In this document: piece by piece, positions 1-64,000 of the stretch
How positions within the stretch are numbered: position 1 is the stretch's first letter
Layout of the letters: each line of letters opens with the position of its first letter
Assembly: GCA_003609755.1 (NCBI GenBank)
Contig: AP017991.1
Location: 1,257,501 to 1,321,500, forward strand
DNA length: 64,000 nt
Direction: 5' to 3'
Origin: Planktothrix agardhii NIES-204
GTDB lineage: Bacteria > Cyanobacteriota > Cyanobacteriia > Cyanobacteriales > Microcoleaceae
Program-made: the position numbers and the translations under genes
Notes under the pieces: generated by a model
Databases searched by the model: none
Seen by the model: the letters and a program-made list of their open reading frames with translations, nothing else
Told to the model about the DNA's origin: nothing

Positions 1-1421
<1,421 letters not shown>

Positions 1422-1604
1422 GAAGAATCTGTTAGCTCTTCTGTTGACTAATTTAATTAGTCATGTTATTTTTGAGTCATCAACTTTACAGTTGACTCCT
1501 CGTTTAGTTTTTTGACTAGGAGTTTGTAAATTCGACTTTCAAACGTATTCTTTTTTCTAGGTTCGGCGCGCTCTCGTCGCTTTCGTTTCTCAAGCGCATT
1601 TACT

Positions 1605-1633
1605 AATTTATCTAATCTGCTCTGGTTTGTCAA
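1605..1633 (-). promoter_or_regulatory. Candidate rrn promoter upstream of 16S
   Basis: On the minus strand a perfect -35 TTGACA (1633-1628) is followed by a 17-base spacer and TAAATT (1610-1605). Transcription would run into the 16S gene after a leader of roughly 175 bases. The leader (1422-1597) holds AT-rich inverted segments such as ttgactaatttaattagtca, as expected of pre-rRNA processing stems. Assignment rests on position and hexamer match only. Confidence 0.6.
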
Positions 1634-2088
1634 GCTTTTTTTTGAGGTTTTTTTGTTTTTTTTTGAAATCCTTGTACCATAAGGGTTTGGGCTGTTTTGA
1701 GGTTGGGCAGATCTGAGAAATAAACTGAACGCACAACGAAATCCAGCAAAAATTTATTGGACATCGGGATGATACCCATGGCTCAGGGACGGGTTCCGCT
1801 GCTTCCACCTTTGAGAAATAAATCTGTTAGTGCCACTTGGACTCCCCCCCTTTAAACAGGACTGTTTCACTCTCCAAAATTGGGGAGTAACCATCTTCTG
1901 TCGTTTTTAATCTAGTAGTCAAGGAAGTTAGGACATCAACAAGAATGTCAAACCCGACAAGATTCAGACTTTCCTTTCAAAATCTTGACAACAAGACTGC
2001 TATATATACATCGTAGCTCCATCGGTTCTGAGTTAGCAAGGGAGGATCTCACGCTATTTCCCCATGGGTTCAAAGCCAGAGTCAACCC
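1634..2088. other. Intergenic region between rrn promoter and M16 gene
   Basis: No convincing gene. A 66-codon minus-strand frame over 1608-1808 is Lys-rich only because of poly-T tracts at 1637-1672 and overlaps the rrn promoter, so it is not annotated. A weak hairpin (ctcc...ggag) lies near 1875-1890. I see nothing else interpretable here. Confidence 0.5.
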
Positions 2089-3381
2089 CTAAGACTGGGA
2101 AGTAGAAAAGGAACTCACGAAAGATTCCGGGCCAACAACGGAAAGATAGGGTTCAATAAAATAGTGGTTAGCGACGTCCAGGGTTTCTGAGGAAGTCACC
2201 GCCGCAATATTATTCTGAAATTCCGTATCAAATTCAATCCCCAACCCTAAACACTCATACCAGCCATAAATTTGCGCCAGTTGGGAGTTAGTTTGTTTTC
2301 CTAGAGCATATTGACCCAACAGTTTATTTTTAGACACCTGTAACTCATCGGGCGTTAGGGGAATATTGACCAGGCGTTCTACTTCGGTGCGTAACCCTTC
2401 AATAGCAATTTCGGTATTTTCCGGCGCCGTACCCATATAGACAACAAATTGAGACTGGTCGAGACGGGTGGGGAAAAAAGCCGATACATCGTAAGCTAAA
2501 CCCCGTTTTTCCCGCAATTCCACAAATAACCGACTGGATAACCCATTTCCCAGATAGGTATTTAAGACTTTTAAGGCTGAATAGTCCTCATGATTGACAG
2601 AACTGGTTAAATAGCCCAACATGACAACGGATTGTTGGGTTTCTTGGGGAGTAATGGTGTTTTGGGGATAGGAAGTTAAGATGGGTAGGGATAGGGTAGG
2701 TAAGGGAGTAGAAGGGGCCCTCCAGTCACCAAATACCTGTTGTATTTGTTCTAGGGCTTGTTCTAGGGTCACGCATCCGGCGATGGAAATAATTAAATTA
2801 TCAGGACGAAAATAGGTTTGATGGAATTCTTGTAGGTCAGTGCGGCTGATTTGGGCAACGCTGGCTTCGGTTCCTAGGATGGAGAGGGCGTAGGGATGAT
2901 GTTGATACATCTGTTGTCGCAGTTGTTCAAAGGCGACGGAGAAAGGTTGTTCCCGTTGTGAGCGAATTCCTTGGAGGGTGATGCGACGTTCTAGTTCGAT
3001 TTCTTCTTCGGGAAAGGAGGGAAACCGTAATAACTGACCCGTTAGACTTAAGATTTCTTGAAAATCGGAAGCAACGGTTTTTAGACTGAGTAAAAAGTAA
3101 TCCGTTGATGTGTCTGCACTTAATTTAGCCCCTACTGATTCAACTTGTTCGGCAATTTCCAGGGAAGAAAGCTGGTCTGTTCCTTTGGTTAATACCGCCG
3201 CTAATAGATGGGATAATCCTGCTTTTTCTTGGGGTTCCCATCGGCTTCCTGTGCGTAAAAATAAACGAGTTGCAACAATATCAGCGGCAGGATTTTGGGT
3301 GACTAGCAACACAATTCCGTTATCGAGAACTGTGCGATGGACATTACGAATGGCATTAGATGGGGTTAAAGTTTGGGTCAC
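2089..3381 (-). CDS. M16 family peptidase homologue lacking the HxxEH zinc motif
   Basis: A 430-residue protein of the M16 (pitrilysin/mitochondrial processing peptidase-like) family. The N-terminal half has the family's typical VLDNGIVLLV opening and the GSRWEP...LSHLLAAVLTKGT segment; catalytic members carry HxxEH where this one has HLLAA, so the zinc site is missing. The C-terminal half has the M16 features RGLAYDV and the GxLSSRLF-like stretch. Length fits a single M16 subunit. In cyanobacteria catalytic and non-catalytic M16 genes commonly occur as pairs, and this looks like the non-catalytic partner; the expected active partner is not within the window. The start is GTG at 3381. It lies downstream of mnmA on the same strand, separated by a heptamer repeat array. 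Confidence 0.88.
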   Translation of the reverse strand: MTQTLTPSNAIRNVHRTVLDNGIVLLVTQNPAADIVATRLFLRTGSRWEPQEKAGLSHLLAAVLTKGTDQLSSLEIAEQVESVGAKLSADTSTDYFLLSLKTVASDFQEILSLTGQLLRFPSFPEEEIELERRITLQGIRSQREQPFSVAFEQLRQQMYQHHPYALSILGTEASVAQISRTDLQEFHQTYFRPDNLIISIAGCVTLEQALEQIQQVFGDWRAPSTPLPTLSLPILTSYPQNTITPQETQQSVVMLGYLTSSVNHEDYSALKVLNTYLGNGLSSRLFVELREKRGLAYDVSAFFPTRLDQSQFVVYMGTAPENTEIAIEGLRTEVERLVNIPLTPDELQVSKNKLLGQYALGKQTNSQLAQIYGWYECLGLGIEFDTEFQNNIAAVTSSETLDVANHYFIEPYLSVVGPESFVSSFSTSQS

Positions 3382-3424
3382 AGTTCCTCTATTTTTCCTT
3401 CAAGGTCAGGGGGTGAGATCGGCA

Positions 3425-3473
3425 TGGGTAATGGGTAATGGGTAATGGGTAATGGGTAATGGGTAATGGGTAA
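3425..3473. repeat. Heptanucleotide tandem repeat (TGGGTAA x7)
   Basis: Seven perfect, uninterrupted copies of TGGGTAA occupy 49 bases, followed by a pyrimidine-rich stretch (ttgcccattgcctatcccc). Short tandemly repeated heptamers (STRR) are known from filamentous cyanobacteria. The array sits in the 190-base gap between mnmA and the M16 gene, just upstream of the latter's GTG start, so copy number may vary among strains. Confidence 0.95.
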
Positions 3474-3571
3474 TCCCTATTTCTTCCTATTGCCCATTGC
3501 CTATCCCCTATTCCCTGTTACTGCATTTTTTAACACAAATAAACCCCAATTTGTCATCGTTCAATTAAAAC

Positions 3572-4660
3572 TTATTTTTGAATATCAATAATTCCCCCAC
3601 CTAAAACTAAATCTCCGTCATACCAAACTGCTGCTTGACCCGGAGTAATCCCAAAGATGGGTTCATCAAAAATGAGTTTAACGCAGGAACCGATTTTGGG
3701 ATCAATTTCTGCTCCATCTGGGGGATGAATCGGAATCACGGTAACGGGCTGGGGTTCCGACCGATAGCGAATTTGGACTTGGGCACGAATGGGGGTGTTA
3801 GGTGTCCCTATCCCCACCCAATTTACTCGTTTAATCGCACATTCAGTTTGTACCGCACTTTCTTTGTCCCCCACAATCACTTGATTCCGACCCGCATCAA
3901 TCCCAACAACATATAGGGGATTGGGAGCCGAAATTCCTAAGCCTTTGCGTTGTCCAATGGTATAATGATGAATGCCTTCATGTTGTCCTAAAACTTGACC
4001 CTTGGTATCAATAATATCGCCTTTTTTTCCCGTAATATATTTATCTAAAAAAGCCTGCATGGAGCCATTCGCTTCTACTAAACATAAATCTTGACTTTCG
4101 GGTTTGTCGGCGGTTTTTAATTCATATTGATTAGCAATTTGACGGGTTTCAGTTTTTAAAATTTCTCCCAGGGGAAATAGAGTTGCAGCAAGTAAATCTT
4201 GGGTTAAATCGTATAAGAAATAAGACTGATCTTTATTGCGGTCTAGGGCTCGTTTTAATTGATAGCGATCGCTCTTTTCATCATATTCGATTCTAGCATA
4301 ATGACCCGTGGCAATTCGATCAATTCCTAACTGTTCCCGAGCATAATTTAACATCGGGCCAAATTTCACCGTCCGATTACATTGAGAACAGGGTAAGGGG
4401 GTAATTCCCTCCCGGTATCCATCCACCAAATAGTCTATAATATGGGTTTGAAATAAATCTCGACTATCCACAATATGATGAGGAACACCTAATTGTTCAC
4501 AAATGTAGGCTGCATCTACCATCCCTTCAGAACAGCATTGTCCTTTTCCCTTCATCAACCAAAGGGTTAAGCCCACCACCTCATAACCTTGGTGGTGTAG
4601 CAGGGCGGCGGCGGCGGAACTATCGACTCCACCCGAAAGACCTACAACAACTTTTCTCAT
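3572..4660 (-). CDS. mnmA: tRNA-specific 2-thiouridylase MnmA
   Basis: MnmA installs 2-thiouridine at U34 of tRNA-Lys, -Glu and -Gln; it adenylates U34 and transfers sulfur from a persulfide relay. The N-terminal PP-loop SGGVDSS (residues 9-15) binds ATP, GHYARI (about 121) is the family's tRNA-contact motif, and the two catalytic cysteines are visible in PCSQCN (about 93) and SQDLCLV (about 190). The C-terminal beta-barrel ends in DLVLGGGII. At 362 residues it has full family length. The start is ATG at 4660, divergent from the SPOR-like gene across 136 bases. Both tRNAs in this window (Gln-UUG and Lys-UUU) are expected substrates. Confidence 0.97.
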
Positions 4661-4796
4661 AATTCCATTAGAATAACTTGCTAATCTTGATCAACTAACC
4701 TAACTTTAATCTTGACTGTTCTGCCAATTTTGATTAATCTGAACTGACTTACTTACCAATATCAAACGAACCCACTCAAAACGGGAGAACACCAAA

Positions 4797-5768
4797 ATGT
4801 CATTCCATTCCATTGTAATACAGAAAAAAACAAATCGCCTGACAAAATTGATCTGGAAAATACCTCTATTTTCTAGTCTGATGCTATTAGGGGGATATGG
4901 AGCCATAGTTTCCCCTGTTTTAGCTCAAGAACGCTATGGGGTTTATGTCAATGGCGAAAGTCCTTTTCTCCTAGAAGTCGTGCAGCAAATTCAGCCCGGA
5001 GCCATGATGCAACGATATGATAATCGTAACATTATTGATCTTGGTATTTATTTTAATCAAAGTGAAGCTCAAAAACTGATTGAAAATTTAAGAAGACAGG
5101 GAGTTCAAGGAGAAATTATTAACTTAAAATCTGGAGAAGATTTCAATAGTCCAGTCCAGGTTAATCCCATGGTGATTCCCCCTGACCAAACGGATATTAA
5201 AGTGATTAAAAGTTCGATTCCCACGGGTCAACTTCCGATTACAACAGACTTAGGATTATATCAAGTTTACGTCAGTCCGACTACAAATTCTTTAAGTGCA
5301 GTCCGCCAAATTTCTCCCAATGCTCGAACATCAACCTATCAAGGACAATTAATTATTCAAGCGGGCAGTTTTGTGAATCAATCTAATGCTGACCAACTTC
5401 GTCAAAAGTTATCCTTCGCGGGGATTTCTTCGACTATTATTAATAGTACCGCACAATTACAAGCATTTTTAGCTAGTATTCCCAATATCCCCCCGAATAC
5501 TTTGCCCGCATTTCCGGGTTCTGGTTTAGGATTAGGGAATACCGATAGCTATTTTATCTTAATTCCTAGCCAAAGAAACCAACTGGTTTCTTTGGCTGAA
5601 AATGTGGTAGCTTTGGGCATTCCTTCCCAAAGTATTCAGATGCAACAGGCGACTGCTAATCCGTTTGTTGCAGTTGGCCCTTTTGCCAATCAACAGTTAG
5701 CTAAAGAATGGGAAATTTACTTGCAAAGTTCGGGTTTATCTCGCGCTATTGTTTATTTTGGGAGATAA
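4797..5768 (+). CDS. Exported protein with three SPOR-like repeats
   Basis: 323 residues. A basic N-terminus followed by a hydrophobic segment (about 22-38, PLFSSLMLLGGYGAIV) and SPVLAQ suggests signal-peptide cleavage near residue 44. The mature part shows three similar units starting with YGVYV (about 47), YQVYV (about 155) and YFILI (about 253), each ending in an (I/V)xxGxFxNxxxAxxLxxxL pattern. This is how SPOR domains, which bind denuded peptidoglycan, look in cyanobacterial proteins. The likely site of action is the periplasm or cell wall. The exact role is unknown. A GGGAGA ribosome-binding site precedes the ATG. The call of SPOR is by pattern and not by search. Confidence 0.7.
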   Translation: MSFHSIVIQKKTNRLTKLIWKIPLFSSLMLLGGYGAIVSPVLAQERYGVYVNGESPFLLEVVQQIQPGAMMQRYDNRNIIDLGIYFNQSEAQKLIENLRRQGVQGEIINLKSGEDFNSPVQVNPMVIPPDQTDIKVIKSSIPTGQLPITTDLGLYQVYVSPTTNSLSAVRQISPNARTSTYQGQLIIQAGSFVNQSNADQLRQKLSFAGISSTIINSTAQLQAFLASIPNIPPNTLPAFPGSGLGLGNTDSYFILIPSQRNQLVSLAENVVALGIPSQSIQMQQATANPFVAVGPFANQQLAKEWEIYLQSSGLSRAIVYFGR

Positions 5769-5807
5769 TGTTCAATTAGATATATTGTAGGAAGAATATC
5801 TTTAACC

Positions 5808-5948
5808 CTATAGTGCTACGGATTACAGTTAGGACACTTCTAAATCCAACAAACTCATTCACTACTTACTTTTTCCTCCCCCCCTAGCCCTGCGTTTACG
5901 GGGTGTTTGGGGGGCTTTTCCCCTGTTCCCCAGTGCGTAGCGCTATAG
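5808..5948. mobile_element. MITE-like small repeat element, copy 1
   Basis: A 141-base non-coding element with imperfect terminal inverted repeats: left CTATAGTGCTACGGA, right TGCGTAGCGCTATAG (reverse complement CTATAGCGCTACGCA, two mismatches). The left-end flank ATTACAGTTAGGACACTT recurs at 56995 and 57892, and the interior contains CTGTTCCC tracts like those copies. No transposase is inside, so it would need one in trans. TA at both tips is compatible with a TA-targeting family, but this cannot be settled from one window. Confidence 0.6.
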
Positions 5949-5996
5949 AATTGGTAAGTACCTAAACAAAATTAATTACACATCCTCTACCCTGTT

Positions 5997-6043
5997 CCCT
6001 CCCCCCCTAGCCCCCCGTGCACGGGGGGTTTGGGGGGGCTGTT
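5997..6043. repeat. GC-rich palindromic repeat
   Basis: A perfect 18-base palindrome CCCCCCGTGCACGGGGGG (6011-6028) is nested in flanking C7TAG / TTTGGGGGGGCT arms. A degenerate sibling lies at 5877-5916 (agccctgcgtttacggggtgtttgggggg) inside the MITE-like element. Both sit between the convergent SPOR-like and glycosyltransferase genes, so transcripts of either strand would form a strong hairpin, possibly a bidirectional terminator. Confidence 0.8.
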
Positions 6044-6084
6044 CCGGTGTTCCCTCTCACAACTAGGTAATTTATTTTGTGCAA

Positions 6085-7764
6085 CTACTTATGAGTTATT
6101 AAAATCCAATCGGAAGTTTGATCAATTTTTTTAACCTTGTTTAAGTTTAATTTTCTCAGGGTATTTTCTTTTAATAGTAAGTAGGGTTGATCCAGGGTTT
6201 GCCATTTATTTTTTAGGGTGATATCATTAACCGCATGAATATGGCGATCGCTATAAAAATTCAACGATGGACGCCCAAAAGGATGACCCATATAAATTTC
6301 TTCTCCGGGGGGTGTTCCTTCCCTAATCATAGTCGCCACGGGTTTAACAGCAAAATCTTCATTCAATTCCCAAACCCAATAATTGGAAGTAAAAAATAAC
6401 AATAAAGATACATAGGTTCCCCAAAATAAAACTATCAAAAATTGTCGATCTTTTTGGCTAATTAAAACCGATACAAAGGACATTGTTAACATCAAAGTGC
6501 CCAAGGTAAATTGTAAATCTCTTTGAGCGATAAAATTACGATCAACCCAAGAAAGCATCCCGCCAAAATAACAATATCCAATGGCTGAAATGATCGCTAA
6601 TAGAATAAAAAATGGTAAGAGTTGATCGGGCGTTGGTTTAACAAAATGTTCATATTTGCCTCGCCCCACTTTCCCCAATTTCCATAACCCAATATCCCGA
6701 TCTCCTTCCTTCCAAACTTCCGCCAAATATCGCCCCACCCCCAAGGCTAAAACCGGATAAATTGGTAAAATATACCAGGGTAATTTAGTTGTCATTAATG
6801 AAATAGAAACAAAATAAATCCCCGTCCAAACTATAATTAATTTCGCCCAACTTAAATTCCGATTTTGCCAAGCTAATTTTAATCCCTGGGGCAAAAATAA
6901 GAGCCAAGGCCAGCCATATTTGAAAAGTTCCAATAAATAATACCAAATCGGCCCGGAATGGTTTTCAACCGGTTGCCAAACTCGTTGTAAAGATTGATTG
7001 ACTAAATTTCCTTGAATAAATCCCTGTCCATAATAAATCCATTGTGCCCCATACCAAAAACCCACAGGTACTAAACCAAACCCTAAACCCAACCACAGAT
7101 AGGGACTGGTTAACAAGCGAGGCGTATCCCAAAATAGGAAGAAAAAGGCGATCGCACCTAATAATAATCCTAAAAAAATTCCCTTAGTTAAACATAATAA
7201 ACCAAAGGCAATTCCCGACCCTAAAGCAAATCTTAAATCCCGTCGAGAACGCAACACACACCAAACTAAAACTAACCATAAAAATATCACTGTTCCATCT
7301 AACATCGCTAACCGTCCTTGACGGATAACAGGCATTAAAGTTAAATAAACTAAAGCTGAAAATAGAGCCGAAGTACGATGGCGAAATAGTTCCAAACCAA
7401 TACCATACAAAATAGGAACCGAAATGGCTGTTAATAGTGCACAAGGAAGTCGCGCCATCCATTCATTAACGCCGCCAATTTGATAGGCAAAAGCCATTAA
7501 CCAATGCACTAAAGGAGGCTTATTCAAATAGGGAATTCCATGTAAAGTTGGATGGAGCCAAGTTTGTTGTCCCCGCCCAATTTCCCGCGCCACTTGAGCC
7601 GCTAACCCCTCATCCCAATCTCGTAGGGGGACTCCACCTAGATTCAGTCCATAGAGGGTCAGCGCCGCTACCAATAAACCCAAAAACCATAATAAATCAA
7701 CCCAACGATCAACGGGACGCATTTGGCGCAAAGGACTATCTCCAGTAAAAATTTGACGCGACAT
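6085..7764 (-). CDS. PMT/ArnT-type membrane glycosyltransferase
   Basis: 559 residues with about ten to twelve hydrophobic helices, typical of GT39/GT83 enzymes that use polyprenyl-phosphate sugars. The first periplasmic loop carries the catalytic acidic motif RDWDEG (about residue 49), followed by YLNKPPLVHW, the hallmark of ArnT/PMT proteins. Further helices run from 125 to 460, and a soluble C-terminal segment of about 90 residues follows. It would transfer a sugar from a lipid-linked donor to a lipid, polysaccharide or protein at the periplasmic face. The acceptor cannot be deduced. It is divergent from prfB, with 88 bases between starts. Confidence 0.85.
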   Translation of the reverse strand: MSRQIFTGDSPLRQMRPVDRWVDLLWFLGLLVAALTLYGLNLGGVPLRDWDEGLAAQVAREIGRGQQTWLHPTLHGIPYLNKPPLVHWLMAFAYQIGGVNEWMARLPCALLTAISVPILYGIGLELFRHRTSALFSALVYLTLMPVIRQGRLAMLDGTVIFLWLVLVWCVLRSRRDLRFALGSGIAFGLLCLTKGIFLGLLLGAIAFFFLFWDTPRLLTSPYLWLGLGFGLVPVGFWYGAQWIYYGQGFIQGNLVNQSLQRVWQPVENHSGPIWYYLLELFKYGWPWLLFLPQGLKLAWQNRNLSWAKLIIVWTGIYFVSISLMTTKLPWYILPIYPVLALGVGRYLAEVWKEGDRDIGLWKLGKVGRGKYEHFVKPTPDQLLPFFILLAIISAIGYCYFGGMLSWVDRNFIAQRDLQFTLGTLMLTMSFVSVLISQKDRQFLIVLFWGTYVSLLLFFTSNYWVWELNEDFAVKPVATMIREGTPPGEEIYMGHPFGRPSLNFYSDRHIHAVNDITLKNKWQTLDQPYLLLKENTLRKLNLNKVKKIDQTSDWILITHK

Positions 7765-7781
7765 AGTTTAAATGTTGACAG

Positions 7782-7809
7782 TTGACTGTTCCCCAATTCC
7801 CGCTAAAAT
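7782..7809 (+). promoter_or_regulatory. Candidate prfB promoter
   Basis: TTGACT (7782-7787), a 16-base spacer and TAAAAT (7804-7809) lie 44 bases upstream of the prfB ATG. A second -35-like TTGACA starts seven bases earlier (7775). Support is from consensus match and position only. Confidence 0.4.
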
Positions 7810-7852
7810 TAAAAGTGTACCTTTTTGTGTTGAAAAACGGTTAGTGATTGCA

Positions 7853-8975
7853 ATGGATGTTTTAGAAATTAAACGGGAAATCGAACTGTTGTCTGAGCAC
7901 CTGGGTAAAACCCAGGACTATCTTTGACCTGCCTGCACTTCAAGCCAAAATTCAAGATTTAGAGCAAGTTTGTGCCCAACCCGACTTTTGGGATGAGCAA
8001 AAAACCGCACAACAAACCCTTCAACAGTTGAATGATCTTAAATCAATTGTGCAGCAGCAGGAACACTGGCGGCAAGCGATTGAAGATACAAAGGCTATCT
8101 TGGAATTATTGGAGATAGAAACCGATGACTCCCTTTTAGAAGAAGCAACAGCTACGATTTTGCGACTCAATCGAGAATTTGATCAATGGGAATTGCAACA
8201 ACTTCTCTCAGGGATTTATGATCAACATGGTGCTATTTTAACCATTAATGCCGGAGCGGGTGGAACTGATGCTCAAGACTGGGCAGAAATGCTGTTACGG
8301 ATGTATACTCGTTGGGGAGAAGCTCAGGGATATAAAGTACATTTAACCGAAATTTCTGAAGGGGATGAAGCAGGAATTAAATCGGTTTCTTTGGAAATTG
8401 ACGGTCGTTATGCCTACGGTTATTTAAAAGGAGAAAAAGGAACCCATCGTTTAGTTAGAATTTCTCCTTTTAATGCCAATGATAAGCGACAAACCAGTTT
8501 TGCTGGGGTGGAAATTATGCCAATTTTGGATAATTCTATTCAGTTGGATATTCCTGATAAAGACCTAGAAATTACCACCACTCGGTCGGGAGGAAAAGGG
8601 GGACAAAACGTTAACAAAGTTGAAACAGCCGTGCGTATTGTTCACCTACCAACGGGACTCGCCGTGCGTTGTACCCAAGAACGTTCTCAGTTGCAAAATA
8701 AAGAAAAAGCCCTAGCTTTATTGAAGGCAAAATTATTAATTATTGCCCAAGAACAACGGGCAATAGCGATCGCTGAAATTCGCGGGGATTTAGTCGAAGC
8801 AGCTTGGGGAAATCAAATCAGAAACTATGTATTTCATCCCTATCAAATGGTGAAGGATTTACGCACTAATGAAGAAACAACGGCAATTCAGGATGTGATG
8901 GATGGAAAATTAGATGCTTTCATTCAAGCCTATTTACGTCAGGAAAATCAAATCCTAGAACCCCAAACTGCCTAA
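7853..8975 (+). CDS. prfB: Peptide chain release factor 2 with +1 programmed frameshift
   Basis: RF2 reads UGA and UAA stops and triggers peptide release on the ribosome. The true start is ATG at 7853; the first 24 codons (through CTT at 7922-7924) end at an in-frame TGA (7925-7927), and the remaining 350 codons continue in the +1 frame from GAC at 7926 to the stop at 8975. The joined protein of 374 residues has the family's usual length. The GGQ loop that catalyses hydrolysis is seen in [10 protein letters not shown] (DNA about 8590-8620). A start at the internal ATG 8028 would delete the N-terminal helical domain. Expression is autoregulated: low RF2 slows UGA reading and favours the shift. 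Confidence 0.96.
7914..7928 (+). promoter_or_regulatory. prfB +1 frameshift site (CTT TGA C)
   Basis: The slippery heptamer CTTTGAC at 7922-7928 matches the classical RF2 recoding site. AGGA at 7914-7917 lies four bases upstream of CTT and can act as the stimulatory Shine-Dalgarno-like element, though it is shorter than the AGGGGG of Escherichia coli. The two reading frames join exactly here. Confidence 0.93.
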
Positions 8976-9027
8976 TTACCAATTTATCAACCGTAGGGGC
9001 GGGGTTTTCCTGCCCACCCTAATTAAT

Positions 9028-10305
9028 ATGACAACATTAAACAACTGTTACGCTCTCATTGCTGGAATTGCCAATTATCAAAAGATCAAACCTTTACCGT
9101 CAACGGTTCTCAATGATGCTAAGGATATTTATAGTTTACTCACAGAACCTTCATTCTGTGGTTATTTGATCGAAAATGTGGAATTATTATTAGATGAAAA
9201 AGCCACAAAATCAGCCTTAACTCAAGCATTAACTGATTTATCTACTAAAACCAACGCCGATTCAACGGTATTAATTTATTATTCGGGACATGGCGGCAGA
9301 ATTGAATTCGGGCCCACTGCGGGAGAATATTTATTACCCGTTGATACGGTTTATACGTCCGGTGCATCCTTAGTAGAAACCGCTATTTCAGGATCTCAAT
9401 TTACAGAGGTATTAAGAGCAATTCCAGCCCGAAAATTAGTTGTAATTTTTGATTGTTGTCACGCTGGGGGAATTGGTCAACCTAAAGATCCAACCATACC
9501 CGAAATTAAAGGGGGATTACCCGATAATTATTATGATCAATTAGTGCAAGGAAAAGGTCGGGTAATTTTCGCATCCTCTCGTAATACTGAACAATCCTAT
9601 GTAACTTCCGGCTCAACTAATAGCGTTTTTACTAAACATTTAATTGCCGGGTTAAAAGGAGGAATTACTAGCAATGATGGATTAATTAGAATATTTGATA
9701 TTTTTGAATATTTACAACCGAAAGTTACCGCCGACCAACCCAACCAACATCCGATTTTTAAATCCGATATTGAGGAAAATTTTCCCCTCACCCTATATTT
9801 AGGCGGACAAAAAGGAGTGAGTCCGATTTCTCCTTCTGTACAGGGGGATTCTGTGCAGGAAGAATTCCGCTATGATGTTTATATTAGTTATGTGGATGAA
9901 GAACCCGATTCGACCTGGGTTTGGGATTTCTTAGTACCGAAATTAGAAGCAGAAAACCTAAAAGTTGCGGTTTCAGGAGATGTGGATTTATTAGGGGTCG
10001 CACGGGTTGTGAATATAGAACGGGGTGTTAAGTTTTCTAAACGAACCCTTGTCATTTTATCGAATTTATACTTAGATAATAATATGGCAGAATTTGAGAA
10101 TACTCTGGCTCAAAACTTAGGAATTGAGGAAGGGAAAGCTCGTATAGTTTGTGTTGAGAAAGAGGCTGTTGATGCTGCTAAACTTCCTCAACGTTTTAAG
10201 TTAGGGGCTATGTCTAAACTCAACCATGATCGACGGGCTGAACGGGAGTTCCAAAAGTTAATTGAACAGTTAAAACAACCCCTTCCTCCTCTTAACCCAT
10301 TGTGA
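9028..10305 (+). CDS. Caspase-like (C14) protease fused to C-terminal TIR domain
   Basis: 425 residues in two domains. Residues 5-250 are a metacaspase/caspase-like C14 peptidase: the histidine is in YYSGHGG (His88) and the nucleophile in IFDCCHAGG (Cys144). Such orthocaspases usually cleave after Arg or Lys and are rich in multicellular cyanobacteria. Residues 280-415 are a TIR domain opening with YDVYISYVDEE; within SNLYLDNNMAEFEN, Glu357 sits four residues after the position of the conserved aromatic, where TIR NADases keep their catalytic Glu. It has no signal peptide, so it is probably cytosolic. It lies 163 bases upstream of, and in the same direction as, a TIR-STAND-WD40 gene. I infer a signalling link through TIR-TIR contact. 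Whether this TIR cleaves NAD or only binds is open. Confidence 0.88.
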   Translation: MTTLNNCYALIAGIANYQKIKPLPSTVLNDAKDIYSLLTEPSFCGYLIENVELLLDEKATKSALTQALTDLSTKTNADSTVLIYYSGHGGRIEFGPTAGEYLLPVDTVYTSGASLVETAISGSQFTEVLRAIPARKLVVIFDCCHAGGIGQPKDPTIPEIKGGLPDNYYDQLVQGKGRVIFASSRNTEQSYVTSGSTNSVFTKHLIAGLKGGITSNDGLIRIFDIFEYLQPKVTADQPNQHPIFKSDIEENFPLTLYLGGQKGVSPISPSVQGDSVQEEFRYDVYISYVDEEPDSTWVWDFLVPKLEAENLKVAVSGDVDLLGVARVVNIERGVKFSKRTLVILSNLYLDNNMAEFENTLAQNLGIEEGKARIVCVEKEAVDAAKLPQRFKLGAMSKLNHDRRAEREFQKLIEQLKQPLPPLNPL

Positions 10306-10468
10306 CCGAAAATCAGAGAGCGCAAGCCCCTAAACTCCATTGATGATCTCACATTAACAATCATAGAAAATTGTACGGGAATTTCCTCTTATAGCACTGT
10401 AATAGAAAACAGGTGAATTGATCGCATTGAATACCGTTTTCACCTCAAAATAAACCAGAGGGATTGCT

Positions 10469-13400
10469 ATGTCAAAACAATATTCTGTATTTGTTTCCTA
10501 CGCCGATGAAGATGGTGCGTGGGTGGAAGGTTATTTATTAAATGCTTTAGAAGAAGCGGGGTTAACCTGTCATTCCGAGGCGATGTTTCGGTTAGGTGTT
10601 CCTCGATTAATTGAATTTGAAAGTACAGTTAAAAATAGTGAACGAACCTTATTAGTTATTTCCCCAGCCTATTTAGCCGATAATTTTGTAGAATTTGCTA
10701 ATTTACTGTTCCAATCCTACGGAGTTGATGCTACCTTATGGCCAGTTGTTCCGATTATTTTGAATCCCGTTCAAGAATTACCCATGCGCTTAGAAATGTT
10801 AGGGTGTTTGGATGCGACGGATGCGACAAAACAACAGGAAGTTATTCAACGAATTTGTGAGGATTTTAAAAAACCGGTTCCAACTTCAGTTAAAATTCCT
10901 GATTGTCCCTATCCGGGGATGGTTCCCTTTAAACAAGAAGATAGCGATCGCTTTTTTGGACGACAACGAGAAGTTAATGATTTAATTCAACACTTACGAT
11001 TATATCCCTTTTTAGCGGTAATTGGAGCATCGGGAAGCGGTAAATCTTCGTTAGTTTTTGCTGGGTTAATTCCCCAACTGCAAAAAACTCATTTATTAGG
11101 AAAAGAACCCTGGCAAATCTATTCCATGCGTCCGGGTACAACACCGATAACCACATTAACTACAACATTAGGCTGTGATCTTAGCTCTGCTGAAGCTATA
11201 ACTACAAAGTTTAAGTTATCACAAAAATCTCTATTAGTAATTGATCAATTTGAAGAAATTTTTACCCTATCTCCTCAAGACATAACTCCATTTCAAGAAA
11301 TATTATTAAATCTGTATAAACAGCCTAATTTTTATGTCGTTTTAACAGTTAGAGCCGACTTTTATCCGCAATTAATGGAATCAACTTGTTTCTGGCGAGA
11401 AATTAAAGCCCATCGCTATGAAGTGTTACCTTTAGATCAAATGGGACTGCAAGAAGCTATTCTTAAACCTGCGGAACAGGCGAGAGTTTTTATAGAAGGC
11501 ACATTATTAGAACGGTTAATTACAACAGCAGCAAAAGAACCTGGGGTTTTACCTTTATTACAAGAAACATTAGTCTTATTATGGGAAAAAATAGAACGAC
11601 GATATTTACCGTTAAGAGCTTATGAAGCGTTGGTATTATCCTATTATAATGCAGTCTCTACTACTAATAATAAATTAATCGGAATTCAAGTAGCGCTCGC
11701 GCAAAGGGCAGATGCTGCGATCGCTGATTTAACCGACGAACAACAAATCATTGCCCGTCGGGTATTTTTACGTTTAATTCAGTTTGGAGAAGGGCGGGCA
11801 GATACCCGGCGACAAGAATCTGTAGAAGCCTTAAAAGCCAGAGGAGATAACGATCAAATCTTTGAAGAAACCTTACGTTATTTAGCAGATCGTCGCTTAT
11901 TAACCTTAAGTGGAAAAGAGGATAAAACCCGAAAAGTGGATATTTCTCACGAAATTTTAATTAGTAGTTGGCCCCAGTTACAAGATTGGATTATTCAACG
12001 TCGAGAAGCCGAACAAACCCGTCGCCGACTGATAGCAAAAGTACAAGAGTGGGCGAGATTAGGGAAAGGTAAAGGGGGGTTATTAGATGAATTTGAGATC
12101 GTTGAAGCTCAACATTGGTTAGAGAGTTGCGATGCAGCAGAATTAGGGAGTGATGATCAATTAGTAGTGTTAGTTGAATTAAGTAAAACTCATATAGAAA
12201 CTGAAAAACAAAGAGAAATAGAAGCTCAAAAACGGGAGTTAAAACTAAGCCAAAAAAATTTATGGATTACTAGAATTGCCTTGACGGTGATTACAGGAGT
12301 TGCTACTGTTGCTATTGTAGTTGCTGTAATTGCAAAACATCAATGGCAAGAAGCAGATAAAGGTCAAATTATTGCTAAAATTGAAACAGCCAATGCTCGG
12401 TTTACGGAAAATCCTGATACCTTTGATTCATTAGTCGCAGCATTAGAAGCGGGAGAACTTTTCAAGAAATCGATTTTTAATCGGAATAACCCTCAACTGA
12501 AAGCTGATGTTTTAACTGTATTAGCTCAAGGAATCAATTGGGTTAAAGAACAAAATCGTTGGCTGGGACATACGGATGCAATTCAAACCGTTAGCTTTAG
12601 CCCTGATGGTGAAATCTTGGCAACGGGAGGTTATGACAAGATCGTTAAACTTTGGAATCAAGATGGAAGTCTTTTACAAGAATTATCAGGACATCAGGAT
12701 GCTATCAGAAATATTAGCTTTAGTTCCGATGGAAAAATGATGGCAACTGCTAGTTTAGATGGAACTGTCAGACTTTGGGAAAAACAAGGGGAAGATTGGA
12801 AAAAAATTCCTCAAGATCTATTATTGAGACATGATTCACCCTGCCATAGTATTAGTTTTAGTGGCAAGGAAGACTTAATTGCAGCAGGTTTGGAAAATGG
12901 AAAAATTAAACTGTGGACAAAAGACGGTAAACCAATTACTACTTTAACAGGGCATCAAGGAATAGTTCGTAGCCTTAGTTTTAGCCCTGATGGTCAAACT
13001 CTCGCGTCTGGAAGTGCTGATCAAACTATCATTTTATGGACAAGAAAAAATATTAACCAATGGTCTGTCAAAACCAAATTAAAACATAACCATGAAGTAT
13101 ATAGTGTTTCATTTAGCCCTGATGGTCAAACCTTAGCGAGTGCTAGTCTTGACAAAACGGTAAGGCTCTGGAATTTAGATGGGACTCCAAAATTTGATGC
13201 TTTAAAGGGTCACAAGAGTGGAGTTTTAAGTGTTTCATTTAGTCCTGACGGTAAAATTTTGGCTTCAGCAAGTGAAGATAATATCATTAAAACTTGGACT
13301 CTCCAAGGTCAGGAAATCAGCAGTGTTATAGCGCATCAAAATCGAATTAATGCTATTGATTTCAAGCCAAGATCAGAAAATCAAATTTTAGCCTCAGTTA

Positions 13401-14455
13401 GTGATGATAACATGGTTAAGATTTGGCAGTTTCGCAATTCTAAGATCAAACAAATTAAAAATTTTAATCATCTTGTCGCAAATGTTAGCTTTAGTCCTGT
13501 AGATGAACAACTACTAGCAACTTCCAATGGAGATGATGTAGAAGTCAAGTTGTGGAACCAAGATGGGGAATTGCAAAATTCTTTAGATACTCATAAGGGT
13601 ATAGTTAAGGATATTAATTTTACTGCTGATGGGAATATATTGGGAACAGCCAGTAAAGATAAACAAGCATTACTTTGGAATTTTAAAGCTGGTAAAATAG
13701 AACATACTCTACGAGGTCATTCGGAAGAAGTTAGAAGTATTGATTTTAGTTTTGATAACCAATGGATTGCTACAACAAGTTATGATGGACAAATCAAACT
13801 TTGGAATCAGGATAATGGAAAAGAAATACAGGAACTTAATGAACATAATGGGCGGGTTTATAATGTAAGATTTAGTCATAAAGCACTTTTAATGGCAACA
13901 GCCAGTGAAGATAAAACCGTCAGAATTTGGACTCTAAAAACTAATCATCAGCCCTTAAAAATTAGCGATAAAAATCCGTTAATCATCGAGAATGAAAGCT
14001 CAGTTTATAGTGTCGCTTTTAGCCCTAATGATCAACTTATCGCTATAGGCGGTCAAAATAAAATGGTTGATCTGTGGGATATAAAGGGTAAACTTATTAA
14101 AAAATTTGAAGGACATGAATCTCCTATTTGGGGAGTGGTTTTTAATCCTAATCCTAAAAATAAAATTATTGCTTCTGCTAGTGATGATAAGACCGTCAGA
14201 CTTTGGGATTGGGATAGGAGGACTCCTATTGTTACTCTCAAGGGCCATCAGGATGAAGTCAATGATGTTAGTTTTAGTAAGAGTGGTCGTATCCTAGCTT
14301 CCGCTAGTTCAGACAAAACAGTGATTCTTTGGGATGTGGAGCAAGTTACCGATTTGGATAAGCTTTTAGAAGGAGGATGCAGTTGGCTTAAAAATTATTT
14401 TACTTTTAATGATCCAAACAAAAATAAACAACTTTGTCCTGCTCCTAAAGGCTAA
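10469..14455 (+). CDS. TIR-STAND NTPase-transmembrane-WD40 protein (NLR-like)
   Basis: 1328 residues. Residues 1-137: TIR domain (YSVFVSYADED). Residues 147-560: STAND-type P-loop NTPase with the PYPGMVPF lead-in common to this group, Walker A GASGSGKSS (186-194) and Walker B LLVIDQFEE (255-263), then winged-helix-like arms. About 560-595: charged coiled coil. About 598-622: one hydrophobic, probably transmembrane, helix. About 695-1315: a WD40 array of roughly fourteen blades (repeated FSPDG...LASxSxDxTVxLW), consistent with one or two propellers. By analogy with Apaf-1/NLR proteins, the WD40 part senses a ligand, STAND oligomerises on ATP binding, and TIR signals. At the TIR position where NADases have Glu there is Ala77. 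The ATG is preceded by AGAGGGA. Ligand and role are unknown; defence or cell-death control is inference. Confidence 0.88.
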   Translation: MSKQYSVFVSYADEDGAWVEGYLLNALEEAGLTCHSEAMFRLGVPRLIEFESTVKNSERTLLVISPAYLADNFVEFANLLFQSYGVDATLWPVVPIILNPVQELPMRLEMLGCLDATDATKQQEVIQRICEDFKKPVPTSVKIPDCPYPGMVPFKQEDSDRFFGRQREVNDLIQHLRLYPFLAVIGASGSGKSSLVFAGLIPQLQKTHLLGKEPWQIYSMRPGTTPITTLTTTLGCDLSSAEAITTKFKLSQKSLLVIDQFEEIFTLSPQDITPFQEILLNLYKQPNFYVVLTVRADFYPQLMESTCFWREIKAHRYEVLPLDQMGLQEAILKPAEQARVFIEGTLLERLITTAAKEPGVLPLLQETLVLLWEKIERRYLPLRAYEALVLSYYNAVSTTNNKLIGIQVALAQRADAAIADLTDEQQIIARRVFLRLIQFGEGRADTRRQESVEALKARGDNDQIFEETLRYLADRRLLTLSGKEDKTRKVDISHEILISSWPQLQDWIIQRREAEQTRRRLIAKVQEWARLGKGKGGLLDEFEIVEAQHWLESCDAAELGSDDQLVVLVELSKTHIETEKQREIEAQKRELKLSQKNLWITRIALTVITGVATVAIVVAVIAKHQWQEADKGQIIAKIETANARFTENPDTFDSLVAALEAGELFKKSIFNRNNPQLKADVLTVLAQGINWVKEQNRWLGHTDAIQTVSFSPDGEILATGGYDKIVKLWNQDGSLLQELSGHQDAIRNISFSSDGKMMATASLDGTVRLWEKQGEDWKKIPQDLLLRHDSPCHSISFSGKEDLIAAGLENGKIKLWTKDGKPITTLTGHQGIVRSLSFSPDGQTLASGSADQTIILWTRKNINQWSVKTKLKHNHEVYSVSFSPDGQTLASASLDKTVRLWNLDGTPKFDALKGHKSGVLSVSFSPDGKILASASEDNIIKTWTLQGQEISSVIAHQNRINAIDFKPRSENQILASVSDDNMVKIWQFRNSKIKQIKNFNHLVANVSFSPVDEQLLATSNGDDVEVKLWNQDGELQNSLDTHKGIVKDINFTADGNILGTASKDKQALLWNFKAGKIEHTLRGHSEEVRSIDFSFDNQWIATTSYDGQIKLWNQDNGKEIQELNEHNGRVYNVRFSHKALLMATASEDKTVRIWTLKTNHQPLKISDKNPLIIENESSVYSVAFSPNDQLIAIGGQNKMVDLWDIKGKLIKKFEGHESPIWGVVFNPNPKNKIIASASDDKTVRLWDWDRRTPIVTLKGHQDEVNDVSFSKSGRILASASSDKTVILWDVEQVTDLDKLLEGGCSWLKNYFTFNDPNKNKQLCPAPKG

Positions 14456-14519
14456 TAAAATGTATTTTTCACTACTCTGGCTTAGAAGATCCTAAAGAAA
14501 AAATTAATTTCCTATAAAT

Positions 14520-14563
14520 GGTGTTATTTCAACATACTATTAAAAATAGCACCTTAAATTTTT
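14520..14563 (+). terminator. Hairpin between STAND and papain-like genes
   Basis: GGTGTTATTT (14520-14529) pairs with AAATAGCACC (14544-14553) over ten positions with one G-U wobble, followed by TTAAATTTTT. It looks like an intrinsic terminator or attenuator between the two genes, so the papain-like gene may be transcribed partly on its own. Confidence 0.5.
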
Positions 14564-14585
14564 AGAGAAAACAAGGATTTGAATT

Positions 14586-17462
14586 ATGCCCTTAAACCAG
14601 AATTCATTAGGCTGGTTACCCGACTATCCTGACCAGAGAGATCTGAAACTAAGTGATCTGAACAAAAATATCATCAAAGATCAGTCTCAGAATTCAGAAT
14701 ATACAGCATCACAAATTCTTGAATTAGCCGAATTAATTAAAAAAATAGTCTCCAACACTGATCAAAAGGGAAAAACATCTTTAGATGAAAGGCTGGAAAG
14801 TATAATTCAAAAAAACCGGGATGAAATTTGTTTTTTAACAGTACAAAAAGAAAATAAATATTTTTTATACAGAGGAATTAAGAATGCAAAAGTTAAAGAA
14901 ATTCAAGGCAAATTGTTTTCTATTTTGGACAAGTGTTGTTCATATTTAGACCCAGAGTCAAGTACAGAGATTAAAAAGGATTTAGAAAAGTTAAAATTAG
15001 AAAATGGTTATTTTGGAGAAGTTACACATAAACTCATAATTAAATTCAAAGCTATATGGGAGATTCCTAACAAAGATAGCATTTTAGATGTAGATGATGA
15101 GACTAAAGCCAACCAAGAAGAAGAATTTTATCAATACGATTCTAAGGTCACTATTTATAAAGTTTTAAACACAATTCATAATAGAATTAAGAATAAAAAA
15201 GAAATTGAAAATTATGAAGAAATTTGTAGAAATTGTCAAGAAGAAAAAGATACTAACGATTTTCCAGAAATCAAGATAGGAGATTATGGGAAGATAGTAA
15301 ATCTTATTAAAAATAAATTAGAAGAACTAGGATATGGGATATTCTTTTCAGAAGATGAAAAATGTAGCTCCTTTTTTGGCTTTAAGACAGATTTAATTGT
15401 TGAATTTTTTCAAGGGATTAATGGTTTACAAGCTGATGGTATAGTTGGGCCTTCTACTTGGCGAAAGTTATGCCAAAAAAATAATAAGGTAATAAATATA
15501 TCACAAGTAAACGATATCAAGAATCTTAAAGCCTTTTCAATCATTTATATACAAAAAAGACTCAGGAATGATTTTAGAAAAGAAGAGATTAAAATCAACG
15601 GAATCTTCGATGAGGTTACTGAAAAAGTCATCGATGAAATCACTGTAAGTAAATCTGAGGAACAATCACAACTTTTAACTATTCAAGAATTTTTAAGACA
15701 GATTATTGAGAAGGCTGAAGATGAAAAACAGTGTTTTCGAGAGCAATTATTTACTTTTCTTGAATATAAGAATCAAGATTTTATCCAAAATAAAGAGAAA
15801 AAAAATCCTATTTTATTGAGTATTCAAAACCCTATTTCTAAAAACATCAAAAAAGATTTTCAAGATAAAATTCGACTCAAACTTGAAAATCATCAAGAAG
15901 CTCAAACTTTAGAAATAAAAAATCAATCGAGTAATGATCCGCTTCCTAACGATATTATTGCTATTATTGATCCATTGATCCAGTTGGTAATCAAACAAAT
16001 TTCGGAAATTGGCATTCATGGTCAATTAAATTATGAACAAGCGATACCCCACGTTATAGAGTTAATAAATAGTTTTTTGGCTGAACCACTTTTAGATGAA
16101 GATCCAGAAAATCACCCTCAACAACCCCAATTTTTAGATAATTATGATATGAATACAAAATTTTTTCTTGAATTTCTGCGAGGAAGAAAAGAACGTGCGG
16201 GTGAGATCGATGTGATGTTAATTTATAAATCTCTGTCTACAATAGAAAGAAAAAGGTTAAATTATTCAATTTTCATAACTCTTGATAAAATTGAATGGAT
16301 GATTGATAAGATAGAAGCCAAAACTTCAGAAGGAGAGAAGAATAAGTGGGATAATTTAAAAGCAAAAATAAAAGACATTAAAACCAAAGCTCTATCTGAT
16401 TTCTCAAATGGAAAAAATAAAAATTCAAGAGATAGATCAAATCAAGATGAAAATCAGTTTGATTTTTTTCCCAAGAAAAATCAAACTACAATTCTGAAAA
16501 AATGTCCTGATGGAGAGCCTAATCAATTATCAGATCAAGATCATCAATTATCAGTTCCATTACTTACTGAATTTAAAAACAGTATCGACAAGTATGAACA
16601 ATCTTACACATCCGTTTATTTCTGTTTACCTGAGTTTGTTGATTTAAGCTATTGGTGTTCTCCCGTTAGAAATCAAGAACCTTTAAGCTCATGTACAGCC
16701 TGTTCCGCCATTGCTTTAGTCGAATATTTTCAGAACAAAATTTATGGCGAATATACCAATGCTTCAGTCCTTTTTTTGTATAAAGTAACGCGAAAACTCA
16801 TGCACCGTCAAGGAGATGTGGGTGCATCCATTCGGGAAACAATGAAAGCAATGGTCTTATTTGGAATTCCACCGGAAGAATATTGGCCTTATGAACCAAG
16901 TAAAATTGATGAAGAACCGAGTGGTTTTTGTTACTCCTATGGTCAGATTTATCAGACAATTAAATATTTCAGGCTCGACACTCCGGGTCTTCCTGCAACC
17001 CATTTATTGGCTCAAATTAAAATGACTTTAGTGGCTGGTCTTCCTTCTATGTTTGGGTTAACGATTTACAGTTCCATTTATGAAGAGGCTAACTACAAAA
17101 AAGGTTATATTCCCATACCTCACTCAAAAGATAATGTGCAAGGGGGTCATGCTGTTGTAGCAGTTGGCTATGATGATACTAAAATTATTGGAACCTCAGT
17201 CGGTGCGCTGCTGATCAGAAATTCTTGGGGGACTAATTGGGGTGAACAGGGTTATGGTTGGTTACCTTATGATTATATTCTTAAGGGATTAACATCAGAT
17301 TGGTGGTCTTTGATAAAAGCAGAGTGGTTTGAAACTAAGAATTTTGGTTTGGGGCTTGATGATTGGAAGCATAATGATACCAGCAGCCCTGGTGATGAGA
17401 ACAGAGGAAACAGTTCGTCAACAACACCACCACCAACACCACCACCAAAACCAACACGTTAG
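14586..17462 (+). CDS. Papain-like (C1) cysteine protease with PG-binding-like segments
   Basis: 958 residues. The opening LGWLPDYPDQRD is typical of bacterial C1 peptidases, but the catalytic domain itself is C-terminal (about 680-925): SSCTACSA with Cys703 as nucleophile (Gln697 six residues before, the oxyanion Gln), His855 in GGHAVVAVGYDD, and Asn879 in RNSWGTNWGEQGYG. The region between is charged and largely helical. It contains a peptidoglycan_binding_1-like stretch (about 275-300, FFQGINGLQADGIVGPSTW) and a second degenerate one (about 318-350, INGIFDEVTEKVID). The tail is a Pro/Thr-rich linker. No signal peptide is visible. The split arrangement, with a 650-residue insertion between N-terminal signature and catalytic core, is unusual. 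It follows the caspase-TIR and TIR-STAND genes in the same direction, so it may be a further effector. The function is not known. Confidence 0.8.
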   Translation: MPLNQNSLGWLPDYPDQRDLKLSDLNKNIIKDQSQNSEYTASQILELAELIKKIVSNTDQKGKTSLDERLESIIQKNRDEICFLTVQKENKYFLYRGIKNAKVKEIQGKLFSILDKCCSYLDPESSTEIKKDLEKLKLENGYFGEVTHKLIIKFKAIWEIPNKDSILDVDDETKANQEEEFYQYDSKVTIYKVLNTIHNRIKNKKEIENYEEICRNCQEEKDTNDFPEIKIGDYGKIVNLIKNKLEELGYGIFFSEDEKCSSFFGFKTDLIVEFFQGINGLQADGIVGPSTWRKLCQKNNKVINISQVNDIKNLKAFSIIYIQKRLRNDFRKEEIKINGIFDEVTEKVIDEITVSKSEEQSQLLTIQEFLRQIIEKAEDEKQCFREQLFTFLEYKNQDFIQNKEKKNPILLSIQNPISKNIKKDFQDKIRLKLENHQEAQTLEIKNQSSNDPLPNDIIAIIDPLIQLVIKQISEIGIHGQLNYEQAIPHVIELINSFLAEPLLDEDPENHPQQPQFLDNYDMNTKFFLEFLRGRKERAGEIDVMLIYKSLSTIERKRLNYSIFITLDKIEWMIDKIEAKTSEGEKNKWDNLKAKIKDIKTKALSDFSNGKNKNSRDRSNQDENQFDFFPKKNQTTILKKCPDGEPNQLSDQDHQLSVPLLTEFKNSIDKYEQSYTSVYFCLPEFVDLSYWCSPVRNQEPLSSCTACSAIALVEYFQNKIYGEYTNASVLFLYKVTRKLMHRQGDVGASIRETMKAMVLFGIPPEEYWPYEPSKIDEEPSGFCYSYGQIYQTIKYFRLDTPGLPATHLLAQIKMTLVAGLPSMFGLTIYSSIYEEANYKKGYIPIPHSKDNVQGGHAVVAVGYDDTKIIGTSVGALLIRNSWGTNWGEQGYGWLPYDYILKGLTSDWWSLIKAEWFETKNFGLGLDDWKHNDTSSPGDENRGNSSSTTPPPTPPPKPTR

Positions 17463-17521
17463 CTCTGTCTTCATAATATTTAGATTACTGGGTTGTTAGT
17501 TTTTTTATCAGCTTGATTTAA

Positions 17522-18937
17522 TTACTTCAACCCCGGTAAATTCCAACTTTGCACAACTTTTGTAATCGCATCACGGGTGGCTTCTGCACCGAAACCCCAA
17601 GCCATTAATGCAAAATAATCCTTCCAGGGATTAGCGCCAAAGGTGGGATTATCAATGTATAATTGACTGAATCCGGTTCCGGCTAAAAAGATAACCGCGA
17701 TCGCATAACTTGTCCAAGTAAATAACTTTAATCGCACTCCCGCTTTGGTTGTTTCCGGTGTTGAAGTTGTAGAACGATTCGTCACTGGAGGCGGAGACAT
17801 AACCCCAGTAAACCCAAAAAGACTTTTAGAAATTACCCCTCTTGGTGAAGATTCATTTCCAATATCTTGCGCTTTTAACGTTAAATCATTTAACTCTGTT
17901 GTTAACGCTTTAAATTGTTTCGGATTAGCGAGGGATTCAGTGGCAATTTTTGCTTCTAATTGTTCAAATTCAGGAAGGATAGTAGTCCGTTTTTCTAAAG
18001 GAATTTCGGCAATTAACGCTTTTAAATCTTGCTTTTGATTCTCCAAAACAGACTGATTCATCTGTTGAGCAATTTTCTCTAACCGTTCTCGAAATTGTTC
18101 CGGGGTTTCTAGTTCTGGTGCATCGTTAATTGTCGCTTCTAAATCTCGCAATATCGCTTTTACTTCTAAATCATTGGGATTTTTATCTTCTAACTGATGT
18201 TTGAGTTGTTGACAATAATCAAATTGTTGTAACCAATCATTTCGTCCTTTTATCCAGCGTTTCCAAATGGTTTCTGCTTGTTCTAAAATGGCGATCGCTT
18301 GCTCCCATTTTTCCGTTTGCAACTCCATTTTAACTTCGATCAAACACCCCTCAATATATTGTTTAAATGCCGTGATTTTTACAAATTCTATATCCTCCTG
18401 CATCTGAGTTTGTAATTGTCCTATCCGCACCAAAACTTCATCCCGAGGTCGTCCTTGGGCGCGATATACAGAGACTAAAATTCCTAATCCTGTTCCTAAA
18501 AATAATATTAACAGAGGAGGTAACCACCAATCTTTAATTTGTAAAGTAATAGGAAGGGTTAATTCTCCTCCGGTATAGGTTAAACGTAAATTGCCGAGAT
18601 ATTCTCCACTACTGGGAGCTTGACTTAAATTAAATTCAACTGGAACTATAATTTGATTTGATCTAATTGTTTGCCAATTTGACTTATTAGAAATAATACC
18701 CGATGCGGGAAATATTGTGATTCCATCCCGACTATTCAAATCTAATGCTAAAACCTGTAAATCCTGAATCGGACTATTAGTTTGGACAAAAATTTGACGA
18801 GATGGTTGTTTTTCTATGCGGTTTCCTGCAATCGTGATTTGAGTGGGTTGAATAGTGGTTTCAACTTGAGCATTCGCCACCGTTGGAGATAGGAAACAAA
18901 GAACAGGTAGGATGATTCCGGCTAAATATTTTTTCAT
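17522..18937 (-). CDS. Membrane protein: signal peptide, Ig-like ectodomain, coiled coil
   Basis: 471 residues that I do not recognise as a named family. A signal peptide (residues 1-23, ending VANAQ) precedes a beta-rich extracytoplasmic part (25-130) that resembles an Ig-like or NEW3-type fold. A transmembrane helix follows (about 138-158, WWLPPLLILFLGTGLGILV), then a long charged, helical, probably coiled-coil cytoplasmic part (165-360). Two further hydrophobic segments lie near 400-425 and 435-460. It is convergent with the papain-like protease gene (59 bases between stops), so a shared operon is excluded, although both are accessory in character. A mechanosensing or scaffold role would be speculation. 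Confidence 0.7.
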   Translation of the reverse strand: MKKYLAGIILPVLCFLSPTVANAQVETTIQPTQITIAGNRIEKQPSRQIFVQTNSPIQDLQVLALDLNSRDGITIFPASGIISNKSNWQTIRSNQIIVPVEFNLSQAPSSGEYLGNLRLTYTGGELTLPITLQIKDWWLPPLLILFLGTGLGILVSVYRAQGRPRDEVLVRIGQLQTQMQEDIEFVKITAFKQYIEGCLIEVKMELQTEKWEQAIAILEQAETIWKRWIKGRNDWLQQFDYCQQLKHQLEDKNPNDLEVKAILRDLEATINDAPELETPEQFRERLEKIAQQMNQSVLENQKQDLKALIAEIPLEKRTTILPEFEQLEAKIATESLANPKQFKALTTELNDLTLKAQDIGNESSPRGVISKSLFGFTGVMSPPPVTNRSTTSTPETTKAGVRLKLFTWTSYAIAVIFLAGTGFSQLYIDNPTFGANPWKDYFALMAWGFGAEATRDAITKVVQSWNLPGLK

Positions 18938-19090
18938 GGTTGAAGTTGCAATCTAAAAAAAATAGCGTGATCGCTTGCTGTGTCTACGCTCTAGGACTCA
19001 AAAAATGCAAGATTTTTCGGAGAATGACAAAAGAGGGTTATTACTGATAATAACCACAATAACCAATCTGCCCTTATTATCCCCTAATAT

Positions 19091-19357
19091 TTAATATTCG
19101 CAGACTGATAGGTAATTTTCGACATATTGCCAATGGTCATCACCATAGCTTTCTTTTAACAGGTTTCTGGTTGCCATTCCCAGAATTAATTCTCCTTCGT
19201 GGGTATAGAAAATTTTATGATCGACCTGGGTTTCTTCATCCGCCAAAAGTTGTTTTAGGGTACTGAGAGTATGGGCAAAACTCGCTAATACATAATGCTC
19301 TGTGAGCCATTCCTCGGGATCGGGGATGATGCTTTTAGTCCGATTTGGTTTTATCAT
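19091..19357 (-). CDS. Small hypothetical protein, 88 residues
   Basis: A soluble, acidic 88-residue protein with no recognised domain. It has a helical LASFAHTLSTLKQLL segment and a Tyr-rich C-terminus (YVENYLSVCEY). The start ATG is at 19357. It stands alone between the membrane protein gene and moeA. The coding call rests on balanced composition, length and absence of a competing frame. Confidence 0.6.
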   Translation of the reverse strand: MIKPNRTKSIIPDPEEWLTEHYVLASFAHTLSTLKQLLADEETQVDHKIFYTHEGELILGMATRNLLKESYGDDHWQYVENYLSVCEY

Positions 19358-19685
19358 GGTTATATCCCAGTAAGGCGAGGGTTTAATAAATTTTAGTCTT
19401 AAAACTCAGAAATCGTTTTGATTAGTGTTTAATATTTGATCCTGTTCTAATTGTGACAAAAATTTTAATCAGTTTCAGTGACGCTTATTGGGGAAGAATG
19501 ATGATCAATTCCCGCCTTTTTTGTGATACAGATCACAGAAAGCCAGACAAAAGAGAAAAAGTTGACCTTTTGATCTCAAAACCGGTTCTAAAATCCGGTG
19601 TGGAGGTTTAGAGGGATTTGATATTAAGTATAATTCAACTTTACCAGAGTAAAGACCATCCATAGTCAATCCTAGAAAAATAATC
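19358..19685. other. Intergenic region upstream of moeA
   Basis: 328 bases with no supported gene; a 60-codon minus-strand frame at 19505-19687 lacks recognisable features and overlaps the moeA start, so it was left out. The stretch aaccggttctaaaatccggt near 19579 forms a weak inverted repeat. No riboswitch was recognised. Confidence 0.4.
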
Positions 19686-20918
19686 ATGTTACCTGTAGAA
19701 CAAGTAGAATCAATAATATTAAGTTTAGTCCAACCTTTGGATGCTGAAATTGATCAAGAAAAGGTGGCAATAACTCAAGTTTCTGGTCGAATTTTGACAA
19801 AATCTGTAGTGAGTTCATTGGATTTTCCCCATTGGGATAATTCGGCAATGGATGGATATGCAGTCCGATATCAAGATGTTGAGGATGCTTCCATAGACCA
19901 TCCTAAATTATTAGAAATTATTGAAGAAATCCCGGCTGGATCTACTCCTAAATCTACAATTAAAATGGGACAAGCTGCCAGAATTTTTACAGGTTCTTGT
20001 ATTCCAAATGGTGCGGATATTATTGTAATTCAGGAAGATACAAAACGGGAGGGAAATCAGGTTAAAATTTTATCGTCTCCCACCAAACCCCAGGCTTTTA
20101 TTCGACATCAGGGCTCGTATTACAAAGCAGGAGAACCCCTGCTTACTCCTGGCATTCCTTTGGATGCTGCGGAGATTGCGGTGTTAGCAGCGGCACAATG
20201 TACCCAGGTTCCGGTTTATCGACGGTTGCGGGTGGCGTTATTATCAACGGGGGATGAATTAGTCACGGCTGATACCCCTTTAAAACGAGGACAATTAGTA
20301 GACTCTAATCAGTATGCGTTATTTACGGTGGTCAGGAATTTAGGGGCAGAAGTGATCGAATTAGGGATAATTCCTGATCGACCGGAGGTATTAAAAAAAG
20401 CTATTTCTCAAGCGATAGAAACAGCCGATATTGTGATCTCAACCGGGGGGGTTTCTGTTGGGGATTATGATTATGTTGAGGAAATTTTAACGGAATTAGG
20501 CGGAACTATTCATATCCAATCGGTGGCAATTAAACCGGGAAAACCTTTAACAGTAGCCAAATTCCCGAATTGTTTATATTTTGGTTTACCCGGAAATCCT
20601 GTTTCTACTTTAGTAACTTTCTGGCGTTTTGTCCAACCTGCGATTAAAAAACAATCGGGGTTATTATCTCAGTTTTGGGGGCCAGAATTTGTGAAGGCGC
20701 GATCGCGTCAAGAGTTAAAAGGAGGAGGAAAACGGGAAATTTATGTATGGGGTCAATTATGTTTAATTGATGGGGAATATGAGTTTCAATTAGCCCCCGG
20801 AAGTCAAATTTCTGGTAATTTAATTAATTTGGCACAAACAACGGGTTTAGCAGTTTTACCGATTGGTCAATCTCAAATTAATGCGGGGGATACTGTTAAG
20901 GTATTGAAAATTCGTTAA
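19686..20918 (+). CDS. moeA: Molybdopterin molybdenumtransferase MoeA
   Basis: MoeA inserts molybdate into adenylated molybdopterin in the last step of molybdenum cofactor synthesis, needed for example by nitrate reductase. The 410-residue protein shows the domain order expected: N-terminal DNSAMDGYAVR (about 58), the MoCF_biosynth core with LSTGDEL (about 184) and STGGVSVGDYD (about 258), and FGLPGNPVSTL (about 300). The C-terminal beta domain runs to the end. The start is ATG at 19686. No other moa/moe genes are nearby. Confidence 0.96.
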   Translation: MLPVEQVESIILSLVQPLDAEIDQEKVAITQVSGRILTKSVVSSLDFPHWDNSAMDGYAVRYQDVEDASIDHPKLLEIIEEIPAGSTPKSTIKMGQAARIFTGSCIPNGADIIVIQEDTKREGNQVKILSSPTKPQAFIRHQGSYYKAGEPLLTPGIPLDAAEIAVLAAAQCTQVPVYRRLRVALLSTGDELVTADTPLKRGQLVDSNQYALFTVVRNLGAEVIELGIIPDRPEVLKKAISQAIETADIVISTGGVSVGDYDYVEEILTELGGTIHIQSVAIKPGKPLTVAKFPNCLYFGLPGNPVSTLVTFWRFVQPAIKKQSGLLSQFWGPEFVKARSRQELKGGGKREIYVWGQLCLIDGEYEFQLAPGSQISGNLINLAQTTGLAVLPIGQSQINAGDTVKVLKIR

Positions 20919-20976
20919 CAGCCGAGGGAAACCCTGAGCGAGCGAGGACGCTCGCACTTTCATCTAGTTGGAAAAC

Positions 20977-21156
20977 CTAACGTAAACCCAACCAAGTGAA
21001 TAAATCTTGATGGGTAAAAAATTCTAATACAATTAATAGAACAAATCCCAACATGGCAAAACGGCCGTTAATTTGTTCGGCGTAGAGAGTCCAACCCATG
21101 GCGGGTTCGGGTTGGGGGTTGGGTTGGGCTGGAGTAGAAGGTGTGGAAGAAGTCAT
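20977..21156 (-). CDS. High-light-inducible one-helix protein (HLIP/Scp family)
   Basis: A 59-residue protein found by reading the short frame downstream of sdhB. After a Pro-rich N-terminus (STPAQPNPQPEP) comes the chlorophyll-binding helix signature EQINGRFAMLGF (residues 27-38) followed by a hydrophobic helix and a WLGL end, as in cyanobacterial HLIPs. These thylakoid proteins bind chlorophyll and carotenoid and protect photosystem II and chlorophyll-synthesis complexes. Its ATG (21156-21154) overlaps the sdhB TGA (21155-21153) as ATGA, so the two are probably translationally coupled. HLIPs are usually stress-induced, and coupling to a respiratory subunit is odd. Confidence 0.92.
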   Translation of the reverse strand: MTSSTPSTPAQPNPQPEPAMGWTLYAEQINGRFAMLGFVLLIVLEFFTHQDLFTWLGLR

Positions 21157-22166
21157 GGTTGTTTTTCTAAGTCTTGAATAGATTGAATGAGCGATCGCAC
21201 GGTTTCTGTGCCTTCAGAGGGTTCAAAGGTCAAGGGAAATTTACCCCGCATGATCACCCGCATTCCCACGGGCCCTAAGCTGAGTAACCCCTTGAGATCG
21301 CGGAAATAATTCCCCACTACCATTACAGCAAATTTGCGTTCATCTACCCAACCTCCCTGTTTTACCAATTCCACTAAAACCTTCCGGTGGCGGATGGGAC
21401 GACTGGCGCTGGCATCTTTGCGTTCGAGAATTTCATGTTTAATTTTAGTAATCTGATCTAGGGGGGCGACCTCCATCGGACAAACAGAGTTACAGTTAAA
21501 GCAACGGGTACAGCCCCAAACCCCGTTGGTTCCTTGGCTATATTGTTCTAAACGTTGTTCAGTTTTGGCATCCCTGGAGTCGGCTACCATCCGTTGAGCT
21601 TTAGCTAAGGCGTGGGGCCCGACAAAATCGGGGTTAACTTCGACGGCATTACATTCGGAATAACAAGCCCCACAGAGGATACAGTTGCCCATTTGATCAA
21701 GTTGGGATCGTTCTTCTGGGGTTTGCAGAAATTCCCGTTCAGGAATAGCCCGACCTGCGGTACTAATATAGGGTTCAACGGTTTGCAAGTTATCCCAAAA
21801 ACGGCTCATGTCCACCACCAAGTCTTTGATCACGGGGAAATTCCCCATCGGAGCAATAGTCATTTCTGGGATATCGTTTGAAGGAGTCTGACTGGAGTTC
21901 GCCTCGGCAATTTTTTGTAAACGGGCAACTTCACTGCCAATATTTTCCTTACAGGCTAACGCAGAACGGCCATTAATTCCCATGGAACAACTACCACAGA
22001 TGGTATTGCGACAGTTTTTTCTAAAGGCTAAAGTTCCGTCCTGTTCCCATTTAATTCGGTTAAGACAGTCTAAAATAGTATTTCCGGGTTCGACATCGAG
22101 GAGATAACTTTGCACCTCCCTTGAGGTATTAGGATTTTGGCGGACAATATTAAACTTAACTCTCAT
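21153..22166 (-). CDS. sdhB: Succinate dehydrogenase/fumarate reductase iron-sulfur subunit
   Basis: 337 residues. The N-terminal ferredoxin-like domain carries the [2Fe-2S] ligands in CRNTICGSCSM and a later Cys in ALACKE (about residues 52-72). The C-terminal domain has CILCGACYSEC (about 162) and CTRCFNCNSVCP (about 219) for the [4Fe-4S] and [3Fe-4S] clusters. The protein passes electrons from the flavoprotein SdhA to quinone in thylakoid respiration. It is longer than the enterobacterial subunit (about 240), as is usual in cyanobacteria. The flavoprotein gene is not in the window. The last codons overlap the start of an HLIP gene. Confidence 0.95.
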   Translation of the reverse strand: MRVKFNIVRQNPNTSREVQSYLLDVEPGNTILDCLNRIKWEQDGTLAFRKNCRNTICGSCSMGINGRSALACKENIGSEVARLQKIAEANSSQTPSNDIPEMTIAPMGNFPVIKDLVVDMSRFWDNLQTVEPYISTAGRAIPEREFLQTPEERSQLDQMGNCILCGACYSECNAVEVNPDFVGPHALAKAQRMVADSRDAKTEQRLEQYSQGTNGVWGCTRCFNCNSVCPMEVAPLDQITKIKHEILERKDASASRPIRHRKVLVELVKQGGWVDERKFAVMVVGNYFRDLKGLLSLGPVGMRVIMRGKFPLTFEPSEGTETVRSLIQSIQDLEKQP

Positions 22167-22191
22167 ATTTTTACACTGATTAGTTAATTTC

Positions 22192-22262
22192 GTAGTAAGT
22201 CCTTTAGGACTCTCTTAGCCCTAAAGGGCTTACTACCTCTTAGCCCTAAAGGGCTTACTACT
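22192..22262. repeat. Palindromic TAGTAAGCCCTTTAGGGCT-type repeats
   Basis: Three units of a short palindrome sit between the 22266-23789 gene and sdhB: one GTAGTAAGTCCTTTAGGACT, then two direct copies of CTTAGCCCTAAAGGGCTTA. A further copy occurs at about 23803-23823 (agccctaaaaggcttactac), just upstream of the next gene. Such interspersed palindromes are common in cyanobacterial genomes. They could form transcript hairpins between genes of this run. Confidence 0.85.
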
Positions 22263-22265
22263 ATT

Positions 22266-23789
22266 TTAGGGTAGCCATTGGGGATGGAAACCAAAAAAGG
22301 GCAATTCTTCTGGTTTAACTTGAGGTTTGGAACCATCGGTAGGCGTATCTATCATTAATGGTAAAATCCAGATGCGACTGGTTTTAATTGTATCTCCTGC
22401 TTGGGTTTTTGTAGCTTGACTCGAATTATTAGATTCACCTATTTCAATAACGGTTTGATCAAAAAGTAAGGCTAATCCATCGGGAGACAAACTGATATTA
22501 ATTTCTTGTTGGTTAGGTAAAATCACAAAGGGAACAACTTGTTTGGTTTTGATATCAATTGCTACAATATAAGGCTGTTCTTTGTAGACTTCAGGATTAT
22601 CCAAAACTTCAGTAATTAAAGAATATAAAAGGCTATTACTGGGATCAAATTCGGCACTAACAATATTCCCAAACGGCGGGGTACGGTAGAGTTCCTGTTC
22701 TTGTCCTTGGTTATTAACTATAAACAGTGATCGGGTTCCATCGGGATTAAATTTTAACATCGCCGCCGCACTACCGTCATTAGCAAATCCTAAAACTCGA
22801 CCAAATTTTGGTAAAAATTCTAAGGGTTTAGCATCGGGTTTTAGAGGTAAAATTGTTGTTAAATCTGGCCCTTGAGCAATAACCAGAGATTGACTATCTG
22901 GAGCAATTAAGAAGTCTCCTCCTTGTATATTTAAGGGTTTAGGAGATTTTCCGCTTTCAATAAACCAGGGACTGGCATCATTAGGATTAGTTTGACTAAC
23001 CCTTTGAACTACAATAATTTTACCATCTGGGGATAAATCAAATTTTAAATTTCGATAATATTTAGCATCTAAAATCTTTTCAATTTTTCCGACTGGTTGA
23101 GCAGGTTCAGGATCTTCTCCAGGGGATTGAGGATTAATTCCTGTGGCAACAGTATATAATTCAGGTGAAATTGATCCTTGTTTTTGTTCGGATTTATTAA
23201 TAGCAGAAAAAAGAATTTTATCTCCTTTAGGATAGATTTTAAAATCTAAAACAACTAAATCTTCAGGAGTTAAAATAATAGGTTTAGGTTCTTTTTCACT
23301 TAGATTAACTAAAACTAATTTTCCTTCTTGATTTTCCTGAACTCCAATATAAGCAAAGGCGCGATCGCGACTTCTGAAAAAGCCAGTAAACGGTTGAATT
23401 AATGTTCCTGGTTTATCGCCATATAAATGGTCTCTAGCTCCTTTTAACTGCACACTAAAGGGGGTTCCATAGGGTACAGGTTCCGATAAGGTATAGGCCA
23501 TGCGTCGTCCTGCCCAACTAATTTTACCAGGTAAAGGTGGATCAATTTGAAAGTTTTTTTCTACACTTTCCCGATTCATAGGACGATTGAAAGTCAGCAA
23601 TAATCCCATGTCTTCTGCCCCAATTTGTTTGTTTTGCCAACTAAATTCTTTGACTTGGGGAGTGGTGCGATCGCCTGTTAATAAAACAATTCCGATTAAT
23701 ACAGTTAAAACTGTAATTAAAATCCAGGCGGCTTGATCTAAGGGTTCAACCCATTTTAATTGTTTGAATTTTGAGAGGGTATTGTTCAT
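22266..23789 (-). CDS. Membrane-anchored protein with Ig-like and TolB-type propeller regions
   Basis: 507 residues. A single hydrophobic helix (about 23-43, ILITVLTVLIGIVLLTG) anchors it, with the rest probably periplasmic. Residues 50-135 resemble the bacterial Ig-like (SbsA-type) fold, with LLLTFNRPMNRESVEKNF as the typical first strands. From about 140 onward, repeated SPDGK/PDG/DGSAAAM-type blades suggest a TolB/WD40-like beta-propeller. No enzyme motif is visible. It lies between sdhB and the permease pair on the same strand, with repeats on both sides. Function unknown. Confidence 0.7.
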   Translation of the reverse strand: MNNTLSKFKQLKWVEPLDQAAWILITVLTVLIGIVLLTGDRTTPQVKEFSWQNKQIGAEDMGLLLTFNRPMNRESVEKNFQIDPPLPGKISWAGRRMAYTLSEPVPYGTPFSVQLKGARDHLYGDKPGTLIQPFTGFFRSRDRAFAYIGVQENQEGKLVLVNLSEKEPKPIILTPEDLVVLDFKIYPKGDKILFSAINKSEQKQGSISPELYTVATGINPQSPGEDPEPAQPVGKIEKILDAKYYRNLKFDLSPDGKIIVVQRVSQTNPNDASPWFIESGKSPKPLNIQGGDFLIAPDSQSLVIAQGPDLTTILPLKPDAKPLEFLPKFGRVLGFANDGSAAAMLKFNPDGTRSLFIVNNQGQEQELYRTPPFGNIVSAEFDPSNSLLYSLITEVLDNPEVYKEQPYIVAIDIKTKQVVPFVILPNQQEINISLSPDGLALLFDQTVIEIGESNNSSQATKTQAGDTIKTSRIWILPLMIDTPTDGSKPQVKPEELPFFGFHPQWLP

Positions 23790-23826
23790 GATTGAGTATA
23801 ATCAGCCCTAAAAGGCTTACTACGGT

Positions 23827-24621
23827 TTAATAATCGTAGGGATTTTTGGGGGGGAGAATAGCTTTAACTGTTTGGGCTTTTAAGGTTAATTTCCGTTCGT
23901 TATTAAAGGTTTCTGTAAACATTATACCTTCAATATCTAACCAAGAATCTTGAGGATATAATTCTCGCGATTTGCCTTCGGGAAGTAAAACTGGAATCCC
24001 CACAGGATAAGCGTCTGCTGCACAACAGGTAAGAATAAATCGCCCTAACCAAATATAATTTTTAGGTAAATCTGGAGGATGGATCACAAACCCGGTAATT
24101 TTTGCCTTTTGACCTGTATAAGCATCGGGTTCAGGATTAAGATTGAGTAATCTAACCCATTCAATTAAAGAGCGATTTTCCGGTTGAATTGCGGTTCTAA
24201 ACTTCTGGGGTTGAGCGCGAGTTATGGGTAAAGACTCAGTTAAACCCCGTTTTAATGCCGTTTGTGCCCCGAACATTTGGGGGGTAATTAATAATCCTAA
24301 ACAGGCAGTAATGATTAATAATAAGCTCCCCATACCCCTTGGAAACAAGGTAATATGTTGTACTGAAGGCGAAGAACCTACGGAACTTTCTTGAATAATT
24401 TGTCTAGCCTTTAATCCTCCTAAAACCAGTAGTGTAATTCCCGCTATGATCGACAAACTAAAATAGTTGGGATGGATAAGAATATAAAGTTTGCCCGTGA
24501 TCCAATATTTTAATAATAAAATCCCCCAAACGAACAGGGCAACTACATCTAACCAAGGGTTTTCTAAACCTGGGGAAAATCTATTGTAGAAGCGGGTTAG
24601 TCGTTGAGTCAGATGAGTCAT
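23827..24621 (-). CDS. TIGR03943-type putative permease subunit (YcgQ-like)
   Basis: 264 residues with an N-terminal pair of hydrophobic helices (about 28-48 and 52-70), another near 98-115, and a soluble C-terminal part containing LTCCAADAYPVGIPV (about 195), a Cys-pair motif found in this family, and a strand-rich SWLDIEGIM segment. It is paired with the permease gene 24 bases upstream. In Bacillus subtilis the YcgQ/YcgR pair belongs to the zinc-uptake (Zur) regulon, so a role in metal handling is plausible by analogy. No Zur box was searched for. Confidence 0.75.
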   Translation of the reverse strand: MTHLTQRLTRFYNRFSPGLENPWLDVVALFVWGILLLKYWITGKLYILIHPNYFSLSIIAGITLLVLGGLKARQIIQESSVGSSPSVQHITLFPRGMGSLLLIITACLGLLITPQMFGAQTALKRGLTESLPITRAQPQKFRTAIQPENRSLIEWVRLLNLNPEPDAYTGQKAKITGFVIHPPDLPKNYIWLGRFILTCCAADAYPVGIPVLLPEGKSRELYPQDSWLDIEGIMFTETFNNERKLTLKAQTVKAILPPKNPYDY

Positions 24622-24645
24622 ATTGGGTGGAACTCCAAAGCCAAA

Positions 24646-25740
24646 TTAACTGAAATTTAAGTTAACAATCAGGGTGAATAAAAAGGTTAACTGAAAGGCA
24701 AGAATCACCAGATAAAAAACCGCCCGAGCCTTAAAAACCGATAACATTAATCCCACGGTTTTAATATCAATCATCGGCCCAAATACTAAAAATGCTAACA
24801 GCGAGCCACTCGTAAATGCAGAGGAAAAAGACAGGGCAAAAAAGGAATCAACCGTTGAACAAATAGAAACAACTCCCGCTAACAATAACATCGCCAGAAT
24901 CGACGTCACAGGACTTTGACCTAAATTTAGAATAAATTCCCGGGGAACTGCAACTTGGATCACAGCAGCGATAAAACTTCCTAGGACTAACACTCCCCCC
25001 AATTCTCGAAATTCCTGCACCATATTTTCTAACATTGAACCCCAACGTTCTGGGGTCGGGGTCAAGAATATTGTTTTCCAATGGGGAAGGGAAGGTTTAA
25101 CACCAACAGATGCTTTTTGACGGGTTTTCAGCAGGTTTTGAGTTTTCCATGCGGGAATAGACTCTAGGCGAGTGGGTTGGGCTGACTCCCCTAAAAAATA
25201 GGTTCCCGACTGGAGTAGGGGAGAAACCAATATATCCGAGGGTGGGGGTTCAACTAGGTCAGCAATGGGTAAAGCTCGGGCGATCGCAGGTTGAACTAGG
25301 GGTCTTAAGTCCTTCTGCACACCAAATAACCAGCCTAAAGTTGTAGCAATGGTTAAGGAAAATAAAACCCTTAAAACCACGATTTCTGGCTGATCTCGGA
25401 AGGCGACCCAGGTTGACCAGATCACGATCGGATTAATAGTGGGGGCGGCAAATAAAAACCCAATGGCCACAGATGAGGGAACTCCCTGCAAAATTAAGCG
25501 CCGGGCTACCGGAACGTTCCCACATTCACACACTGGAAACAGAAACCCAACCAAACTCCCAGCAAATGCCCCTAACAGGGGATGGGGGGGAATATAAGAC
25601 AAAAGTTTCTGTTCATCGACAAACCACAACAGCACACTGGAAAACAAAACCCCTAACATCAGAAAGGGGATCGCTTCTACCAGTAAGCTGAGAAATAGGG
25701 TAAAACCACTACTAAATTGATGGATGAATGTTGCTGGCAT
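24646..25740 (-). CDS. Permease, YraQ/YcgR (DUF318) family
   Basis: 364 residues, about eight transmembrane helices in two blocks (10-130 and 250-360) separated by a cytoplasmic loop of about 100 residues with several Arg/Lys. Both blocks contain the family's Gly-rich permease signatures; the first has FPVCECGNVPVARRL (about 70), with two cysteines spaced by one residue. It is the first gene of the pair with the TIGR03943-type subunit. The start is ATG at 25740. The substrate is unknown; the related YcgR is zinc-regulated and ArsP-type relatives export organoarsenicals. Confidence 0.82.
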   Translation of the reverse strand: MPATFIHQFSSGFTLFLSLLVEAIPFLMLGVLFSSVLLWFVDEQKLLSYIPPHPLLGAFAGSLVGFLFPVCECGNVPVARRLILQGVPSSVAIGFLFAAPTINPIVIWSTWVAFRDQPEIVVLRVLFSLTIATTLGWLFGVQKDLRPLVQPAIARALPIADLVEPPPSDILVSPLLQSGTYFLGESAQPTRLESIPAWKTQNLLKTRQKASVGVKPSLPHWKTIFLTPTPERWGSMLENMVQEFRELGGVLVLGSFIAAVIQVAVPREFILNLGQSPVTSILAMLLLAGVVSICSTVDSFFALSFSSAFTSGSLLAFLVFGPMIDIKTVGLMLSVFKARAVFYLVILAFQLTFLFTLIVNLNFS

Positions 25741-26118
25741 CCGTTACCTAGGGGAAGGACAAAACAATTCTGTGATCCAGGGGATCATTGAGACGATGGA
25801 AGTTGAGCGATTTACTGACTAGATTCCCTATCCAACTTAGCAGATCTTAGGCCTCGATTGCCAGAAGGGATTAAAAGTACGGCTATCGGATAGAACTTGG
25901 GTAAACCGCTTACGGTCAATTGTCAATCAATCGCTGACTTTGTTGCAATTCTTAATATTAATCATCTCTTGTTTGGGTATAGAGGTTGTTAGACTATATT
26001 GCATGGCAATTTTAACTCATTCATAAATTCAGCCTAACCTCAAGCGGGGTGACGGGCGAAATGTCCCGTGAACTCCTAACTTTAAGACACAACGCGATAA
26101 GAAAGAGATCCAACAGAC
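25741..26118. other. Divergent promoter region of permease and acsF
   Basis: 378 bases between divergent starts. An AT-rich stretch (ttaatattaatcatctcttg, about 25953) and TATATT (about 25995) upstream of acsF are promoter-like, but no clear paired hexamers can be fixed. An imperfect gacgggcgaaatgtcccg inverted segment lies near 26051. I see no small gene. Confidence 0.4.
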
Positions 26119-27195
26119 ATGGTAGATTCCCTGAAAAAACCCGCTTTTGACGAAATCCGACCTGGGGTAAAAAGCCCAGCGAAAGAAACCATTCTCACTC
26201 CTCGTTTCTATACGACGGATTTTGAGGAAATGGAGAAAATGGACATCTCCGTCAATGAGGAAGAACTCTTAGCCATTTTGGAAGAGTTTCGTGTAGACTA
26301 CAACCGCCATCACTTTGTCCGGGATGCACAATTTGACCAATCCTGGGATCATATTGATGGAAATACCCGTGGTTTGTTCATCGAATTTTTAGAGCGTTCC
26401 TGCACCGCCGAATTTTCAGGTTTCCTGCTCTATAAAGAACTCAGCCGTCGTCTCAAGGGAAAAAGCCCGGTTTTGGCAGAGTGTTTTGAATTGATGTCTC
26501 GCGATGAAGCTCGTCATGCGGGTTTTCTGAATAAAGCGATGTCGGATTTTAACCTCTCCTTAGACCTAGGATTTTTGACCAAAAACCATCAATATACGTT
26601 TTTTAAACCGAAATTTATTTTTTACGCCACCTATTTGTCAGAAAAAATTGGGTATTGGCGCTATATCACGATTTATCGGCATTTAGAAGCGAATCCTGAA
26701 AACCGGATTTACCCGATTTTCCGCTTCTTTGAAAATTGGTGTCAGGATGAAAACCGTCATGGCGATTTCTTTGATGCCATCATGCAATCTCAACCCCAAA
26801 TGCTGAATGATTGGAAGGCGAAACTCTGGTGTCGTTTCTTCTTATTATCTGTATTTGCAACAATGTATTTAAACGATTTACAACGGGCGGACTTCTACGC
26901 TTGTTTAGGTTTAAATGCCCGGGATTATGATATTCACGTCATTGAAAAAACCAATCAAACCGCAGGTCGTGTTTTCCCTGTGATGCTGGATGTAAATAAT
27001 CCTGAGTTCTATAACCGGTTAGATGTTTGTGTGAAGAATAACCAACAGTTGACGGCGATCGCGAATTCTGGTAGTCCTAAATTCGTGCAATTCTTCCAAA
27101 AACTGCCCTATTATCTGTCTAACGGATGGCAATTAATTAGCCTGTACTTCATGAAACCGATTGATATTACCGCATCTCAAGGTGCTGTTTATTAA
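26119..27195 (+). CDS. acsF: Mg-protoporphyrin IX monomethyl ester oxidative cyclase (AcsF)
   Basis: 358 residues. The oxygen-dependent cyclase forms ring E of chlorophyll, turning Mg-protoporphyrin monomethyl ester into protochlorophyllide. The diiron ligands are visible: [11 protein letters not shown] (about 91), [10 protein letters not shown] (about 128) and [11 protein letters not shown] (about 212), the E/DExxH pairs of ferritin-like diiron proteins. Conserved aromatic-rich stretches such as [20 protein letters not shown] are family hallmarks. Full length. It is followed by an intrinsic terminator and thus appears monocistronic. HLIP proteins bind chlorophyll-synthesis complexes; an HLIP lies 5 kb away but not in this operon. 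Confidence 0.97.
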
Positions 27196-27225
27196 TAAGT
27201 AGTTTCACAATCTAAATTAAGCTGA

Positions 27226-27258
27226 AGGGGTTTCTGTGTTTATGGAACCTCTTTTTTT
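27226..27258 (+). terminator. Intrinsic terminator after acsF
   Basis: AGGGGTTTC (27226-27234) and GGAACCTCT (27244-27252) pair over nine positions (two G-U) with a nine-base loop, followed by a T tract to 27258. It starts 30 bases after the acsF stop, in the correct orientation. Confidence 0.78.
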
Positions 27259-27290
27259 GACCGGATCTCAACTGAACTCAATTATCAACT

Positions 27291-28793
27291 CTACCAAGGA
27301 CTACCAATTAATGTAAATGCTGCCCAATAATAGGGATGGGAAAGATTGTAGTTTTCCTGTGCGGCAATTTCAGGCGGTAAGGTCAGTTCACCCCGGGATG
27401 ATAATAATTCTCCCCGTTGTAAACGGATATTCCCTTTTAACATTTGAATTTGAGTTTGTTGCAAGGCTTGGGCTTTAGTAGAAGCGGTTTTTAACTGTTG
27501 ATAAAACTCGCTCATTAAGGCTAAAGTTCCCGTGTCACTCACATACCATAAACTCGCTAAAGCTGTTTTTACCCCCGACTGAAAAGCTAATCCCGCAAAT
27601 CCTAATTCCGAATTCGTATCCCCAACGGCGGTTTTACAAGCACTTAAAACTAATAATTCAATCTGAGGATTTTTCCAATTAAACTGACCCATTTGATCTA
27701 ATTTTAACTGCTCATTCCAAAATTGAATATAGGAATTTCCGGGTGTTCCAGGTTTAAATTCCGCATGGGTCGCCAGATGAACAATTCTATAGGGACTCAA
27801 GGATAATAAACGTCTTAAATTATCTACAGTAAACCCTTGATTTAGAAAAGATTTTCCTTGCCACTGTCCCGAATTATCCCGATTTCCCATCGGAAAGATT
27901 ACCCCATTCATTCCATCAGAGTTGACAATTGTAGATAACTCAAAAGGAACCGCAGGTAAGGGATTTTGATTCTTAAATTCCGAGGCTCCCATAGCTAAAA
28001 CTAGAGCATCTTTTACGCTTTCATAATTGAGATTCATCAGATTAAAAGCTGGAATTCGGGTTAAGGCATATTTTTCAATTAAAAATTTCTCTCCATCATG
28101 TAAAACCGCTAGGGGAAGCGTTCTTAATCCATTACCCAAACAGAACAAAATTGTCTGAATATTTTCTGCTTTTAATTGGGCTTCAACGGGCCTAATAATC
28201 AGATCATAAAGTCGTTGAGCCGATGCCAAATAAGACTGATTTTGTAAATTTCGAGGATTGGTTATTTCTTGAAATAAATTAATCGCTTCAGCTTTTAAGG
28301 TTTCGGTTTGGACATTGGGTTGAATTAAACCTAAAGGTTCTTTTCCGGGGGTAATTAATGCTAAAACTAATCCCTGGGGTTCAGGAACGACCCAGAGAAC
28401 CGCGTGTTTAGTTTGGGTTTTTTGGCTAATTTCTGTTAAAATTTTGGCAATATCAGAAGCCTGAAGTTTACTATCGGTTAGATTTCGACCAAAATAGGTT
28501 TCATAGTCCAATTCCCATTTTTTTTCCATCGTGGTAATCGGATTATTGCCGTTAATATTGCGAATGATTTGTTGTTGGGAAGTGGGAACAGGTTCGGTGA
28601 GAACTGGACGACCAAAAGATAATTTCTCCCCATGAACTAGACTCGACCCCCAGAGTCCAATCACAACCAGAATGAATAAAAATATTGGCAGGGTTCGGCG
28701 CATCAGTTGATTAACCCTGGGATTCGTGAAACCAGAACCCAGATATTTTAAAATATCTAAAAATAGCAGACAATAACGTTGTATTATTTTCAT
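27291..28793 (-). CDS. CHAT-domain protease, membrane anchored
   Basis: 500 residues. One transmembrane helix near residues 33-52 (IFLFILVVIGLWGSSL) follows a basic N-terminus. A helical segment of about 120 residues leads into a full CHAT (caspase HetF associated with TPRs) domain at about 200-500: the catalytic His in HLATHAEF and Cys in LLVLSACKTA are both present, and the domain closes with SHPYYWAAFTLIGSPW. CHAT proteases are caspase-like; HetF itself acts in heterocyst differentiation. The C-terminal half is clearly homologous to that of the 50049-54953 protein, which has lost part of the domain. Substrate unknown. Confidence 0.88.
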   Translation of the reverse strand: MKIIQRYCLLFLDILKYLGSGFTNPRVNQLMRRTLPIFLFILVVIGLWGSSLVHGEKLSFGRPVLTEPVPTSQQQIIRNINGNNPITTMEKKWELDYETYFGRNLTDSKLQASDIAKILTEISQKTQTKHAVLWVVPEPQGLVLALITPGKEPLGLIQPNVQTETLKAEAINLFQEITNPRNLQNQSYLASAQRLYDLIIRPVEAQLKAENIQTILFCLGNGLRTLPLAVLHDGEKFLIEKYALTRIPAFNLMNLNYESVKDALVLAMGASEFKNQNPLPAVPFELSTIVNSDGMNGVIFPMGNRDNSGQWQGKSFLNQGFTVDNLRRLLSLSPYRIVHLATHAEFKPGTPGNSYIQFWNEQLKLDQMGQFNWKNPQIELLVLSACKTAVGDTNSELGFAGLAFQSGVKTALASLWYVSDTGTLALMSEFYQQLKTASTKAQALQQTQIQMLKGNIRLQRGELLSSRGELTLPPEIAAQENYNLSHPYYWAAFTLIGSPW

Positions 28794-28992
28794 AGATTCA
28801 AGATGAAAAAATAATTGGAGGAAATTAATATCAATCTTTGTTTATCTCGGTTTGTGTCTGGTGGTTGTCTAATCTAAGGTCTAAATCTTGAAGTAGAATA
28901 GATGTTGGCTAAACATTGATGATTAGTTTTCAAAAATCCCGTCCCTTGAGACTGGGTAGTTTCTAACCCTAGTTTAACGCTTACTGATAATT

Positions 28993-29964
28993 ATGACACC
29001 TGCTTCAAATTCGGAGACACCGGAATCTAACTCCAACTTAAACCCCGTTTTACCGGAAAATCCCGAACAAAATTCTTCCTCTCCTATCTCTAATCTTGAT
29101 GATATTTCTGAGGATATTGACTTATCGACTGAATTAGGAGAAGAAAAGGAAAATCAGTTATCTTCTGAAAGCCAAATCCCTCAACCTGAGTTTTATCTTC
29201 CTGTGAGTCAAGCTACAACCGATGAAGGTGATGAAATTCCCGATGAAGTTGAGATGGGTTTTTTCGACCATTTAGAGGAATTAAGACAACGAATTTTTTA
29301 TGTTTTGATTGCGGTATTTATTGCGATTATTGGTTGCTTTGCTTTTGTTAATCCGATTGTACAATTATTACAACGTCCCGCATCGGGGATTAAATTTGTT
29401 CAACTTGCCCCCGGAGAATATTTCTTTGTTTCCTTAAAAGTAGCGGGTTATAGTGGGTTGGTCGTCGCAACTCCGTTTATTTTATATCAAATTACGATGT
29501 TCGTTTTACCCGGATTAACCCGCAAAGAACGCCGTTTATTAGTCCCCACCTTATTAGGTTCAAGTGTATTGTTTTTATTGGGTTTAGGCTTTGCTTATAT
29601 TGCCTTAATTCCAGCAGCATTGAACTTTTTTGTTAGTTATGGCGCGGATGTGGTTGAACAATTCTTTTCCATTGAAAAATACTTTGAATTTGTTTTAGTC
29701 CTATTATTTTGTACCGGAATCGCCTTTCAAATTCCCGTAATTCAAGCCATTTTAGGCGGATTAAAAATCGTATCTTCCCAGCAAATGTTATCCGGTTGGC
29801 GATATGTTATTTTAGGAGGAGCCGTATTAGGGGCCGTGTTAACCCCATCTACTGACCCCCTCACCCAAAGTTTATTAGCTGGCGCTATATTAGGGCTTTA
29901 TTTTGGCGGAATTGGCATTGTCAAAATGATTGAAAATACCTCAAAACCTTCTCAAAACCAATAA
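28993..29964 (+). CDS. tatC: Sec-independent (Tat) translocase subunit TatC
   Basis: 323 residues. TatC is the twin-arginine signal receptor of the Tat pathway in plasma and thylakoid membranes. Six transmembrane helices start at about residue 103; [12 protein letters not shown] is the conserved cytoplasmic N-terminal signature, and [12 protein letters not shown], [11 protein letters not shown] are family motifs. The first 85 residues are a Ser/Glu/Asn-rich disordered extension absent from enteric TatC; shorter acidic extensions are seen in other cyanobacteria. An in-frame later start is possible but none has a better ribosome-binding site. tatA/tatB are not adjacent. Confidence 0.95.
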
Positions 29965-30009
29965 AAAATAAAGCCCCAAAACCCAAAACCCATTATTCCC
30001 TGTTCCCTC

Positions 30010-31383
30010 TTACAAAGATTTACAAAGAGAAGCTTTTCGAGAGTCAAATAACTGAACAATTCCATCGGTGACAGCTTTTTTAACATCCGTATCAAAACCT
30101 GCCAAAAATTCTTCATGACTAATTTTATCTTGAAAAAATTGTTGGGCGCGGTTGCGTTGATGAATAATTTCATCAAACCCTAAACACTTAACCATATAAG
30201 TCGTTAAGGGTGAATTTTTGATATCATAGGATGAACTTTGGGTGCGTCCTTCATCTAATAACGTTAAAACCAGTTTTTCTAAGTCCGTTGTCGGTTGGTG
30301 TGGTTGGGGAATTAGGGGCAGAAAATCCACTAAAGAAACCGCAGAAAATCCTTCCGATGGCATTTCACCCATTAAAGTTGAAACCGGAATCACTCGCCCA
30401 AATCGTAAGGATAAAGCTTCTAAAAACGCAATCGTAAATAATTTACTCACCAAATAAAGCCGCCCCACCTCAATATTTTTTCTCGCCATTACGACTAGAT
30501 TATTATAGGTAGCATCATCTGGATATTCTCTAAATTGATGAAAGATAATTTCGGGTTTAATAAAATTCATAAACCCTTCCATTTTTTGCAAAGCTGTCCG
30601 ATATTGATTAATGGTATAGGAACTAGAATTTTTTAGGTAGTGATTGGTTTCGGGTAATAAATTCCAGGTATTATCTAAAAATTTTGCTGCACTTTCATGG
30701 GCAAAACTTCCCACATCTCGATTAGAAAGTCTCACAGAACGTTTAATGGTTTCGATTAACTCCTCATCAGTTAATTTTAAATTAAATCTTTCACAGACAT
30801 ACTTTAATCGTCCATATAAAATATCACTATTACTGCCTAATTCTGTTTTGGTTCTAAAGGGAATAGTCGCTTCAATACAAGCTACTACTTGTACTAATAA
30901 TTCCAAAGATAACAAATCTTCTAATACTTTACCCGCGACTAATGCACTTAAAAACTCATTCTGTCCCGTCATCGGAGATAGGGTTTGACCGGGAACAAAA
31001 TCAAAAATTTGTCTGACCATTTCAAAGATCTGATCCTGGGGTAATTCCTGAGCATCACGGATGACTAAATGTACCTCCACTTGCCGCACAAAAGGAGCAA
31101 TATAATAGGTTAAATTAAAATTAACACTCTGATCCACCTGCACATAGACAACATCATGGAATAAGGCCGCTAAAACCTCAATCGGGTCATCTTCCCCCCC
31201 CACCTCAAAAATATGATTGGGGGTGTGAAAATAGCGCCAAGGCCCGGTCATTGTTTGTACAATCAGTTCTGCTATTTTAGGGAGTTCTGTATAATCAGTA
31301 TCAATATTGAGATTTTGCATCGCCCAAATTAGCTTTTCTAAGCACTGTTGATTGTAATCGGTGTTCATACCCATTTTTACCAA
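30010..31383 (-). CDS. HD-superfamily-like protein (hypothetical)
   Basis: 457 residues. The N-terminal part contains YFHTPNHIFEV (about 52) and, 20 residues later, ALFHDVVY (about 74), the H...HD arrangement of HD-domain phosphohydrolases of the small-molecule type. Later a KRSVRLSNRDVGSF stretch could supply the last metal-ligand Asp. The remainder is helical with no known domain. It is convergent with tatC (45 bases between stops). A metal-dependent phosphohydrolase activity is an inference from these motifs. Confidence 0.65.
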   Translation of the reverse strand: MVKMGMNTDYNQQCLEKLIWAMQNLNIDTDYTELPKIAELIVQTMTGPWRYFHTPNHIFEVGGEDDPIEVLAALFHDVVYVQVDQSVNFNLTYYIAPFVRQVEVHLVIRDAQELPQDQIFEMVRQIFDFVPGQTLSPMTGQNEFLSALVAGKVLEDLLSLELLVQVVACIEATIPFRTKTELGSNSDILYGRLKYVCERFNLKLTDEELIETIKRSVRLSNRDVGSFAHESAAKFLDNTWNLLPETNHYLKNSSSYTINQYRTALQKMEGFMNFIKPEIIFHQFREYPDDATYNNLVVMARKNIEVGRLYLVSKLFTIAFLEALSLRFGRVIPVSTLMGEMPSEGFSAVSLVDFLPLIPQPHQPTTDLEKLVLTLLDEGRTQSSSYDIKNSPLTTYMVKCLGFDEIIHQRNRAQQFFQDKISHEEFLAGFDTDVKKAVTDGIVQLFDSRKASLCKSL

Positions 31384-31609
31384 TACACCTTATATACTTA
31401 AATTGAATTACTGATATCTTATTATGGCTTGAGTTTTATGGGCAGTAGTTGGTTAACCCCCTCAATTTAGATTGAAACCGAATTCAAGCTCCAACAGAGG
31501 TTTAAAATTAGGAAAATTCTGTATTAAATGTTGCACTTTGTTTACGAACTCCCTCTGCCTATCTGCCAGTACACCTCCGATCCTACATCCTCAATCTTAA
31601 TAATTAAAC

Positions 31610-32491
31610 ATGAAAACAGCATTTTTAGGTTTAGGGGTCATGGGTGGCCCCATGAGTGTCAACCTCGCAGCATCGGGATATTCTGTTAAGGCTTGGAATC
31701 GAACGAGCGATCGCCTGGGTGTTAAAATAGCGTCGGAAGCGGGTGCTAATATTGTTTCTTCTATTCAAGAAGCCGTTACGGATGTTGATATTATTTTTAC
31801 CTGTGTGGGGGATATTCCTGACGTTGAAGCCGTGATATTAGGCGAAAAAGGCATCATTAATTTTGCCAAACCTGGGGCAATTGTGATTGATTTTAGTACC
31901 ATTGGTTCAGAAGCTGCCCGTCGCATTTCCCAACAGCTTGAACCTGCTAAAATTCAATTCTTAGATGCTCCGGTTTCGGGGGGTGATATTGGAGCCAAAA
32001 ACGGCACATTAACTATTATGGTCGGAGGGGATCAAAACACCTTTGAAACGGTAAAACCCCTGTTGGAAACTATGGGGAAAACAATTCGTTATTGTGGAAA
32101 AGTTGGCAGTGGTCAAGGGGTGAAATTATGTAATCAAGTTTTGGCTTCTTTAAATATGGTGGGTATTTGTGAAGCCCTATTATTAGCCCAAAAACAAGGT
32201 ATTGATCCTAATTTAGTTGTGGAAATTTGCAGTACCGGAGCCGCCGGATCTTGGGCTTTATCGAATTTAGGATTAAAAGTCGCCGAGGGTGATTTTGAAC
32301 CGGGCTTTATGATTAAACATATCCTCAAAGACCTCAGAATTGTTCAAGAAACTCTCAATTGTGATCCCGCTTTACCTGGTACTGAATTAGCTGATTATCT
32401 GTTTAAAATCGTCCAAAAATTAGATCAAGGATTCGGGGAAAATCAAGGGACACAAGCGATGATTCGAGCCTATAAAGAAGCCGATAGTTAA
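31610..32491 (+). CDS. NAD(P)-dependent beta-hydroxyacid dehydrogenase
   Basis: 293 residues of the 3-hydroxyisobutyrate/tartronate-semialdehyde reductase family. The Rossmann motif GLGVMGGPM (residues 7-15) binds NAD(P); DAPVSGGDIGAKNGTL (about 120) is the substrate-binding signature, and GSGQGVKLCNQ (about 166) carries the catalytic Lys. The helical C-terminal domain is complete. It reduces or oxidises short beta-hydroxy acids such as glyoxylate, succinic semialdehyde or tartronate semialdehyde. The substrate cannot be fixed from sequence. The 226 bases upstream hold no other gene. Confidence 0.9.
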   Translation: MKTAFLGLGVMGGPMSVNLAASGYSVKAWNRTSDRLGVKIASEAGANIVSSIQEAVTDVDIIFTCVGDIPDVEAVILGEKGIINFAKPGAIVIDFSTIGSEAARRISQQLEPAKIQFLDAPVSGGDIGAKNGTLTIMVGGDQNTFETVKPLLETMGKTIRYCGKVGSGQGVKLCNQVLASLNMVGICEALLLAQKQGIDPNLVVEICSTGAAGSWALSNLGLKVAEGDFEPGFMIKHILKDLRIVQETLNCDPALPGTELADYLFKIVQKLDQGFGENQGTQAMIRAYKEADS

Positions 32492-32532
32492 AGGTTTTTT
32501 GACTTACAAAATTGAATCTTTAGATGAAGAAG

Positions 32533-32829
32533 TCAGTTGGGTTGAGTATTACCTTCAGGACGGGCCAAAAAAAAGACTCCCAGACGAGACTTTTCCCTCG
32601 GATGGGGAAGATGCTGAATTCTCAAAATCCCTTCCAGGATGATAGGAATTCCCGCTTCTTCTAGGGTTTCCCGTTGGGCCGCAGCAGCAAAGGTTTCATC
32701 CGGTTCCACTCGTCTGCCTGGAAAGTACCAGGGACTGTTTCTCGTAACCTCCTGAATCAATAAAAAGCGGTTGTCAGAACGCACGACAACCACCACAAAC
32801 AACTCTGTTGAGATCAGATTAACGGACAT
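32533..32829 (-). CDS. Short Nudix hydrolase
   Basis: 98 residues. The Nudix box GRRVEPDETFAAAAQRETL, completed by EEAGI (about 38-60), matches GX5EX7REUXEEXGU, so the metal-binding catalytic helix is intact. Nudix enzymes hydrolyse nucleoside diphosphates linked to other groups. At 98 residues the protein lacks the last 40 or so residues of typical family members, ending right after FFLARPEG. No single alternative frame downstream restores a convincing tail, so it may be naturally short or C-terminally truncated. Confidence 0.75.
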   Translation of the reverse strand: MSVNLISTELFVVVVVRSDNRFLLIQEVTRNSPWYFPGRRVEPDETFAAAAQRETLEEAGIPIILEGILRIQHLPHPREKSRLGVFFLARPEGNTQPN

Positions 32830-32971
32830 AGACGATAACAGTTTGAAGTCGATTCTCTTTATTCTGGCTTCCCTCGAAACCCAATTTCAAGGTGAAAATG
32901 GCTAAAAGCTCTATTTTATAAGGGTTTTAGAGAATTATGTAAAAATGTTATCAATTTTTTGGTAAAAACCC

Positions 32972-33002
32972 TTGACAAATCCCGGGTAGGTGATGCTATT
33001 AT
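32972..33002 (+). promoter_or_regulatory. Candidate tRNA-Gln promoter
   Basis: TTGACA at 32972-32977 and TATTAT at 32997-33002 are separated by 19 bases; GCTATT two bases earlier would give 17. The tRNA starts 18 bases downstream. Confidence 0.55.
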
Positions 33003-33019
33003 TAGTAACTGTGAAGCAA

Positions 33020-33091
33020 TGGGGCGTCGCCAAGTGGTAAGGCATCGGGTTTTGGTCCCGACATCCAGAGGTTCGAATCCTTTCGCCCCAG
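33020..33091 (+). tRNA. tRNA-Gln (anticodon UUG)
   Basis: 72 bases. The acceptor arms TGGGGCG (33020-33026) and CGCCCCA (33084-33090) pair perfectly with discriminator G33091. The anticodon stem TCGGG/CCCGA encloses TTTTGGT with anticodon TTG, and the T arm contains GGTTCGAATCC. CCA is not encoded. U34 is a predicted target of MnmA encoded in this window. Confidence 0.97.
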
Positions 33092-33130
33092 TTATAAACA
33101 TTACCCATTAACAATCATAGATTTAAGATG

Positions 33131-33198
33131 ATTAACACAGATTAAAATCCGGATAACGGATTAAACGGATTACGCAGATTAACACAGATTAAAATCCG
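33131..33198. repeat. 21-bp direct repeat with ATTAACACAGATTAAAATCCG units
   Basis: Two identical 21-base units begin at 33131 and 33178, and the spacer has further related words (ggattaaacggattacgcag). The array lies between tRNA-Gln and the LRAT-like gene. It resembles interspersed repeats common in cyanobacterial intergenic DNA. No coding potential. Confidence 0.85.
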
Positions 33199-33226
33199 TG
33201 AAATCCTCTTAAATCAGTGATCCCCA

Positions 33227-33904
33227 TTACCCATTATCCGCTTGATTTTTTAACAAATTTTGAGTCATCGTTGCTAACTTTTCCAAATTTTCTTCTAATT
33301 CTGTTGCTCGTTTTTTGGAATTTAGTTTTCGCTTAATGGCTTCTTTTGCTAAATCTTCTCGATTTCGTTTTAAGGCTTCCATCGCCACTTGATGCCAAGA
33401 ATTCATTTCATCTAGGGCTTTTTTATACTGAGGATGAACGTCATCCCAAGCGACGCGAATTTCCCCTAATGCTTGATTTAAAAGTTGTTTAGCATCTTGG
33501 GGTTGACTACCCATAAACGCTTGTTTGAGAGGCTCAGATAAGGTATCAATATTAATATGACGGAGAAGGGGAATAAAATTCTCAACTTGTTGACTTTTAC
33601 TCTCCCCAGTTATGCACCAAGTCGCAAAATGTTCACAATTATTAAACAGTAAATTATATTGTTTTTCCCCCAAGCGACTTTGGGCGCGGTTAATAACCGT
33701 ATCTGCTATATAACGAATGGGATACTGTCGAATATAAATCTTTTGACCCCTGGAAAAAATTTCTATAGAAGTCTGTTCAATAATTTCGCTGGGTTTGCGA
33801 TAATGAATCACAGTGCCATCACCACAATCAATGCCATGATGTTCATATAAACCCTCTAGGTTCCAAAATTCCCGAAAAATATAGATTTGGTCGCCTCTTG
33901 CCAT
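33227..33904 (-). CDS. LRAT-like (NlpC/P60 superfamily) protein with coiled-coil tail
   Basis: 225 residues. The N-terminal half is an LRAT-type domain: the catalytic His lies in YEHHGIDCGDGTVIHY (about 20-35) and the Cys in NNCEHFATWC (about 108). Such circularly permuted papain-like enzymes act as acyltransferases, phospholipases or proteases. The C-terminal half is strongly charged and helical, probably a coiled coil. It lies 36 bases downstream of the GGDEF-EAL gene on the same strand and may be co-transcribed. Its substrate is unknown. Confidence 0.82.
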   Translation of the reverse strand: MARGDQIYIFREFWNLEGLYEHHGIDCGDGTVIHYRKPSEIIEQTSIEIFSRGQKIYIRQYPIRYIADTVINRAQSRLGEKQYNLLFNNCEHFATWCITGESKSQQVENFIPLLRHINIDTLSEPLKQAFMGSQPQDAKQLLNQALGEIRVAWDDVHPQYKKALDEMNSWHQVAMEALKRNREDLAKEAIKRKLNSKKRATELEENLEKLATMTQNLLKNQADNG

Positions 33905-33940
33905 ATTATTTTTAATAATTACTTCAATTACTATTTTATT

Positions 33941-35860
33941 TTAACGGTTTTCAGGTGAACATCTAGGACGGTTATTTGAACAGTTTTGGTTGAGAAAATC
34001 CATCACCTCTGTTGGGTTTAGGGGAGGAGAGAATAAATATCCCTGTCCAAATTCACAGCGCAGTTGTTGAAAAATTTCAACTTGCTGGGAGGTTTCAATT
34101 CCTTCAGTTACCACTTGTAAACCCAAACTATGAGCTAAATTAATAATAGTTTTAGCAATTTCAAAATCTTTATTATTAACTTCGATATTCTGGACAAAAG
34201 AGCGGTCTATTTTCAAGGTATCTACGGGCAACTTTTGTAAATAACTCAAGGAAGAATATCCCGTGCCAAAATCATCAATTAATAATCGAATTTTAAGGGT
34301 TTTTAACTGTTCTAATAATCCGGTTGACCAGGTAATATTCTCCATCAAACTGCTCTCTGTAATTTCTAATTTTAAGCTAAATGGTGGAAGTTGTAAAGAA
34401 TCTAAGACCCGTTTAACTTCTTGAATTAAACTCGGATGTCGTAACTGAATTTCCGAAAGATTAACACTCACATAGAGGTCAGGAAATCGGGTTTGCCATT
34501 CTAATAAATGTTTACAGGCTTGGGATAAAACCCATTGCCCCATGGAAACAATTAATCCCGCTTTTTCGGCTAAATTAATTAACTGAACTGGAGACACAAA
34601 ACCCCGGTCGGGATGATACCAACGCACTAAGGCTTCAAAACCCACCACTTTTTGAGTTTCTAGGGAAACAATTGGTTGATAATTTAAACTGAGTTGTTGA
34701 CGTTCAATTGCCCGTTGTAAATCCGCTTCTAATTGCAGGTGTTCAGCTACAACTTTTGCCATACTAGGCTCATAAAATACCGTTGTTCCCCGTCCTTTTT
34801 GTTTGGCATAATACATGGCAGTATCGGCGGCTTGAAGATAATCTTCTGGACGTTGACTCTGGAGTTTATCCAAAACCACACCAATACTGGTCGCCGATGA
34901 AATAGTCACCGTATCCAACCGAAAGGGAAAATCTAAAGCCGCATGAATACGTTCAATTTTTTCGGTTAAAATATTATAATTGGCAATATCAGTAAATAAA
35001 ATTGCAAATTCATCGGTTCCCACCCGAGCAACTATATCGCGGGGGCTGACCAAGGTTTTAAGGCGCTGGGCAACGGCAATTAATAGTTGTTCTGCTAAAT
35101 CATGACCAAAGGCATATTTGAGAGGCTTAAATCGATCAATATCTAAGAATAAAATGGCAAAATTATTTGAGTTTTGGGACGGATAATTAATAACAAATTG
35201 TAGGCGTTCTAATAACAAACTAAGACTGGCTAATCCGGTGAGTAAATCACTAAAAGCGTAGTTTTCTAATTCGGCTTTAGTTTGTAGCCGTTTTGTAATA
35301 TCTTGAGCTAGAATTACTTCGGCAAATTTACCTTTCCATTCTAAAGTATGACCTGTTACTTCTACAGATATTAACGTGCCATCTTTTTTATGATGTTGCC
35401 ATAGTCCAACTCGATTAAGTCCCATTTCAATTTTAGATAGGCTTTCTAATAGTCGCGGAATTTCTTCAGGAAGTATAATTTCTGTAATTTTCATCAAGAT
35501 AAATTCTGCTTCTGAATAGCCATAATGTTCGATTGTTGCTTCATTAACCGCTAGAAATTTAAGGGTTTTTATGTCATAAACCCACATCGGTTGGGGATGG
35601 GCAAAAAATAAAGTTCGATACCGTTGTTCAGATTTTTCTAAACGACGAGTTCCTAAGCGCACAAAAAAGTAGAGAATGGTAGTCGTAATAACAACAAATG
35701 CTCCTCCTTTTATACTCTGAATCAGGGTCAAAGATTGGGGATTAGGCACGAGAAATTGCAGTATTTGATCGGATGAAAAAATCCAAATACTACTGAGAAA
35801 GGCATAAATACTAGCAACTTGACGAGCTAGGTTTTCGGATGAAATGCGATCGCGTTTCAC
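33941..35860 (-). CDS. PAS-GGDEF-EAL cyclic-di-GMP regulator, degenerate GGDEF
   Basis: 639 residues: two transmembrane helices (about 13-33 and 44-66), a PAS domain (about 75-195), a GGDEF domain (about 205-365) and an EAL domain (about 380-625). The cyclase signature reads RVGTDEF instead of GGDEF, which probably weakens or abolishes cyclase activity. The EAL domain has its catalytic set: GFEALVRW, SVNLSEIQL, LEITES, LIDDFGTGYSS, DTLKIDRSF, VTEGIET and FGQGYLF. The likely net activity is c-di-GMP hydrolysis to pGpG, with PAS and possibly the GTDEF domain as regulators. This fits control of motility or biofilm in a filamentous cyanobacterium. Confidence 0.92.
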   Translation of the reverse strand: MKRDRISSENLARQVASIYAFLSSIWIFSSDQILQFLVPNPQSLTLIQSIKGGAFVVITTTILYFFVRLGTRRLEKSEQRYRTLFFAHPQPMWVYDIKTLKFLAVNEATIEHYGYSEAEFILMKITEIILPEEIPRLLESLSKIEMGLNRVGLWQHHKKDGTLISVEVTGHTLEWKGKFAEVILAQDITKRLQTKAELENYAFSDLLTGLASLSLLLERLQFVINYPSQNSNNFAILFLDIDRFKPLKYAFGHDLAEQLLIAVAQRLKTLVSPRDIVARVGTDEFAILFTDIANYNILTEKIERIHAALDFPFRLDTVTISSATSIGVVLDKLQSQRPEDYLQAADTAMYYAKQKGRGTTVFYEPSMAKVVAEHLQLEADLQRAIERQQLSLNYQPIVSLETQKVVGFEALVRWYHPDRGFVSPVQLINLAEKAGLIVSMGQWVLSQACKHLLEWQTRFPDLYVSVNLSEIQLRHPSLIQEVKRVLDSLQLPPFSLKLEITESSLMENITWSTGLLEQLKTLKIRLLIDDFGTGYSSLSYLQKLPVDTLKIDRSFVQNIEVNNKDFEIAKTIINLAHSLGLQVVTEGIETSQQVEIFQQLRCEFGQGYLFSPPLNPTEVMDFLNQNCSNNRPRCSPENR

Positions 35861-36001
35861 TTTAAAAATACAGTCTGACGACTGTTGTGGACTAAGATTT
35901 GTATGAATTAAAGTCTAAACTAAAGTGCTACCTATTGGCAGAAAAGCACTAAACGCGCTAAAGTCTTAAGGATTAGTCTTGGTTTGCATCTTCAAAAAAC
36001 T

Positions 36002-38665
36002 ATGAGCGTTCCCCCCAGTGCGTCCTCTGCTCCTTCAGTTCCCGACAATTCGCTTCCGCCCAATGCAGACTATCACCTGATCGATCGGGAAAAGTTATCG
36101 GAAATGATGCACCGCTATATCGAAGTCAAAGAACAATATCCCCATGCCTTATTATTATTTCGGGTGGGGGATTTCTTTGAGTGCTTTTTTCAGGATGCTA
36201 TTACCATAGCTCAAGAATTGGAATTAGTGCAAACTGCAAAACACGGAGGGAAAGAAATTGGCCGAGTTCCGATGACGGGTGTTCCCCATCATGCAGTAGA
36301 ACGCTATGCTACCATGCTATTAGAAAAAGGCTATGCGGTGGCGATTTGTGATCAAGTTGAAGATGCGGAAATTGCGGCCAGGGAAAAACGCCAAGTGCGT
36401 CGAGAAATTACCCGAATTTTAACCCCCGGAACTTTGACGGATGACGGAATGCTCAAGGGTCGTAAAAATAATTATTTGGCAGCAGTTGTGATTGCTGGAG
36501 ATCATTGGGGGCTGGCTTATTCTGATATTTCTACGGGGGAATTTTTAACCACCCAATCCCAAAATTTAGAACAACTAACCCAAGAGTTAATGCGTCTACA
36601 ACCGTCGGAAGTGTTGTTTCCTATTAATGCCCCGGATTTAGGAAAAATGTTGCGTCCAGGGGAAAAATCTAGTCAGTTACCGGACTGTTTACCGAATTGT
36701 TTTTGTTATTCCTTGCGATCGCAATTTCCCTTTAGTTTAAGTGAAGCCAGAAATAAAATTTTAGAACAATTTCAAATGCGTTCTTTAGAAGGATTAGGCT
36801 GTGATCATTTACCCCTAGGAGTACGAGCCGCCGGAGGATTATTAGATTATTTAGAAGATACTCAACGGCAAAATCAAGTTCCCCTACAAAGACTTCATAC
36901 CTATACAATTACCGATTATTTAATCTTAGATTATCAAAGTCGCCGCAATTTAGAAATTACCCAAACCGTTCGAGATGGAACTTTACACGGTTCTTTATTA
37001 TGGGCTTTAGATAAAACTAGCACCGCTATGGGAGGTCGGGCGTTGCGTCGTTGGTTATTACAACCATTATTAGATCTGCGAGGAATTAGAGCGCGCCATG
37101 ATACAATTCAAGAGTTAGTTGACAACCATGAATTAAGATATCAGTTACAGCAATTACTCCGGCAAATTTATGATTTAGAAAGGTTAACCGGACGGGCGGG
37201 AAATGGCACTGCAAATGCCAGGGATTTAGTTGCTTTAGCAGATTCTTTAGCCAAATTACCGGAATTATCGGTTTTAGTCAGTCGGGGTAATTCTCCCTAT
37301 TTAAAATCCCTACAAACTGTTCCCCCCGTATTAGAAGAATTAGCCCATAAAATTCAATCCTATTTAGTAGAGTCTCCGCCCCCACACTTGAAAGAAGGGG
37401 GGATAATTCGTTCGGGAATGGATGAACAATTAGACTCGCTGCGGGTATTAGCAGAAGCAGATCAACAATGGTTAGCAAATTTAGAAATTCAAGAACGGGA
37501 ACGCACCGGAATTTCTACTTTAAAAGTAGGTTTTAATAAAGCCTTTGGCTATTATATTAGTATTACTCGTTCTAAATTAGATCAAGCTCCCAATGATTAT
37601 ATTAGGAAACAAACCTTAACCAATGAAGAACGATTTATTACCCCGGAATTAAAGGAACGAGAAGCCAGAATTTTAACCGCAAAAGACGATTTAAACCAAT
37701 TAGAATATGAGATTTTTCTGCGATTAAGATTAGAAGTGGGAGAACACTCAGAATTAATTAGAGATGTATCGCGGGCGGTAGCCGCAATTGATGTTTTATC
37801 TGGGTTAGCGGATATTGCGGTTTATCAAGGTTATTGTCGTCCTGAAATGGTGAATAGTCGAGAAGTTAAAATTATTGAAGGTCGCCATCCCGTAGTTGAA
37901 AAATCCTTACCTCCGGGGTTTTTTGTTCCGAATACGGCTCAGTTGGGAAGTCAAGAAGAAGGGTCAGAAACCCCAGAAATTAAACCCTATTCTCACCCTG
38001 ATCTAATTATTTTAACTGGGCCGAATGCCAGTGGTAAAAGTTGTTATCTAAGACAAATTGGCTTAATTCAATTATTAGCTCAAGTGGGTAGTTTTGTTCC
38101 GGCTAAATCGGCTAAATTAGGAATTTGCGATCGCATTTTTACCCGGGTGGGCGCAGTGGATGATTTAGCCACAGGTCAATCAACCTTTATGGTAGAAATG
38201 AATGAAACCGCTAATATTTTAAATCATGCAACTCAAAAATCCTTAGTGTTATTAGATGAAATTGGCCGAGGGACGGCTACCTTTGACGGTTTATCTATTG
38301 CTTGGTCAGTGGCGGAATATTTAGCCACAGAAATTCGTTCTCGGACAATTTTTGCTACCCATTACCACGAATTAAATGAACTCGCTTCAATTATTCCCAA
38401 TGTGGCAAACTATCAAGTTACAGTTAAAGAATTACCCGATAAAATTATATTTTTGCATCAAGTTCAACCCGGAGGAGCCGATAAATCTTATGGAATTGAA
38501 GCGGGACGGTTAGCGGGTTTACCAGATGTTGTAATTCAACGGGCTAAACAAGTGATGCGTCAAATTGAAAAGCATAGTAAAATAGCCATGGGATTGAGAA
38601 AAGGAATTAAAAAACAGGATAAAAAAGATGATTCTGTAGAACAGTTAGATATTTTTGAGAATTAA
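36002..38665 (+). CDS. mutS: DNA mismatch repair protein MutS
   Basis: MutS recognises base mismatches and small loops and starts repair with MutL. The mismatch-contact motif is [10 protein letters not shown] (Phe-X-Glu type); clamp and lever regions follow, and the ATPase has Walker [10 protein letters not shown] (about 677), Walker [11 protein letters not shown] and [10 protein letters not shown]-terminal helix-turn-helix follows [17 protein letters not shown] chose ATG 36002 (887 residues). A TTG at 35984 would add six residues and has AAGGA about 12 bases upstream, so it cannot be excluded. Divergent from the GGDEF-EAL gene. Confidence 0.96.
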
Positions 38666-38856
38666 TTTCAAAAATCCAATTATTGATTAACTGATTAGGA
38701 TTAAATAGCCATACCGGAGAATTTGAAACCAGAAACCCCTAGCGATTCACCCGGTGAGAATGGCAAAATTGAAAGGGTTTGGCTTTTTGTTCGCCAAATG
38801 CCTGTACATCTAATACAGTTGTAGGGGTGAGATTTTTAGGAGGTTGTGCGAGTTCG

Positions 38857-39666
38857 ATGAATATTCAAGAGATTTTTGCCAAGGGTGGGCCAGCAATGTG
38901 GCCATTGCTGATCTTGTCCATTCTGTCGATGAGTGTGGTCATAGAAAGGATTTGGTTTTGGGGTACGACCCTGACCAAAGAAAAACAAATCGTTAACCGA
39001 GTCATTGACTCAGCCCGACGGGGACAATGGGGGAAAGCCCATCAAATTGCTAAACAATCTAGCAATCAACCAATGGGACGGTTTCTCTATGCACCCCTAC
39101 GGTTAGAGTCTCCCGACCCCGAACTTTTTCGTTTAGCCCTAGAAGCGGGGGCGGATGAAGAATTAGCCTTTATGCGTCGGGGGGATAAAATTTTCGAGGC
39201 GGTGATTGCCATGTCCCCTCTGTTGGGACTCTTGGGAACTGTGTTAGGGTTAATTAACTCTCTGGGTTCGATTCGTTTGGGTGATATCGGGACTTCATCC
39301 TCTGCGGATGTGACCTTGGGGATTGCGGAAGCCTTAATTTCCACTGCAACGGGATTAATTGTAGCGATTATTAGTTTGGCATTTTATCGATTGTTTCAGG
39401 GATTAATGTTTGGTCAAGCCAAAATATTTCGGAAAGCGGGAAACGAATTAGAATTGATGTATCGTCAGAATTGGCCATATCCAAAATCTCAGTTACAAAT
39501 TCTTGAAACCGATGAGGAAGAAGAATCAGAAGAAACAAATGAGCCACTTTTGAAATTTCCTCTAATAGATGAAGACAATAATAACTCTATTCCTGAAACA
39601 GAAAAAAGGCCTAAACCCGTAAAAAAATCTGAGTCTTTGGAGGAGGAAGAAAAAGAGGAAAAATAA
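38857..39666 (+). CDS. exbB: MotA/TolQ/ExbB proton channel family protein
   Basis: 269 residues with a first helix at about 15-33 and two more at about 110-135 and 155-180. The TolQ/ExbB signature region reads [17 protein letters not shown] and [16 protein letters not shown]. With ExbD it forms a proton-driven motor that energises TonB-type outer-membrane transport. The C-terminus is an acidic, charged tail of about 50 residues. I chose ATG 38857, with AGGAGG at 38838-38843; an upstream TTG at 38779 would add 26 residues without family similarity. ExbD follows after 67 bases. Confidence 0.92.
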
Positions 39667-39733
39667 ATGTTTTCAACAGAAAAAGTTACTTTTTTATCCA
39701 AGAAGACTCTAAAACATTAATCCCCAAATTTTT

Positions 39734-40375
39734 ATGAAAATTAGAACAGATTCGACCACTGATGAAGCCAGAATAGAATTAATTCCGTTAATTGATGTCG
39801 TGTTTTGTATTCTCACGTTCTTTATTTTGGCATCCCTACAATTAACTCGTCAACAGGCAATTAATGTGGATTTGCCCAAGGCGAGTACGGGGGAAACCCA
39901 AATGCAAAAAATGTTAATTGTGGGGATTGATAAATCTGGACAAACCTATATTGAACAACAACCAGTTAATCAAGATCAATTAGACCGATCTTTACTCCGA
40001 TTTCGACGTTGGAATCCCAGTGGATTAATCGTACTCTATGCCCCAAGAGAAGCCCTTTATAATGATGTGATTCGGGTATTAGACCGTTTACGAGCTATTG
40101 GCGGAGAACGGGTCGCCCTGGCGACATTACCTAGTTCTCAGGAAATCAAACCCCCAATCAATCCTTCAAATCCTACATTAACGCCTCCCAATCCGACTAA
40201 TCTCACCCCACCTTTTGCTCCCACAGCACCCAACTCAGGAGATATGTTGCCTCCGATTTTACCTTCTCCGGTTCCCCCGTCGGACAATACTAATCCTTTT
40301 GCTCCCCAAATTCCCCCTGCTGGAAATACTATTCCCCCTGCTGGAAATACTATTCCCCATGAGGGTAAGCTTTGA
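39734..40375 (+). CDS. exbD: ExbD/TolR family biopolymer transport protein
   Basis: 213 residues: one helix at about 18-38 carrying the family Asp (IPLIDVVFCILTFFIL), then a periplasmic fold (40-135) ending in VALATLP. The last 75 residues are Pro/Asn-rich and include a 21-base DNA duplication encoding PPAGNTI twice (around 40312-40356). Partner of the ExbB-like protein just upstream. The repeat tail is probably variable and wall-spanning. Convergent with ruvA. Confidence 0.92.
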   Translation: MKIRTDSTTDEARIELIPLIDVVFCILTFFILASLQLTRQQAINVDLPKASTGETQMQKMLIVGIDKSGQTYIEQQPVNQDQLDRSLLRFRRWNPSGLIVLYAPREALYNDVIRVLDRLRAIGGERVALATLPSSQEIKPPINPSNPTLTPPNPTNLTPPFAPTAPNSGDMLPPILPSPVPPSDNTNPFAPQIPPAGNTIPPAGNTIPHEGKL

Positions 40376-40409
40376 AACTTGAGTTTTGGGGAGTGTCTGT
40401 CAATAGCTT

Positions 40410-41042
40410 TCAAGTCCCTTGACTTAACCAAGCGATCGCATTTCTGATCCATTCATCGGAATTAGTTTGTTTCGCTAAACTAGAATCTTGACTAATAACT
40501 TGTAAAGCTTGCATCACTTCTGCTCCAGTATAACCCAAAGCCAGTAGGGTCATTTCGACTTCTTCTTGAATTTTTGGGGTAATATTGGAGGGATTAGATG
40601 AAAGCATTCCAGCTTGTTGTCGCCATTCCGATAGTTTAGTTTTGAGTTCTAGGGCGATGCGTTCTGCGGTTTTGCTTCCGACGCCTGGAGTTTTGGCTAA
40701 AACACGGGTATTACCGCCTACAATTGCTTGAATTAGATCTTGAAGTCCGAGGGTATCTAAAAGAGCGATCGCTAATTGAGTTCCGATGCCACTAACGCTA
40801 ATTAATTGGCGAAACAAATCCCGTTCAGCCATATTATAAAAGCCATATAAAACAATTTGATCTTCTCGGACTTGTAAATGGGTAAAAATTTGTATCGACT
40901 CCCCAACAGCAGGTAATTCTGCTCTCATTCGAGGTAAAATTTGCACTTCATACCCAATATTATTAACATCGAGTAATAGGGTAATTCTATTTCCATTTCC
41001 CTTTTGCAGATCGGCAACGTTCCCCTTGAGATAACCCATCAT
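40410..41042 (-). CDS. ruvA: Holliday junction ATP-dependent helicase subunit RuvA
   Basis: RuvA binds four-way DNA junctions and loads RuvB for branch migration. The protein shows the OB-fold start MMGYLKGNVADL, helix-hairpin-helix motifs SVSGIGTQLAIALL and KTPGVGSKTAERIALEL, and a C-terminal domain III (LLALGYTGAEVMQAL). I place the start at ATG 41042 (210 residues), where the family begins; a longer frame to 41144 adds 34 hydrophobic residues not expected in RuvA. The codons at 41042 and 41039 are both ATG. ruvB is not in the window. Confidence 0.94.
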   Translation of the reverse strand: MMGYLKGNVADLQKGNGNRITLLLDVNNIGYEVQILPRMRAELPAVGESIQIFTHLQVREDQIVLYGFYNMAERDLFRQLISVSGIGTQLAIALLDTLGLQDLIQAIVGGNTRVLAKTPGVGSKTAERIALELKTKLSEWRQQAGMLSSNPSNITPKIQEEVEMTLLALGYTGAEVMQALQVISQDSSLAKQTNSDEWIRNAIAWLSQGT

Positions 41043-41117
41043 ATAGAAAATTAAAATAGTTGAAAGTGTTATAATTATTATACCATTATTTTCATTAATT
41101 ATAAGGATATCAACATC

Positions 41118-41309
41118 ATGGGTAAACAATCTAAACTCAAACACAAACGCCAGGATTTAAAAAATCATCCTCCCGAAATATTACCTGAAAATAATAATCA
41201 AGATCCTACTCATTTTGTAGAGACAATGGAGAAACAAGGTTATCAATTAAAAACCTTCAATTCCTGTCCAGATATTCCAAAATCAGAGGACGGAAAACCC
41301 AAAATTTAA
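41118..41309 (+). CDS. Small basic hypothetical protein, 63 residues
   Basis: A soluble 63-residue protein with a Lys-rich start (GKQSKLKHKRQDLKNH) and Pro-rich ends. An AAGGAT ribosome-binding site lies eight bases upstream of the ATG, and the gene is divergent from ruvA. Composition is consistent with a small cyanobacterial protein, but no domain is recognisable. Confidence 0.5.
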   Translation: MGKQSKLKHKRQDLKNHPPEILPENNNQDPTHFVETMEKQGYQLKTFNSCPDIPKSEDGKPKI

Positions 41310-41313
41310 TAAT

Positions 41314-41360
41314 TTGTTGTTGCGCTTCAGCGCTCTTTCCCTGGGCTAAAGCCCAACAAC
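41314..41360. repeat. GTTGTTG...CAACAAC inverted repeat with GGGCTAAAGCCC core
   Basis: Inverted ends gttgttg/caacaac bracket the palindrome GGGCTAAAGCCC (41343-41354). The palindrome contains the stop codon of the flavoprotein gene that ends at 41346. It belongs to the interspersed-repeat type seen elsewhere in the window and may double as a terminator hairpin for both converging genes. Confidence 0.5.
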
Positions 41361-42584
41361 AGATTTTCCTGCTAACCATCCAGTTGTCCAAGCACTTTGA
41401 AAATTAAATCCCCCGGTAACTCCATCAATATCTAAGATTTCTCCGGCTAAATATAACCCTGGACAACAACGACTTTCCATGGTTTTAAAATTAACTTCCT
41501 TTAAATTTATTCCACCACAGGTAACAAATTCCTCCTTGAAAACGCCTTTTCCATTAATATTATAACTTCCTTGTGTCAACTCTTGAATTAGTTGATTTAA
41601 AGATTTATTAGAAATTTCTGACCAGCGTTTTTCCTCATCAATTCCAAGATAATCAACCAATTGTTTCCAAAGGCGACGAGGTAAATCAACCGGACAATTT
41701 GCCGAAATTAAACGATTAGGAAATTCTGATTTTAGGGTTAATAATTTTTCCTTTAATTGTTCTGGATGTTCCTGGGGAAGCCAATTAATTTGTAGAGGGG
41801 ATTTATAATGACAATCATATAAAACCCTCGCCCCCCAAGCGGATAATTTTAAAATTGCTGGCCCACTTAATCCCCAATGGGTAATTAATAATGGCCCGGT
41901 TTGTTCTAATTTAGCTTGGGGGAGTTTAACCCGCGCCGAACTAACAGAAACTCCCGCTAAATCTTGCAGTCGTTTATCTTTAAGATTAAAGGTAAATAAA
42001 GAGGGAACTGGCTGAATAATTGTATGTCCTAAAGCTTGAGCAAATTTATAACCAGAGGGGTTACTTCCGGTGGCCAATAAAATGCGATCGCCTTCTAAAA
42101 TTTCTCCCGATTTCAGTTGAATTTTAAAAGGATGGGGGCTATAATTATTATAGGAAATAGAAGCCACCAGAGCTTGCGTTTTAATCCTGACTCCCGCCTG
42201 TTCTGCTACTCTAATTAAACAGTTAACAATCGTTGCAGAATCGTCCGTTGTGGGGAACATTCGCCCGTCGGTTTCTGTTTTTAATTTCACCCCATGATTA
42301 GCAAACCATTCCACGGTATTTTTAGCTTGGAATCGACTAAAAGCACCGCGCAAAACTTTGCTTCCCCTGGGGTAATTTTGTACAAATTGAGTCGGTTCAA
42401 AACAAGCATGGGTGACATTACACCGTCCCCCGCCGGAAATCCTTACTTTAGCCAGGGTTTGTTGTCCGGCTTCAAGCAAAATTACTTGAGTCTGGGCGTG
42501 GTGATTTGCACAAGTAATCGCCCCAAAAAAACCTGCTGCTCCACCCCCAATTACAATCACTTTTAAAGGCTGTATACTAGACAA
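41346..42584 (-). CDS. HI0933/YhiN-type FAD-dependent oxidoreductase
   Basis: 412 residues. The N-terminal dinucleotide-binding motif IGGGAAGFFGA (about 12-22) binds FAD; ISGGGRCNVTHA (about 50) and the late GEILDIDGVTGGFNFQ (about 380) are diagnostic of the HI0933/YhiN family. The members are flavoproteins of poorly defined function; some reduce steroid or bile-acid double bonds. It starts nine bases downstream of a rubredoxin gene on the same strand, so the rubredoxin is a plausible electron carrier partner. Confidence 0.88.
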   Translation of the reverse strand: MSSIQPLKVIVIGGGAAGFFGAITCANHHAQTQVILLEAGQQTLAKVRISGGGRCNVTHACFEPTQFVQNYPRGSKVLRGAFSRFQAKNTVEWFANHGVKLKTETDGRMFPTTDDSATIVNCLIRVAEQAGVRIKTQALVASISYNNYSPHPFKIQLKSGEILEGDRILLATGSNPSGYKFAQALGHTIIQPVPSLFTFNLKDKRLQDLAGVSVSSARVKLPQAKLEQTGPLLITHWGLSGPAILKLSAWGARVLYDCHYKSPLQINWLPQEHPEQLKEKLLTLKSEFPNRLISANCPVDLPRRLWKQLVDYLGIDEEKRWSEISNKSLNQLIQELTQGSYNINGKGVFKEEFVTCGGINLKEVNFKTMESRCCPGLYLAGEILDIDGVTGGFNFQSAWTTGWLAGKSVVGL

Positions 42585-42593
42585 ATTAACCCT

Positions 42594-42755
42594 CTATTCT
42601 TCTAATTCAAAATCTTTTTTTTCCGCGCTACAAAGTGGACAAATCCAGTCTTCTGGGATATCTTCAAAAGCTGTACCCGGTTCAATACCGCCATCGGTAT
42701 CACCGTATTCGGGATCGTAGGTATAGCCACAGGTTTTACAAACATACTTTTTCAT
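42594..42755 (-). CDS. Rubredoxin
   Basis: A 53-residue soluble rubredoxin identified on the minus strand. The iron is held by the four Cys in VCKTCGY (residues 6 and 9) and ICPLCSA (residues 39 and 42). The conserved aromatic residues YTYDPEYGD, the [14 protein letters not shown] stretch and the family's typical length complete the picture. It carries single electrons. It has no C-terminal membrane anchor, unlike RubA of photosystem assembly. It probably forms an operon with the flavoprotein gene that follows after nine bases. Confidence 0.96.
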
Positions 42756-42849
42756 GTCAGATTTGCCAATTAATTACCGATCAATATGGTACATTTTTTT
42801 TAACCCAATACCAACTTATTTATACAAAGATTTGTGAACTTAAACCTTT

Positions 42850-43554
42850 ATGAATAACCATTTCAATTTTAAACTACAATTTGCCTCATTTTTCCCCTAT
42901 TTGTATCCACTTTTAAGCCAAAAATTTCCCCGATGTCTATGGACAGGGGATTCATCTCAACCAGAAATTTGCTTAACCTTTGATGATGGGCCGCACCCCC
43001 AATATACCTTAGAATTATTAAAGGTTTTAGAACATTTTCAAATTACGGCCAGTTTTTTTTGGTTAGGACATGAGGTAGAAAAATATCCTGAAATTGCCCA
43101 ATCTGTCTATCAACAAGGTCATTGGATAGGGTTACATGGTTATCAACACGATACTTTCCCTTTATTAACAGAAATTGTATTAAAACAAAGCCTAGAAAAA
43201 ACTAAAACTGCTATTTTTAATGCTTGTGGTCTGGAACCGGAATTAATCCTAGATGTTCGTCCCCCTAACGGTGTATTTTTACCCAGAACTTTAGATTTAT
43301 TAACAAGTTGGGGATATCGTCCGGTGATGTGGAGTGTTGTCCCTGAAGATTGGGTACAACCTGGGGTTGAAATTGTCAGTAATAGGGTGATCAAACAAAC
43401 CCGAAATGGGTCAATTATTGTCCTCCATGATGGCTATAATGGGGGAAAAGATGTGGCAAAAACTGCTGAAGAAATTATTCCTAAATTATTAGAACAGGGC
43501 TATCAATTTGTAACGATTTCTAAATTTTGGCAGTCAGCAAAACCGATGCTATAA
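42850..43554 (+). CDS. Polysaccharide deacetylase family protein
   Basis: 234 residues with the NodB fold. Motif 1 is TFDDGPH (about 42), motif 2 is a variant GLHGYQHDTF (usually HSxTH), motif 3 RPPNG (about 138), and motif 5 SIIVLHDG (about 193). The catalytic Asp and metal-site residues are largely present. It removes N-acetyl groups from chitin-like or peptidoglycan sugars. No clear signal peptide; a weak hydrophobic N-terminus could be an anchor. It is divergent from the rubredoxin gene. Confidence 0.88.
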   Translation: MNNHFNFKLQFASFFPYLYPLLSQKFPRCLWTGDSSQPEICLTFDDGPHPQYTLELLKVLEHFQITASFFWLGHEVEKYPEIAQSVYQQGHWIGLHGYQHDTFPLLTEIVLKQSLEKTKTAIFNACGLEPELILDVRPPNGVFLPRTLDLLTSWGYRPVMWSVVPEDWVQPGVEIVSNRVIKQTRNGSIIVLHDGYNGGKDVAKTAEEIIPKLLEQGYQFVTISKFWQSAKPML

Positions 43555-43597
43555 TTAGCAATGTTAGTATTTTAATTTCAGTTTACAAAATAACATT

Positions 43598-46039
43598 ATG
43601 GTGCTAAAACCAGAAACCGATTCTACCACAGGTTTACTTCGCTTAGTCGGAGATAATACCCCTGAAGACATCAGATTTTTCCCTGGAGAATTGGGAGTAT
43701 TTAAGTTAGGTGCTTTTTTATTAGGAGGAGATGATACGGTTCGGGGTTCGTCAGATCCTGAACTAATTTATGGTGACTCAGATAACGATCAATTATTTGG
43801 AGAAGGGGGAAATGATACCCTATTTGGCGGGGTTGGAGACGATCAAATTTTAGGAGGTGAAGGCAATGATCTGTTATTTGGAGAAGCAGGAAATGATCGA
43901 TTTGTGGGATTTGTAAATCCTGATAATCCCACTCAATTATCGGGAGTTGAAGGAGATGATACAATTTATTCCGGGTCAGGAAATGATCAAGTTAGAGAGG
44001 ATTTAGGTAAGGATTTTATATTCGGAGGTCAAGGAAATGATGAACTTCGAGCAGGCGCCGATAATGATTGGGTAGAGGGTAATGATGGAGATGATTTTAT
44101 TGGGGGAGAAGATGGAGATGATACGGTTTTTGGAGGTAATGGAAATGATCAGATTCGAGGGGATGGGGGGAATGATTTAGTAACAGGAAATGCTGGAGAT
44201 GACCAGGTATCGGGAGGGATCGGAAATGATACCTTAGTTGGAGGTCAAGGAAATGATCAAATCATTGGAGATAACGGAAATGATTGGATTTCTGGGGACG
44301 CAGGAAGTGATACTTTAATCGGTGGAGAAGGTAAAGATATTTTTGTTTTAGATAGTAATAATTTAGAATTATCTGATATAATTGTAGATTATAAACCAGA
44401 AGAAGATATTATTTTTTTAACGGGTGATTTAGCTTTTAAAAACTTAACCATTAAATCCGATCCCAGAAACGAAAATAGTACAATTATATCCTCTAATTTA
44501 GGGGAGATTGTAGCTATTTTACAAGGAATTAAACCAGATCAAATTAATCGTTCTAACTTTATTATTCCTGGGTCGGTAGCTTTTAGTTCCGAGCAGTTTG
44601 CTGTTAATGAAAATGGGACTATAATTAATCCGATTACCGTTGTTAGAAATAGTGGAAATGATGGAGAAATCAGCGTTACGGTAGTTCCAATTCCTACTCC
44701 CTTAACACCAACGGGAAATCAAGTAGATACCACACCAATTATTGTTAATTTTGCCAATGGGGATACTACTCCTAAAATCATTAAAATTCCCATTGTTAAT
44801 AATAATTTCCCTAATTATTCATCTAACTTACTTTTAACCTTAGAAAACCCCACTAATTTTGCCCAAATTGGTACACCTAATCAAGCTATTTTAGACATTA
44901 TAGATGATGAAATTCCACCTTCAGCATTAGGAAAATTAGTTAATCCGATTCCTGAAACTAATGCTCAATTTGGTTCAAATTTATCTCGGTTAGGAAATAA
45001 TTTCTTAGCAATAGCCGCCCCGGGTCAAACCAATAATCAAGGAATCGCCTATTTATTCAATCTCACAACTCAACAACCAACATTAACATTTCGTAACCCT
45101 TCTGCGACTGCGGGTACTTCAAAATTTGGTCAATCCGTAGCTACAACTTTAGGAGATAATATTATTATTGGTGCATCTCAAGATAGTAGTTTAGCTCCTA
45201 ATTCTGGGGCGGTTTATGGGTTTAATACCGCCACGGGAGCCCCCTATTTAACTATCAATAACCCGACCCCAAATATATTTGATTTATTTGGCTATTCCGT
45301 CGCAACTTTAGGCAATAATATTATTGTCGGTGCACCCGGTAATTCCACCTTAGCACCCACCGGAGGAATCGCCTATTTACTGGATGAAAATACGGGTCAA
45401 CTATTGCAAACATTTTTGAATCCTAACCCTCAAGTTAATGACTTTTTTGGTGCGTCCGTAGCGGCGGTTGGTGGGGATAGAATATTAATTGGTGCGCCCG
45501 CCAGCTTAACTCCAACTGGGGGAAAACAACCCGGTCAAGCCTATATGTTTGATAGTGTAACCGGACAGCTTTTACAAACCTTTAAAAATCCCAATCCCGG
45601 GTTAGATAATTTTGGTTATTCCGTCGCCTGGACGGGTGTTGGTCGAGATATTTTAATCGGTGCGCCAGGAAACGACCAGGGGGGAATAGATGCGGGAATC
45701 GCCTTTTTATTCGATGGGATTACCGGAGCGGTTTTACAACGTTATAATGCTCCTAAAGTGGAGGAATTTAATCAATTTGGTCAAGCCTTAGCCTTGATAG
45801 GAAATGAGGTTTTGATTGGTTCTCCGGGCTACGGTTTAGGAAATTTAGGAGGAACATTTCGCTATGAATTAAGAAGCGGAAATTTAGTTCAAACTTATTT
45901 AAGTCCGGTTACGGATAATTCCGATACCGACTTGAATTTTGGAACATCTGTTGCTAGTGTTGGTAATCTTGTGTTGGTGGGTGTTCCTAATTTGGATATC
46001 ACCTTACCTAGTGCGGGTGCTGTTGTTCAATTTGTTTAA
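43598..46039 (+). CDS. Secreted RTX/Calx-beta/FG-GAP surface protein
   Basis: 813 residues. After about 40 residues comes an RTX array (about 45-245) of glycine- and aspartate-rich nonapeptides (GGxGNDxLx, as in GEGGNDTLFGG), which bind calcium outside the cell. A Calx-beta-like domain follows (about 325-450, VNENGTI...LTLENPTN). The C-terminal 360 residues hold about six repeats of the type FGxSVA...GNNIIVGAPG, matching FG-GAP/integrin-alpha-like blades. No N-terminal signal peptide is seen, as expected for type I secretion, whose genes are not in the window. It is followed after 15 bases by the SLH protein gene. Confidence 0.85.
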   Translation: MVLKPETDSTTGLLRLVGDNTPEDIRFFPGELGVFKLGAFLLGGDDTVRGSSDPELIYGDSDNDQLFGEGGNDTLFGGVGDDQILGGEGNDLLFGEAGNDRFVGFVNPDNPTQLSGVEGDDTIYSGSGNDQVREDLGKDFIFGGQGNDELRAGADNDWVEGNDGDDFIGGEDGDDTVFGGNGNDQIRGDGGNDLVTGNAGDDQVSGGIGNDTLVGGQGNDQIIGDNGNDWISGDAGSDTLIGGEGKDIFVLDSNNLELSDIIVDYKPEEDIIFLTGDLAFKNLTIKSDPRNENSTIISSNLGEIVAILQGIKPDQINRSNFIIPGSVAFSSEQFAVNENGTIINPITVVRNSGNDGEISVTVVPIPTPLTPTGNQVDTTPIIVNFANGDTTPKIIKIPIVNNNFPNYSSNLLLTLENPTNFAQIGTPNQAILDIIDDEIPPSALGKLVNPIPETNAQFGSNLSRLGNNFLAIAAPGQTNNQGIAYLFNLTTQQPTLTFRNPSATAGTSKFGQSVATTLGDNIIIGASQDSSLAPNSGAVYGFNTATGAPYLTINNPTPNIFDLFGYSVATLGNNIIVGAPGNSTLAPTGGIAYLLDENTGQLLQTFLNPNPQVNDFFGASVAAVGGDRILIGAPASLTPTGGKQPGQAYMFDSVTGQLLQTFKNPNPGLDNFGYSVAWTGVGRDILIGAPGNDQGGIDAGIAFLFDGITGAVLQRYNAPKVEEFNQFGQALALIGNEVLIGSPGYGLGNLGGTFRYELRSGNLVQTYLSPVTDNSDTDLNFGTSVASVGNLVLVGVPNLDITLPSAGAVVQFV

Positions 46040-46054
46040 ATAAGGAGTATTAGT

Positions 46055-47680
46055 ATGAAATTCAAAATTGTATCCTATTTTAAGTCTGCAAAATTGATAG
46101 CTGTTTTGATGCAAAAATTGAGGTCTAATCTATCCCCAATTAAGTTATTTATTCTCGTCGCTTTGGGAATAATTATTACTCATAAATCTCTAGCATTTAT
46201 CAATCCCGTTTTCGCCGAAGATTCTCAAAAATTTTCAGATATTAAAGGTCATTGGGCGCAAAATTGTATTGAAAATTTAGCCCAAAAAAATATTGTGAAA
46301 GGCTATTATGAAGATGATACTTTTCGCCCCGATAGTCCCGTTAATCGGGCTGAATTTGCAGCGATTCTGAGTCAAGCATTTCCTAAAATTCCTCGAAGTG
46401 AAAAAGCGATTGATTTTGTCGATGTCCCGACGGATTTTTGGGCCTATAATGCTATTCAAGGGGCGAATCAAAAAGGTTTTATGTCGGGATATTTAGGAAG
46501 TGTTTTTAATCCTTTATTAAATATCCCCAGAGTCCAGGCGTTAGTGGCGGTAGTTAATGGTTTAGATTATAAATCCAGCCAAGTTTCCTATCAACAATTA
46601 ACCAAAATCTTTGATGATGCTTCTGATATTCCTGAATATGCTAAAAAAGCGATCGCAACAGCAACAGAAAATTGGTTAGTAGTTAATTATCCAAATCTGC
46701 GACGATTAAATCCTAATAAACCCGCAACCAGGGCGGAAGTTGCTACCTTAATTTGTCAAGCCATTTCCCAAGATAAAAAACAGGCTTTAGTCCCGACTCA
46801 ATATATTGCCAGAATCTCAATTTCTGATACTCCAGCAGTTAGTTCAGAGCCTAAATCTTCTCCGACAACCCCACCAGTTACCATGCAACCTCAAGGGACA
46901 CCCCCAATAGAATCAAAACCCGAATCCTATCCAGAAATAAAGGATTTAAAGGTGCAAAAAACAGTTATTTTAGGAGAGATTAAAGCTCAATTATTAGCAG
47001 ATTCTAATAGTACAATTCAACTCATGCAAATTAAACTTACCAGAAAAGGAGATTTGATTTCAGAAGATGTTATTTCTATGGCAAATTTATCTAGTCCTGG
47101 AGTAAAAACCGTTAAAAATGCCCGGGTGATTGATTTTAAAATCCTAGATTTAGATAATGATAAAGAACCCGAAATTTTAGTAGATTTATTAGTTGATGAG
47201 GATAATAATTTAAAAAGTTACTATTCCGTGATTTATCGGTATAGTCCGATTAAACGGGAATATCGAGATTTACAACAAAAATGGGGTTTAATTTCCTATC
47301 AACTCAAAACAGACAACCAAGAAACCCCCATTTTAATTCATTATGACCAACGATTTAGCAAACAATTTCAAGTCTATACCCCGGAACAATTGCCTTTACA
47401 AATTTTTAAATATCAGTTTGGAGAATGGCAAGATGTGACTAAAAAATATTCTGAATTACTCGCCGAACATAACTCAGTTTTGTTACAAGAAATCACTAAA
47501 CGTAATCGCCTGAAACAAGATTTAAAAGGAGTTTTAGCCGCTTATTTAGCCCAACAGTATTTACTAGGTGAAGCAGATGCGGGATGGAAAACGGTTAAAG
47601 AAGTTTATCAAAACCCCGATAGAAACCAATTTTTTACTCAACTTCGCCAATGGTTAAAACAGACAGGATACATGGAATAA
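46055..47680 (+). CDS. S-layer homology (SLH) domain protein
   Basis: 541 residues. A hydrophobic segment near 30-48 followed by AFINPVFAEDS suggests an export signal. Three SLH motifs (about 60-245) show FSDIKGHWAQ, FVDVPTDFWA and FDDASDIPEYA starts, which anchor proteins to cell-wall polysaccharide. A Pro-rich linker (275-310) leads to a C-terminal part with a GEIKAQLL...DLDNDKEPEILVDL stretch, an FG-GAP-like calcium motif. It is likely a wall-anchored exoprotein, co-transcribed with the RTX gene upstream. Confidence 0.86.
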   Translation: MKFKIVSYFKSAKLIAVLMQKLRSNLSPIKLFILVALGIIITHKSLAFINPVFAEDSQKFSDIKGHWAQNCIENLAQKNIVKGYYEDDTFRPDSPVNRAEFAAILSQAFPKIPRSEKAIDFVDVPTDFWAYNAIQGANQKGFMSGYLGSVFNPLLNIPRVQALVAVVNGLDYKSSQVSYQQLTKIFDDASDIPEYAKKAIATATENWLVVNYPNLRRLNPNKPATRAEVATLICQAISQDKKQALVPTQYIARISISDTPAVSSEPKSSPTTPPVTMQPQGTPPIESKPESYPEIKDLKVQKTVILGEIKAQLLADSNSTIQLMQIKLTRKGDLISEDVISMANLSSPGVKTVKNARVIDFKILDLDNDKEPEILVDLLVDEDNNLKSYYSVIYRYSPIKREYRDLQQKWGLISYQLKTDNQETPILIHYDQRFSKQFQVYTPEQLPLQIFKYQFGEWQDVTKKYSELLAEHNSVLLQEITKRNRLKQDLKGVLAAYLAQQYLLGEADAGWKTVKEVYQNPDRNQFFTQLRQWLKQTGYME

Positions 47681-47728
47681 AACTTCATAAATACATTGAC
47701 TCAAATATTCTATAATAGGAAAAATGCA

Positions 47729-48019
47729 ATGAATTTAGGATTAGCAATGGCTGTACAGTATATCCTTAGTGATTATCTTGAGCAGGCAATGGCTGAAGCA
47801 ATTTATGATAAACTTGAAGATCAGACTTTTGTGGGAAAAATCCCAATTTGTCAAGGAGTTATTGCTTTTGGTTCAACCTTAAAACAATGTGAACAAGAAT
47901 TGCGTTCAACTTTAGAAGATTGGATTTTATTGGGGATCAAATTGGGGCATCCATTACCAATTATTAATAACATTGATTTGAATAAGGAGCCACAACTTGA
48001 GCCGATGGAAACCATGTAA
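47729..48019 (+). CDS. hicB: HicB-family antitoxin
   Basis: 96 residues from ATG 47729. The region FVGKIPICQGVIAFGSTLKQCEQELRSTLEDWILLGIKLG is the HicB partial RNase-H-like fold that neutralises HicA. A TTG at 47696 would add eleven residues without similarity. TATAAT at 47711-47716 is a possible -10 element. Its 3' end overlaps the hicA frame by 23 bases, typical of coupled toxin-antitoxin genes. The antitoxin comes first here, the reverse of the commonest hicAB order. Confidence 0.85.
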   Translation: MNLGLAMAVQYILSDYLEQAMAEAIYDKLEDQTFVGKIPICQGVIAFGSTLKQCEQELRSTLEDWILLGIKLGHPLPIINNIDLNKEPQLEPMETM

Positions 48020-48227
48020 ACGACGAGACTTTATTCAAAAATTACATAAATTTGGTTTTTCCGGCCCTTTTTCAGGAAGTAAACATCAGTTTATGATTTA
48101 TGAGAGTCATCGTCTTACTATCCCCTCTAATGATGAATATTCTGTTCCTCAGTTGCGAATTATGATTCGAGAGGTTGAAGATATTTTAGCCCAGCAAATT
48201 ACCCTAAAAGAATGGGATAGTCTTTAA
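47997..48227 (+). CDS. hicA: HicA-family mRNA interferase toxin
   Basis: 76 residues, TTG start. The dsRBD-like HicA fold is suggested by RRDFIQKLHKFGFS, the catalytic-His region FSGSKHQFMIY, and RLTIPSNDEYSVP, followed by the C-terminal helix. HicA cleaves mRNA when unbound. There is no in-frame ATG nearby, so TTG 47997, overlapping hicB, is the best start. The pair lies beside the methyltransferase gene and degraded accessory DNA. Confidence 0.83.
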   Translation: MSRWKPCKRRDFIQKLHKFGFSGPFSGSKHQFMIYESHRLTIPSNDEYSVPQLRIMIREVEDILAQQITLKEWDSL

Positions 48228-48289
48228 CTTTTTCTGATCTCATTCTATTTCATGATAAATTAATCCTTGTCTTCAACCATTTTTAAACT

Positions 48290-49240
48290 ATGATTAATGC
48301 CAAACTCAAACCAGACTGGGCAGGAGAAGATTTTCTATCTAAAATTGTTAATGTTCTGATCAAAACTAAACCGCTTTATAGTTTAATGAAACTTCAAGCG
48401 AGAAAAGTTTTAATTAAAACCGCCGAAAAAAATGGAGTTCAATGGCGAAAAATTTGTCAAGAATTAGACACATCAGAAGCCAAAGAACTGTTAAAAAGTG
48501 TCACAAATCCTAATATTAAATATCCCGATTATTATCAAGTTCCCTTTCATGCTTATGATAAGGGAAATCTATGTTGGTTAGCCGCTTATGAAGCCGAACC
48601 CGCAACAAAAGCCATGGGGTTGCGAGTCTGGCCAAAAGAAAATATTACCTGGGAAACCGCCGAACATCGCTTACGTTCTAGTTTCCATGAAATCCTAGGA
48701 CAATATTGTCCTGAACGGGTGGAGAATGTGTTAGATATTGGTTGTTCTGTGGGGATGTCTACCCTCCCGTTACACCGTTATTTAGTACAGAAATATGGTG
48801 ATAATATTAGGACAGTCGGGTTGGATTTATCACCCTATATGTTAGCAGTGGCAAAAGTTAGAGATACCCAGGGAGAAATCGCCGAGTGGAGACAGGAACT
48901 GGCTGAAAATACCAGTTTTCCCGATAATAGTTTTGACGTTATTACCTTGCAATTTCTATTACATGAACTCCCGAACAAACCCAGTAGAGATATCTTTCAA
49001 GAAGCGTTCAGAATTTTACGTCCGGGCGGTTGTTTAGCCATTGTCGATAATAACCCTAAATCAGAAGTGATTCAGAATTTACCTCCAGCGTTATTTATTC
49101 TGATGAAAAGTACCGAACCTTGGAGTGATGAATATTATACTTTTGATGTGGAAGAAACCTTAAAAGAGGTAGGGTTTGATTATAAAATCACCCTTCCCAG
49201 TGACCCTCGCCATCGGACAATTATTGCTCTCAAACCCTAA
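48290..49240 (+). CDS. Class I SAM-dependent methyltransferase
   Basis: 316 residues. Motif I VLDIGCSVGMST (about 145) binds S-adenosylmethionine; VGLDLSPYMLAVA, the acidic loop DVITLQFLLHELP and the post-motif RILRPGGCLAIVDN follow in order. The N-terminal 110 residues form an unassigned helical extension. The methyl acceptor is unknown. Two copies of a short direct repeat begin immediately after the stop. Confidence 0.85.
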   Translation: MINAKLKPDWAGEDFLSKIVNVLIKTKPLYSLMKLQARKVLIKTAEKNGVQWRKICQELDTSEAKELLKSVTNPNIKYPDYYQVPFHAYDKGNLCWLAAYEAEPATKAMGLRVWPKENITWETAEHRLRSSFHEILGQYCPERVENVLDIGCSVGMSTLPLHRYLVQKYGDNIRTVGLDLSPYMLAVAKVRDTQGEIAEWRQELAENTSFPDNSFDVITLQFLLHELPNKPSRDIFQEAFRILRPGGCLAIVDNNPKSEVIQNLPPALFILMKSTEPWSDEYYTFDVEETLKEVGFDYKITLPSDPRHRTIIALKP

Positions 49241-49333
49241 CCCCGTTGTTGTGCTTGAGCACCATCTTAGTCATAAAATAATAGTAGATAGTGCGTGCTA
49301 TTAGACCCCGTTGTCGTGCTTGAGCACCATCTT
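49241..49333. repeat. 28-base imperfect direct repeat (CCCCGTTGT-GTGCTTGAGC type)
   Basis: ccccgttgttgtgcttgag with caccatctt (49241-49268) recurs at 49306-49333 with one substitution. The pair marks the 5' border of a 400-base stretch of degraded accessory DNA. Confidence 0.85.
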
Positions 49334-49370
49334 TCTTAGTAGTCAAATATCCAGGTTTAAGCCGAATTAA

Positions 49371-49562
49371 TTTGACCCTGTTGGTTTAACTGATGCCGGG
49401 TGGGAAATGTTAGATTGTTTAGAATCTTATTTAGCTAAAAATTTATCAGGTCTTATTTATGCACCAGATCAAGGATTTTTTGATAGTAATCTCAAACTAT
49501 TTTATGATGTAATATTACCAACAAATCAAACTAATCAGAATATTACGCTGAGTCAACTATGA
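49371..49562 (+). pseudogene. ORF remnant, 63 codons, no valid 5' end
   Basis: An open frame encodes FDPVGLTDAGWEML followed by DCLESYLAKNLSGLIYAPDQ and ends at TGA 49560, but a TAA stands directly in front of it and the first ATG is at 49407. The residues look protein-like (LYLAKNLSG, LFYDVILP) and not random. I take it as the 3' end of a truncated gene of unknown family. Weak call. Confidence 0.35.
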
Positions 49563-49637
49563 ACTGTTATAATAAAGTTTAAGACTCACAGAATAACAGA
49601 GCTAAAATTCATGTTTGATCGAAGGGAGTAGATTAAC

Positions 49638-50001
49638 GTGAAATTTCTTGCTGATATGGGAGTTTCTCCCTTGACAGTGAAGGTACTCCGTCAACAAGGA
49701 TATGATGCTGTTCATTTAAGCGAACAAGGATTAGAGCGTCTTCTGTGATTCTCAGATTTTAGAAAAAGCAAGACAAGAAAATCGAATTATTTTAACGTTT
49801 GATTTGGATTTTGCTGATCTTTTAGCCGCGAGTTCTCACCAACTTCCCAGTACAATTATTTTCCGTTTAAAAAATACAAAGCCTGCCGTTGTTAGTGGTA
49901 GATTACTGATTATTTTGAATGAATGTCAGGAAGAACTGAACACAGGTGCAATCGTGACAATTAATGATACTCGTTATCGTTTGCGATCGCTTCCTATATA
50001 A
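49638..50001 (+). pseudogene. Frameshifted DUF5615-type PIN-like toxin gene
   Basis: From GTG 49638 the frame reads KFLADMGVSPLTVKVLRQQGYDA, the N-terminus of DUF5615 PIN-like proteins, and stops at TGA 49746. The +1 frame continues from GAT 49747 as DSQILEKARQENRIIL and TFDLDFADLL to the stop at 50001, completing the family. One extra base around 49743-49746 thus broke the gene. The Asp-rich acidic residues of the PIN-like site are spread over both halves. No DUF433 antitoxin partner was found upstream. Confidence 0.8.
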
Positions 50002-50048
50002 TCCCAATAAGACTGTCTATTAAAGATTGTATTGAAAATTGTTTAATC

Positions 50049-53000
50049 TTACCAAGGACTCCCAATTAAAGTAAAACCTGCCCAATAAAAAGGATGGGAT
50101 AAATTAACATTTCCCCGGGAAGCAATTTCTGGAGGAAGGGGAATTTTGGCAGTATTTGTTCCAGTTTCATTGATTAAATAACCCTGTTCTAAACGAACTT
50201 TTCCCTGTAACATTCCTAGTTGAGCTTGTCGTAGAGCTTCTGCTTTAATCGGACTGGTTGATAGGGCTTGATAAAAGGTATTCATTAACCCTAATGTTCC
50301 CGCATCGCTAACATACCATAAACTCGCTAAAGCCGATTTAACCCCGGCTTGAACTGCTAACCCAGCAAACCCTAATTCCGCTTTTTCATCCCCTACGGCT
50401 GTTGTACAAGCACTCAAAACCAATAATTCTACAGGGGGTTGATTTAACTTGAGGTTTCTGAGTTGATTTAACCGTAATTTTTGATCCCAAAATTGAATAT
50501 AAGATTGGTCAGATAACCATTTATATAATTGTTTGCCATTTTCTTTATAGCGGGTATCTTCTAAATTTTCGGGCGAACGAATTTGATTAGAAAAAGTTCT
50601 AGCGGTTTTTAATACCGTTTCTCGCGGAACTGGAATACTTTTAAATATTGGTTGTCCATCGGGTAAAATCAACCTTAATTCTAATTGATTCGATTGACTA
50701 GATACATAGATAATGGCGGTTTTATATCCGGTTAATTTATAGATTTCATTTAAGGTTTTACGAATACTTTGATCCGTAAGGGTTGTATTATTTGAGTTTG
50801 AACCTAAATAGTTAGAAAATTCAATTCCTCGAAATGTATCAATTTGAGCCAAGGAGGAAATCACGGAACCGGAAGCAATTTGATCCATTGGAATGGTGGG
50901 AGTATTGAGGGGAATAATAGGGGTTTCTAAGGGTTCGTTGGGATTAGATGAAATATCCGAGGTTTCCTCTAATACAACATCCGATGTTAAGTCGGTTAAA
51001 ACAGGTGTGGTATTCTCGGTTTTAGGGGGTATGGGTGAGGTTTTGGTTTCTTGATTTGTCCCTTGTAATTCGGAATTAATTTGATTAATAATAGTCTGGG
51101 TTTCTCCGGTTGATTGATTAGAATTTGAGGAGGAATTATTAGTAGGTAAAAGACTCACCAAATTGCCATCAGTAATTGCTCCAGCCGTCCCATTTAAAAG
51201 GGGATTTCCCACGGAAAAAGGAATACTACCACATTCAGCAGTGCTACAATGGTCGCCTCCTTGTTGAATAACAATCGAACCACCTTTTTCTCCTCCTACG
51301 CTGGAAATACTGGAGTTTATTTGATTACGACTATTAAAAATTCCCGTGGCTCTAAATAATCCATGAGTTGAAATTCCAATATCGCCGCCTTGAGTTTCTC
51401 CTTCCCCCCGCAGGGAAACTACATCAATATCTTGAGCAGCATTTAATGAAATATTGCCACTTTTTCCCTCGGAAGAACTAGCGTTAATTCGTCCAGTATT
51501 AATGCTAGAACCTGCAATGATAAAAATATTTCCTCCCCCTCTAATTCCGGCTGAATTTATGTTTCCTGACTGTATTGTTCCCATCATGCTATTCAAATTA
51601 ATTCCTCGATAGGCTTTAATATCTCCGGTGGTGATGTTTCTATTTGCTAATAATTCAATAGCGATGGAGTCGCCCACTAAGGATGAATTAAAAATCTGAC
51701 CGTTGACTCTGATTCCCCCATTTAGACTGATTAAATTAATATCTTGACTATTCAATAAAACATTACTATTTTTATTGCTATTATCCTGGGTAATAGCACG
51801 AATTTCTCCCGTTTCAATCTGACCTAATGCCGATATATTAATATTTCCGTTTCTTTGATTTTCTGATAATAATTGTAAAGATCCTGTCCTAATTTCTCCT
51901 TGAGAACTGGTGAGTTGAATGGTTCCCCCTTCGGTACTAATATCTCCAATTAAAATATTTGATCCGGCGGTTAAGGTGACTGAGCTATTATCAACTCCCG
52001 TAATCCGACCAGTTCCAATAATAGATTGTGCTTGTAAATTAAGCGGATCATAAACCGTAAAATCTCCGTCTAAATTTAGGGTATTTGTGCTATCTACTCG
52101 GCCAATTCTAATTTGAATAAATCCATTCTTTAAGGCTTCTAAATCCCGATTACTCATATCAAAACTAGAGGCATTTTCTGTTCCCCCTAATGTCATAGCT
52201 TGGGTCTTCCGACTAGGTTGTAAAATTAGAACTCCTGAACCCTGAACAGAATTTAGTCCTCCTAATAAATTTACTTCTGTTCCGGTTAAATTAATTGTAG
52301 CAGAGCCAGAATTTCCCGTTGATAACTGTTGAGTATAAATAGTTCCAGATTCACTGGAAATCGAAATATTACCACCGTTTGTGAGTAGGTTGCCCAAGGT
52401 AATATTTTCTAATGCCGATAGTTTTAAACTGGCATTATCTAAACCAGTAACGGTATAAAATTGTTCTCGAAATGGTGTTCCACTAGCAATCATACCTTGA
52501 GGAGATTGGATGATAACGGGATCTTTGAATGCAATATTTCCAGCGATAAAAATAGTTCCGTTTCCTTGATTTCCTCCGATAATAATTTCTTTAAATCCAT
52601 TTTCTAAACTGTTTAAATCACGAGAGGTTAAATTTAATGTGAGTTCCGAGTTATTGTCTTGACCTGCGATTTCAATATCTTGAGCCACCGTTGCTGGTTG
52701 TAAGACAATTTGACCTTGACCTTGAATTGAGTTTTCACCCCCGGTGAAATTAATTTCATCACTGGTAATTTCAATATTTCCTGTGGCGGGTTCTAAATGA
52801 TCAAATATTCCGGTTCGTAGTCCTTTAGTTTCAACTTTTAACTCAGCATTCAGAATAATATTTCCTCCAGTTTCTTTGCCTCTTGTATCAATTAAATCTG
52901 TTGTTAAAGTTCGAGGAGTATTAACTAAAATATTCCCCCCCGAACCTTCACTAGAAGTCGCATCAATACTATAAGAATTTCCCTCTAAAATAATATCTCC

Positions 53001-54953
53001 CTGTAAACTTGTGAAGGTAATATCTCCCGATTTACTACTACTAGAGGTATTAATACTGTTAGTTTGAATGCGGTTTGATGCGTTAAGATATATATTACCT
53101 CCAGTGCCATTTCCCATCGCGCGGGTTGAGAGGGTATTAGTAATAATATCTCGGTCGCTTTTAAGGGTTATATTCCCGCCTTGGGTATTCGCAGAAGTCG
53201 ATAGATTTTCAGTCCGAATCCCCCCATTATTAGTTGTTGTTAGGTCTAAATTTCCCCCTTGGGTAATAATATCTCCCGTGAGTAAATTCACCCCGGTAAT
53301 TAAAATTGCAGCGCCGGAAGTTTGGAGAATATTTACTGAATTAATAGTAAAATTACCACTCCCAGATTTATCTGCATCGGCGGTAAAAGTTAAGGTTCCA
53401 GTGGTAGCCGAAAAGTTTAATTTATTGTCAGTTAAATTACCAATATTAATACTATTTTTTGCTTCTATAAATACATTTGCTGTTAGGGCAAGATTTTCTA
53501 AAGTTTGCTGGGATAGGTTAATATTTTCTTGGGTTTTATCTTGATTACCGATGTTTATTTCCGGTGCATTAATTATTAAATTCCCAGGAATTGAATTAGT
53601 TGTTTTTAGGTTAATATTTCCAGCTATATTTAGATTATTTTGACTAAAAATAGTGGCAAATCCTCCCAATCTTTCAGTTGTGTTAGGATTAGAAAATCCT
53701 TGGGCACTAATATTACCAAAAAATTGGGTTGAATCCTTGGCTCCAATAATTATTCGTCCCCCATTTCCATCGGTTAAGCCATCGGCTATAATCGTAGATT
53801 GATCATTAATTAATGTGCGGGAAGCCGTGGGCAAAAGAGCATTTTCTTGATAATTACTTCCAATTCGGACGATTCCGCCTCCATTTATACCAGAAGCATC
53901 AATTTCCGAATTAAATAAATGAATATTATTGCCAATAATATTAACTTGAGGAAGATTTGATGAAGATGAGTTAAAATTGGTATTTCTGGTATTCAAAAAA
54001 CCAGAAATTAAAGCCCCCCCGCCTTGAGGAGAAAATGGTGTATTAGAATTAGTTAATTCTACGCTTCCATCGGATAAAATATTAACACTAGAGGCTTGAT
54101 TATTTTGTGAATTTCCTGTCAATAATTTGGGTAAGTCTAGGGGAATAATTACGGATTCATTATTCTCAAGACTGGGGGTAACGGTTTCAATTTCTAAATT
54201 GAGTAAATATCCGGTTTGACTAATTCTAACTAAATTATTTCCTTCAATAGCTGCAATGGTAATTTGTCCTGCGGGTGCATTCAATGTTCCGGTATTAATA
54301 ACGTTTCCCCCAATTAAGGTTAAGGTTTGTCCTTGGGAAACCGTAAGTTCTCCAGAATTAACAATATTACCCGGGTTGGATGTGGAGAAAAGAAAACTAT
54401 TGGGTTCCCCTGAAAGGCTATTATAATCATTAGAATTTAAGCTATTAAATAAACCGGAATTAAATCCTATACCTGTAGCGGTTGTGGCGGTAAATGCACC
54501 CGGAACATCTAAACGTGCTTCCGAACCAAAAATAATTCCAGAGGGATTTAAAATAAATAGGTTAGAATTGCCTCCGGTCACTTTAATTAACCCTTCAATT
54601 ACCGAAGGTTGTCCGCCCACGACACGGCTAAAAATATTTTGAATGGAATTATTAGAAACAAAATTAGCAATCTGACCCGGCGGCACATTAAATTGTGTAA
54701 AACTATGAAATAAATTTCTCCCATCTCCCGACTGTTGACCTCCGGTAATATCCACACGATTATTAACGGAATTAGTCAGGGTATTTGTACTATTAGGTTC
54801 GGGAAGAATTGATTGGGCTAAAACTTGATTTATGGGAAAACTAATTTTAAGATTATTACTCAAAAAATTAGGGAAATCACCCATCCCCACCGTCCAAAAT
54901 CCAGTTAAAGGTAGGGAGATGAAAATTAACTTAACAAAACGTCCAGGCTGCAT
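50049..54953 (-). CDS. FHA-type secreted protein with damaged C-terminal CHAT domain
   Basis: 1634 residues. After a signal-like N-terminus (about 10-48) comes a two-partner-secretion (TPS) domain at about 55-190 with VDITGGQQSGDGRNLFHSF and FILNPSGIIFGSEARL. A very long beta-helical array of Gly/Asn/Thr/Ile repeats follows (200-1250), then a Pro-rich linker and a CHAT segment (about 1380-1634). The catalytic Cys is present in LVLSACTTAVG, but the sequence jumps from NGKQLYKWL (about 1471-1480) to SDQSYIQFWDQ. Compared with the CHAT protein at 27291-28793, about 150 residues including the catalytic His motif HLATHAEF are missing. The frame stays open. No TpsB transporter gene is in the window. 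Confidence 0.85.
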   Translation of the reverse strand: MQPGRFVKLIFISLPLTGFWTVGMGDFPNFLSNNLKISFPINQVLAQSILPEPNSTNTLTNSVNNRVDITGGQQSGDGRNLFHSFTQFNVPPGQIANFVSNNSIQNIFSRVVGGQPSVIEGLIKVTGGNSNLFILNPSGIIFGSEARLDVPGAFTATTATGIGFNSGLFNSLNSNDYNSLSGEPNSFLFSTSNPGNIVNSGELTVSQGQTLTLIGGNVINTGTLNAPAGQITIAAIEGNNLVRISQTGYLLNLEIETVTPSLENNESVIIPLDLPKLLTGNSQNNQASSVNILSDGSVELTNSNTPFSPQGGGALISGFLNTRNTNFNSSSSNLPQVNIIGNNIHLFNSEIDASGINGGGIVRIGSNYQENALLPTASRTLINDQSTIIADGLTDGNGGRIIIGAKDSTQFFGNISAQGFSNPNTTERLGGFATIFSQNNLNIAGNINLKTTNSIPGNLIINAPEINIGNQDKTQENINLSQQTLENLALTANVFIEAKNSINIGNLTDNKLNFSATTGTLTFTADADKSGSGNFTINSVNILQTSGAAILITGVNLLTGDIITQGGNLDLTTTNNGGIRTENLSTSANTQGGNITLKSDRDIITNTLSTRAMGNGTGGNIYLNASNRIQTNSINTSSSSKSGDITFTSLQGDIILEGNSYSIDATSSEGSGGNILVNTPRTLTTDLIDTRGKETGGNIILNAELKVETKGLRTGIFDHLEPATGNIEITSDEINFTGGENSIQGQGQIVLQPATVAQDIEIAGQDNNSELTLNLTSRDLNSLENGFKEIIIGGNQGNGTIFIAGNIAFKDPVIIQSPQGMIASGTPFREQFYTVTGLDNASLKLSALENITLGNLLTNGGNISISSESGTIYTQQLSTGNSGSATINLTGTEVNLLGGLNSVQGSGVLILQPSRKTQAMTLGGTENASSFDMSNRDLEALKNGFIQIRIGRVDSTNTLNLDGDFTVYDPLNLQAQSIIGTGRITGVDNSSVTLTAGSNILIGDISTEGGTIQLTSSQGEIRTGSLQLLSENQRNGNINISALGQIETGEIRAITQDNSNKNSNVLLNSQDINLISLNGGIRVNGQIFNSSLVGDSIAIELLANRNITTGDIKAYRGINLNSMMGTIQSGNINSAGIRGGGNIFIIAGSSINTGRINASSSEGKSGNISLNAAQDIDVVSLRGEGETQGGDIGISTHGLFRATGIFNSRNQINSSISSVGGEKGGSIVIQQGGDHCSTAECGSIPFSVGNPLLNGTAGAITDGNLVSLLPTNNSSSNSNQSTGETQTIINQINSELQGTNQETKTSPIPPKTENTTPVLTDLTSDVVLEETSDISSNPNEPLETPIIPLNTPTIPMDQIASGSVISSLAQIDTFRGIEFSNYLGSNSNNTTLTDQSIRKTLNEIYKLTGYKTAIIYVSSQSNQLELRLILPDGQPIFKSIPVPRETVLKTARTFSNQIRSPENLEDTRYKENGKQLYKWLSDQSYIQFWDQKLRLNQLRNLKLNQPPVELLVLSACTTAVGDEKAELGFAGLAVQAGVKSALASLWYVSDAGTLGLMNTFYQALSTSPIKAEALRQAQLGMLQGKVRLEQGYLINETGTNTAKIPLPPEIASRGNVNLSHPFYWAGFTLIGSPW

Positions 54954-55078
54954 AAGGGTTTATGCCTTGAATAAACAATTACCGAAAGGGAATCTACTAT
55001 TTATTTTTTACAGAAGCCACCCAGATAGACTATTTCTATTACTATTATGAATAGTATTATAGATTTAAAAACAGGATT

Positions 55079-55720
55079 ATGCGTTTAATTGGTCTTACCG
55101 GAGGGATAGGAAGCGGAAAAACGACCGTATCCAACTATCTTACCACGACCTACCGACTCCCCATTTGGGACGCGGATTTATATGCGAGAGAGGCAGTGGA
55201 ACCCGGTTCACCTGTTCTCAAACAAATTGTTGACCGCTATGGGAGGGATATTCTACTTTATAATGGTAACTTAAATCGGCAGAAATTGGCTAGTCTGATT
55301 TTCTCAGACTCATCGGAGCGAACCTGGCTAGAGCAACAGATACACCCCTTTGTGCGCCATTGTTTTGTTAACAATATTAAACAATTAAAAGCTCAAAAAA
55401 TCCAGAATCCCGATGGCAACCCTTACGCTGACGGGGTTTTAGTGATTCCGTTATTATTTGAATCGCAAATGACGGATTTAGTCACGGAAATTTGGGTTGT
55501 CTATTGTCCTCTTGAACAGCAATATTTGAGGTTAATAGAAAGAGAAAAAATTAATTTTGGTCGACTTTTAACCACCGAAGAAGCTGAAGCTAAAATTAAT
55601 AGCCAAATGTCTTTAGCAGAAAAATGTAAACAAGCAGATATAATTTTATACAATTCTTCAACCCCAGCAGAACTTTTTAAACAAGTGGATGCAGCAATTC
55701 GAGGGCAAAATATCCCCTAA
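55079..55720 (+). CDS. coaE: Dephospho-CoA kinase
   Basis: 213 residues. CoaE phosphorylates the ribose 3' hydroxyl of dephospho-CoA in the last step of coenzyme A synthesis. The P-loop GLTGGIGSGKTT (residues 5-16) is at the N-terminus; DADLYAREAVEPG (about 32) and VLVIPLLFESQM (about 121) are family signatures, and the lid helix follows. Full length. The start is ATG 55079 and the gene is divergent from the FHA-type gene. Confidence 0.95.
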   Translation: MRLIGLTGGIGSGKTTVSNYLTTTYRLPIWDADLYAREAVEPGSPVLKQIVDRYGRDILLYNGNLNRQKLASLIFSDSSERTWLEQQIHPFVRHCFVNNIKQLKAQKIQNPDGNPYADGVLVIPLLFESQMTDLVTEIWVVYCPLEQQYLRLIEREKINFGRLLTTEEAEAKINSQMSLAEKCKQADIILYNSSTPAELFKQVDAAIRGQNIP

Positions 55721-55787
55721 AACTAGAAAAGAGTTGAGGTTTTCCTAAAAATAGGATAAAATCAAGGAAAAGCAGAGAGGAAAAATC

Positions 55788-56138
55788 ATGACAACCTCTG
55801 TACAGTTTATTGATGGATTAGATGAAGAAATTAGCGGGATTAGTCTGCGGAAACGCAAAGACTCCGAAACTAAAATTGTGGTCTTGCTATTTGAGCGTCT
55901 TCAAGCGATAGAAAGATTAAGAGCCTATCGGAAACAAATCACTAATTTGTGGTTACGCGATGAAGAAGGACAAATCAAAGTTACCCCCAGCAATGTCAAG
56001 TTCTTCTATGCAGAAAATGAGGATCTTTCTAAGGTTGAATGTTACTTTGAAGTATACTCAGAAGACATTTTTGAGCGAGTCATGCGGTTTTTAAATCGTT
56101 ATGCTGATGAGAATGGATTCCAATTTCAGTCTACCTAA
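55788..56138 (+). CDS. psb28: Photosystem II assembly protein, Psb28 family
   Basis: 116 residues. The order of motifs follows Psb28: VQFIDGLDEE near the N-terminus, LFERLQAIE, the LWLRDEEGQI strand, and the C-terminal FERVMRFLNRYADENG helix. Psb28 binds the CP47/RC47 side of photosystem II on the cytoplasmic face during assembly and repair. The sequence is divergent from standard Psb28 (for example SLRKRKDSETKIVVLLFE), so it may be the second paralogue (Psb28-2). A GAGAGGAAA ribosome-binding site precedes the ATG. Confidence 0.85.
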   Translation: MTTSVQFIDGLDEEISGISLRKRKDSETKIVVLLFERLQAIERLRAYRKQITNLWLRDEEGQIKVTPSNVKFFYAENEDLSKVECYFEVYSEDIFERVMRFLNRYADENGFQFQST

Positions 56139-56147
56139 AAAATCAGA

Positions 56148-56163
56148 ACGCGCCAGAGCGCGT
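56148..56163. terminator. GC-rich hairpin between converging genes
   Basis: ACGCGC (56148-56153), a four-base loop and GCGCGT (56158-56163) form a perfect short stem ten bases after the psb28 stop and nine bases beyond the stop of the minus-strand small gene. There is no T tract, so termination is only suggested by its position. Confidence 0.35.
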
Positions 56164-56171
56164 CCTAAATC

Positions 56172-56285
56172 CTATTTTTCCAATTGTTTCAACGCTTGAA
56201 ACGTGGCAAAGAAAAAGCCCAATGAACCTAACACAGTAATCACTTGAGCAATTAATTTAGCATTAGTGATTGCAATTTCATCCAT
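56172..56285 (-). CDS. 37-residue single-helix membrane protein
   Basis: A short minus-strand frame starts with ATG at 56285 preceded by GGAGGGTAAACC, an excellent ribosome-binding site. The protein has an acidic start MDEIAITNAK, one hydrophobic helix (about 10-30, LIAQVITVLGSLGFFFATF) and a Lys-rich end (QALKQLEK). This is the pattern of small photosynthetic or NDH-complex subunits, but it is not one that I can name. It is convergent with psb28, whose product also belongs to photosystem II biogenesis. Coding status rests on the ribosome-binding site and the helix. Confidence 0.6.
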   Translation of the reverse strand: MDEIAITNAKLIAQVITVLGSLGFFFATFQALKQLEK

Positions 56286-56430
56286 GGTTTACCCTCCAAT
56301 CAAACTCAACTTCAGATTCACTATTTTTAGTGTAACCGAGTTTCAGCGTGTTGAGAAATAATACAAACTCTGTTTCTAGTGACCCCAAAGATGTTAAAAC
56401 TGAGGAAAAAGTTTAGGGAGAACGCTAAAA

Positions 56431-56877
56431 ATGCAATTTCAAACCGCAATCCAAGAAGCCTGTTATAACAAAATTGCCACCTGGATGAGAGAATTATATG
56501 GCAAATTTCCTTGTGCTAGAGAAGACGTACCCGGATTAGCAATGGTCATGGGTTCAGCATTAGTTGAGGTATTTGTATTCCCTTGGGAAAAAGATGATGC
56601 CATTATTAATGCTCGGTCTTATGTGGTGACAGATGTAGAACTTTCTCCAGATTTATTACATTTTCTCCTACGAGAAAATAATATTATGAGGTTTGGAGCT
56701 TTTGGGATTGATGAACACGGGGATATTATTTTTGAGCATACTATTGTTGGTTCTACTTGTGATAAATTAGAACTAGAAGCCTCAGTTAATGCAGTGTTAG
56801 AAATTGCCGATGATTATGATGATAAAATAGTAGAACGTTGGGGAGGAAGACGGGCTTTAGATCGGATTTCAAGTTAA
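56431..56877 (+). CDS. YbjN/T3SS-chaperone-like protein
   Basis: 148 residues, soluble and acidic, with an alpha-beta layout typical of YbjN-domain and type III chaperone-like proteins (SALVEVFVFPWEKDDAII, then LLHFLLRENNIMRFGAFG). YbjN-type proteins are thought to bind peptides or act in stress response. ATG start with TTAGGGAGAA upstream. Its last six codons (from 56862) are repeated at 57752-57767 in the duplication described nearby, showing the duplication endpoint lies inside this gene. Confidence 0.72.
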   Translation: MQFQTAIQEACYNKIATWMRELYGKFPCAREDVPGLAMVMGSALVEVFVFPWEKDDAIINARSYVVTDVELSPDLLHFLLRENNIMRFGAFGIDEHGDIIFEHTIVGSTCDKLELEASVNAVLEIADDYDDKIVERWGGRRALDRISS

Positions 56878-56982
56878 AAATAATGATAGCTGGGAACAGG
56901 GAACAGGGAACAGACTTTACCACAAGTGGTTTGCTGGATTAGTTTTTGTCAAATACCCAATTTAGATGCGCTCCGAAGATTA

Positions 56983-57080
56983 TATAGCGCTACGCATTAC
57001 AGTTAGGACACTTTTTATTCCTGAAACCCTTTCACTGCTTACTGTTCCCTGTTCCCTGTTCCCTAGTGGGTAGCACTATA
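56983..57080. mobile_element. MITE-like small repeat element, copy 2
   Basis: Starts TATAGCGCTACGCATTACAGTTAGGACAC and ends GTGGGTAGCACTATA, giving imperfect terminal inverted repeats over about 98 bases. The interior is rich in TTCCCTG heptamers. It corresponds to copy 1 at 5808. Confidence 0.6.
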
Positions 57081-57151
57081 ACAGTTTTATGGGTGGTTTT
57101 AATTATTTTTTTTAGTTATAATTAACTTAAATAAATCCGCCCGTAATCCTA

Positions 57152-57324
57152 TAAAACGTCCTGAATTGTTACCAAAATTAGGCTTAGAACCCCCCCGTGG
57201 CGTATTATTTGTTAGCCCACCCGGAACGGGTAAAACCCTAACCGCCAGGGCTTTTGCAGAAGAATTAGGAGTCAGTTATATTGCTATTGTCGGCCCAGAA
57301 GTTATGGGCAAATATTATGGGGAA
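57152..57324 (+). pseudogene. Fragment of AAA ATPase gene (first P-loop region)
   Basis: 173 bases matching 58368-58540 with three substitutions; it covers the first Walker A (GPPGTGKT becomes SPPGTGKT through one change) to YYGE. No start or stop of its own. Offset to the parent is 1216 bases. Confidence 0.93.
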
Positions 57325-57503
57325 AACGAATTGCCTATTTAGGCTATTACGATGCCGACTTTCATGCTGCTACTGAGAGTTTAGCCGGAACCAATCCCCG
57401 TTATGATGAGCGGGTAGCCGCCGATATTAAAGCCATTCGAGATCAGGTGGATTGGGTGGTGGTTAACTACCATTGGGGCGTAGAACTGGCGGAATATCCG
57501 GGG
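57325..57503 (+). pseudogene. Fragment of capA gene, identical to parent
   Basis: 179 bases matching 61160-61338 with no differences seen by eye, joined directly to the AAA fragment at a shared aa. The identity contrasts with the AAA and epimerase pieces, which carry substitutions, and hints at gene conversion from the intact copy. Twenty unassigned bases (57504-57523) follow. Confidence 0.93.
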
Positions 57504-57523
57504 ACTAATGTTTGAAATCCTTG

Positions 57524-57589
57524 GTTTCTGATGGGTCGGGGTCTATGTCACAGACTGAATCCCCCTTACCCCCTAAATTAGAAACTAAA
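57524..57589 (+). pseudogene. Second fragment of capA gene
   Basis: 66 bases matching 61843-61908, from the Ser/Pro-rich tail region of CapA. It is joined without spacer to the epimerase fragment. Confidence 0.9.
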
Positions 57590-57754
57590 TGCGATGAATA
57601 CGGGAAAATTATTGACCTATCTCAAGCCTGGAGCCATTTGTGAGATGCTCGTTCACCTGAACGCAACATTTTTTTAAGAAACCCCTTGCCAACCCCAAAG
57701 TGTTGTGTTACTATTAGAAGTTGTGCGTGAGAAAAGTACAAAACGCGCGGGTCG
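57590..57754 (+). pseudogene. Fragment of epimerase 3' end, tRNA-Lys promoter and tRNA start
   Basis: 165 bases matching 63021-63185 with roughly nine substitutions. It includes the end of the epimerase reading frame, the promoter of tRNA-Lys and the first six tRNA bases GGGTCG (57749-57754), after which sequence switches to the end of the YbjN-like gene. Confidence 0.92.
57686..57714 (+). promoter_or_regulatory. Duplicated tRNA-Lys promoter, now upstream of AAA gene
   Basis: TTGCCA, 17-base spacer, TACTAT; both hexamers are identical to those of the promoter at 63117-63145. It points towards the AAA ATPase gene, whose ATG lies 347 bases downstream with no other gene between. Activity is an inference. 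Confidence 0.55.
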
Positions 57755-58041
57755 GATTTCAAGTTAAAAATAATGATAGCTGGGAATTGGGAACAGGGAA
57801 CAGGGAACAGACTTTACCACAAGTGGTTTACTGGATTAGTTTTTGTCAAATACCGAATTTAGATGCGCTCCGAAGATTATATAGCGCTACGCATTACAGT
57901 TAGGACACTTTTTATTCCTGAAACCCTTTCACTGCTTACTGTTCCCTGTTACCGAGTGCTACGCACCATAAAAGTTTTATGGTGGTTTTGATTATTTTTT
58001 TTAGTTATAATTAACTTGAATAAATCCGCCCGTAATCCTAT
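57752..58041 (+). repeat. Second copy of the AAA-gene leader direct repeat
   Basis: Matches 56862-57151 base for base except for a few substitutions, an extra GGGAACA-type heptamer near 57790, and a rearranged right end of the MITE-like element. It includes the non-functional last codons of the YbjN-like gene. Confidence 0.93.
57880..57969. mobile_element. MITE-like small repeat element, copy 3
   Basis: Left end TATAGCGCTACGCATTACAG is identical to copy 2, but the right end reads gagtgctacgcaccata, in the opposite sense to the expected terminal repeat. It arose with the tandem duplication and has since changed. Confidence 0.55.
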
Positions 58042-58060
58042 TTTTTAATCAGGTTTTAAA

Positions 58061-59878
58061 ATGAATAATTTATTTGATGGGTTTGATCAATTATTTGAAC
58101 TAGCAAAAACCTTAGATGAAAAAATCAAAAGTGGAGAAATTAAAACCGACGTACAAATTGGTTCTCGCACCAGTATTCCTAGACAGGGGAATATACCCAA
58201 AAACAATACAGAATCCCATTCTGTAATTATTACACCTCCATCGGTGGAAACCCCATCAGAAACCCCTAATTTTTCTGCTCAAAATTTCCATCCCCTATGC
58301 AATATTTCAGAAGTGGGGGGGTTAGGAGATGTGATTCAACAATTACGAGAATTAGTAGAATTGCCTTTAAAACGTCCTGAATTGTTAGCAAAATTAGGCT
58401 TAGAACCCCCCCGTGGCGTATTATTTGTTGGCCCACCCGGAACGGGTAAAACCCTAACCGCCAGGGCTTTTGCAGAAGAATTAGGAGTCAGTTATATTGC
58501 TATTGTCGGCCCGGAAGTTATGGGCAAATATTATGGGGAAGCGGAAGCCAAATTAAGACAAATTTTTGAGAAAGCCGCGAAATCAGCCCCTTGTATTATA
58601 TTTATTGATGAAATTGACAGTTTAGCCCCCCATCGTTCCCAAGTAGAAGGGGAAGTGGAAAAACGATTAGTCGCTCAATTATTAGGCTTAATGGATGGTT
58701 TTGCCAAAACCCCAGGCGTGATTGTTTTAGCCTCAACAAATCGCCCCGATGCTATTGACCCAGCCCTACGACGTCCGGGCAGATTTGATAAAGAAATTCG
58801 CTTTCGAGTTCCTGATAGAAATGGGCGCTTAGAAATCCTTACCATTCTAACACAATCCATGCCCTTAAAAACAGTTAATTTAGAAGAAATTGCCGATTTG
58901 TCTGTGGGATTTGTCGGGGCAGATTTAAAAGCTACTTGTCAAGCCGCAGCCTATACAGCTTTACGTCGTCAGGTTCCCTCTTTAGAAGCGACCGTTCCCG
59001 ATCAATTGTATATTAATCAACAGGATTTTATCGACGCTTTAACGGAAATTAAGCCTTCGGTTTTGCGGTCGGTAGAAGTGGAAAATCCCAATATTTCATG
59101 GGAAGAAATTGGCGGTTTAGAGAGTATTAAACAAACCTTACAGGATTCCGTAGAAGGTCAGTTACTTTACCCGGAATTGTATCAACAAACCGGAGCCAAA
59201 GCCCCTCGCGGAATCTTACTTTGGGGGCCACCCGGAACGGGTAAAACCTTATTAGCAAAAGCGATCGCATCCCAATCTAGGGCTAATTTTATTGCGGTGA
59301 ATGGGCCGGAATTATTAACCCGTTGGCTAGGAGCAGCCGAAGCCGCTGTTCGAGAATTATTTGCTAAGGCTAGACAAGCCTCTCCCTGTGTTATTTTTAT
59401 TGATGAAATTGATAGTTTAGCTCCGATTCGTGGGGCTTATCTGGGAGATTCAGGGGTAAGCGATCGCGTTGTAGGGCAATTATTAACGGAATTAGACGGG
59501 TTACAAAATAGTTCTGAAGTATTATTAATTGGGGCAACAAATCGCCCCGAAGCTATCGATCCAGCCCTCTTGAGATCGGGAAGATTAGATTTACAATTGA
59601 AAGTCGATTTACCCGATATTAATAGTCGTTTAGCGATCCTGAAAGTTCATAATAAAAACCGTCCTTTAGTTGATATTAATTTAACAAATTGGGCAACGGA
59701 AACTGAAGGTTGGAATGGGGCAGATTTAGCATTATTAAGTAATCAAGCCGCCTTAGAAGCCATCCGTCGCTATCGTCGCCAAGGGTTAACTGATCCGAAA
59801 GAAATTTCGATTACGACCGAAGATTTCCGTTTAGGATATGAAGGATTGATCTTACATCGAACTCAATCCAAACCCTAA
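58061..59878 (+). CDS. CDC48/p97-like double AAA ATPase
   Basis: 605 residues. An N-terminal part of about 80 residues without a recognised Cdc48 N domain is followed by two AAA modules. D1 (about 88-330): Walker A GPPGTGKT (124-131) and Walker B CIIFIDEIDSL (about 176). D2 (about 345-600): Walker A GPPGTGKT (389-396), Walker B CVIFIDEIDSL (about 442), and arginine-finger-region residues ALRRPGRFDKE in D1 and LLRSGRLDLQ in D2. Such proteins form hexamers that unfold or extract proteins. No adaptor or protease gene is adjacent. A duplicated tRNA promoter lies upstream. Confidence 0.93.
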   Translation: MNNLFDGFDQLFELAKTLDEKIKSGEIKTDVQIGSRTSIPRQGNIPKNNTESHSVIITPPSVETPSETPNFSAQNFHPLCNISEVGGLGDVIQQLRELVELPLKRPELLAKLGLEPPRGVLFVGPPGTGKTLTARAFAEELGVSYIAIVGPEVMGKYYGEAEAKLRQIFEKAAKSAPCIIFIDEIDSLAPHRSQVEGEVEKRLVAQLLGLMDGFAKTPGVIVLASTNRPDAIDPALRRPGRFDKEIRFRVPDRNGRLEILTILTQSMPLKTVNLEEIADLSVGFVGADLKATCQAAAYTALRRQVPSLEATVPDQLYINQQDFIDALTEIKPSVLRSVEVENPNISWEEIGGLESIKQTLQDSVEGQLLYPELYQQTGAKAPRGILLWGPPGTGKTLLAKAIASQSRANFIAVNGPELLTRWLGAAEAAVRELFAKARQASPCVIFIDEIDSLAPIRGAYLGDSGVSDRVVGQLLTELDGLQNSSEVLLIGATNRPEAIDPALLRSGRLDLQLKVDLPDINSRLAILKVHNKNRPLVDINLTNWATETEGWNGADLALLSNQAALEAIRRYRRQGLTDPKEISITTEDFRLGYEGLILHRTQSKP

Positions 59879-60156
59879 CCAAAACTTTAAGCTGTATTCC
59901 CTAACCTAATTATTCTGGATGTTGGCGGCAGGGCGCAACCTGAGAGTTTATCCTATATTAGAAGCCTGTAGCCACTATTTGATTAGTAGTTACGAATAGA
60001 TGTTGTAGGTAGACTAGAAATTCCTAAATCTATTCCTATGGCTACCATTTTTGATAAAATCTAATGATCAACGACTCGCTAGGGTCAGGGTTAAGGTGAT
60101 CTTTATATTAAACTGAACCGCAAGCAAAATTTCTATAGGGAGAGGATAGTATTTTT

Positions 60157-62145
60157 ATGGTTTATGCAGAATATTTAGGTCAACCTTCTATTTTTGAATT
60201 AGCCCGGACTGGAGACCTAAGGGCAATTAGCGATTTAATTAATACCTATCTCAGACCTGAAGGGATCTCAGCGAGAGTCGCGCCCCCCGATCATAAAGGC
60301 TGTTTACCCGTCCTGGTTGAATTTCAACAGGAAGCCATGAATGAGGGCATTGTTAAGTTTATCTGTCACTTGCTGTGGAAACTCAACGCCCCTAACCTAG
60401 AAGGAGTAAAAATTGCCGCCCGGTATCAAGGAGATGGGGAGATTCTCTGGAAACAATCGGTACGGCTAGTGACTCCAGCCAATCAAGTTTATCGAAGCAA
60501 AGGACAAGCATACCGACGGTGGTTAAATCTGGACGGGATTAAATTTAAAACCCTGCGGTTAATGTTTATGATGGGTTCGGCCGTTTCTACCTTTGTATTG
60601 GGCTGTTGGGTGAGTTACTACGAAGTCAACGCCCAACAACTCCCCCTATCCAACCCTCAAGAAAAGGTAGTGATGGTCGCACCGCCACCAAAACGCCATG
60701 ATACCGTGCAAGCCGCCTTAGAAGTAGTTCCAGTGGTACAACAGGAACAAGTCAAAAATCCCCAAGATCCAACGGTGACTTTAGTATTTGGGGGAGATGT
60801 CACCCTGTCCGATCACTTTGAAGATGTGATTGGGACGAACTACTCCCTACCCTTTGCCCAACTCCCCGAATATCAGGATGCCGATGTGGCTATGGTGAAT
60901 TTAGAAAATCCCCTCACCCGTTCTACCCTACGCCGTCCTAACAAACAATTTAATTTTAAGGCCGATCCAGAATCCGTAAAAGTATTAACAGAAGGGGGAA
61001 TTGATATTGTCAATCTCGCCAATAATCATACGATGGACTATGAGGAACCGGGGCTAGTGGAAACCATGGCAACTTTAGACCAAGCGGGAATTAAGACCGT
61101 GGGAGCAGGTCGGGATATTAAAGAAGCTCGTCGGCCCACGATTATTGAAGTTAAAGGTCAACGAATTGCCTATTTAGGCTATTACGATGCCGACTTTCAT
61201 GCTGCTACTGAGAGTTTAGCCGGAACCAATCCCCGTTATGATGAGCGGGTAGCCGCCGATATTAAAGCCATTCGAGATCAGGTGGATTGGGTGGTGGTTA
61301 ACTACCATTGGGGCGTAGAACTGGCGGAATATCCGGGGGACTGGCAAATTGACCTGGCTCGATTTACGATTGATCAAGGAGCCGATGTGGTGATTGGTCA
61401 TCATCCCCATACCCTACAGGGTGCAGAAATTTATAAAGGTCGGCCGATTGTTTACTCCCTGGGGAATTTTATTTTTGGGGGAAATAGTCGCGCGGACTAT
61501 GAAACTGCTGTGCTTAGAGTTGCCCTAAATGCTAACCATCAAATGAAGGTCGAGTTTTTACCAGTAGAAGTGACCCAATATCAAGCTAAGGTGATATCAA
61601 CTAAAAAAGGCGAGGATATTATTAAACGGGTGGGGCGACTCTCACAAATTTTTGATCAGCCCATGCAGTCCTCCGTCGTCTTAGACACCCACCAACGACA
61701 GATTAAACAGGTGGATGCAGCCTTAACCGAACCGACTTTACCCTTAGTGACGGAACCTAAGCCAGAAAGTCCACCTACTGCGACGGAGATAGTCCCATCG
61801 GAACCCCCGAAAACACTGTTCTCCGAACCCATGCAGTCTCCAGTTTCTGATGGGTCGGGGTCTATGTCACAGACTGAATCCCCCTTACCCCCTAAATTAG
61901 AAACTAAAACGGAAACCCAGGATGACCTCAAACCCTATATTGATCAACCTTTTATTAAAGATCCGTTTATCTCCCTTCCTTCTTTTCCCCAGGCTCCCGT
62001 CCCTAGCACCCAAAGTTATAGGGGTTCCAACTCCCCAATTTCGTTTCAAATTGCTATTCCTAAACAGCAATCTGTGAGCACGGGATCTCATGCTGAAATT
62101 GATCTTCCTTTGAAACATCGAGAGCTTGATCAAGTCATAGGCTAA
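60157..62145 (+). CDS. CapA-family metallophosphoesterase-like protein
   Basis: 662 residues. An N-terminal cytoplasmic domain of about 115 residues (QPSIFELARTGDLRAISDLI) of a type seen in cyanobacterial proteins precedes one transmembrane helix (about 134-155). The CapA/PgsA domain (about 206-455) has GGDVTL, VNLENPLT, NLANNHTMDY and HHPHTLQG, the metal-ligand pattern of calcineurin-like phosphoesterases used in polyglutamate capsule synthesis. A disordered Pro/Ser-rich tail follows (500-662). Role in a capsule or wall is inferred; no capB/C genes are nearby. An AGGGAGAGG ribosome-binding site precedes the ATG. Confidence 0.88.
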   Translation: MVYAEYLGQPSIFELARTGDLRAISDLINTYLRPEGISARVAPPDHKGCLPVLVEFQQEAMNEGIVKFICHLLWKLNAPNLEGVKIAARYQGDGEILWKQSVRLVTPANQVYRSKGQAYRRWLNLDGIKFKTLRLMFMMGSAVSTFVLGCWVSYYEVNAQQLPLSNPQEKVVMVAPPPKRHDTVQAALEVVPVVQQEQVKNPQDPTVTLVFGGDVTLSDHFEDVIGTNYSLPFAQLPEYQDADVAMVNLENPLTRSTLRRPNKQFNFKADPESVKVLTEGGIDIVNLANNHTMDYEEPGLVETMATLDQAGIKTVGAGRDIKEARRPTIIEVKGQRIAYLGYYDADFHAATESLAGTNPRYDERVAADIKAIRDQVDWVVVNYHWGVELAEYPGDWQIDLARFTIDQGADVVIGHHPHTLQGAEIYKGRPIVYSLGNFIFGGNSRADYETAVLRVALNANHQMKVEFLPVEVTQYQAKVISTKKGEDIIKRVGRLSQIFDQPMQSSVVLDTHQRQIKQVDAALTEPTLPLVTEPKPESPPTATEIVPSEPPKTLFSEPMQSPVSDGSGSMSQTESPLPPKLETKTETQDDLKPYIDQPFIKDPFISLPSFPQAPVPSTQSYRGSNSPISFQIAIPKQQSVSTGSHAEIDLPLKHRELDQVIG

Positions 62146-62214
62146 GATTCTAACGGTCACCCACTGAGTGAATTTGTTTACCTGTCCAAAGTTTATTTAT
62201 TCCTAACTATTACT

Positions 62215-63108
62215 GTGTTTGCGATCGCACTGAAACCCCATCAACAATATAAAACCTACGTCCTATCTGACCCGGCTACCCAGTCGAGCCTAGAAGTTGT
62301 ACCCGAACGGGGCGGAATCATTACCCGTTGGCAAGTCGAGGATCAGGATTTACTGTATTTAGATAGTGAACGGTTTGCTAATCCTGAGTTAACGGTACGG
62401 GGCGGAATCCCGATTTTATTCCCCATTTGTGGGAATTTACCCGATGATACCTACACCTATCAGGGTCAAAAGTATACCCTCAAACAACATGGTTTTGCTC
62501 GAAATTTGCCCTGGACAGTAGCACAACAGGCGACAAATCAGGGGGCTGCGATTACCTTGGTCTTGACAAGTAATCCCCAAACCCGTTCCGTTTATCCCTT
62601 TGATTTTGAAGTGGAGTTTACCTATACCCTCAAAGGTAACTCTTTACAAATTTTCCAACGTTATACGAACCTCTGCGGGACAACCGATAGTCTACCCGCC
62701 CAGACCATGCCCTTTTCCACGGGGTTACATCCTTATTTCCTAGCGGGAGATAAGGAGCAATTGGCTTTTGAAATTCCAGCGATGCAGTATCGAGATCAAC
62801 GTAACCAGAAAAACCATTTGTTTACGGGGCGCTTTGATCCCTTGGAGGAGGAAATAGACGGGCTGTTTAATCCCTTAACTGGGTTAGCTACCACCACCAT
62901 TGATCACAGTCGTCGCTCTAAAATTATTATGGGCTATAGTTATGCCTATTCTAGTGTGGTCTATTGGACAGTCAAGGGCAAAGATTACTATTGTTTGGAA
63001 CCTTGGACAGCCCCCCGCAATGCGATGAATACGGGAAAATTATTGACCTATCTCAAGCCCGGAGCCAGTTGTGAGATGCTCGTCCACCTGAGCGCAACAT
63101 TTTTTTAA
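62215..63108 (+). CDS. Aldose 1-epimerase family protein
   Basis: 297 residues of the galactose mutarotase fold. RGGIPILFPICG (about 62) and LKQHGFARNLPW (about 91) match the active-site strands, with His in the latter, and CLEPWTAPRNAMNTG (about 262) supplies the catalytic Glu region. It interconverts alpha and beta sugar anomers; relatives act on glucose-6-phosphate or galactose. GTG start at 62215. A fragment of its 3' end is duplicated at 57590. Confidence 0.88.
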   Translation: MFAIALKPHQQYKTYVLSDPATQSSLEVVPERGGIITRWQVEDQDLLYLDSERFANPELTVRGGIPILFPICGNLPDDTYTYQGQKYTLKQHGFARNLPWTVAQQATNQGAAITLVLTSNPQTRSVYPFDFEVEFTYTLKGNSLQIFQRYTNLCGTTDSLPAQTMPFSTGLHPYFLAGDKEQLAFEIPAMQYRDQRNQKNHLFTGRFDPLEEEIDGLFNPLTGLATTTIDHSRRSKIIMGYSYAYSSVVYWTVKGKDYYCLEPWTAPRNAMNTGKLLTYLKPGASCEMLVHLSATFF

Positions 63109-63116
63109 GAAACCCC

Positions 63117-63145
63117 TTGCCAACCCGAAAGTGTTGTGTTACTAT
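63117..63145 (+). promoter_or_regulatory. Candidate tRNA-Lys promoter
   Basis: TTGCCA (63117-63122), a 17-base spacer and TACTAT (63140-63145) lie 35 bases before the tRNA. Confidence 0.6.
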
Positions 63146-63179
63146 TAGAAACTGTGCGTGGGAAAAGTACAAAACGCGC

Positions 63180-63251
<72 letters not shown>

Positions 63252-63263
63252 TAAAAGATTTAC

Positions 63264-63304
63264 CAGTCATGCCATTCATCAACCAACAGTGAATGACATG
63301 ACTG
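63264..63304. terminator. Long inverted repeat after tRNA-Lys
   Basis: CAGTCATGCCATTCA (63264-63278) and TGAATGACATGACTG (63290-63304) form a 15-base stem with one mismatch and an eleven-base loop. It lies between tRNA-Lys and the converging HNH gene and could end transcription from both sides, though no T tract follows. Confidence 0.5.
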
Positions 63305-63342
63305 ATAATGACTTATGTTCAGCATTCGCAGTATATGATTTT

Positions 63343-64000
63343 TTAATGTTCTCGTTGCAAATTGCATTGACGATGCACTAAACGAGCATTTTCTGGAATA
63401 GTTTTACCGCCTCGCCAGTAATGTTTTTCATGATCGAGAGCAGCATCATTAATTAAGGTAATGCGCTGATTACAAATTTTGCAAGTTGGGTCTTGTCGAT
63501 AAATTTCTTCTTTCAACTGGCGGGAAAATACTCGTTGCGAGTCATTAGGATATGTAACCTTCATCACTTCAGCTAATCGTTGTTTCCACGTTGAAAATGA
63601 GTAATCAATTCTTTGAATATCTCCCGTTGAAGTTTTAACGCAATCCACCCATTTTTCATCTGTACTAATTAAATCTAAATATTCCTCATAAATTAGATCA
63701 GAAGCACGGGTTAAAGCACCTAAATCATAATCGGCGAATGAAACAGTAAGAACTTGAAAAATAGAAGCATTAAGCTGTGTTGACCAACTTCCTCTTTCTG
63801 TTCTTAATCGAAAGGCTTGAATTCCGAAAATAGTATAAGCTGCTTTCATTGATTTTTTAAAAGTCTCTCTAAATTCGTTAAGTTTGTCTGCGCCTGGATT
63901 TCGATAAGCTTGTAGAAACTCATTTAAAAAATTCTTCATTCCTTTTCGAGCATTCCTATAATTCATTTGCAAGAAAGCCAAGTATCGTAAAACTAAACCT
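63343..64000 (-). CDS. DUF262/HNH-type nuclease-like protein, 5' end outside window
   Basis: At least 219 codons; the frame is open to the window edge at 64000, so the true start lies beyond (the TTG at 63981 is internal). The C-terminus has an HNH motif: CKICNQRI, LDHEKHYWRGGKT and ENARLVHRQCNLQ, with zinc-binding Cys pairs. The upstream LRYLAFLQMNYRNARKGMKNFL stretch resembles the C-terminal part of DUF262 (GmrSD-like) proteins. DUF262/HNH proteins occur in defence islands, often by tRNA genes, as here. It runs towards tRNA-Lys. Family call is by pattern and tentative. Confidence 0.7.
   Translation of the reverse strand, partial: GLVLRYLAFLQMNYRNARKGMKNFLNEFLQAYRNPGADKLNEFRETFKKSMKAAYTIFGIQAFRLRTERGSWSTQLNASIFQVLTVSFADYDLGALTRASDLIYEEYLDLISTDEKWVDCVKTSTGDIQRIDYSFSTWKQRLAEVMKVTYPNDSQRVFSRQLKEEIYRQDPTCKICNQRITLINDAALDHEKHYWRGGKTIPENARLVHRQCNLQREH

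Follow-up and report, generated by a model that had tools for sequence, protein, structure and literature searches.

A caspase that ends in a TIR domain and a STAND protein that begins with one are encoded one after the other in the window, the whole stretch of 64,000 nucleotides of Planktothrix agardhii DNA that was analysed. The locus raises the question of whether these two proteins form one system, what their TIR domains would do in it, and which of the adjoining genes belong to it.

Gene content of the locus

The features of the locus are listed in Table 1. Open reading frames and Pfam matches confirm the three co-directional genes described in an earlier note, consecutive on the plus strand and with intact catalytic motifs. 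Of the three-gene make-up proposed there, the caspase-TIR and TIR-STAND pair stands; the C1 protease drops out as a core member, and a fourth gene, convergent and downstream, had been overlooked. All four genes are gone as a block from one genome of the same species, and the comparison shows them to be present or absent together. PADLOC returns a general caspase model, matches to the repeats and, at the TIR, a weak hit to PDC-S66.

Table 1. Features of the locus, in window coordinates
Feature	Position	Residues	Strand	Details
Caspase-TIR gene	9028-10305	425 aa	+	ORF and Pfam domains
Peptidase_C14 domain		aa 8-252		Dyad His88/Cys144; Pfam E 2.3e-21
Protease-linked (C-type) TIR	9877-10260	aa 284-411	+	TIR_2 E 5.1e-8; Glu357 kept
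TIR-nSTAND1-TM-WD40 gene, putative sensor/switch	10469-14455	1328 aa	+	ORF and Pfam
Sensor-linked (S-type) TIR	10469-10882	~aa 1-138	+	TIR_2 49 bits, above cut-off; Ala replaces catalytic Glu
nSTAND1 NTPase	10907-12067	aa 147-533	+	Pfam E 4.6e-98
Hydrophobic, probably membrane-spanning segment	12275-12331	aa 603-621	+	Between NTPase and WD40
WD40 repeats, fast-diverging putative sensor region	12578-14383 (limits approximate)		+	12 WD40 stretches by Pfam
Exchangeable WD40 + C1 cassette	12565-17518	4.95 kb	unassigned	Comparison with G570
Long papain-like C1 protease gene	14586-17462	958 aa	+	ORF and Pfam
PG_binding_1		aa 237-295		Within variable N-terminal region; Pfam E 5.2e-11
Peptidase_C1 domain		aa 691-892		Gln697/Cys703/His855/Asn879 present; Pfam E 1.4e-13
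Fourth gene, membrane protein	17522-18937	471 aa	-	Matches no Pfam family
Strongly conserved C-terminal hydrophobic hairpin	17525-17746	aa 398-471	-	Motif FGAN.W.DY..L..GFGAEA.R; 11 sequences aligned

With its C14 domain and His/Cys dyad, the caspase-TIR protein is an orthocaspase (bacterial C14 protein). The dyad is kept in 23 of the 24 family members checked, and both catalytic residues are gone from the caspase of G615. Beyond C14, the TIR is the only extra domain found by Pfam, which detects neither an EAD nor a bDLD; Death and CARD domains were likewise not found. The bacterial Pfam model TIR_2 outscores the TIR model on this domain (33.9 vs 24.3 bits). One survey, as excerpted, reports TIR_2 in a single orthocaspase among 473 from cyanobacteria (PMC8283722). 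Among the matches listed for the window's genome, TIR_2 falls on the caspase-TIR and the STAND protein only.

The STAND protein has the tripartite architecture of an NLR, with both Walker A (GASGSGKSS, aa 186-194) and Walker B intact; no EAD is present among its best 25 of 62 Pfam families. A hydrophobic segment comparable to that between its NTPase and WD40 parts occurs in 14 of 15 nSTAND1-linked proteins checked, the gene for the fifteenth (L049) being split at this point. The sensor region is divergent and the adjoining machinery conserved.

TIR domains are paired while proteases and sensors vary

A survey of 354 genomes of the order yielded 21 TIRs of the caspase-TIR type (C-type), distributed over 20 genomes, 13 genera and 7 families. 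Within 6 kb of each of the 21 lies a second TIR that the same subfamily search had found. In 17 cases this partner is on the same strand and no more than 0.5 kb downstream; it is nSTAND1-linked in 19, the exceptions being G561 and G634. One of the 21 C-type TIRs (G530) is without a protease domain. A C-type TIR with an adjoining partner TIR is also present in an Anaerolineae genome (L038). In a sample of the phylum (386 genomes), caspase-TIR and TIR-STAND genes are confined to the same 4 genomes (hypergeometric 1.1e-9, with kinship left uncorrected). Co-occurrence beyond chance, the lack of which would by the earlier note refute the three-gene pathway, holds for this pair and is not clear for the C1 gene, which 2 of the 4 genomes with caspase-TIR carry vs 38 of 386 overall (P 0.05).

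The TIR is the constant part of the arrangement; the protease in front of it and the C-terminus of the partner vary. C-type TIRs are preceded by C14, CHAT (G389, G634, G612) or Trypsin_2 (G608, G551) domains, and partners end in WD40 repeats, in an FGE-sulfatase domain (L038) or in neither (L043, L046 and G608 by Pfam, G551 by BLAST). At L046 and L049 the TIR-STAND gene lies beside a caspase without a TIR, and at L047, L037/G561 and G634 the partner TIR protein is without nSTAND1. No partner was found within ~10 kb of the caspase-TIR of L048. Two loci in which no TIR was found (L050 and L052) were removed from the 18-locus set before counting. Distances for C14 and nSTAND1 are correlated across 13 loci (r 0.65, 0/5000 permutations), and those for the caspase-linked and STAND-linked TIRs are weakly correlated across 11 (r 0.33, 49/5000 permutations).

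The TIR domains resemble adaptors

The catalytic Glu is absent from the sensor TIR in 26/26 nSTAND1-linked copies and is kept in 25 of 28 C-type TIRs. Since C-type TIRs keep this residue, the caspase-TIR could still be an NADase. TLR TIRs keep a Glu at the aligned position too, so the residue is a poor discriminator. In a tree of TIR domains, from which L104 and L107 were left out because their length differed from match plus flanks, the C-type and S-type TIRs cluster together (support 95/94), to the exclusion of 30 other cyanobacterial TIRs.

The best PDB matches of the C-type and S-type profiles are TLR or MyD88 TIRs, at up to 71 and 60 bits respectively, with TLR1/2/6/15 chains the best for the TIRs of both proteins. 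These scores lie far above those of AbTIR (25-27 bits against both profiles; TLR6 71 bits vs AbTIR 27), TcpB and Cat1. In sequence the two TIRs are therefore nearer to TLR/MyD88 scaffolds than to NADase TIR structures, a placement made against a PDB rich in animal TIRs and for domains on which Pfam prefers TIR_2. As a single sequence the caspase's TIR reaches 28.8 bits with its best TLR match. Among control TIRs, those of G325 and G376 have bacterial chains as their best matches, and that of G170 is TLR-like as well. A shallow single-chain model of the two-TIR pair is of low confidence (pTM 0.34, pLDDT 50). The TIR is most likely a coupling adaptor, because TIRs are paired, stay constant amid protease and sensor swaps, lack the Glu on the sensor side and, among solved structures, match TLR TIRs best. 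Pairing at 21/21 loci, replacement of the protease with retention of the TIR, and the Glu-less sensor TIR also back two proposals of the earlier note: that the STAND protein is the sensor and switch, and that TIR-TIR contact couples it to the caspase.

The WD40 repeats and the C1 protease form a cassette

Comparison with G570 delimits a cassette that holds the WD40 repeats and the C1 gene (Table 1). There are 2 mismatches in this whole stretch, and the 4.5 kb preceding it are 85-93% identical per 0.5-kb window; the sensor cassette has apparently been exchanged between genomes recently. The C1 gene adjoins the caspase-TIR/TIR-STAND pair in the window, G157, L035 (the same as G544) and G547, and as an interrupted copy in G570. 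Beyond the window's genus, none of the pairs compared has a C1 gene next to it, and the two shorter C1 relatives that we examined (G237 and G097) are without caspase-TIR/TIR-STAND neighbours. A single conserved set of three genes is rejected, since at the loci compared C1 adjoins the pair in the window's genus only. By these comparisons the C1 protease sits outside the core; it and the WD40 sensor move together, as a single exchangeable unit. Because it goes with the WD40 part, and is not clearly tied to the caspase-TIR, the role of second effector that the earlier note gave it becomes one option among several. The cassette offers a natural experiment for learning which trigger the sensor recognises and in what way a second protease is matched to it.

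Comparison with known systems and alternative readings

A close parallel in arrangement is provided by the EAD-coupled conflict systems, in which, in the excerpts consulted here, neighbouring STAND (also nSTAND1) and protease proteins share a domain and are proposed to join like with like; these systems are linked to multicellular bacteria and use FGE or repeat sensors (PMC7159879, PMC8195603, PMC10907252). Our locus likewise has one domain on both a STAND protein and a nearby protease, with a partner TIR at 21/21 loci that is nSTAND1-linked at 19. It differs in that, by Pfam, the shared domain is a TIR rather than an EAD or a Death-like domain. The same excerpts read N-terminal TIRs on bacterial STAND proteins as NAD+-processing effectors (PMC7159879, PMC8195603, PMC10907252), whereas the sensor-side TIR here is without the Glu. 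Avs, bNACHT and NLR proteins share the order of N-terminal output domain, central STAND NTPase and variable C-terminal sensor (part of PMC10907252); here, however, the output domain would be an adaptor acting in trans, and the protein combines an nSTAND1 NTPase with a WD40 sensor and a hydrophobic segment.

In type IV Thoeris a TIR NADase and a caspase-like protease occupy one operon (PMC12847820, in excerpt), and this pairing, together with the Glu kept in C-type TIRs, lends something to a Thoeris-like reading, whereby the caspase is activated by a nucleotide signal that a TIR produces from NAD+, or the caspase-TIR acts as an NADase effector in its own right. We regard it as improbable. The sensor TIR would be the natural signal maker and has lost the Glu in every nSTAND1-linked copy, AbTIR, TcpB and Cat1 score far below TLR TIRs with both TIR profiles, and the two TIR types form one group, as expected of a split adaptor. 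Membership of type IV Thoeris proper is rejected: no stand-alone Glu-bearing TIR was found adjoining, the caspase bears its own TIR, and the sensor is an nSTAND1-WD40 protein with a Glu-less TIR. Mere inherited linkage, with common TIR, STAND and caspase genes neighbouring without joint function, is very improbable. Genomes of the order can hold many TIRs (32 matches in G396), and 23 of 27 caspase matches stop short of the query's TIR part; yet a partner TIR lies close to all 21 C-type TIRs across 13 genera and 7 families, and the pairing recurs in Anaerolineae and with the protease swapped.

There is a modest chance that the locus is not a defence system and instead serves stress or ageing, as an ordinary circuit for regulation or for programmed cell death by an orthocaspase. 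Excerpts of one paper discuss roles of cyanobacterial orthocaspases in homeostasis, differentiation and ageing, and possibly in cell death (PMC7517822), and no phage trigger is known for this system. Against such a circuit stand its patchy presence, including the absence from a genome of the same species, the divergence of the sensor next to conserved machinery, the recent cassette exchange, and replacement of the sensor by an FGE-sulfatase domain, the fold of DGR-diversified putative antigen sensors (PMC10907252, in part). These four features fit a conflict system better, none of them as proof.

Proposed mechanism

The pair is probably a two-component protease system with a STAND switch, its TIR domains serving as plug and socket. 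The TIR-nSTAND1-WD40 protein would be held at the membrane. When the WD40 part meets its trigger, the NTPase would oligomerise and present a cluster of TIRs without the catalytic Glu. TIR-TIR contacts would draw caspase-TIR molecules to this cluster, and the crowding there would activate the caspase, in the manner of CARD or Death domains in an apoptosome. The active caspase would then cleave proteins, the membrane protein encoded by the fourth gene being the favoured candidate for a substrate or an anchor. The C1 protease may be matched to its particular WD40 sensor, processing the trigger or acting as a second protease. Genome comparison shows the TIR pairing, the exchange of proteases and sensors, the loss of Glu from the sensor TIR, the WD40-C1 cassette and the block-wise presence or absence of the four genes; from the whole we infer oligomerisation, TIR-TIR contact, the direction of signalling, cleavage of the membrane protein and a role in defence against phage. 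A fuller version is put forward tentatively: a non-enzymatic, TLR/MyD88-like TIR adaptor that plugs caspase, CHAT or trypsin-like proteases into a membrane-anchored STAND switch, with the WD40 and C1 cassette traded between strains as the specificity module and the caspase acting on a dedicated executioner membrane protein.

Recruitment of a protease to an oligomeric sensor is the logic of apoptosomes and inflammasomes, and the TIRs of both proteins find their best PDB matches among the TLR chains of animal TLR-MyD88 scaffolds. Here, unlike in those pathways, the TIR is directly on the protease and no Death or CARD domain was found; homology of the pathways is not claimed. In the open-licence PMC texts that were searched we found no description of a caspase-TIR beside a TIR-nSTAND1-WD40 protein. 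On the comparative evidence, one STAND-linked TIR subfamily appears to be an adaptor without the Glu that works in trans, its counterpart being a protease tagged with a TIR. If this is true, a bacterial system of two genes would unite Toll/MyD88 TIR-TIR assembly with apoptosome-like caspase recruitment, and its small size would allow it to be rebuilt in a laboratory strain.

The fourth gene encodes a membrane protein

The inferred topology of the fourth protein comprises a signal peptide, a periplasmic beta-sandwich, a transmembrane segment, a cytosolic helical region, a low-confidence linker (aa 364-397) and the C-terminal hydrophobic hairpin, which the linker would join to the cytosolic region. 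A model built from 4 sequences (pLDDT 63.6, pTM 0.41) can be used, if at all, for its periplasmic and cytosolic parts, and in the PDB it matches generic domains of beta-sandwich or Ig-like type (TM-scores ≤0.2 over the query) that name no function. The two-gene EACC1-caspase system, as excerpted (PMC7159879), also combines a caspase with a constant membrane protein, but that partner has a single transmembrane helix with short extensions, as against the signal peptide, periplasmic beta domain, C-terminal hairpin and convergent downstream position here. The NCBIfam caspase_w_EACC1 model scores 108 bits on our caspase, under its 140-bit cut-off, and with a membrane partner of other architecture an EACC1 system is rejected. 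Relatives of the fourth gene repeatedly adjoin caspases, both bDLD1-caspases (G382, G320) and others (G167, G060).

Pairing of the caspase-TIR and TIR-STAND genes

We compared the four genes of the window with their relatives in sampled genomes. The catalytic motifs are complete in the window's caspase, NTPase and C1 protease. The caspase-TIR and sensor genes are 163 bases apart, and the sensor and C1 genes 130 bases. The TIRs encoded by the first two genes are the sole TIR_2 matches listed in the whole genome, and the full four-gene block is also present in Planktothrix sp. PCC 11201 (L035).

Features of the window and of the fetched loci discussed in the text
Location	Coordinates	Strand	Feature
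Window	8028-8975		RF2-like gene
Window	9028-10305	+	caspase-TIR gene
Window	10001-10500		stretch compared with G547 (L163)
Window	10469-14455	+	TIR-nSTAND1-TM-WD40 (sensor) gene
Window	12,565-17,518		WD40 and C1 interval
Window	14586-17462	+	papain-like C1 protease gene with PG_binding_1 domain
Window	17522-18937	-	fourth gene (471 aa, no Pfam match), convergent, downstream of C1 gene
Window	19686-20918		gene flanking the G255 gap
L039 (Rivularia MAG)	2446-13819		nested locus
L044 (Calothrix plasmid)	7814-18223		extended locus
L049 (Brasilonema)	1432-9625		extended locus
L075 (G170)	7274-10225		TIR-TPR protein with weak NB-ARC match
L089 (G167)	1707-17933		genes around caspase and fourth-gene homologue
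L089 (G167)	10893		gene with EAD10
L157 (G615)	7897-9126		caspase-TIR gene
L164 (G570)	4263-7139		C1 copy

Full-length caspase-TIR genes were found in 4 of 386 cyanobacterial genomes, each time side by side with a sensor gene in the same direction; the sensor-TIR profile matches six of the 386, all four caspase-TIR genomes among them. Scanning GTDB with a single genome for each species yielded 18 loci, of which L050 and L052 were left out (no TIR found). Among the remaining 16 (L035-L049 and L051), L038 is from an Anaerolineae genome and L044 from a Calothrix plasmid. Thirteen have a TIR-nSTAND1 gene within the fetched stretch (L035, L036, L038-L046, L049 and L051). Across 354 genomes of the order, the caspase-TIR profile has matches in 20 genomes from 13 genera and 7 families, yielding 21 C-type (protease-linked) TIRs. 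Each of them has another TIR no more than 6 kb away. In 17 of the 21 this partner lies downstream on the same strand after a gap of 44 to 491 bases, the others being in G561, G634 (opposite strand), G389 and G530. Three more profile matches are unpaired TIRs of the second type, one in G615 and two in G496. Several assemblies are apparently shared by both searches (G544=L035, G529=L043, G505=L045, G452=L042, G561=L037, G360=L041, G354=L051), so the counts are not additive; absences are less sure than presences because the search scored no more than about 11 candidates per genome. All counts come from tool-drawn samples, include many metagenome assemblies and ignore kinship.

This distribution indicates that the caspase-TIR and TIR-STAND genes belong together. 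Counter to this pairing, and to the adaptor role considered below, stand the TIR-less caspases at two of the 13 TIR-nSTAND1 loci (L046, L049), the fetched stretch of L048, in which no partner TIR gene was found, the other TIR proteins in place of TIR-nSTAND1 at L037 and L047, G634, and the catalytically dead G615 caspase. Distance correlations, which mix coupling with shared ancestry, are r 0.65 for C14 versus nSTAND1 (13 loci), 0.33 for caspase TIR versus sensor TIR (11 loci; 49 of 5000 permutations as high) and 0.14 for caspase TIR versus nSTAND1 (662 of 5000).

Several loci depart from the simple arrangement. The caspase of G615 has lost both catalytic residues, and a TIR-STAND-WD40 gene still adjoins it. 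At L039, genes for an AAA_35-NACHT protein and a TIR-AAA_35 protein, together with a fourth-gene homologue, separate caspase-TIR from TIR-STAND. At L044 and L049, a C14 protein of 706 aa is encoded upstream, and a TPR protein lies between caspase and TIR-STAND; the TPR protein of L044 bears PG_binding_1, and L049 combines its TIR-less caspase with a split STAND gene.

A probable TIR subfamily with exchangeable partners

Most loci have a caspase in front of the C-type TIR. G389, G634 and G612 have a CHAT domain there instead, G608 and G551 have a trypsin-like protease, and G530 has just the TIR. The CHAT protein of G389 keeps the HFSGHG and NACYS motifs. TIR-nSTAND1 partners end in WD40 repeats, in an FGE-sulfatase domain (L038) or in neither (L043, L046 and G608 by Pfam, G551 by BLAST). 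Partners without nSTAND1 are a TIR-FGE protein without NTPase (L037), a TIR-TPR protein (L047) and a 262-aa TIR protein (G634). An adaptor would be expected to show just such a pattern, a constant TIR with swapped protease and sensor parts.

We also scored the TIR column that we take to be the catalytic Glu position of NADase TIRs, which aligns with the E of TLR6 WCHYE. Glu is present in 25 of 28 C-type TIRs (Ala, Asp and Gln once each in the others) and in none of 26 nSTAND1-linked TIRs, which have Ile, Thr, Ala, Val, Gly or Phe; five rows of each set come from the window's genus. Among four partners without nSTAND1, L047 and G634 have Glu, and L037 and L039b have Ser. Both the C-type and the sensor-linked S-type profiles match TLR/MyD88 TIRs best among solved structures (top scores 71 and 60 bits), with AbTIR at 25-27 bits, and the TIR of the window's caspase, queried by itself, matches TLR-family chains only (top 28.8 bits). 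Of the control TIRs, the one from G325 scores highest on bacterial chains (7uxr 59, AbTIR 55, top TLR 38 bits) and the one from G376 hits Cat1 (33 bits), whereas the G170 TIR is TLR-like as well (62 bits versus 28 for AbTIR). A tree of 65 TIRs places the C- and S-type TIRs in one group with those of L037 and L039b (95/94), separate from 30 others, mostly the highest-scoring TIR_2 matches in 80 genomes. Within this group the C-type TIRs do not make up a single clade. These TIRs therefore look like a single subfamily divided between protease and sensor.

Exchange within the block and its probable loss in G255

Between the window and L035 or G157, identity is 96-97% in the caspase domain and 92% in nSTAND1, versus 53-54% in WD40, 37-56% in the N-terminal parts of C1 and 81-85% in its catalytic part. 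Since dN is below dS in this comparison, the WD40 and C1 differences reflect divergence or exchange, with positive selection unproven. In G570, the WD40 and C1 interval of about 4.95 kb has 2 mismatches to the window. The 0.5-kb windows of the preceding 4.5 kb (8.0 to 12.5 kb) are 85-93% identical, a difference of about 7-15%, and past 17.5 kb identity is 96% at first and 90% further on. G547 and L035/G544 are least similar to the window in this WD40 and C1 interval. Near-identity in one relative and low similarity in the others indicate that WD40 and C1 travel together as a single cassette while the machinery around them is conserved, and we interpret the tract common to the window and G570 as a recent exchange. 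Two independent cases place a long C1 protease directly downstream of a WD40 gene, nSTAND1-WD40 in G338 and TIR-WD40 in G376 (there in two open frames); by neighbourhood, C1 goes with WD40 sensors and not with the caspase. The G570 C1 copy is interrupted and otherwise almost identical to the window's. Against G547, identity is 97% in the TIR of the caspase and 93% in the caspase domain, perhaps through a second, smaller exchange.

In G255, a genome of the same species, the block is missing from shortly after the start codon of the caspase to slightly past the start of the fourth gene, between the RF2-like gene and the gene at the other flank. A short match to the caspase start remains there, which suggests that the block was lost in G255; gain in the window's strain is a possible alternative. 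In G262, which belongs to this genus, none of the four genes was found.

The fourth gene

Homologues of the fourth gene occur at eight places in 7 of 386 genomes, and also at L035, L039, L042, G466, G547 and G570. At six of the eight (G000, G157, G382, G320, G167 and G060) a caspase gene adjoins or shares the block, those of G382 and G320 being bDLD1-caspases. In G360, one homologue comes after a WD40 end at the start of contig C7. This WD40 end closes with residues similar to those at the C-terminus of the window's sensor, so it may continue the TIR-STAND gene that is truncated where contig C109 stops. No caspase was found on the 4.7-kb contig of the other G360 homologue (C358). According to the predicted model, the protein may consist of a beta-sandwich in the periplasm, a TM helix, a helical region in the cytosol, and then a linker (364-397) leading to terminal helices, with low confidence in the last two. 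The C-terminal hairpin is the best-conserved part and almost invariant.

This rare family, which has no Pfam model, includes the window's protein and members at L085, L087, L088, L089, L090 and L161. The neighbouring caspases carry varied adaptors (TIR, bDLD1, a weak EAD10 match). At L089, several genes with similar N-terminal stretches surround the caspase and fourth-gene homologue, the only one scanned having EAD10 by Pfam.

Proposed mechanism and known systems

STAND proteins oligomerise upon activation, proximity activates caspases, and the TIRs of TLRs and MyD88 signal by assembly. TIR pairing, domain swaps, Glu loss, the cassette and block presence or absence were observed by comparison. 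A hydrophobic segment like aa 603-621 is present in 14 of 15 nSTAND1-linked proteins checked; provided that it spans the membrane, the sensor would be held there with WD40 outside. The sensor would cluster its TIRs, and these, we infer from sequence, would recruit and activate the caspase-TIR protein. The activated caspase would then act on cell proteins, with the fourth protein a candidate target. The protease's Glu-bearing TIR could possibly also hydrolyse NAD+ once clustered.

The caspase-TIR and TIR-nSTAND1 pair is not described in the open-licence PMC literature searched. The EAD principle (PMC7159879, PMC8195603) and an EAD8-nSTAND1-FGE/trypsin locus (PMC10907252) follow the same logic, with TIR here taking the adaptor's place. 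Type IV Thoeris likewise has a TIR and a caspase-like protease but in a different arrangement.
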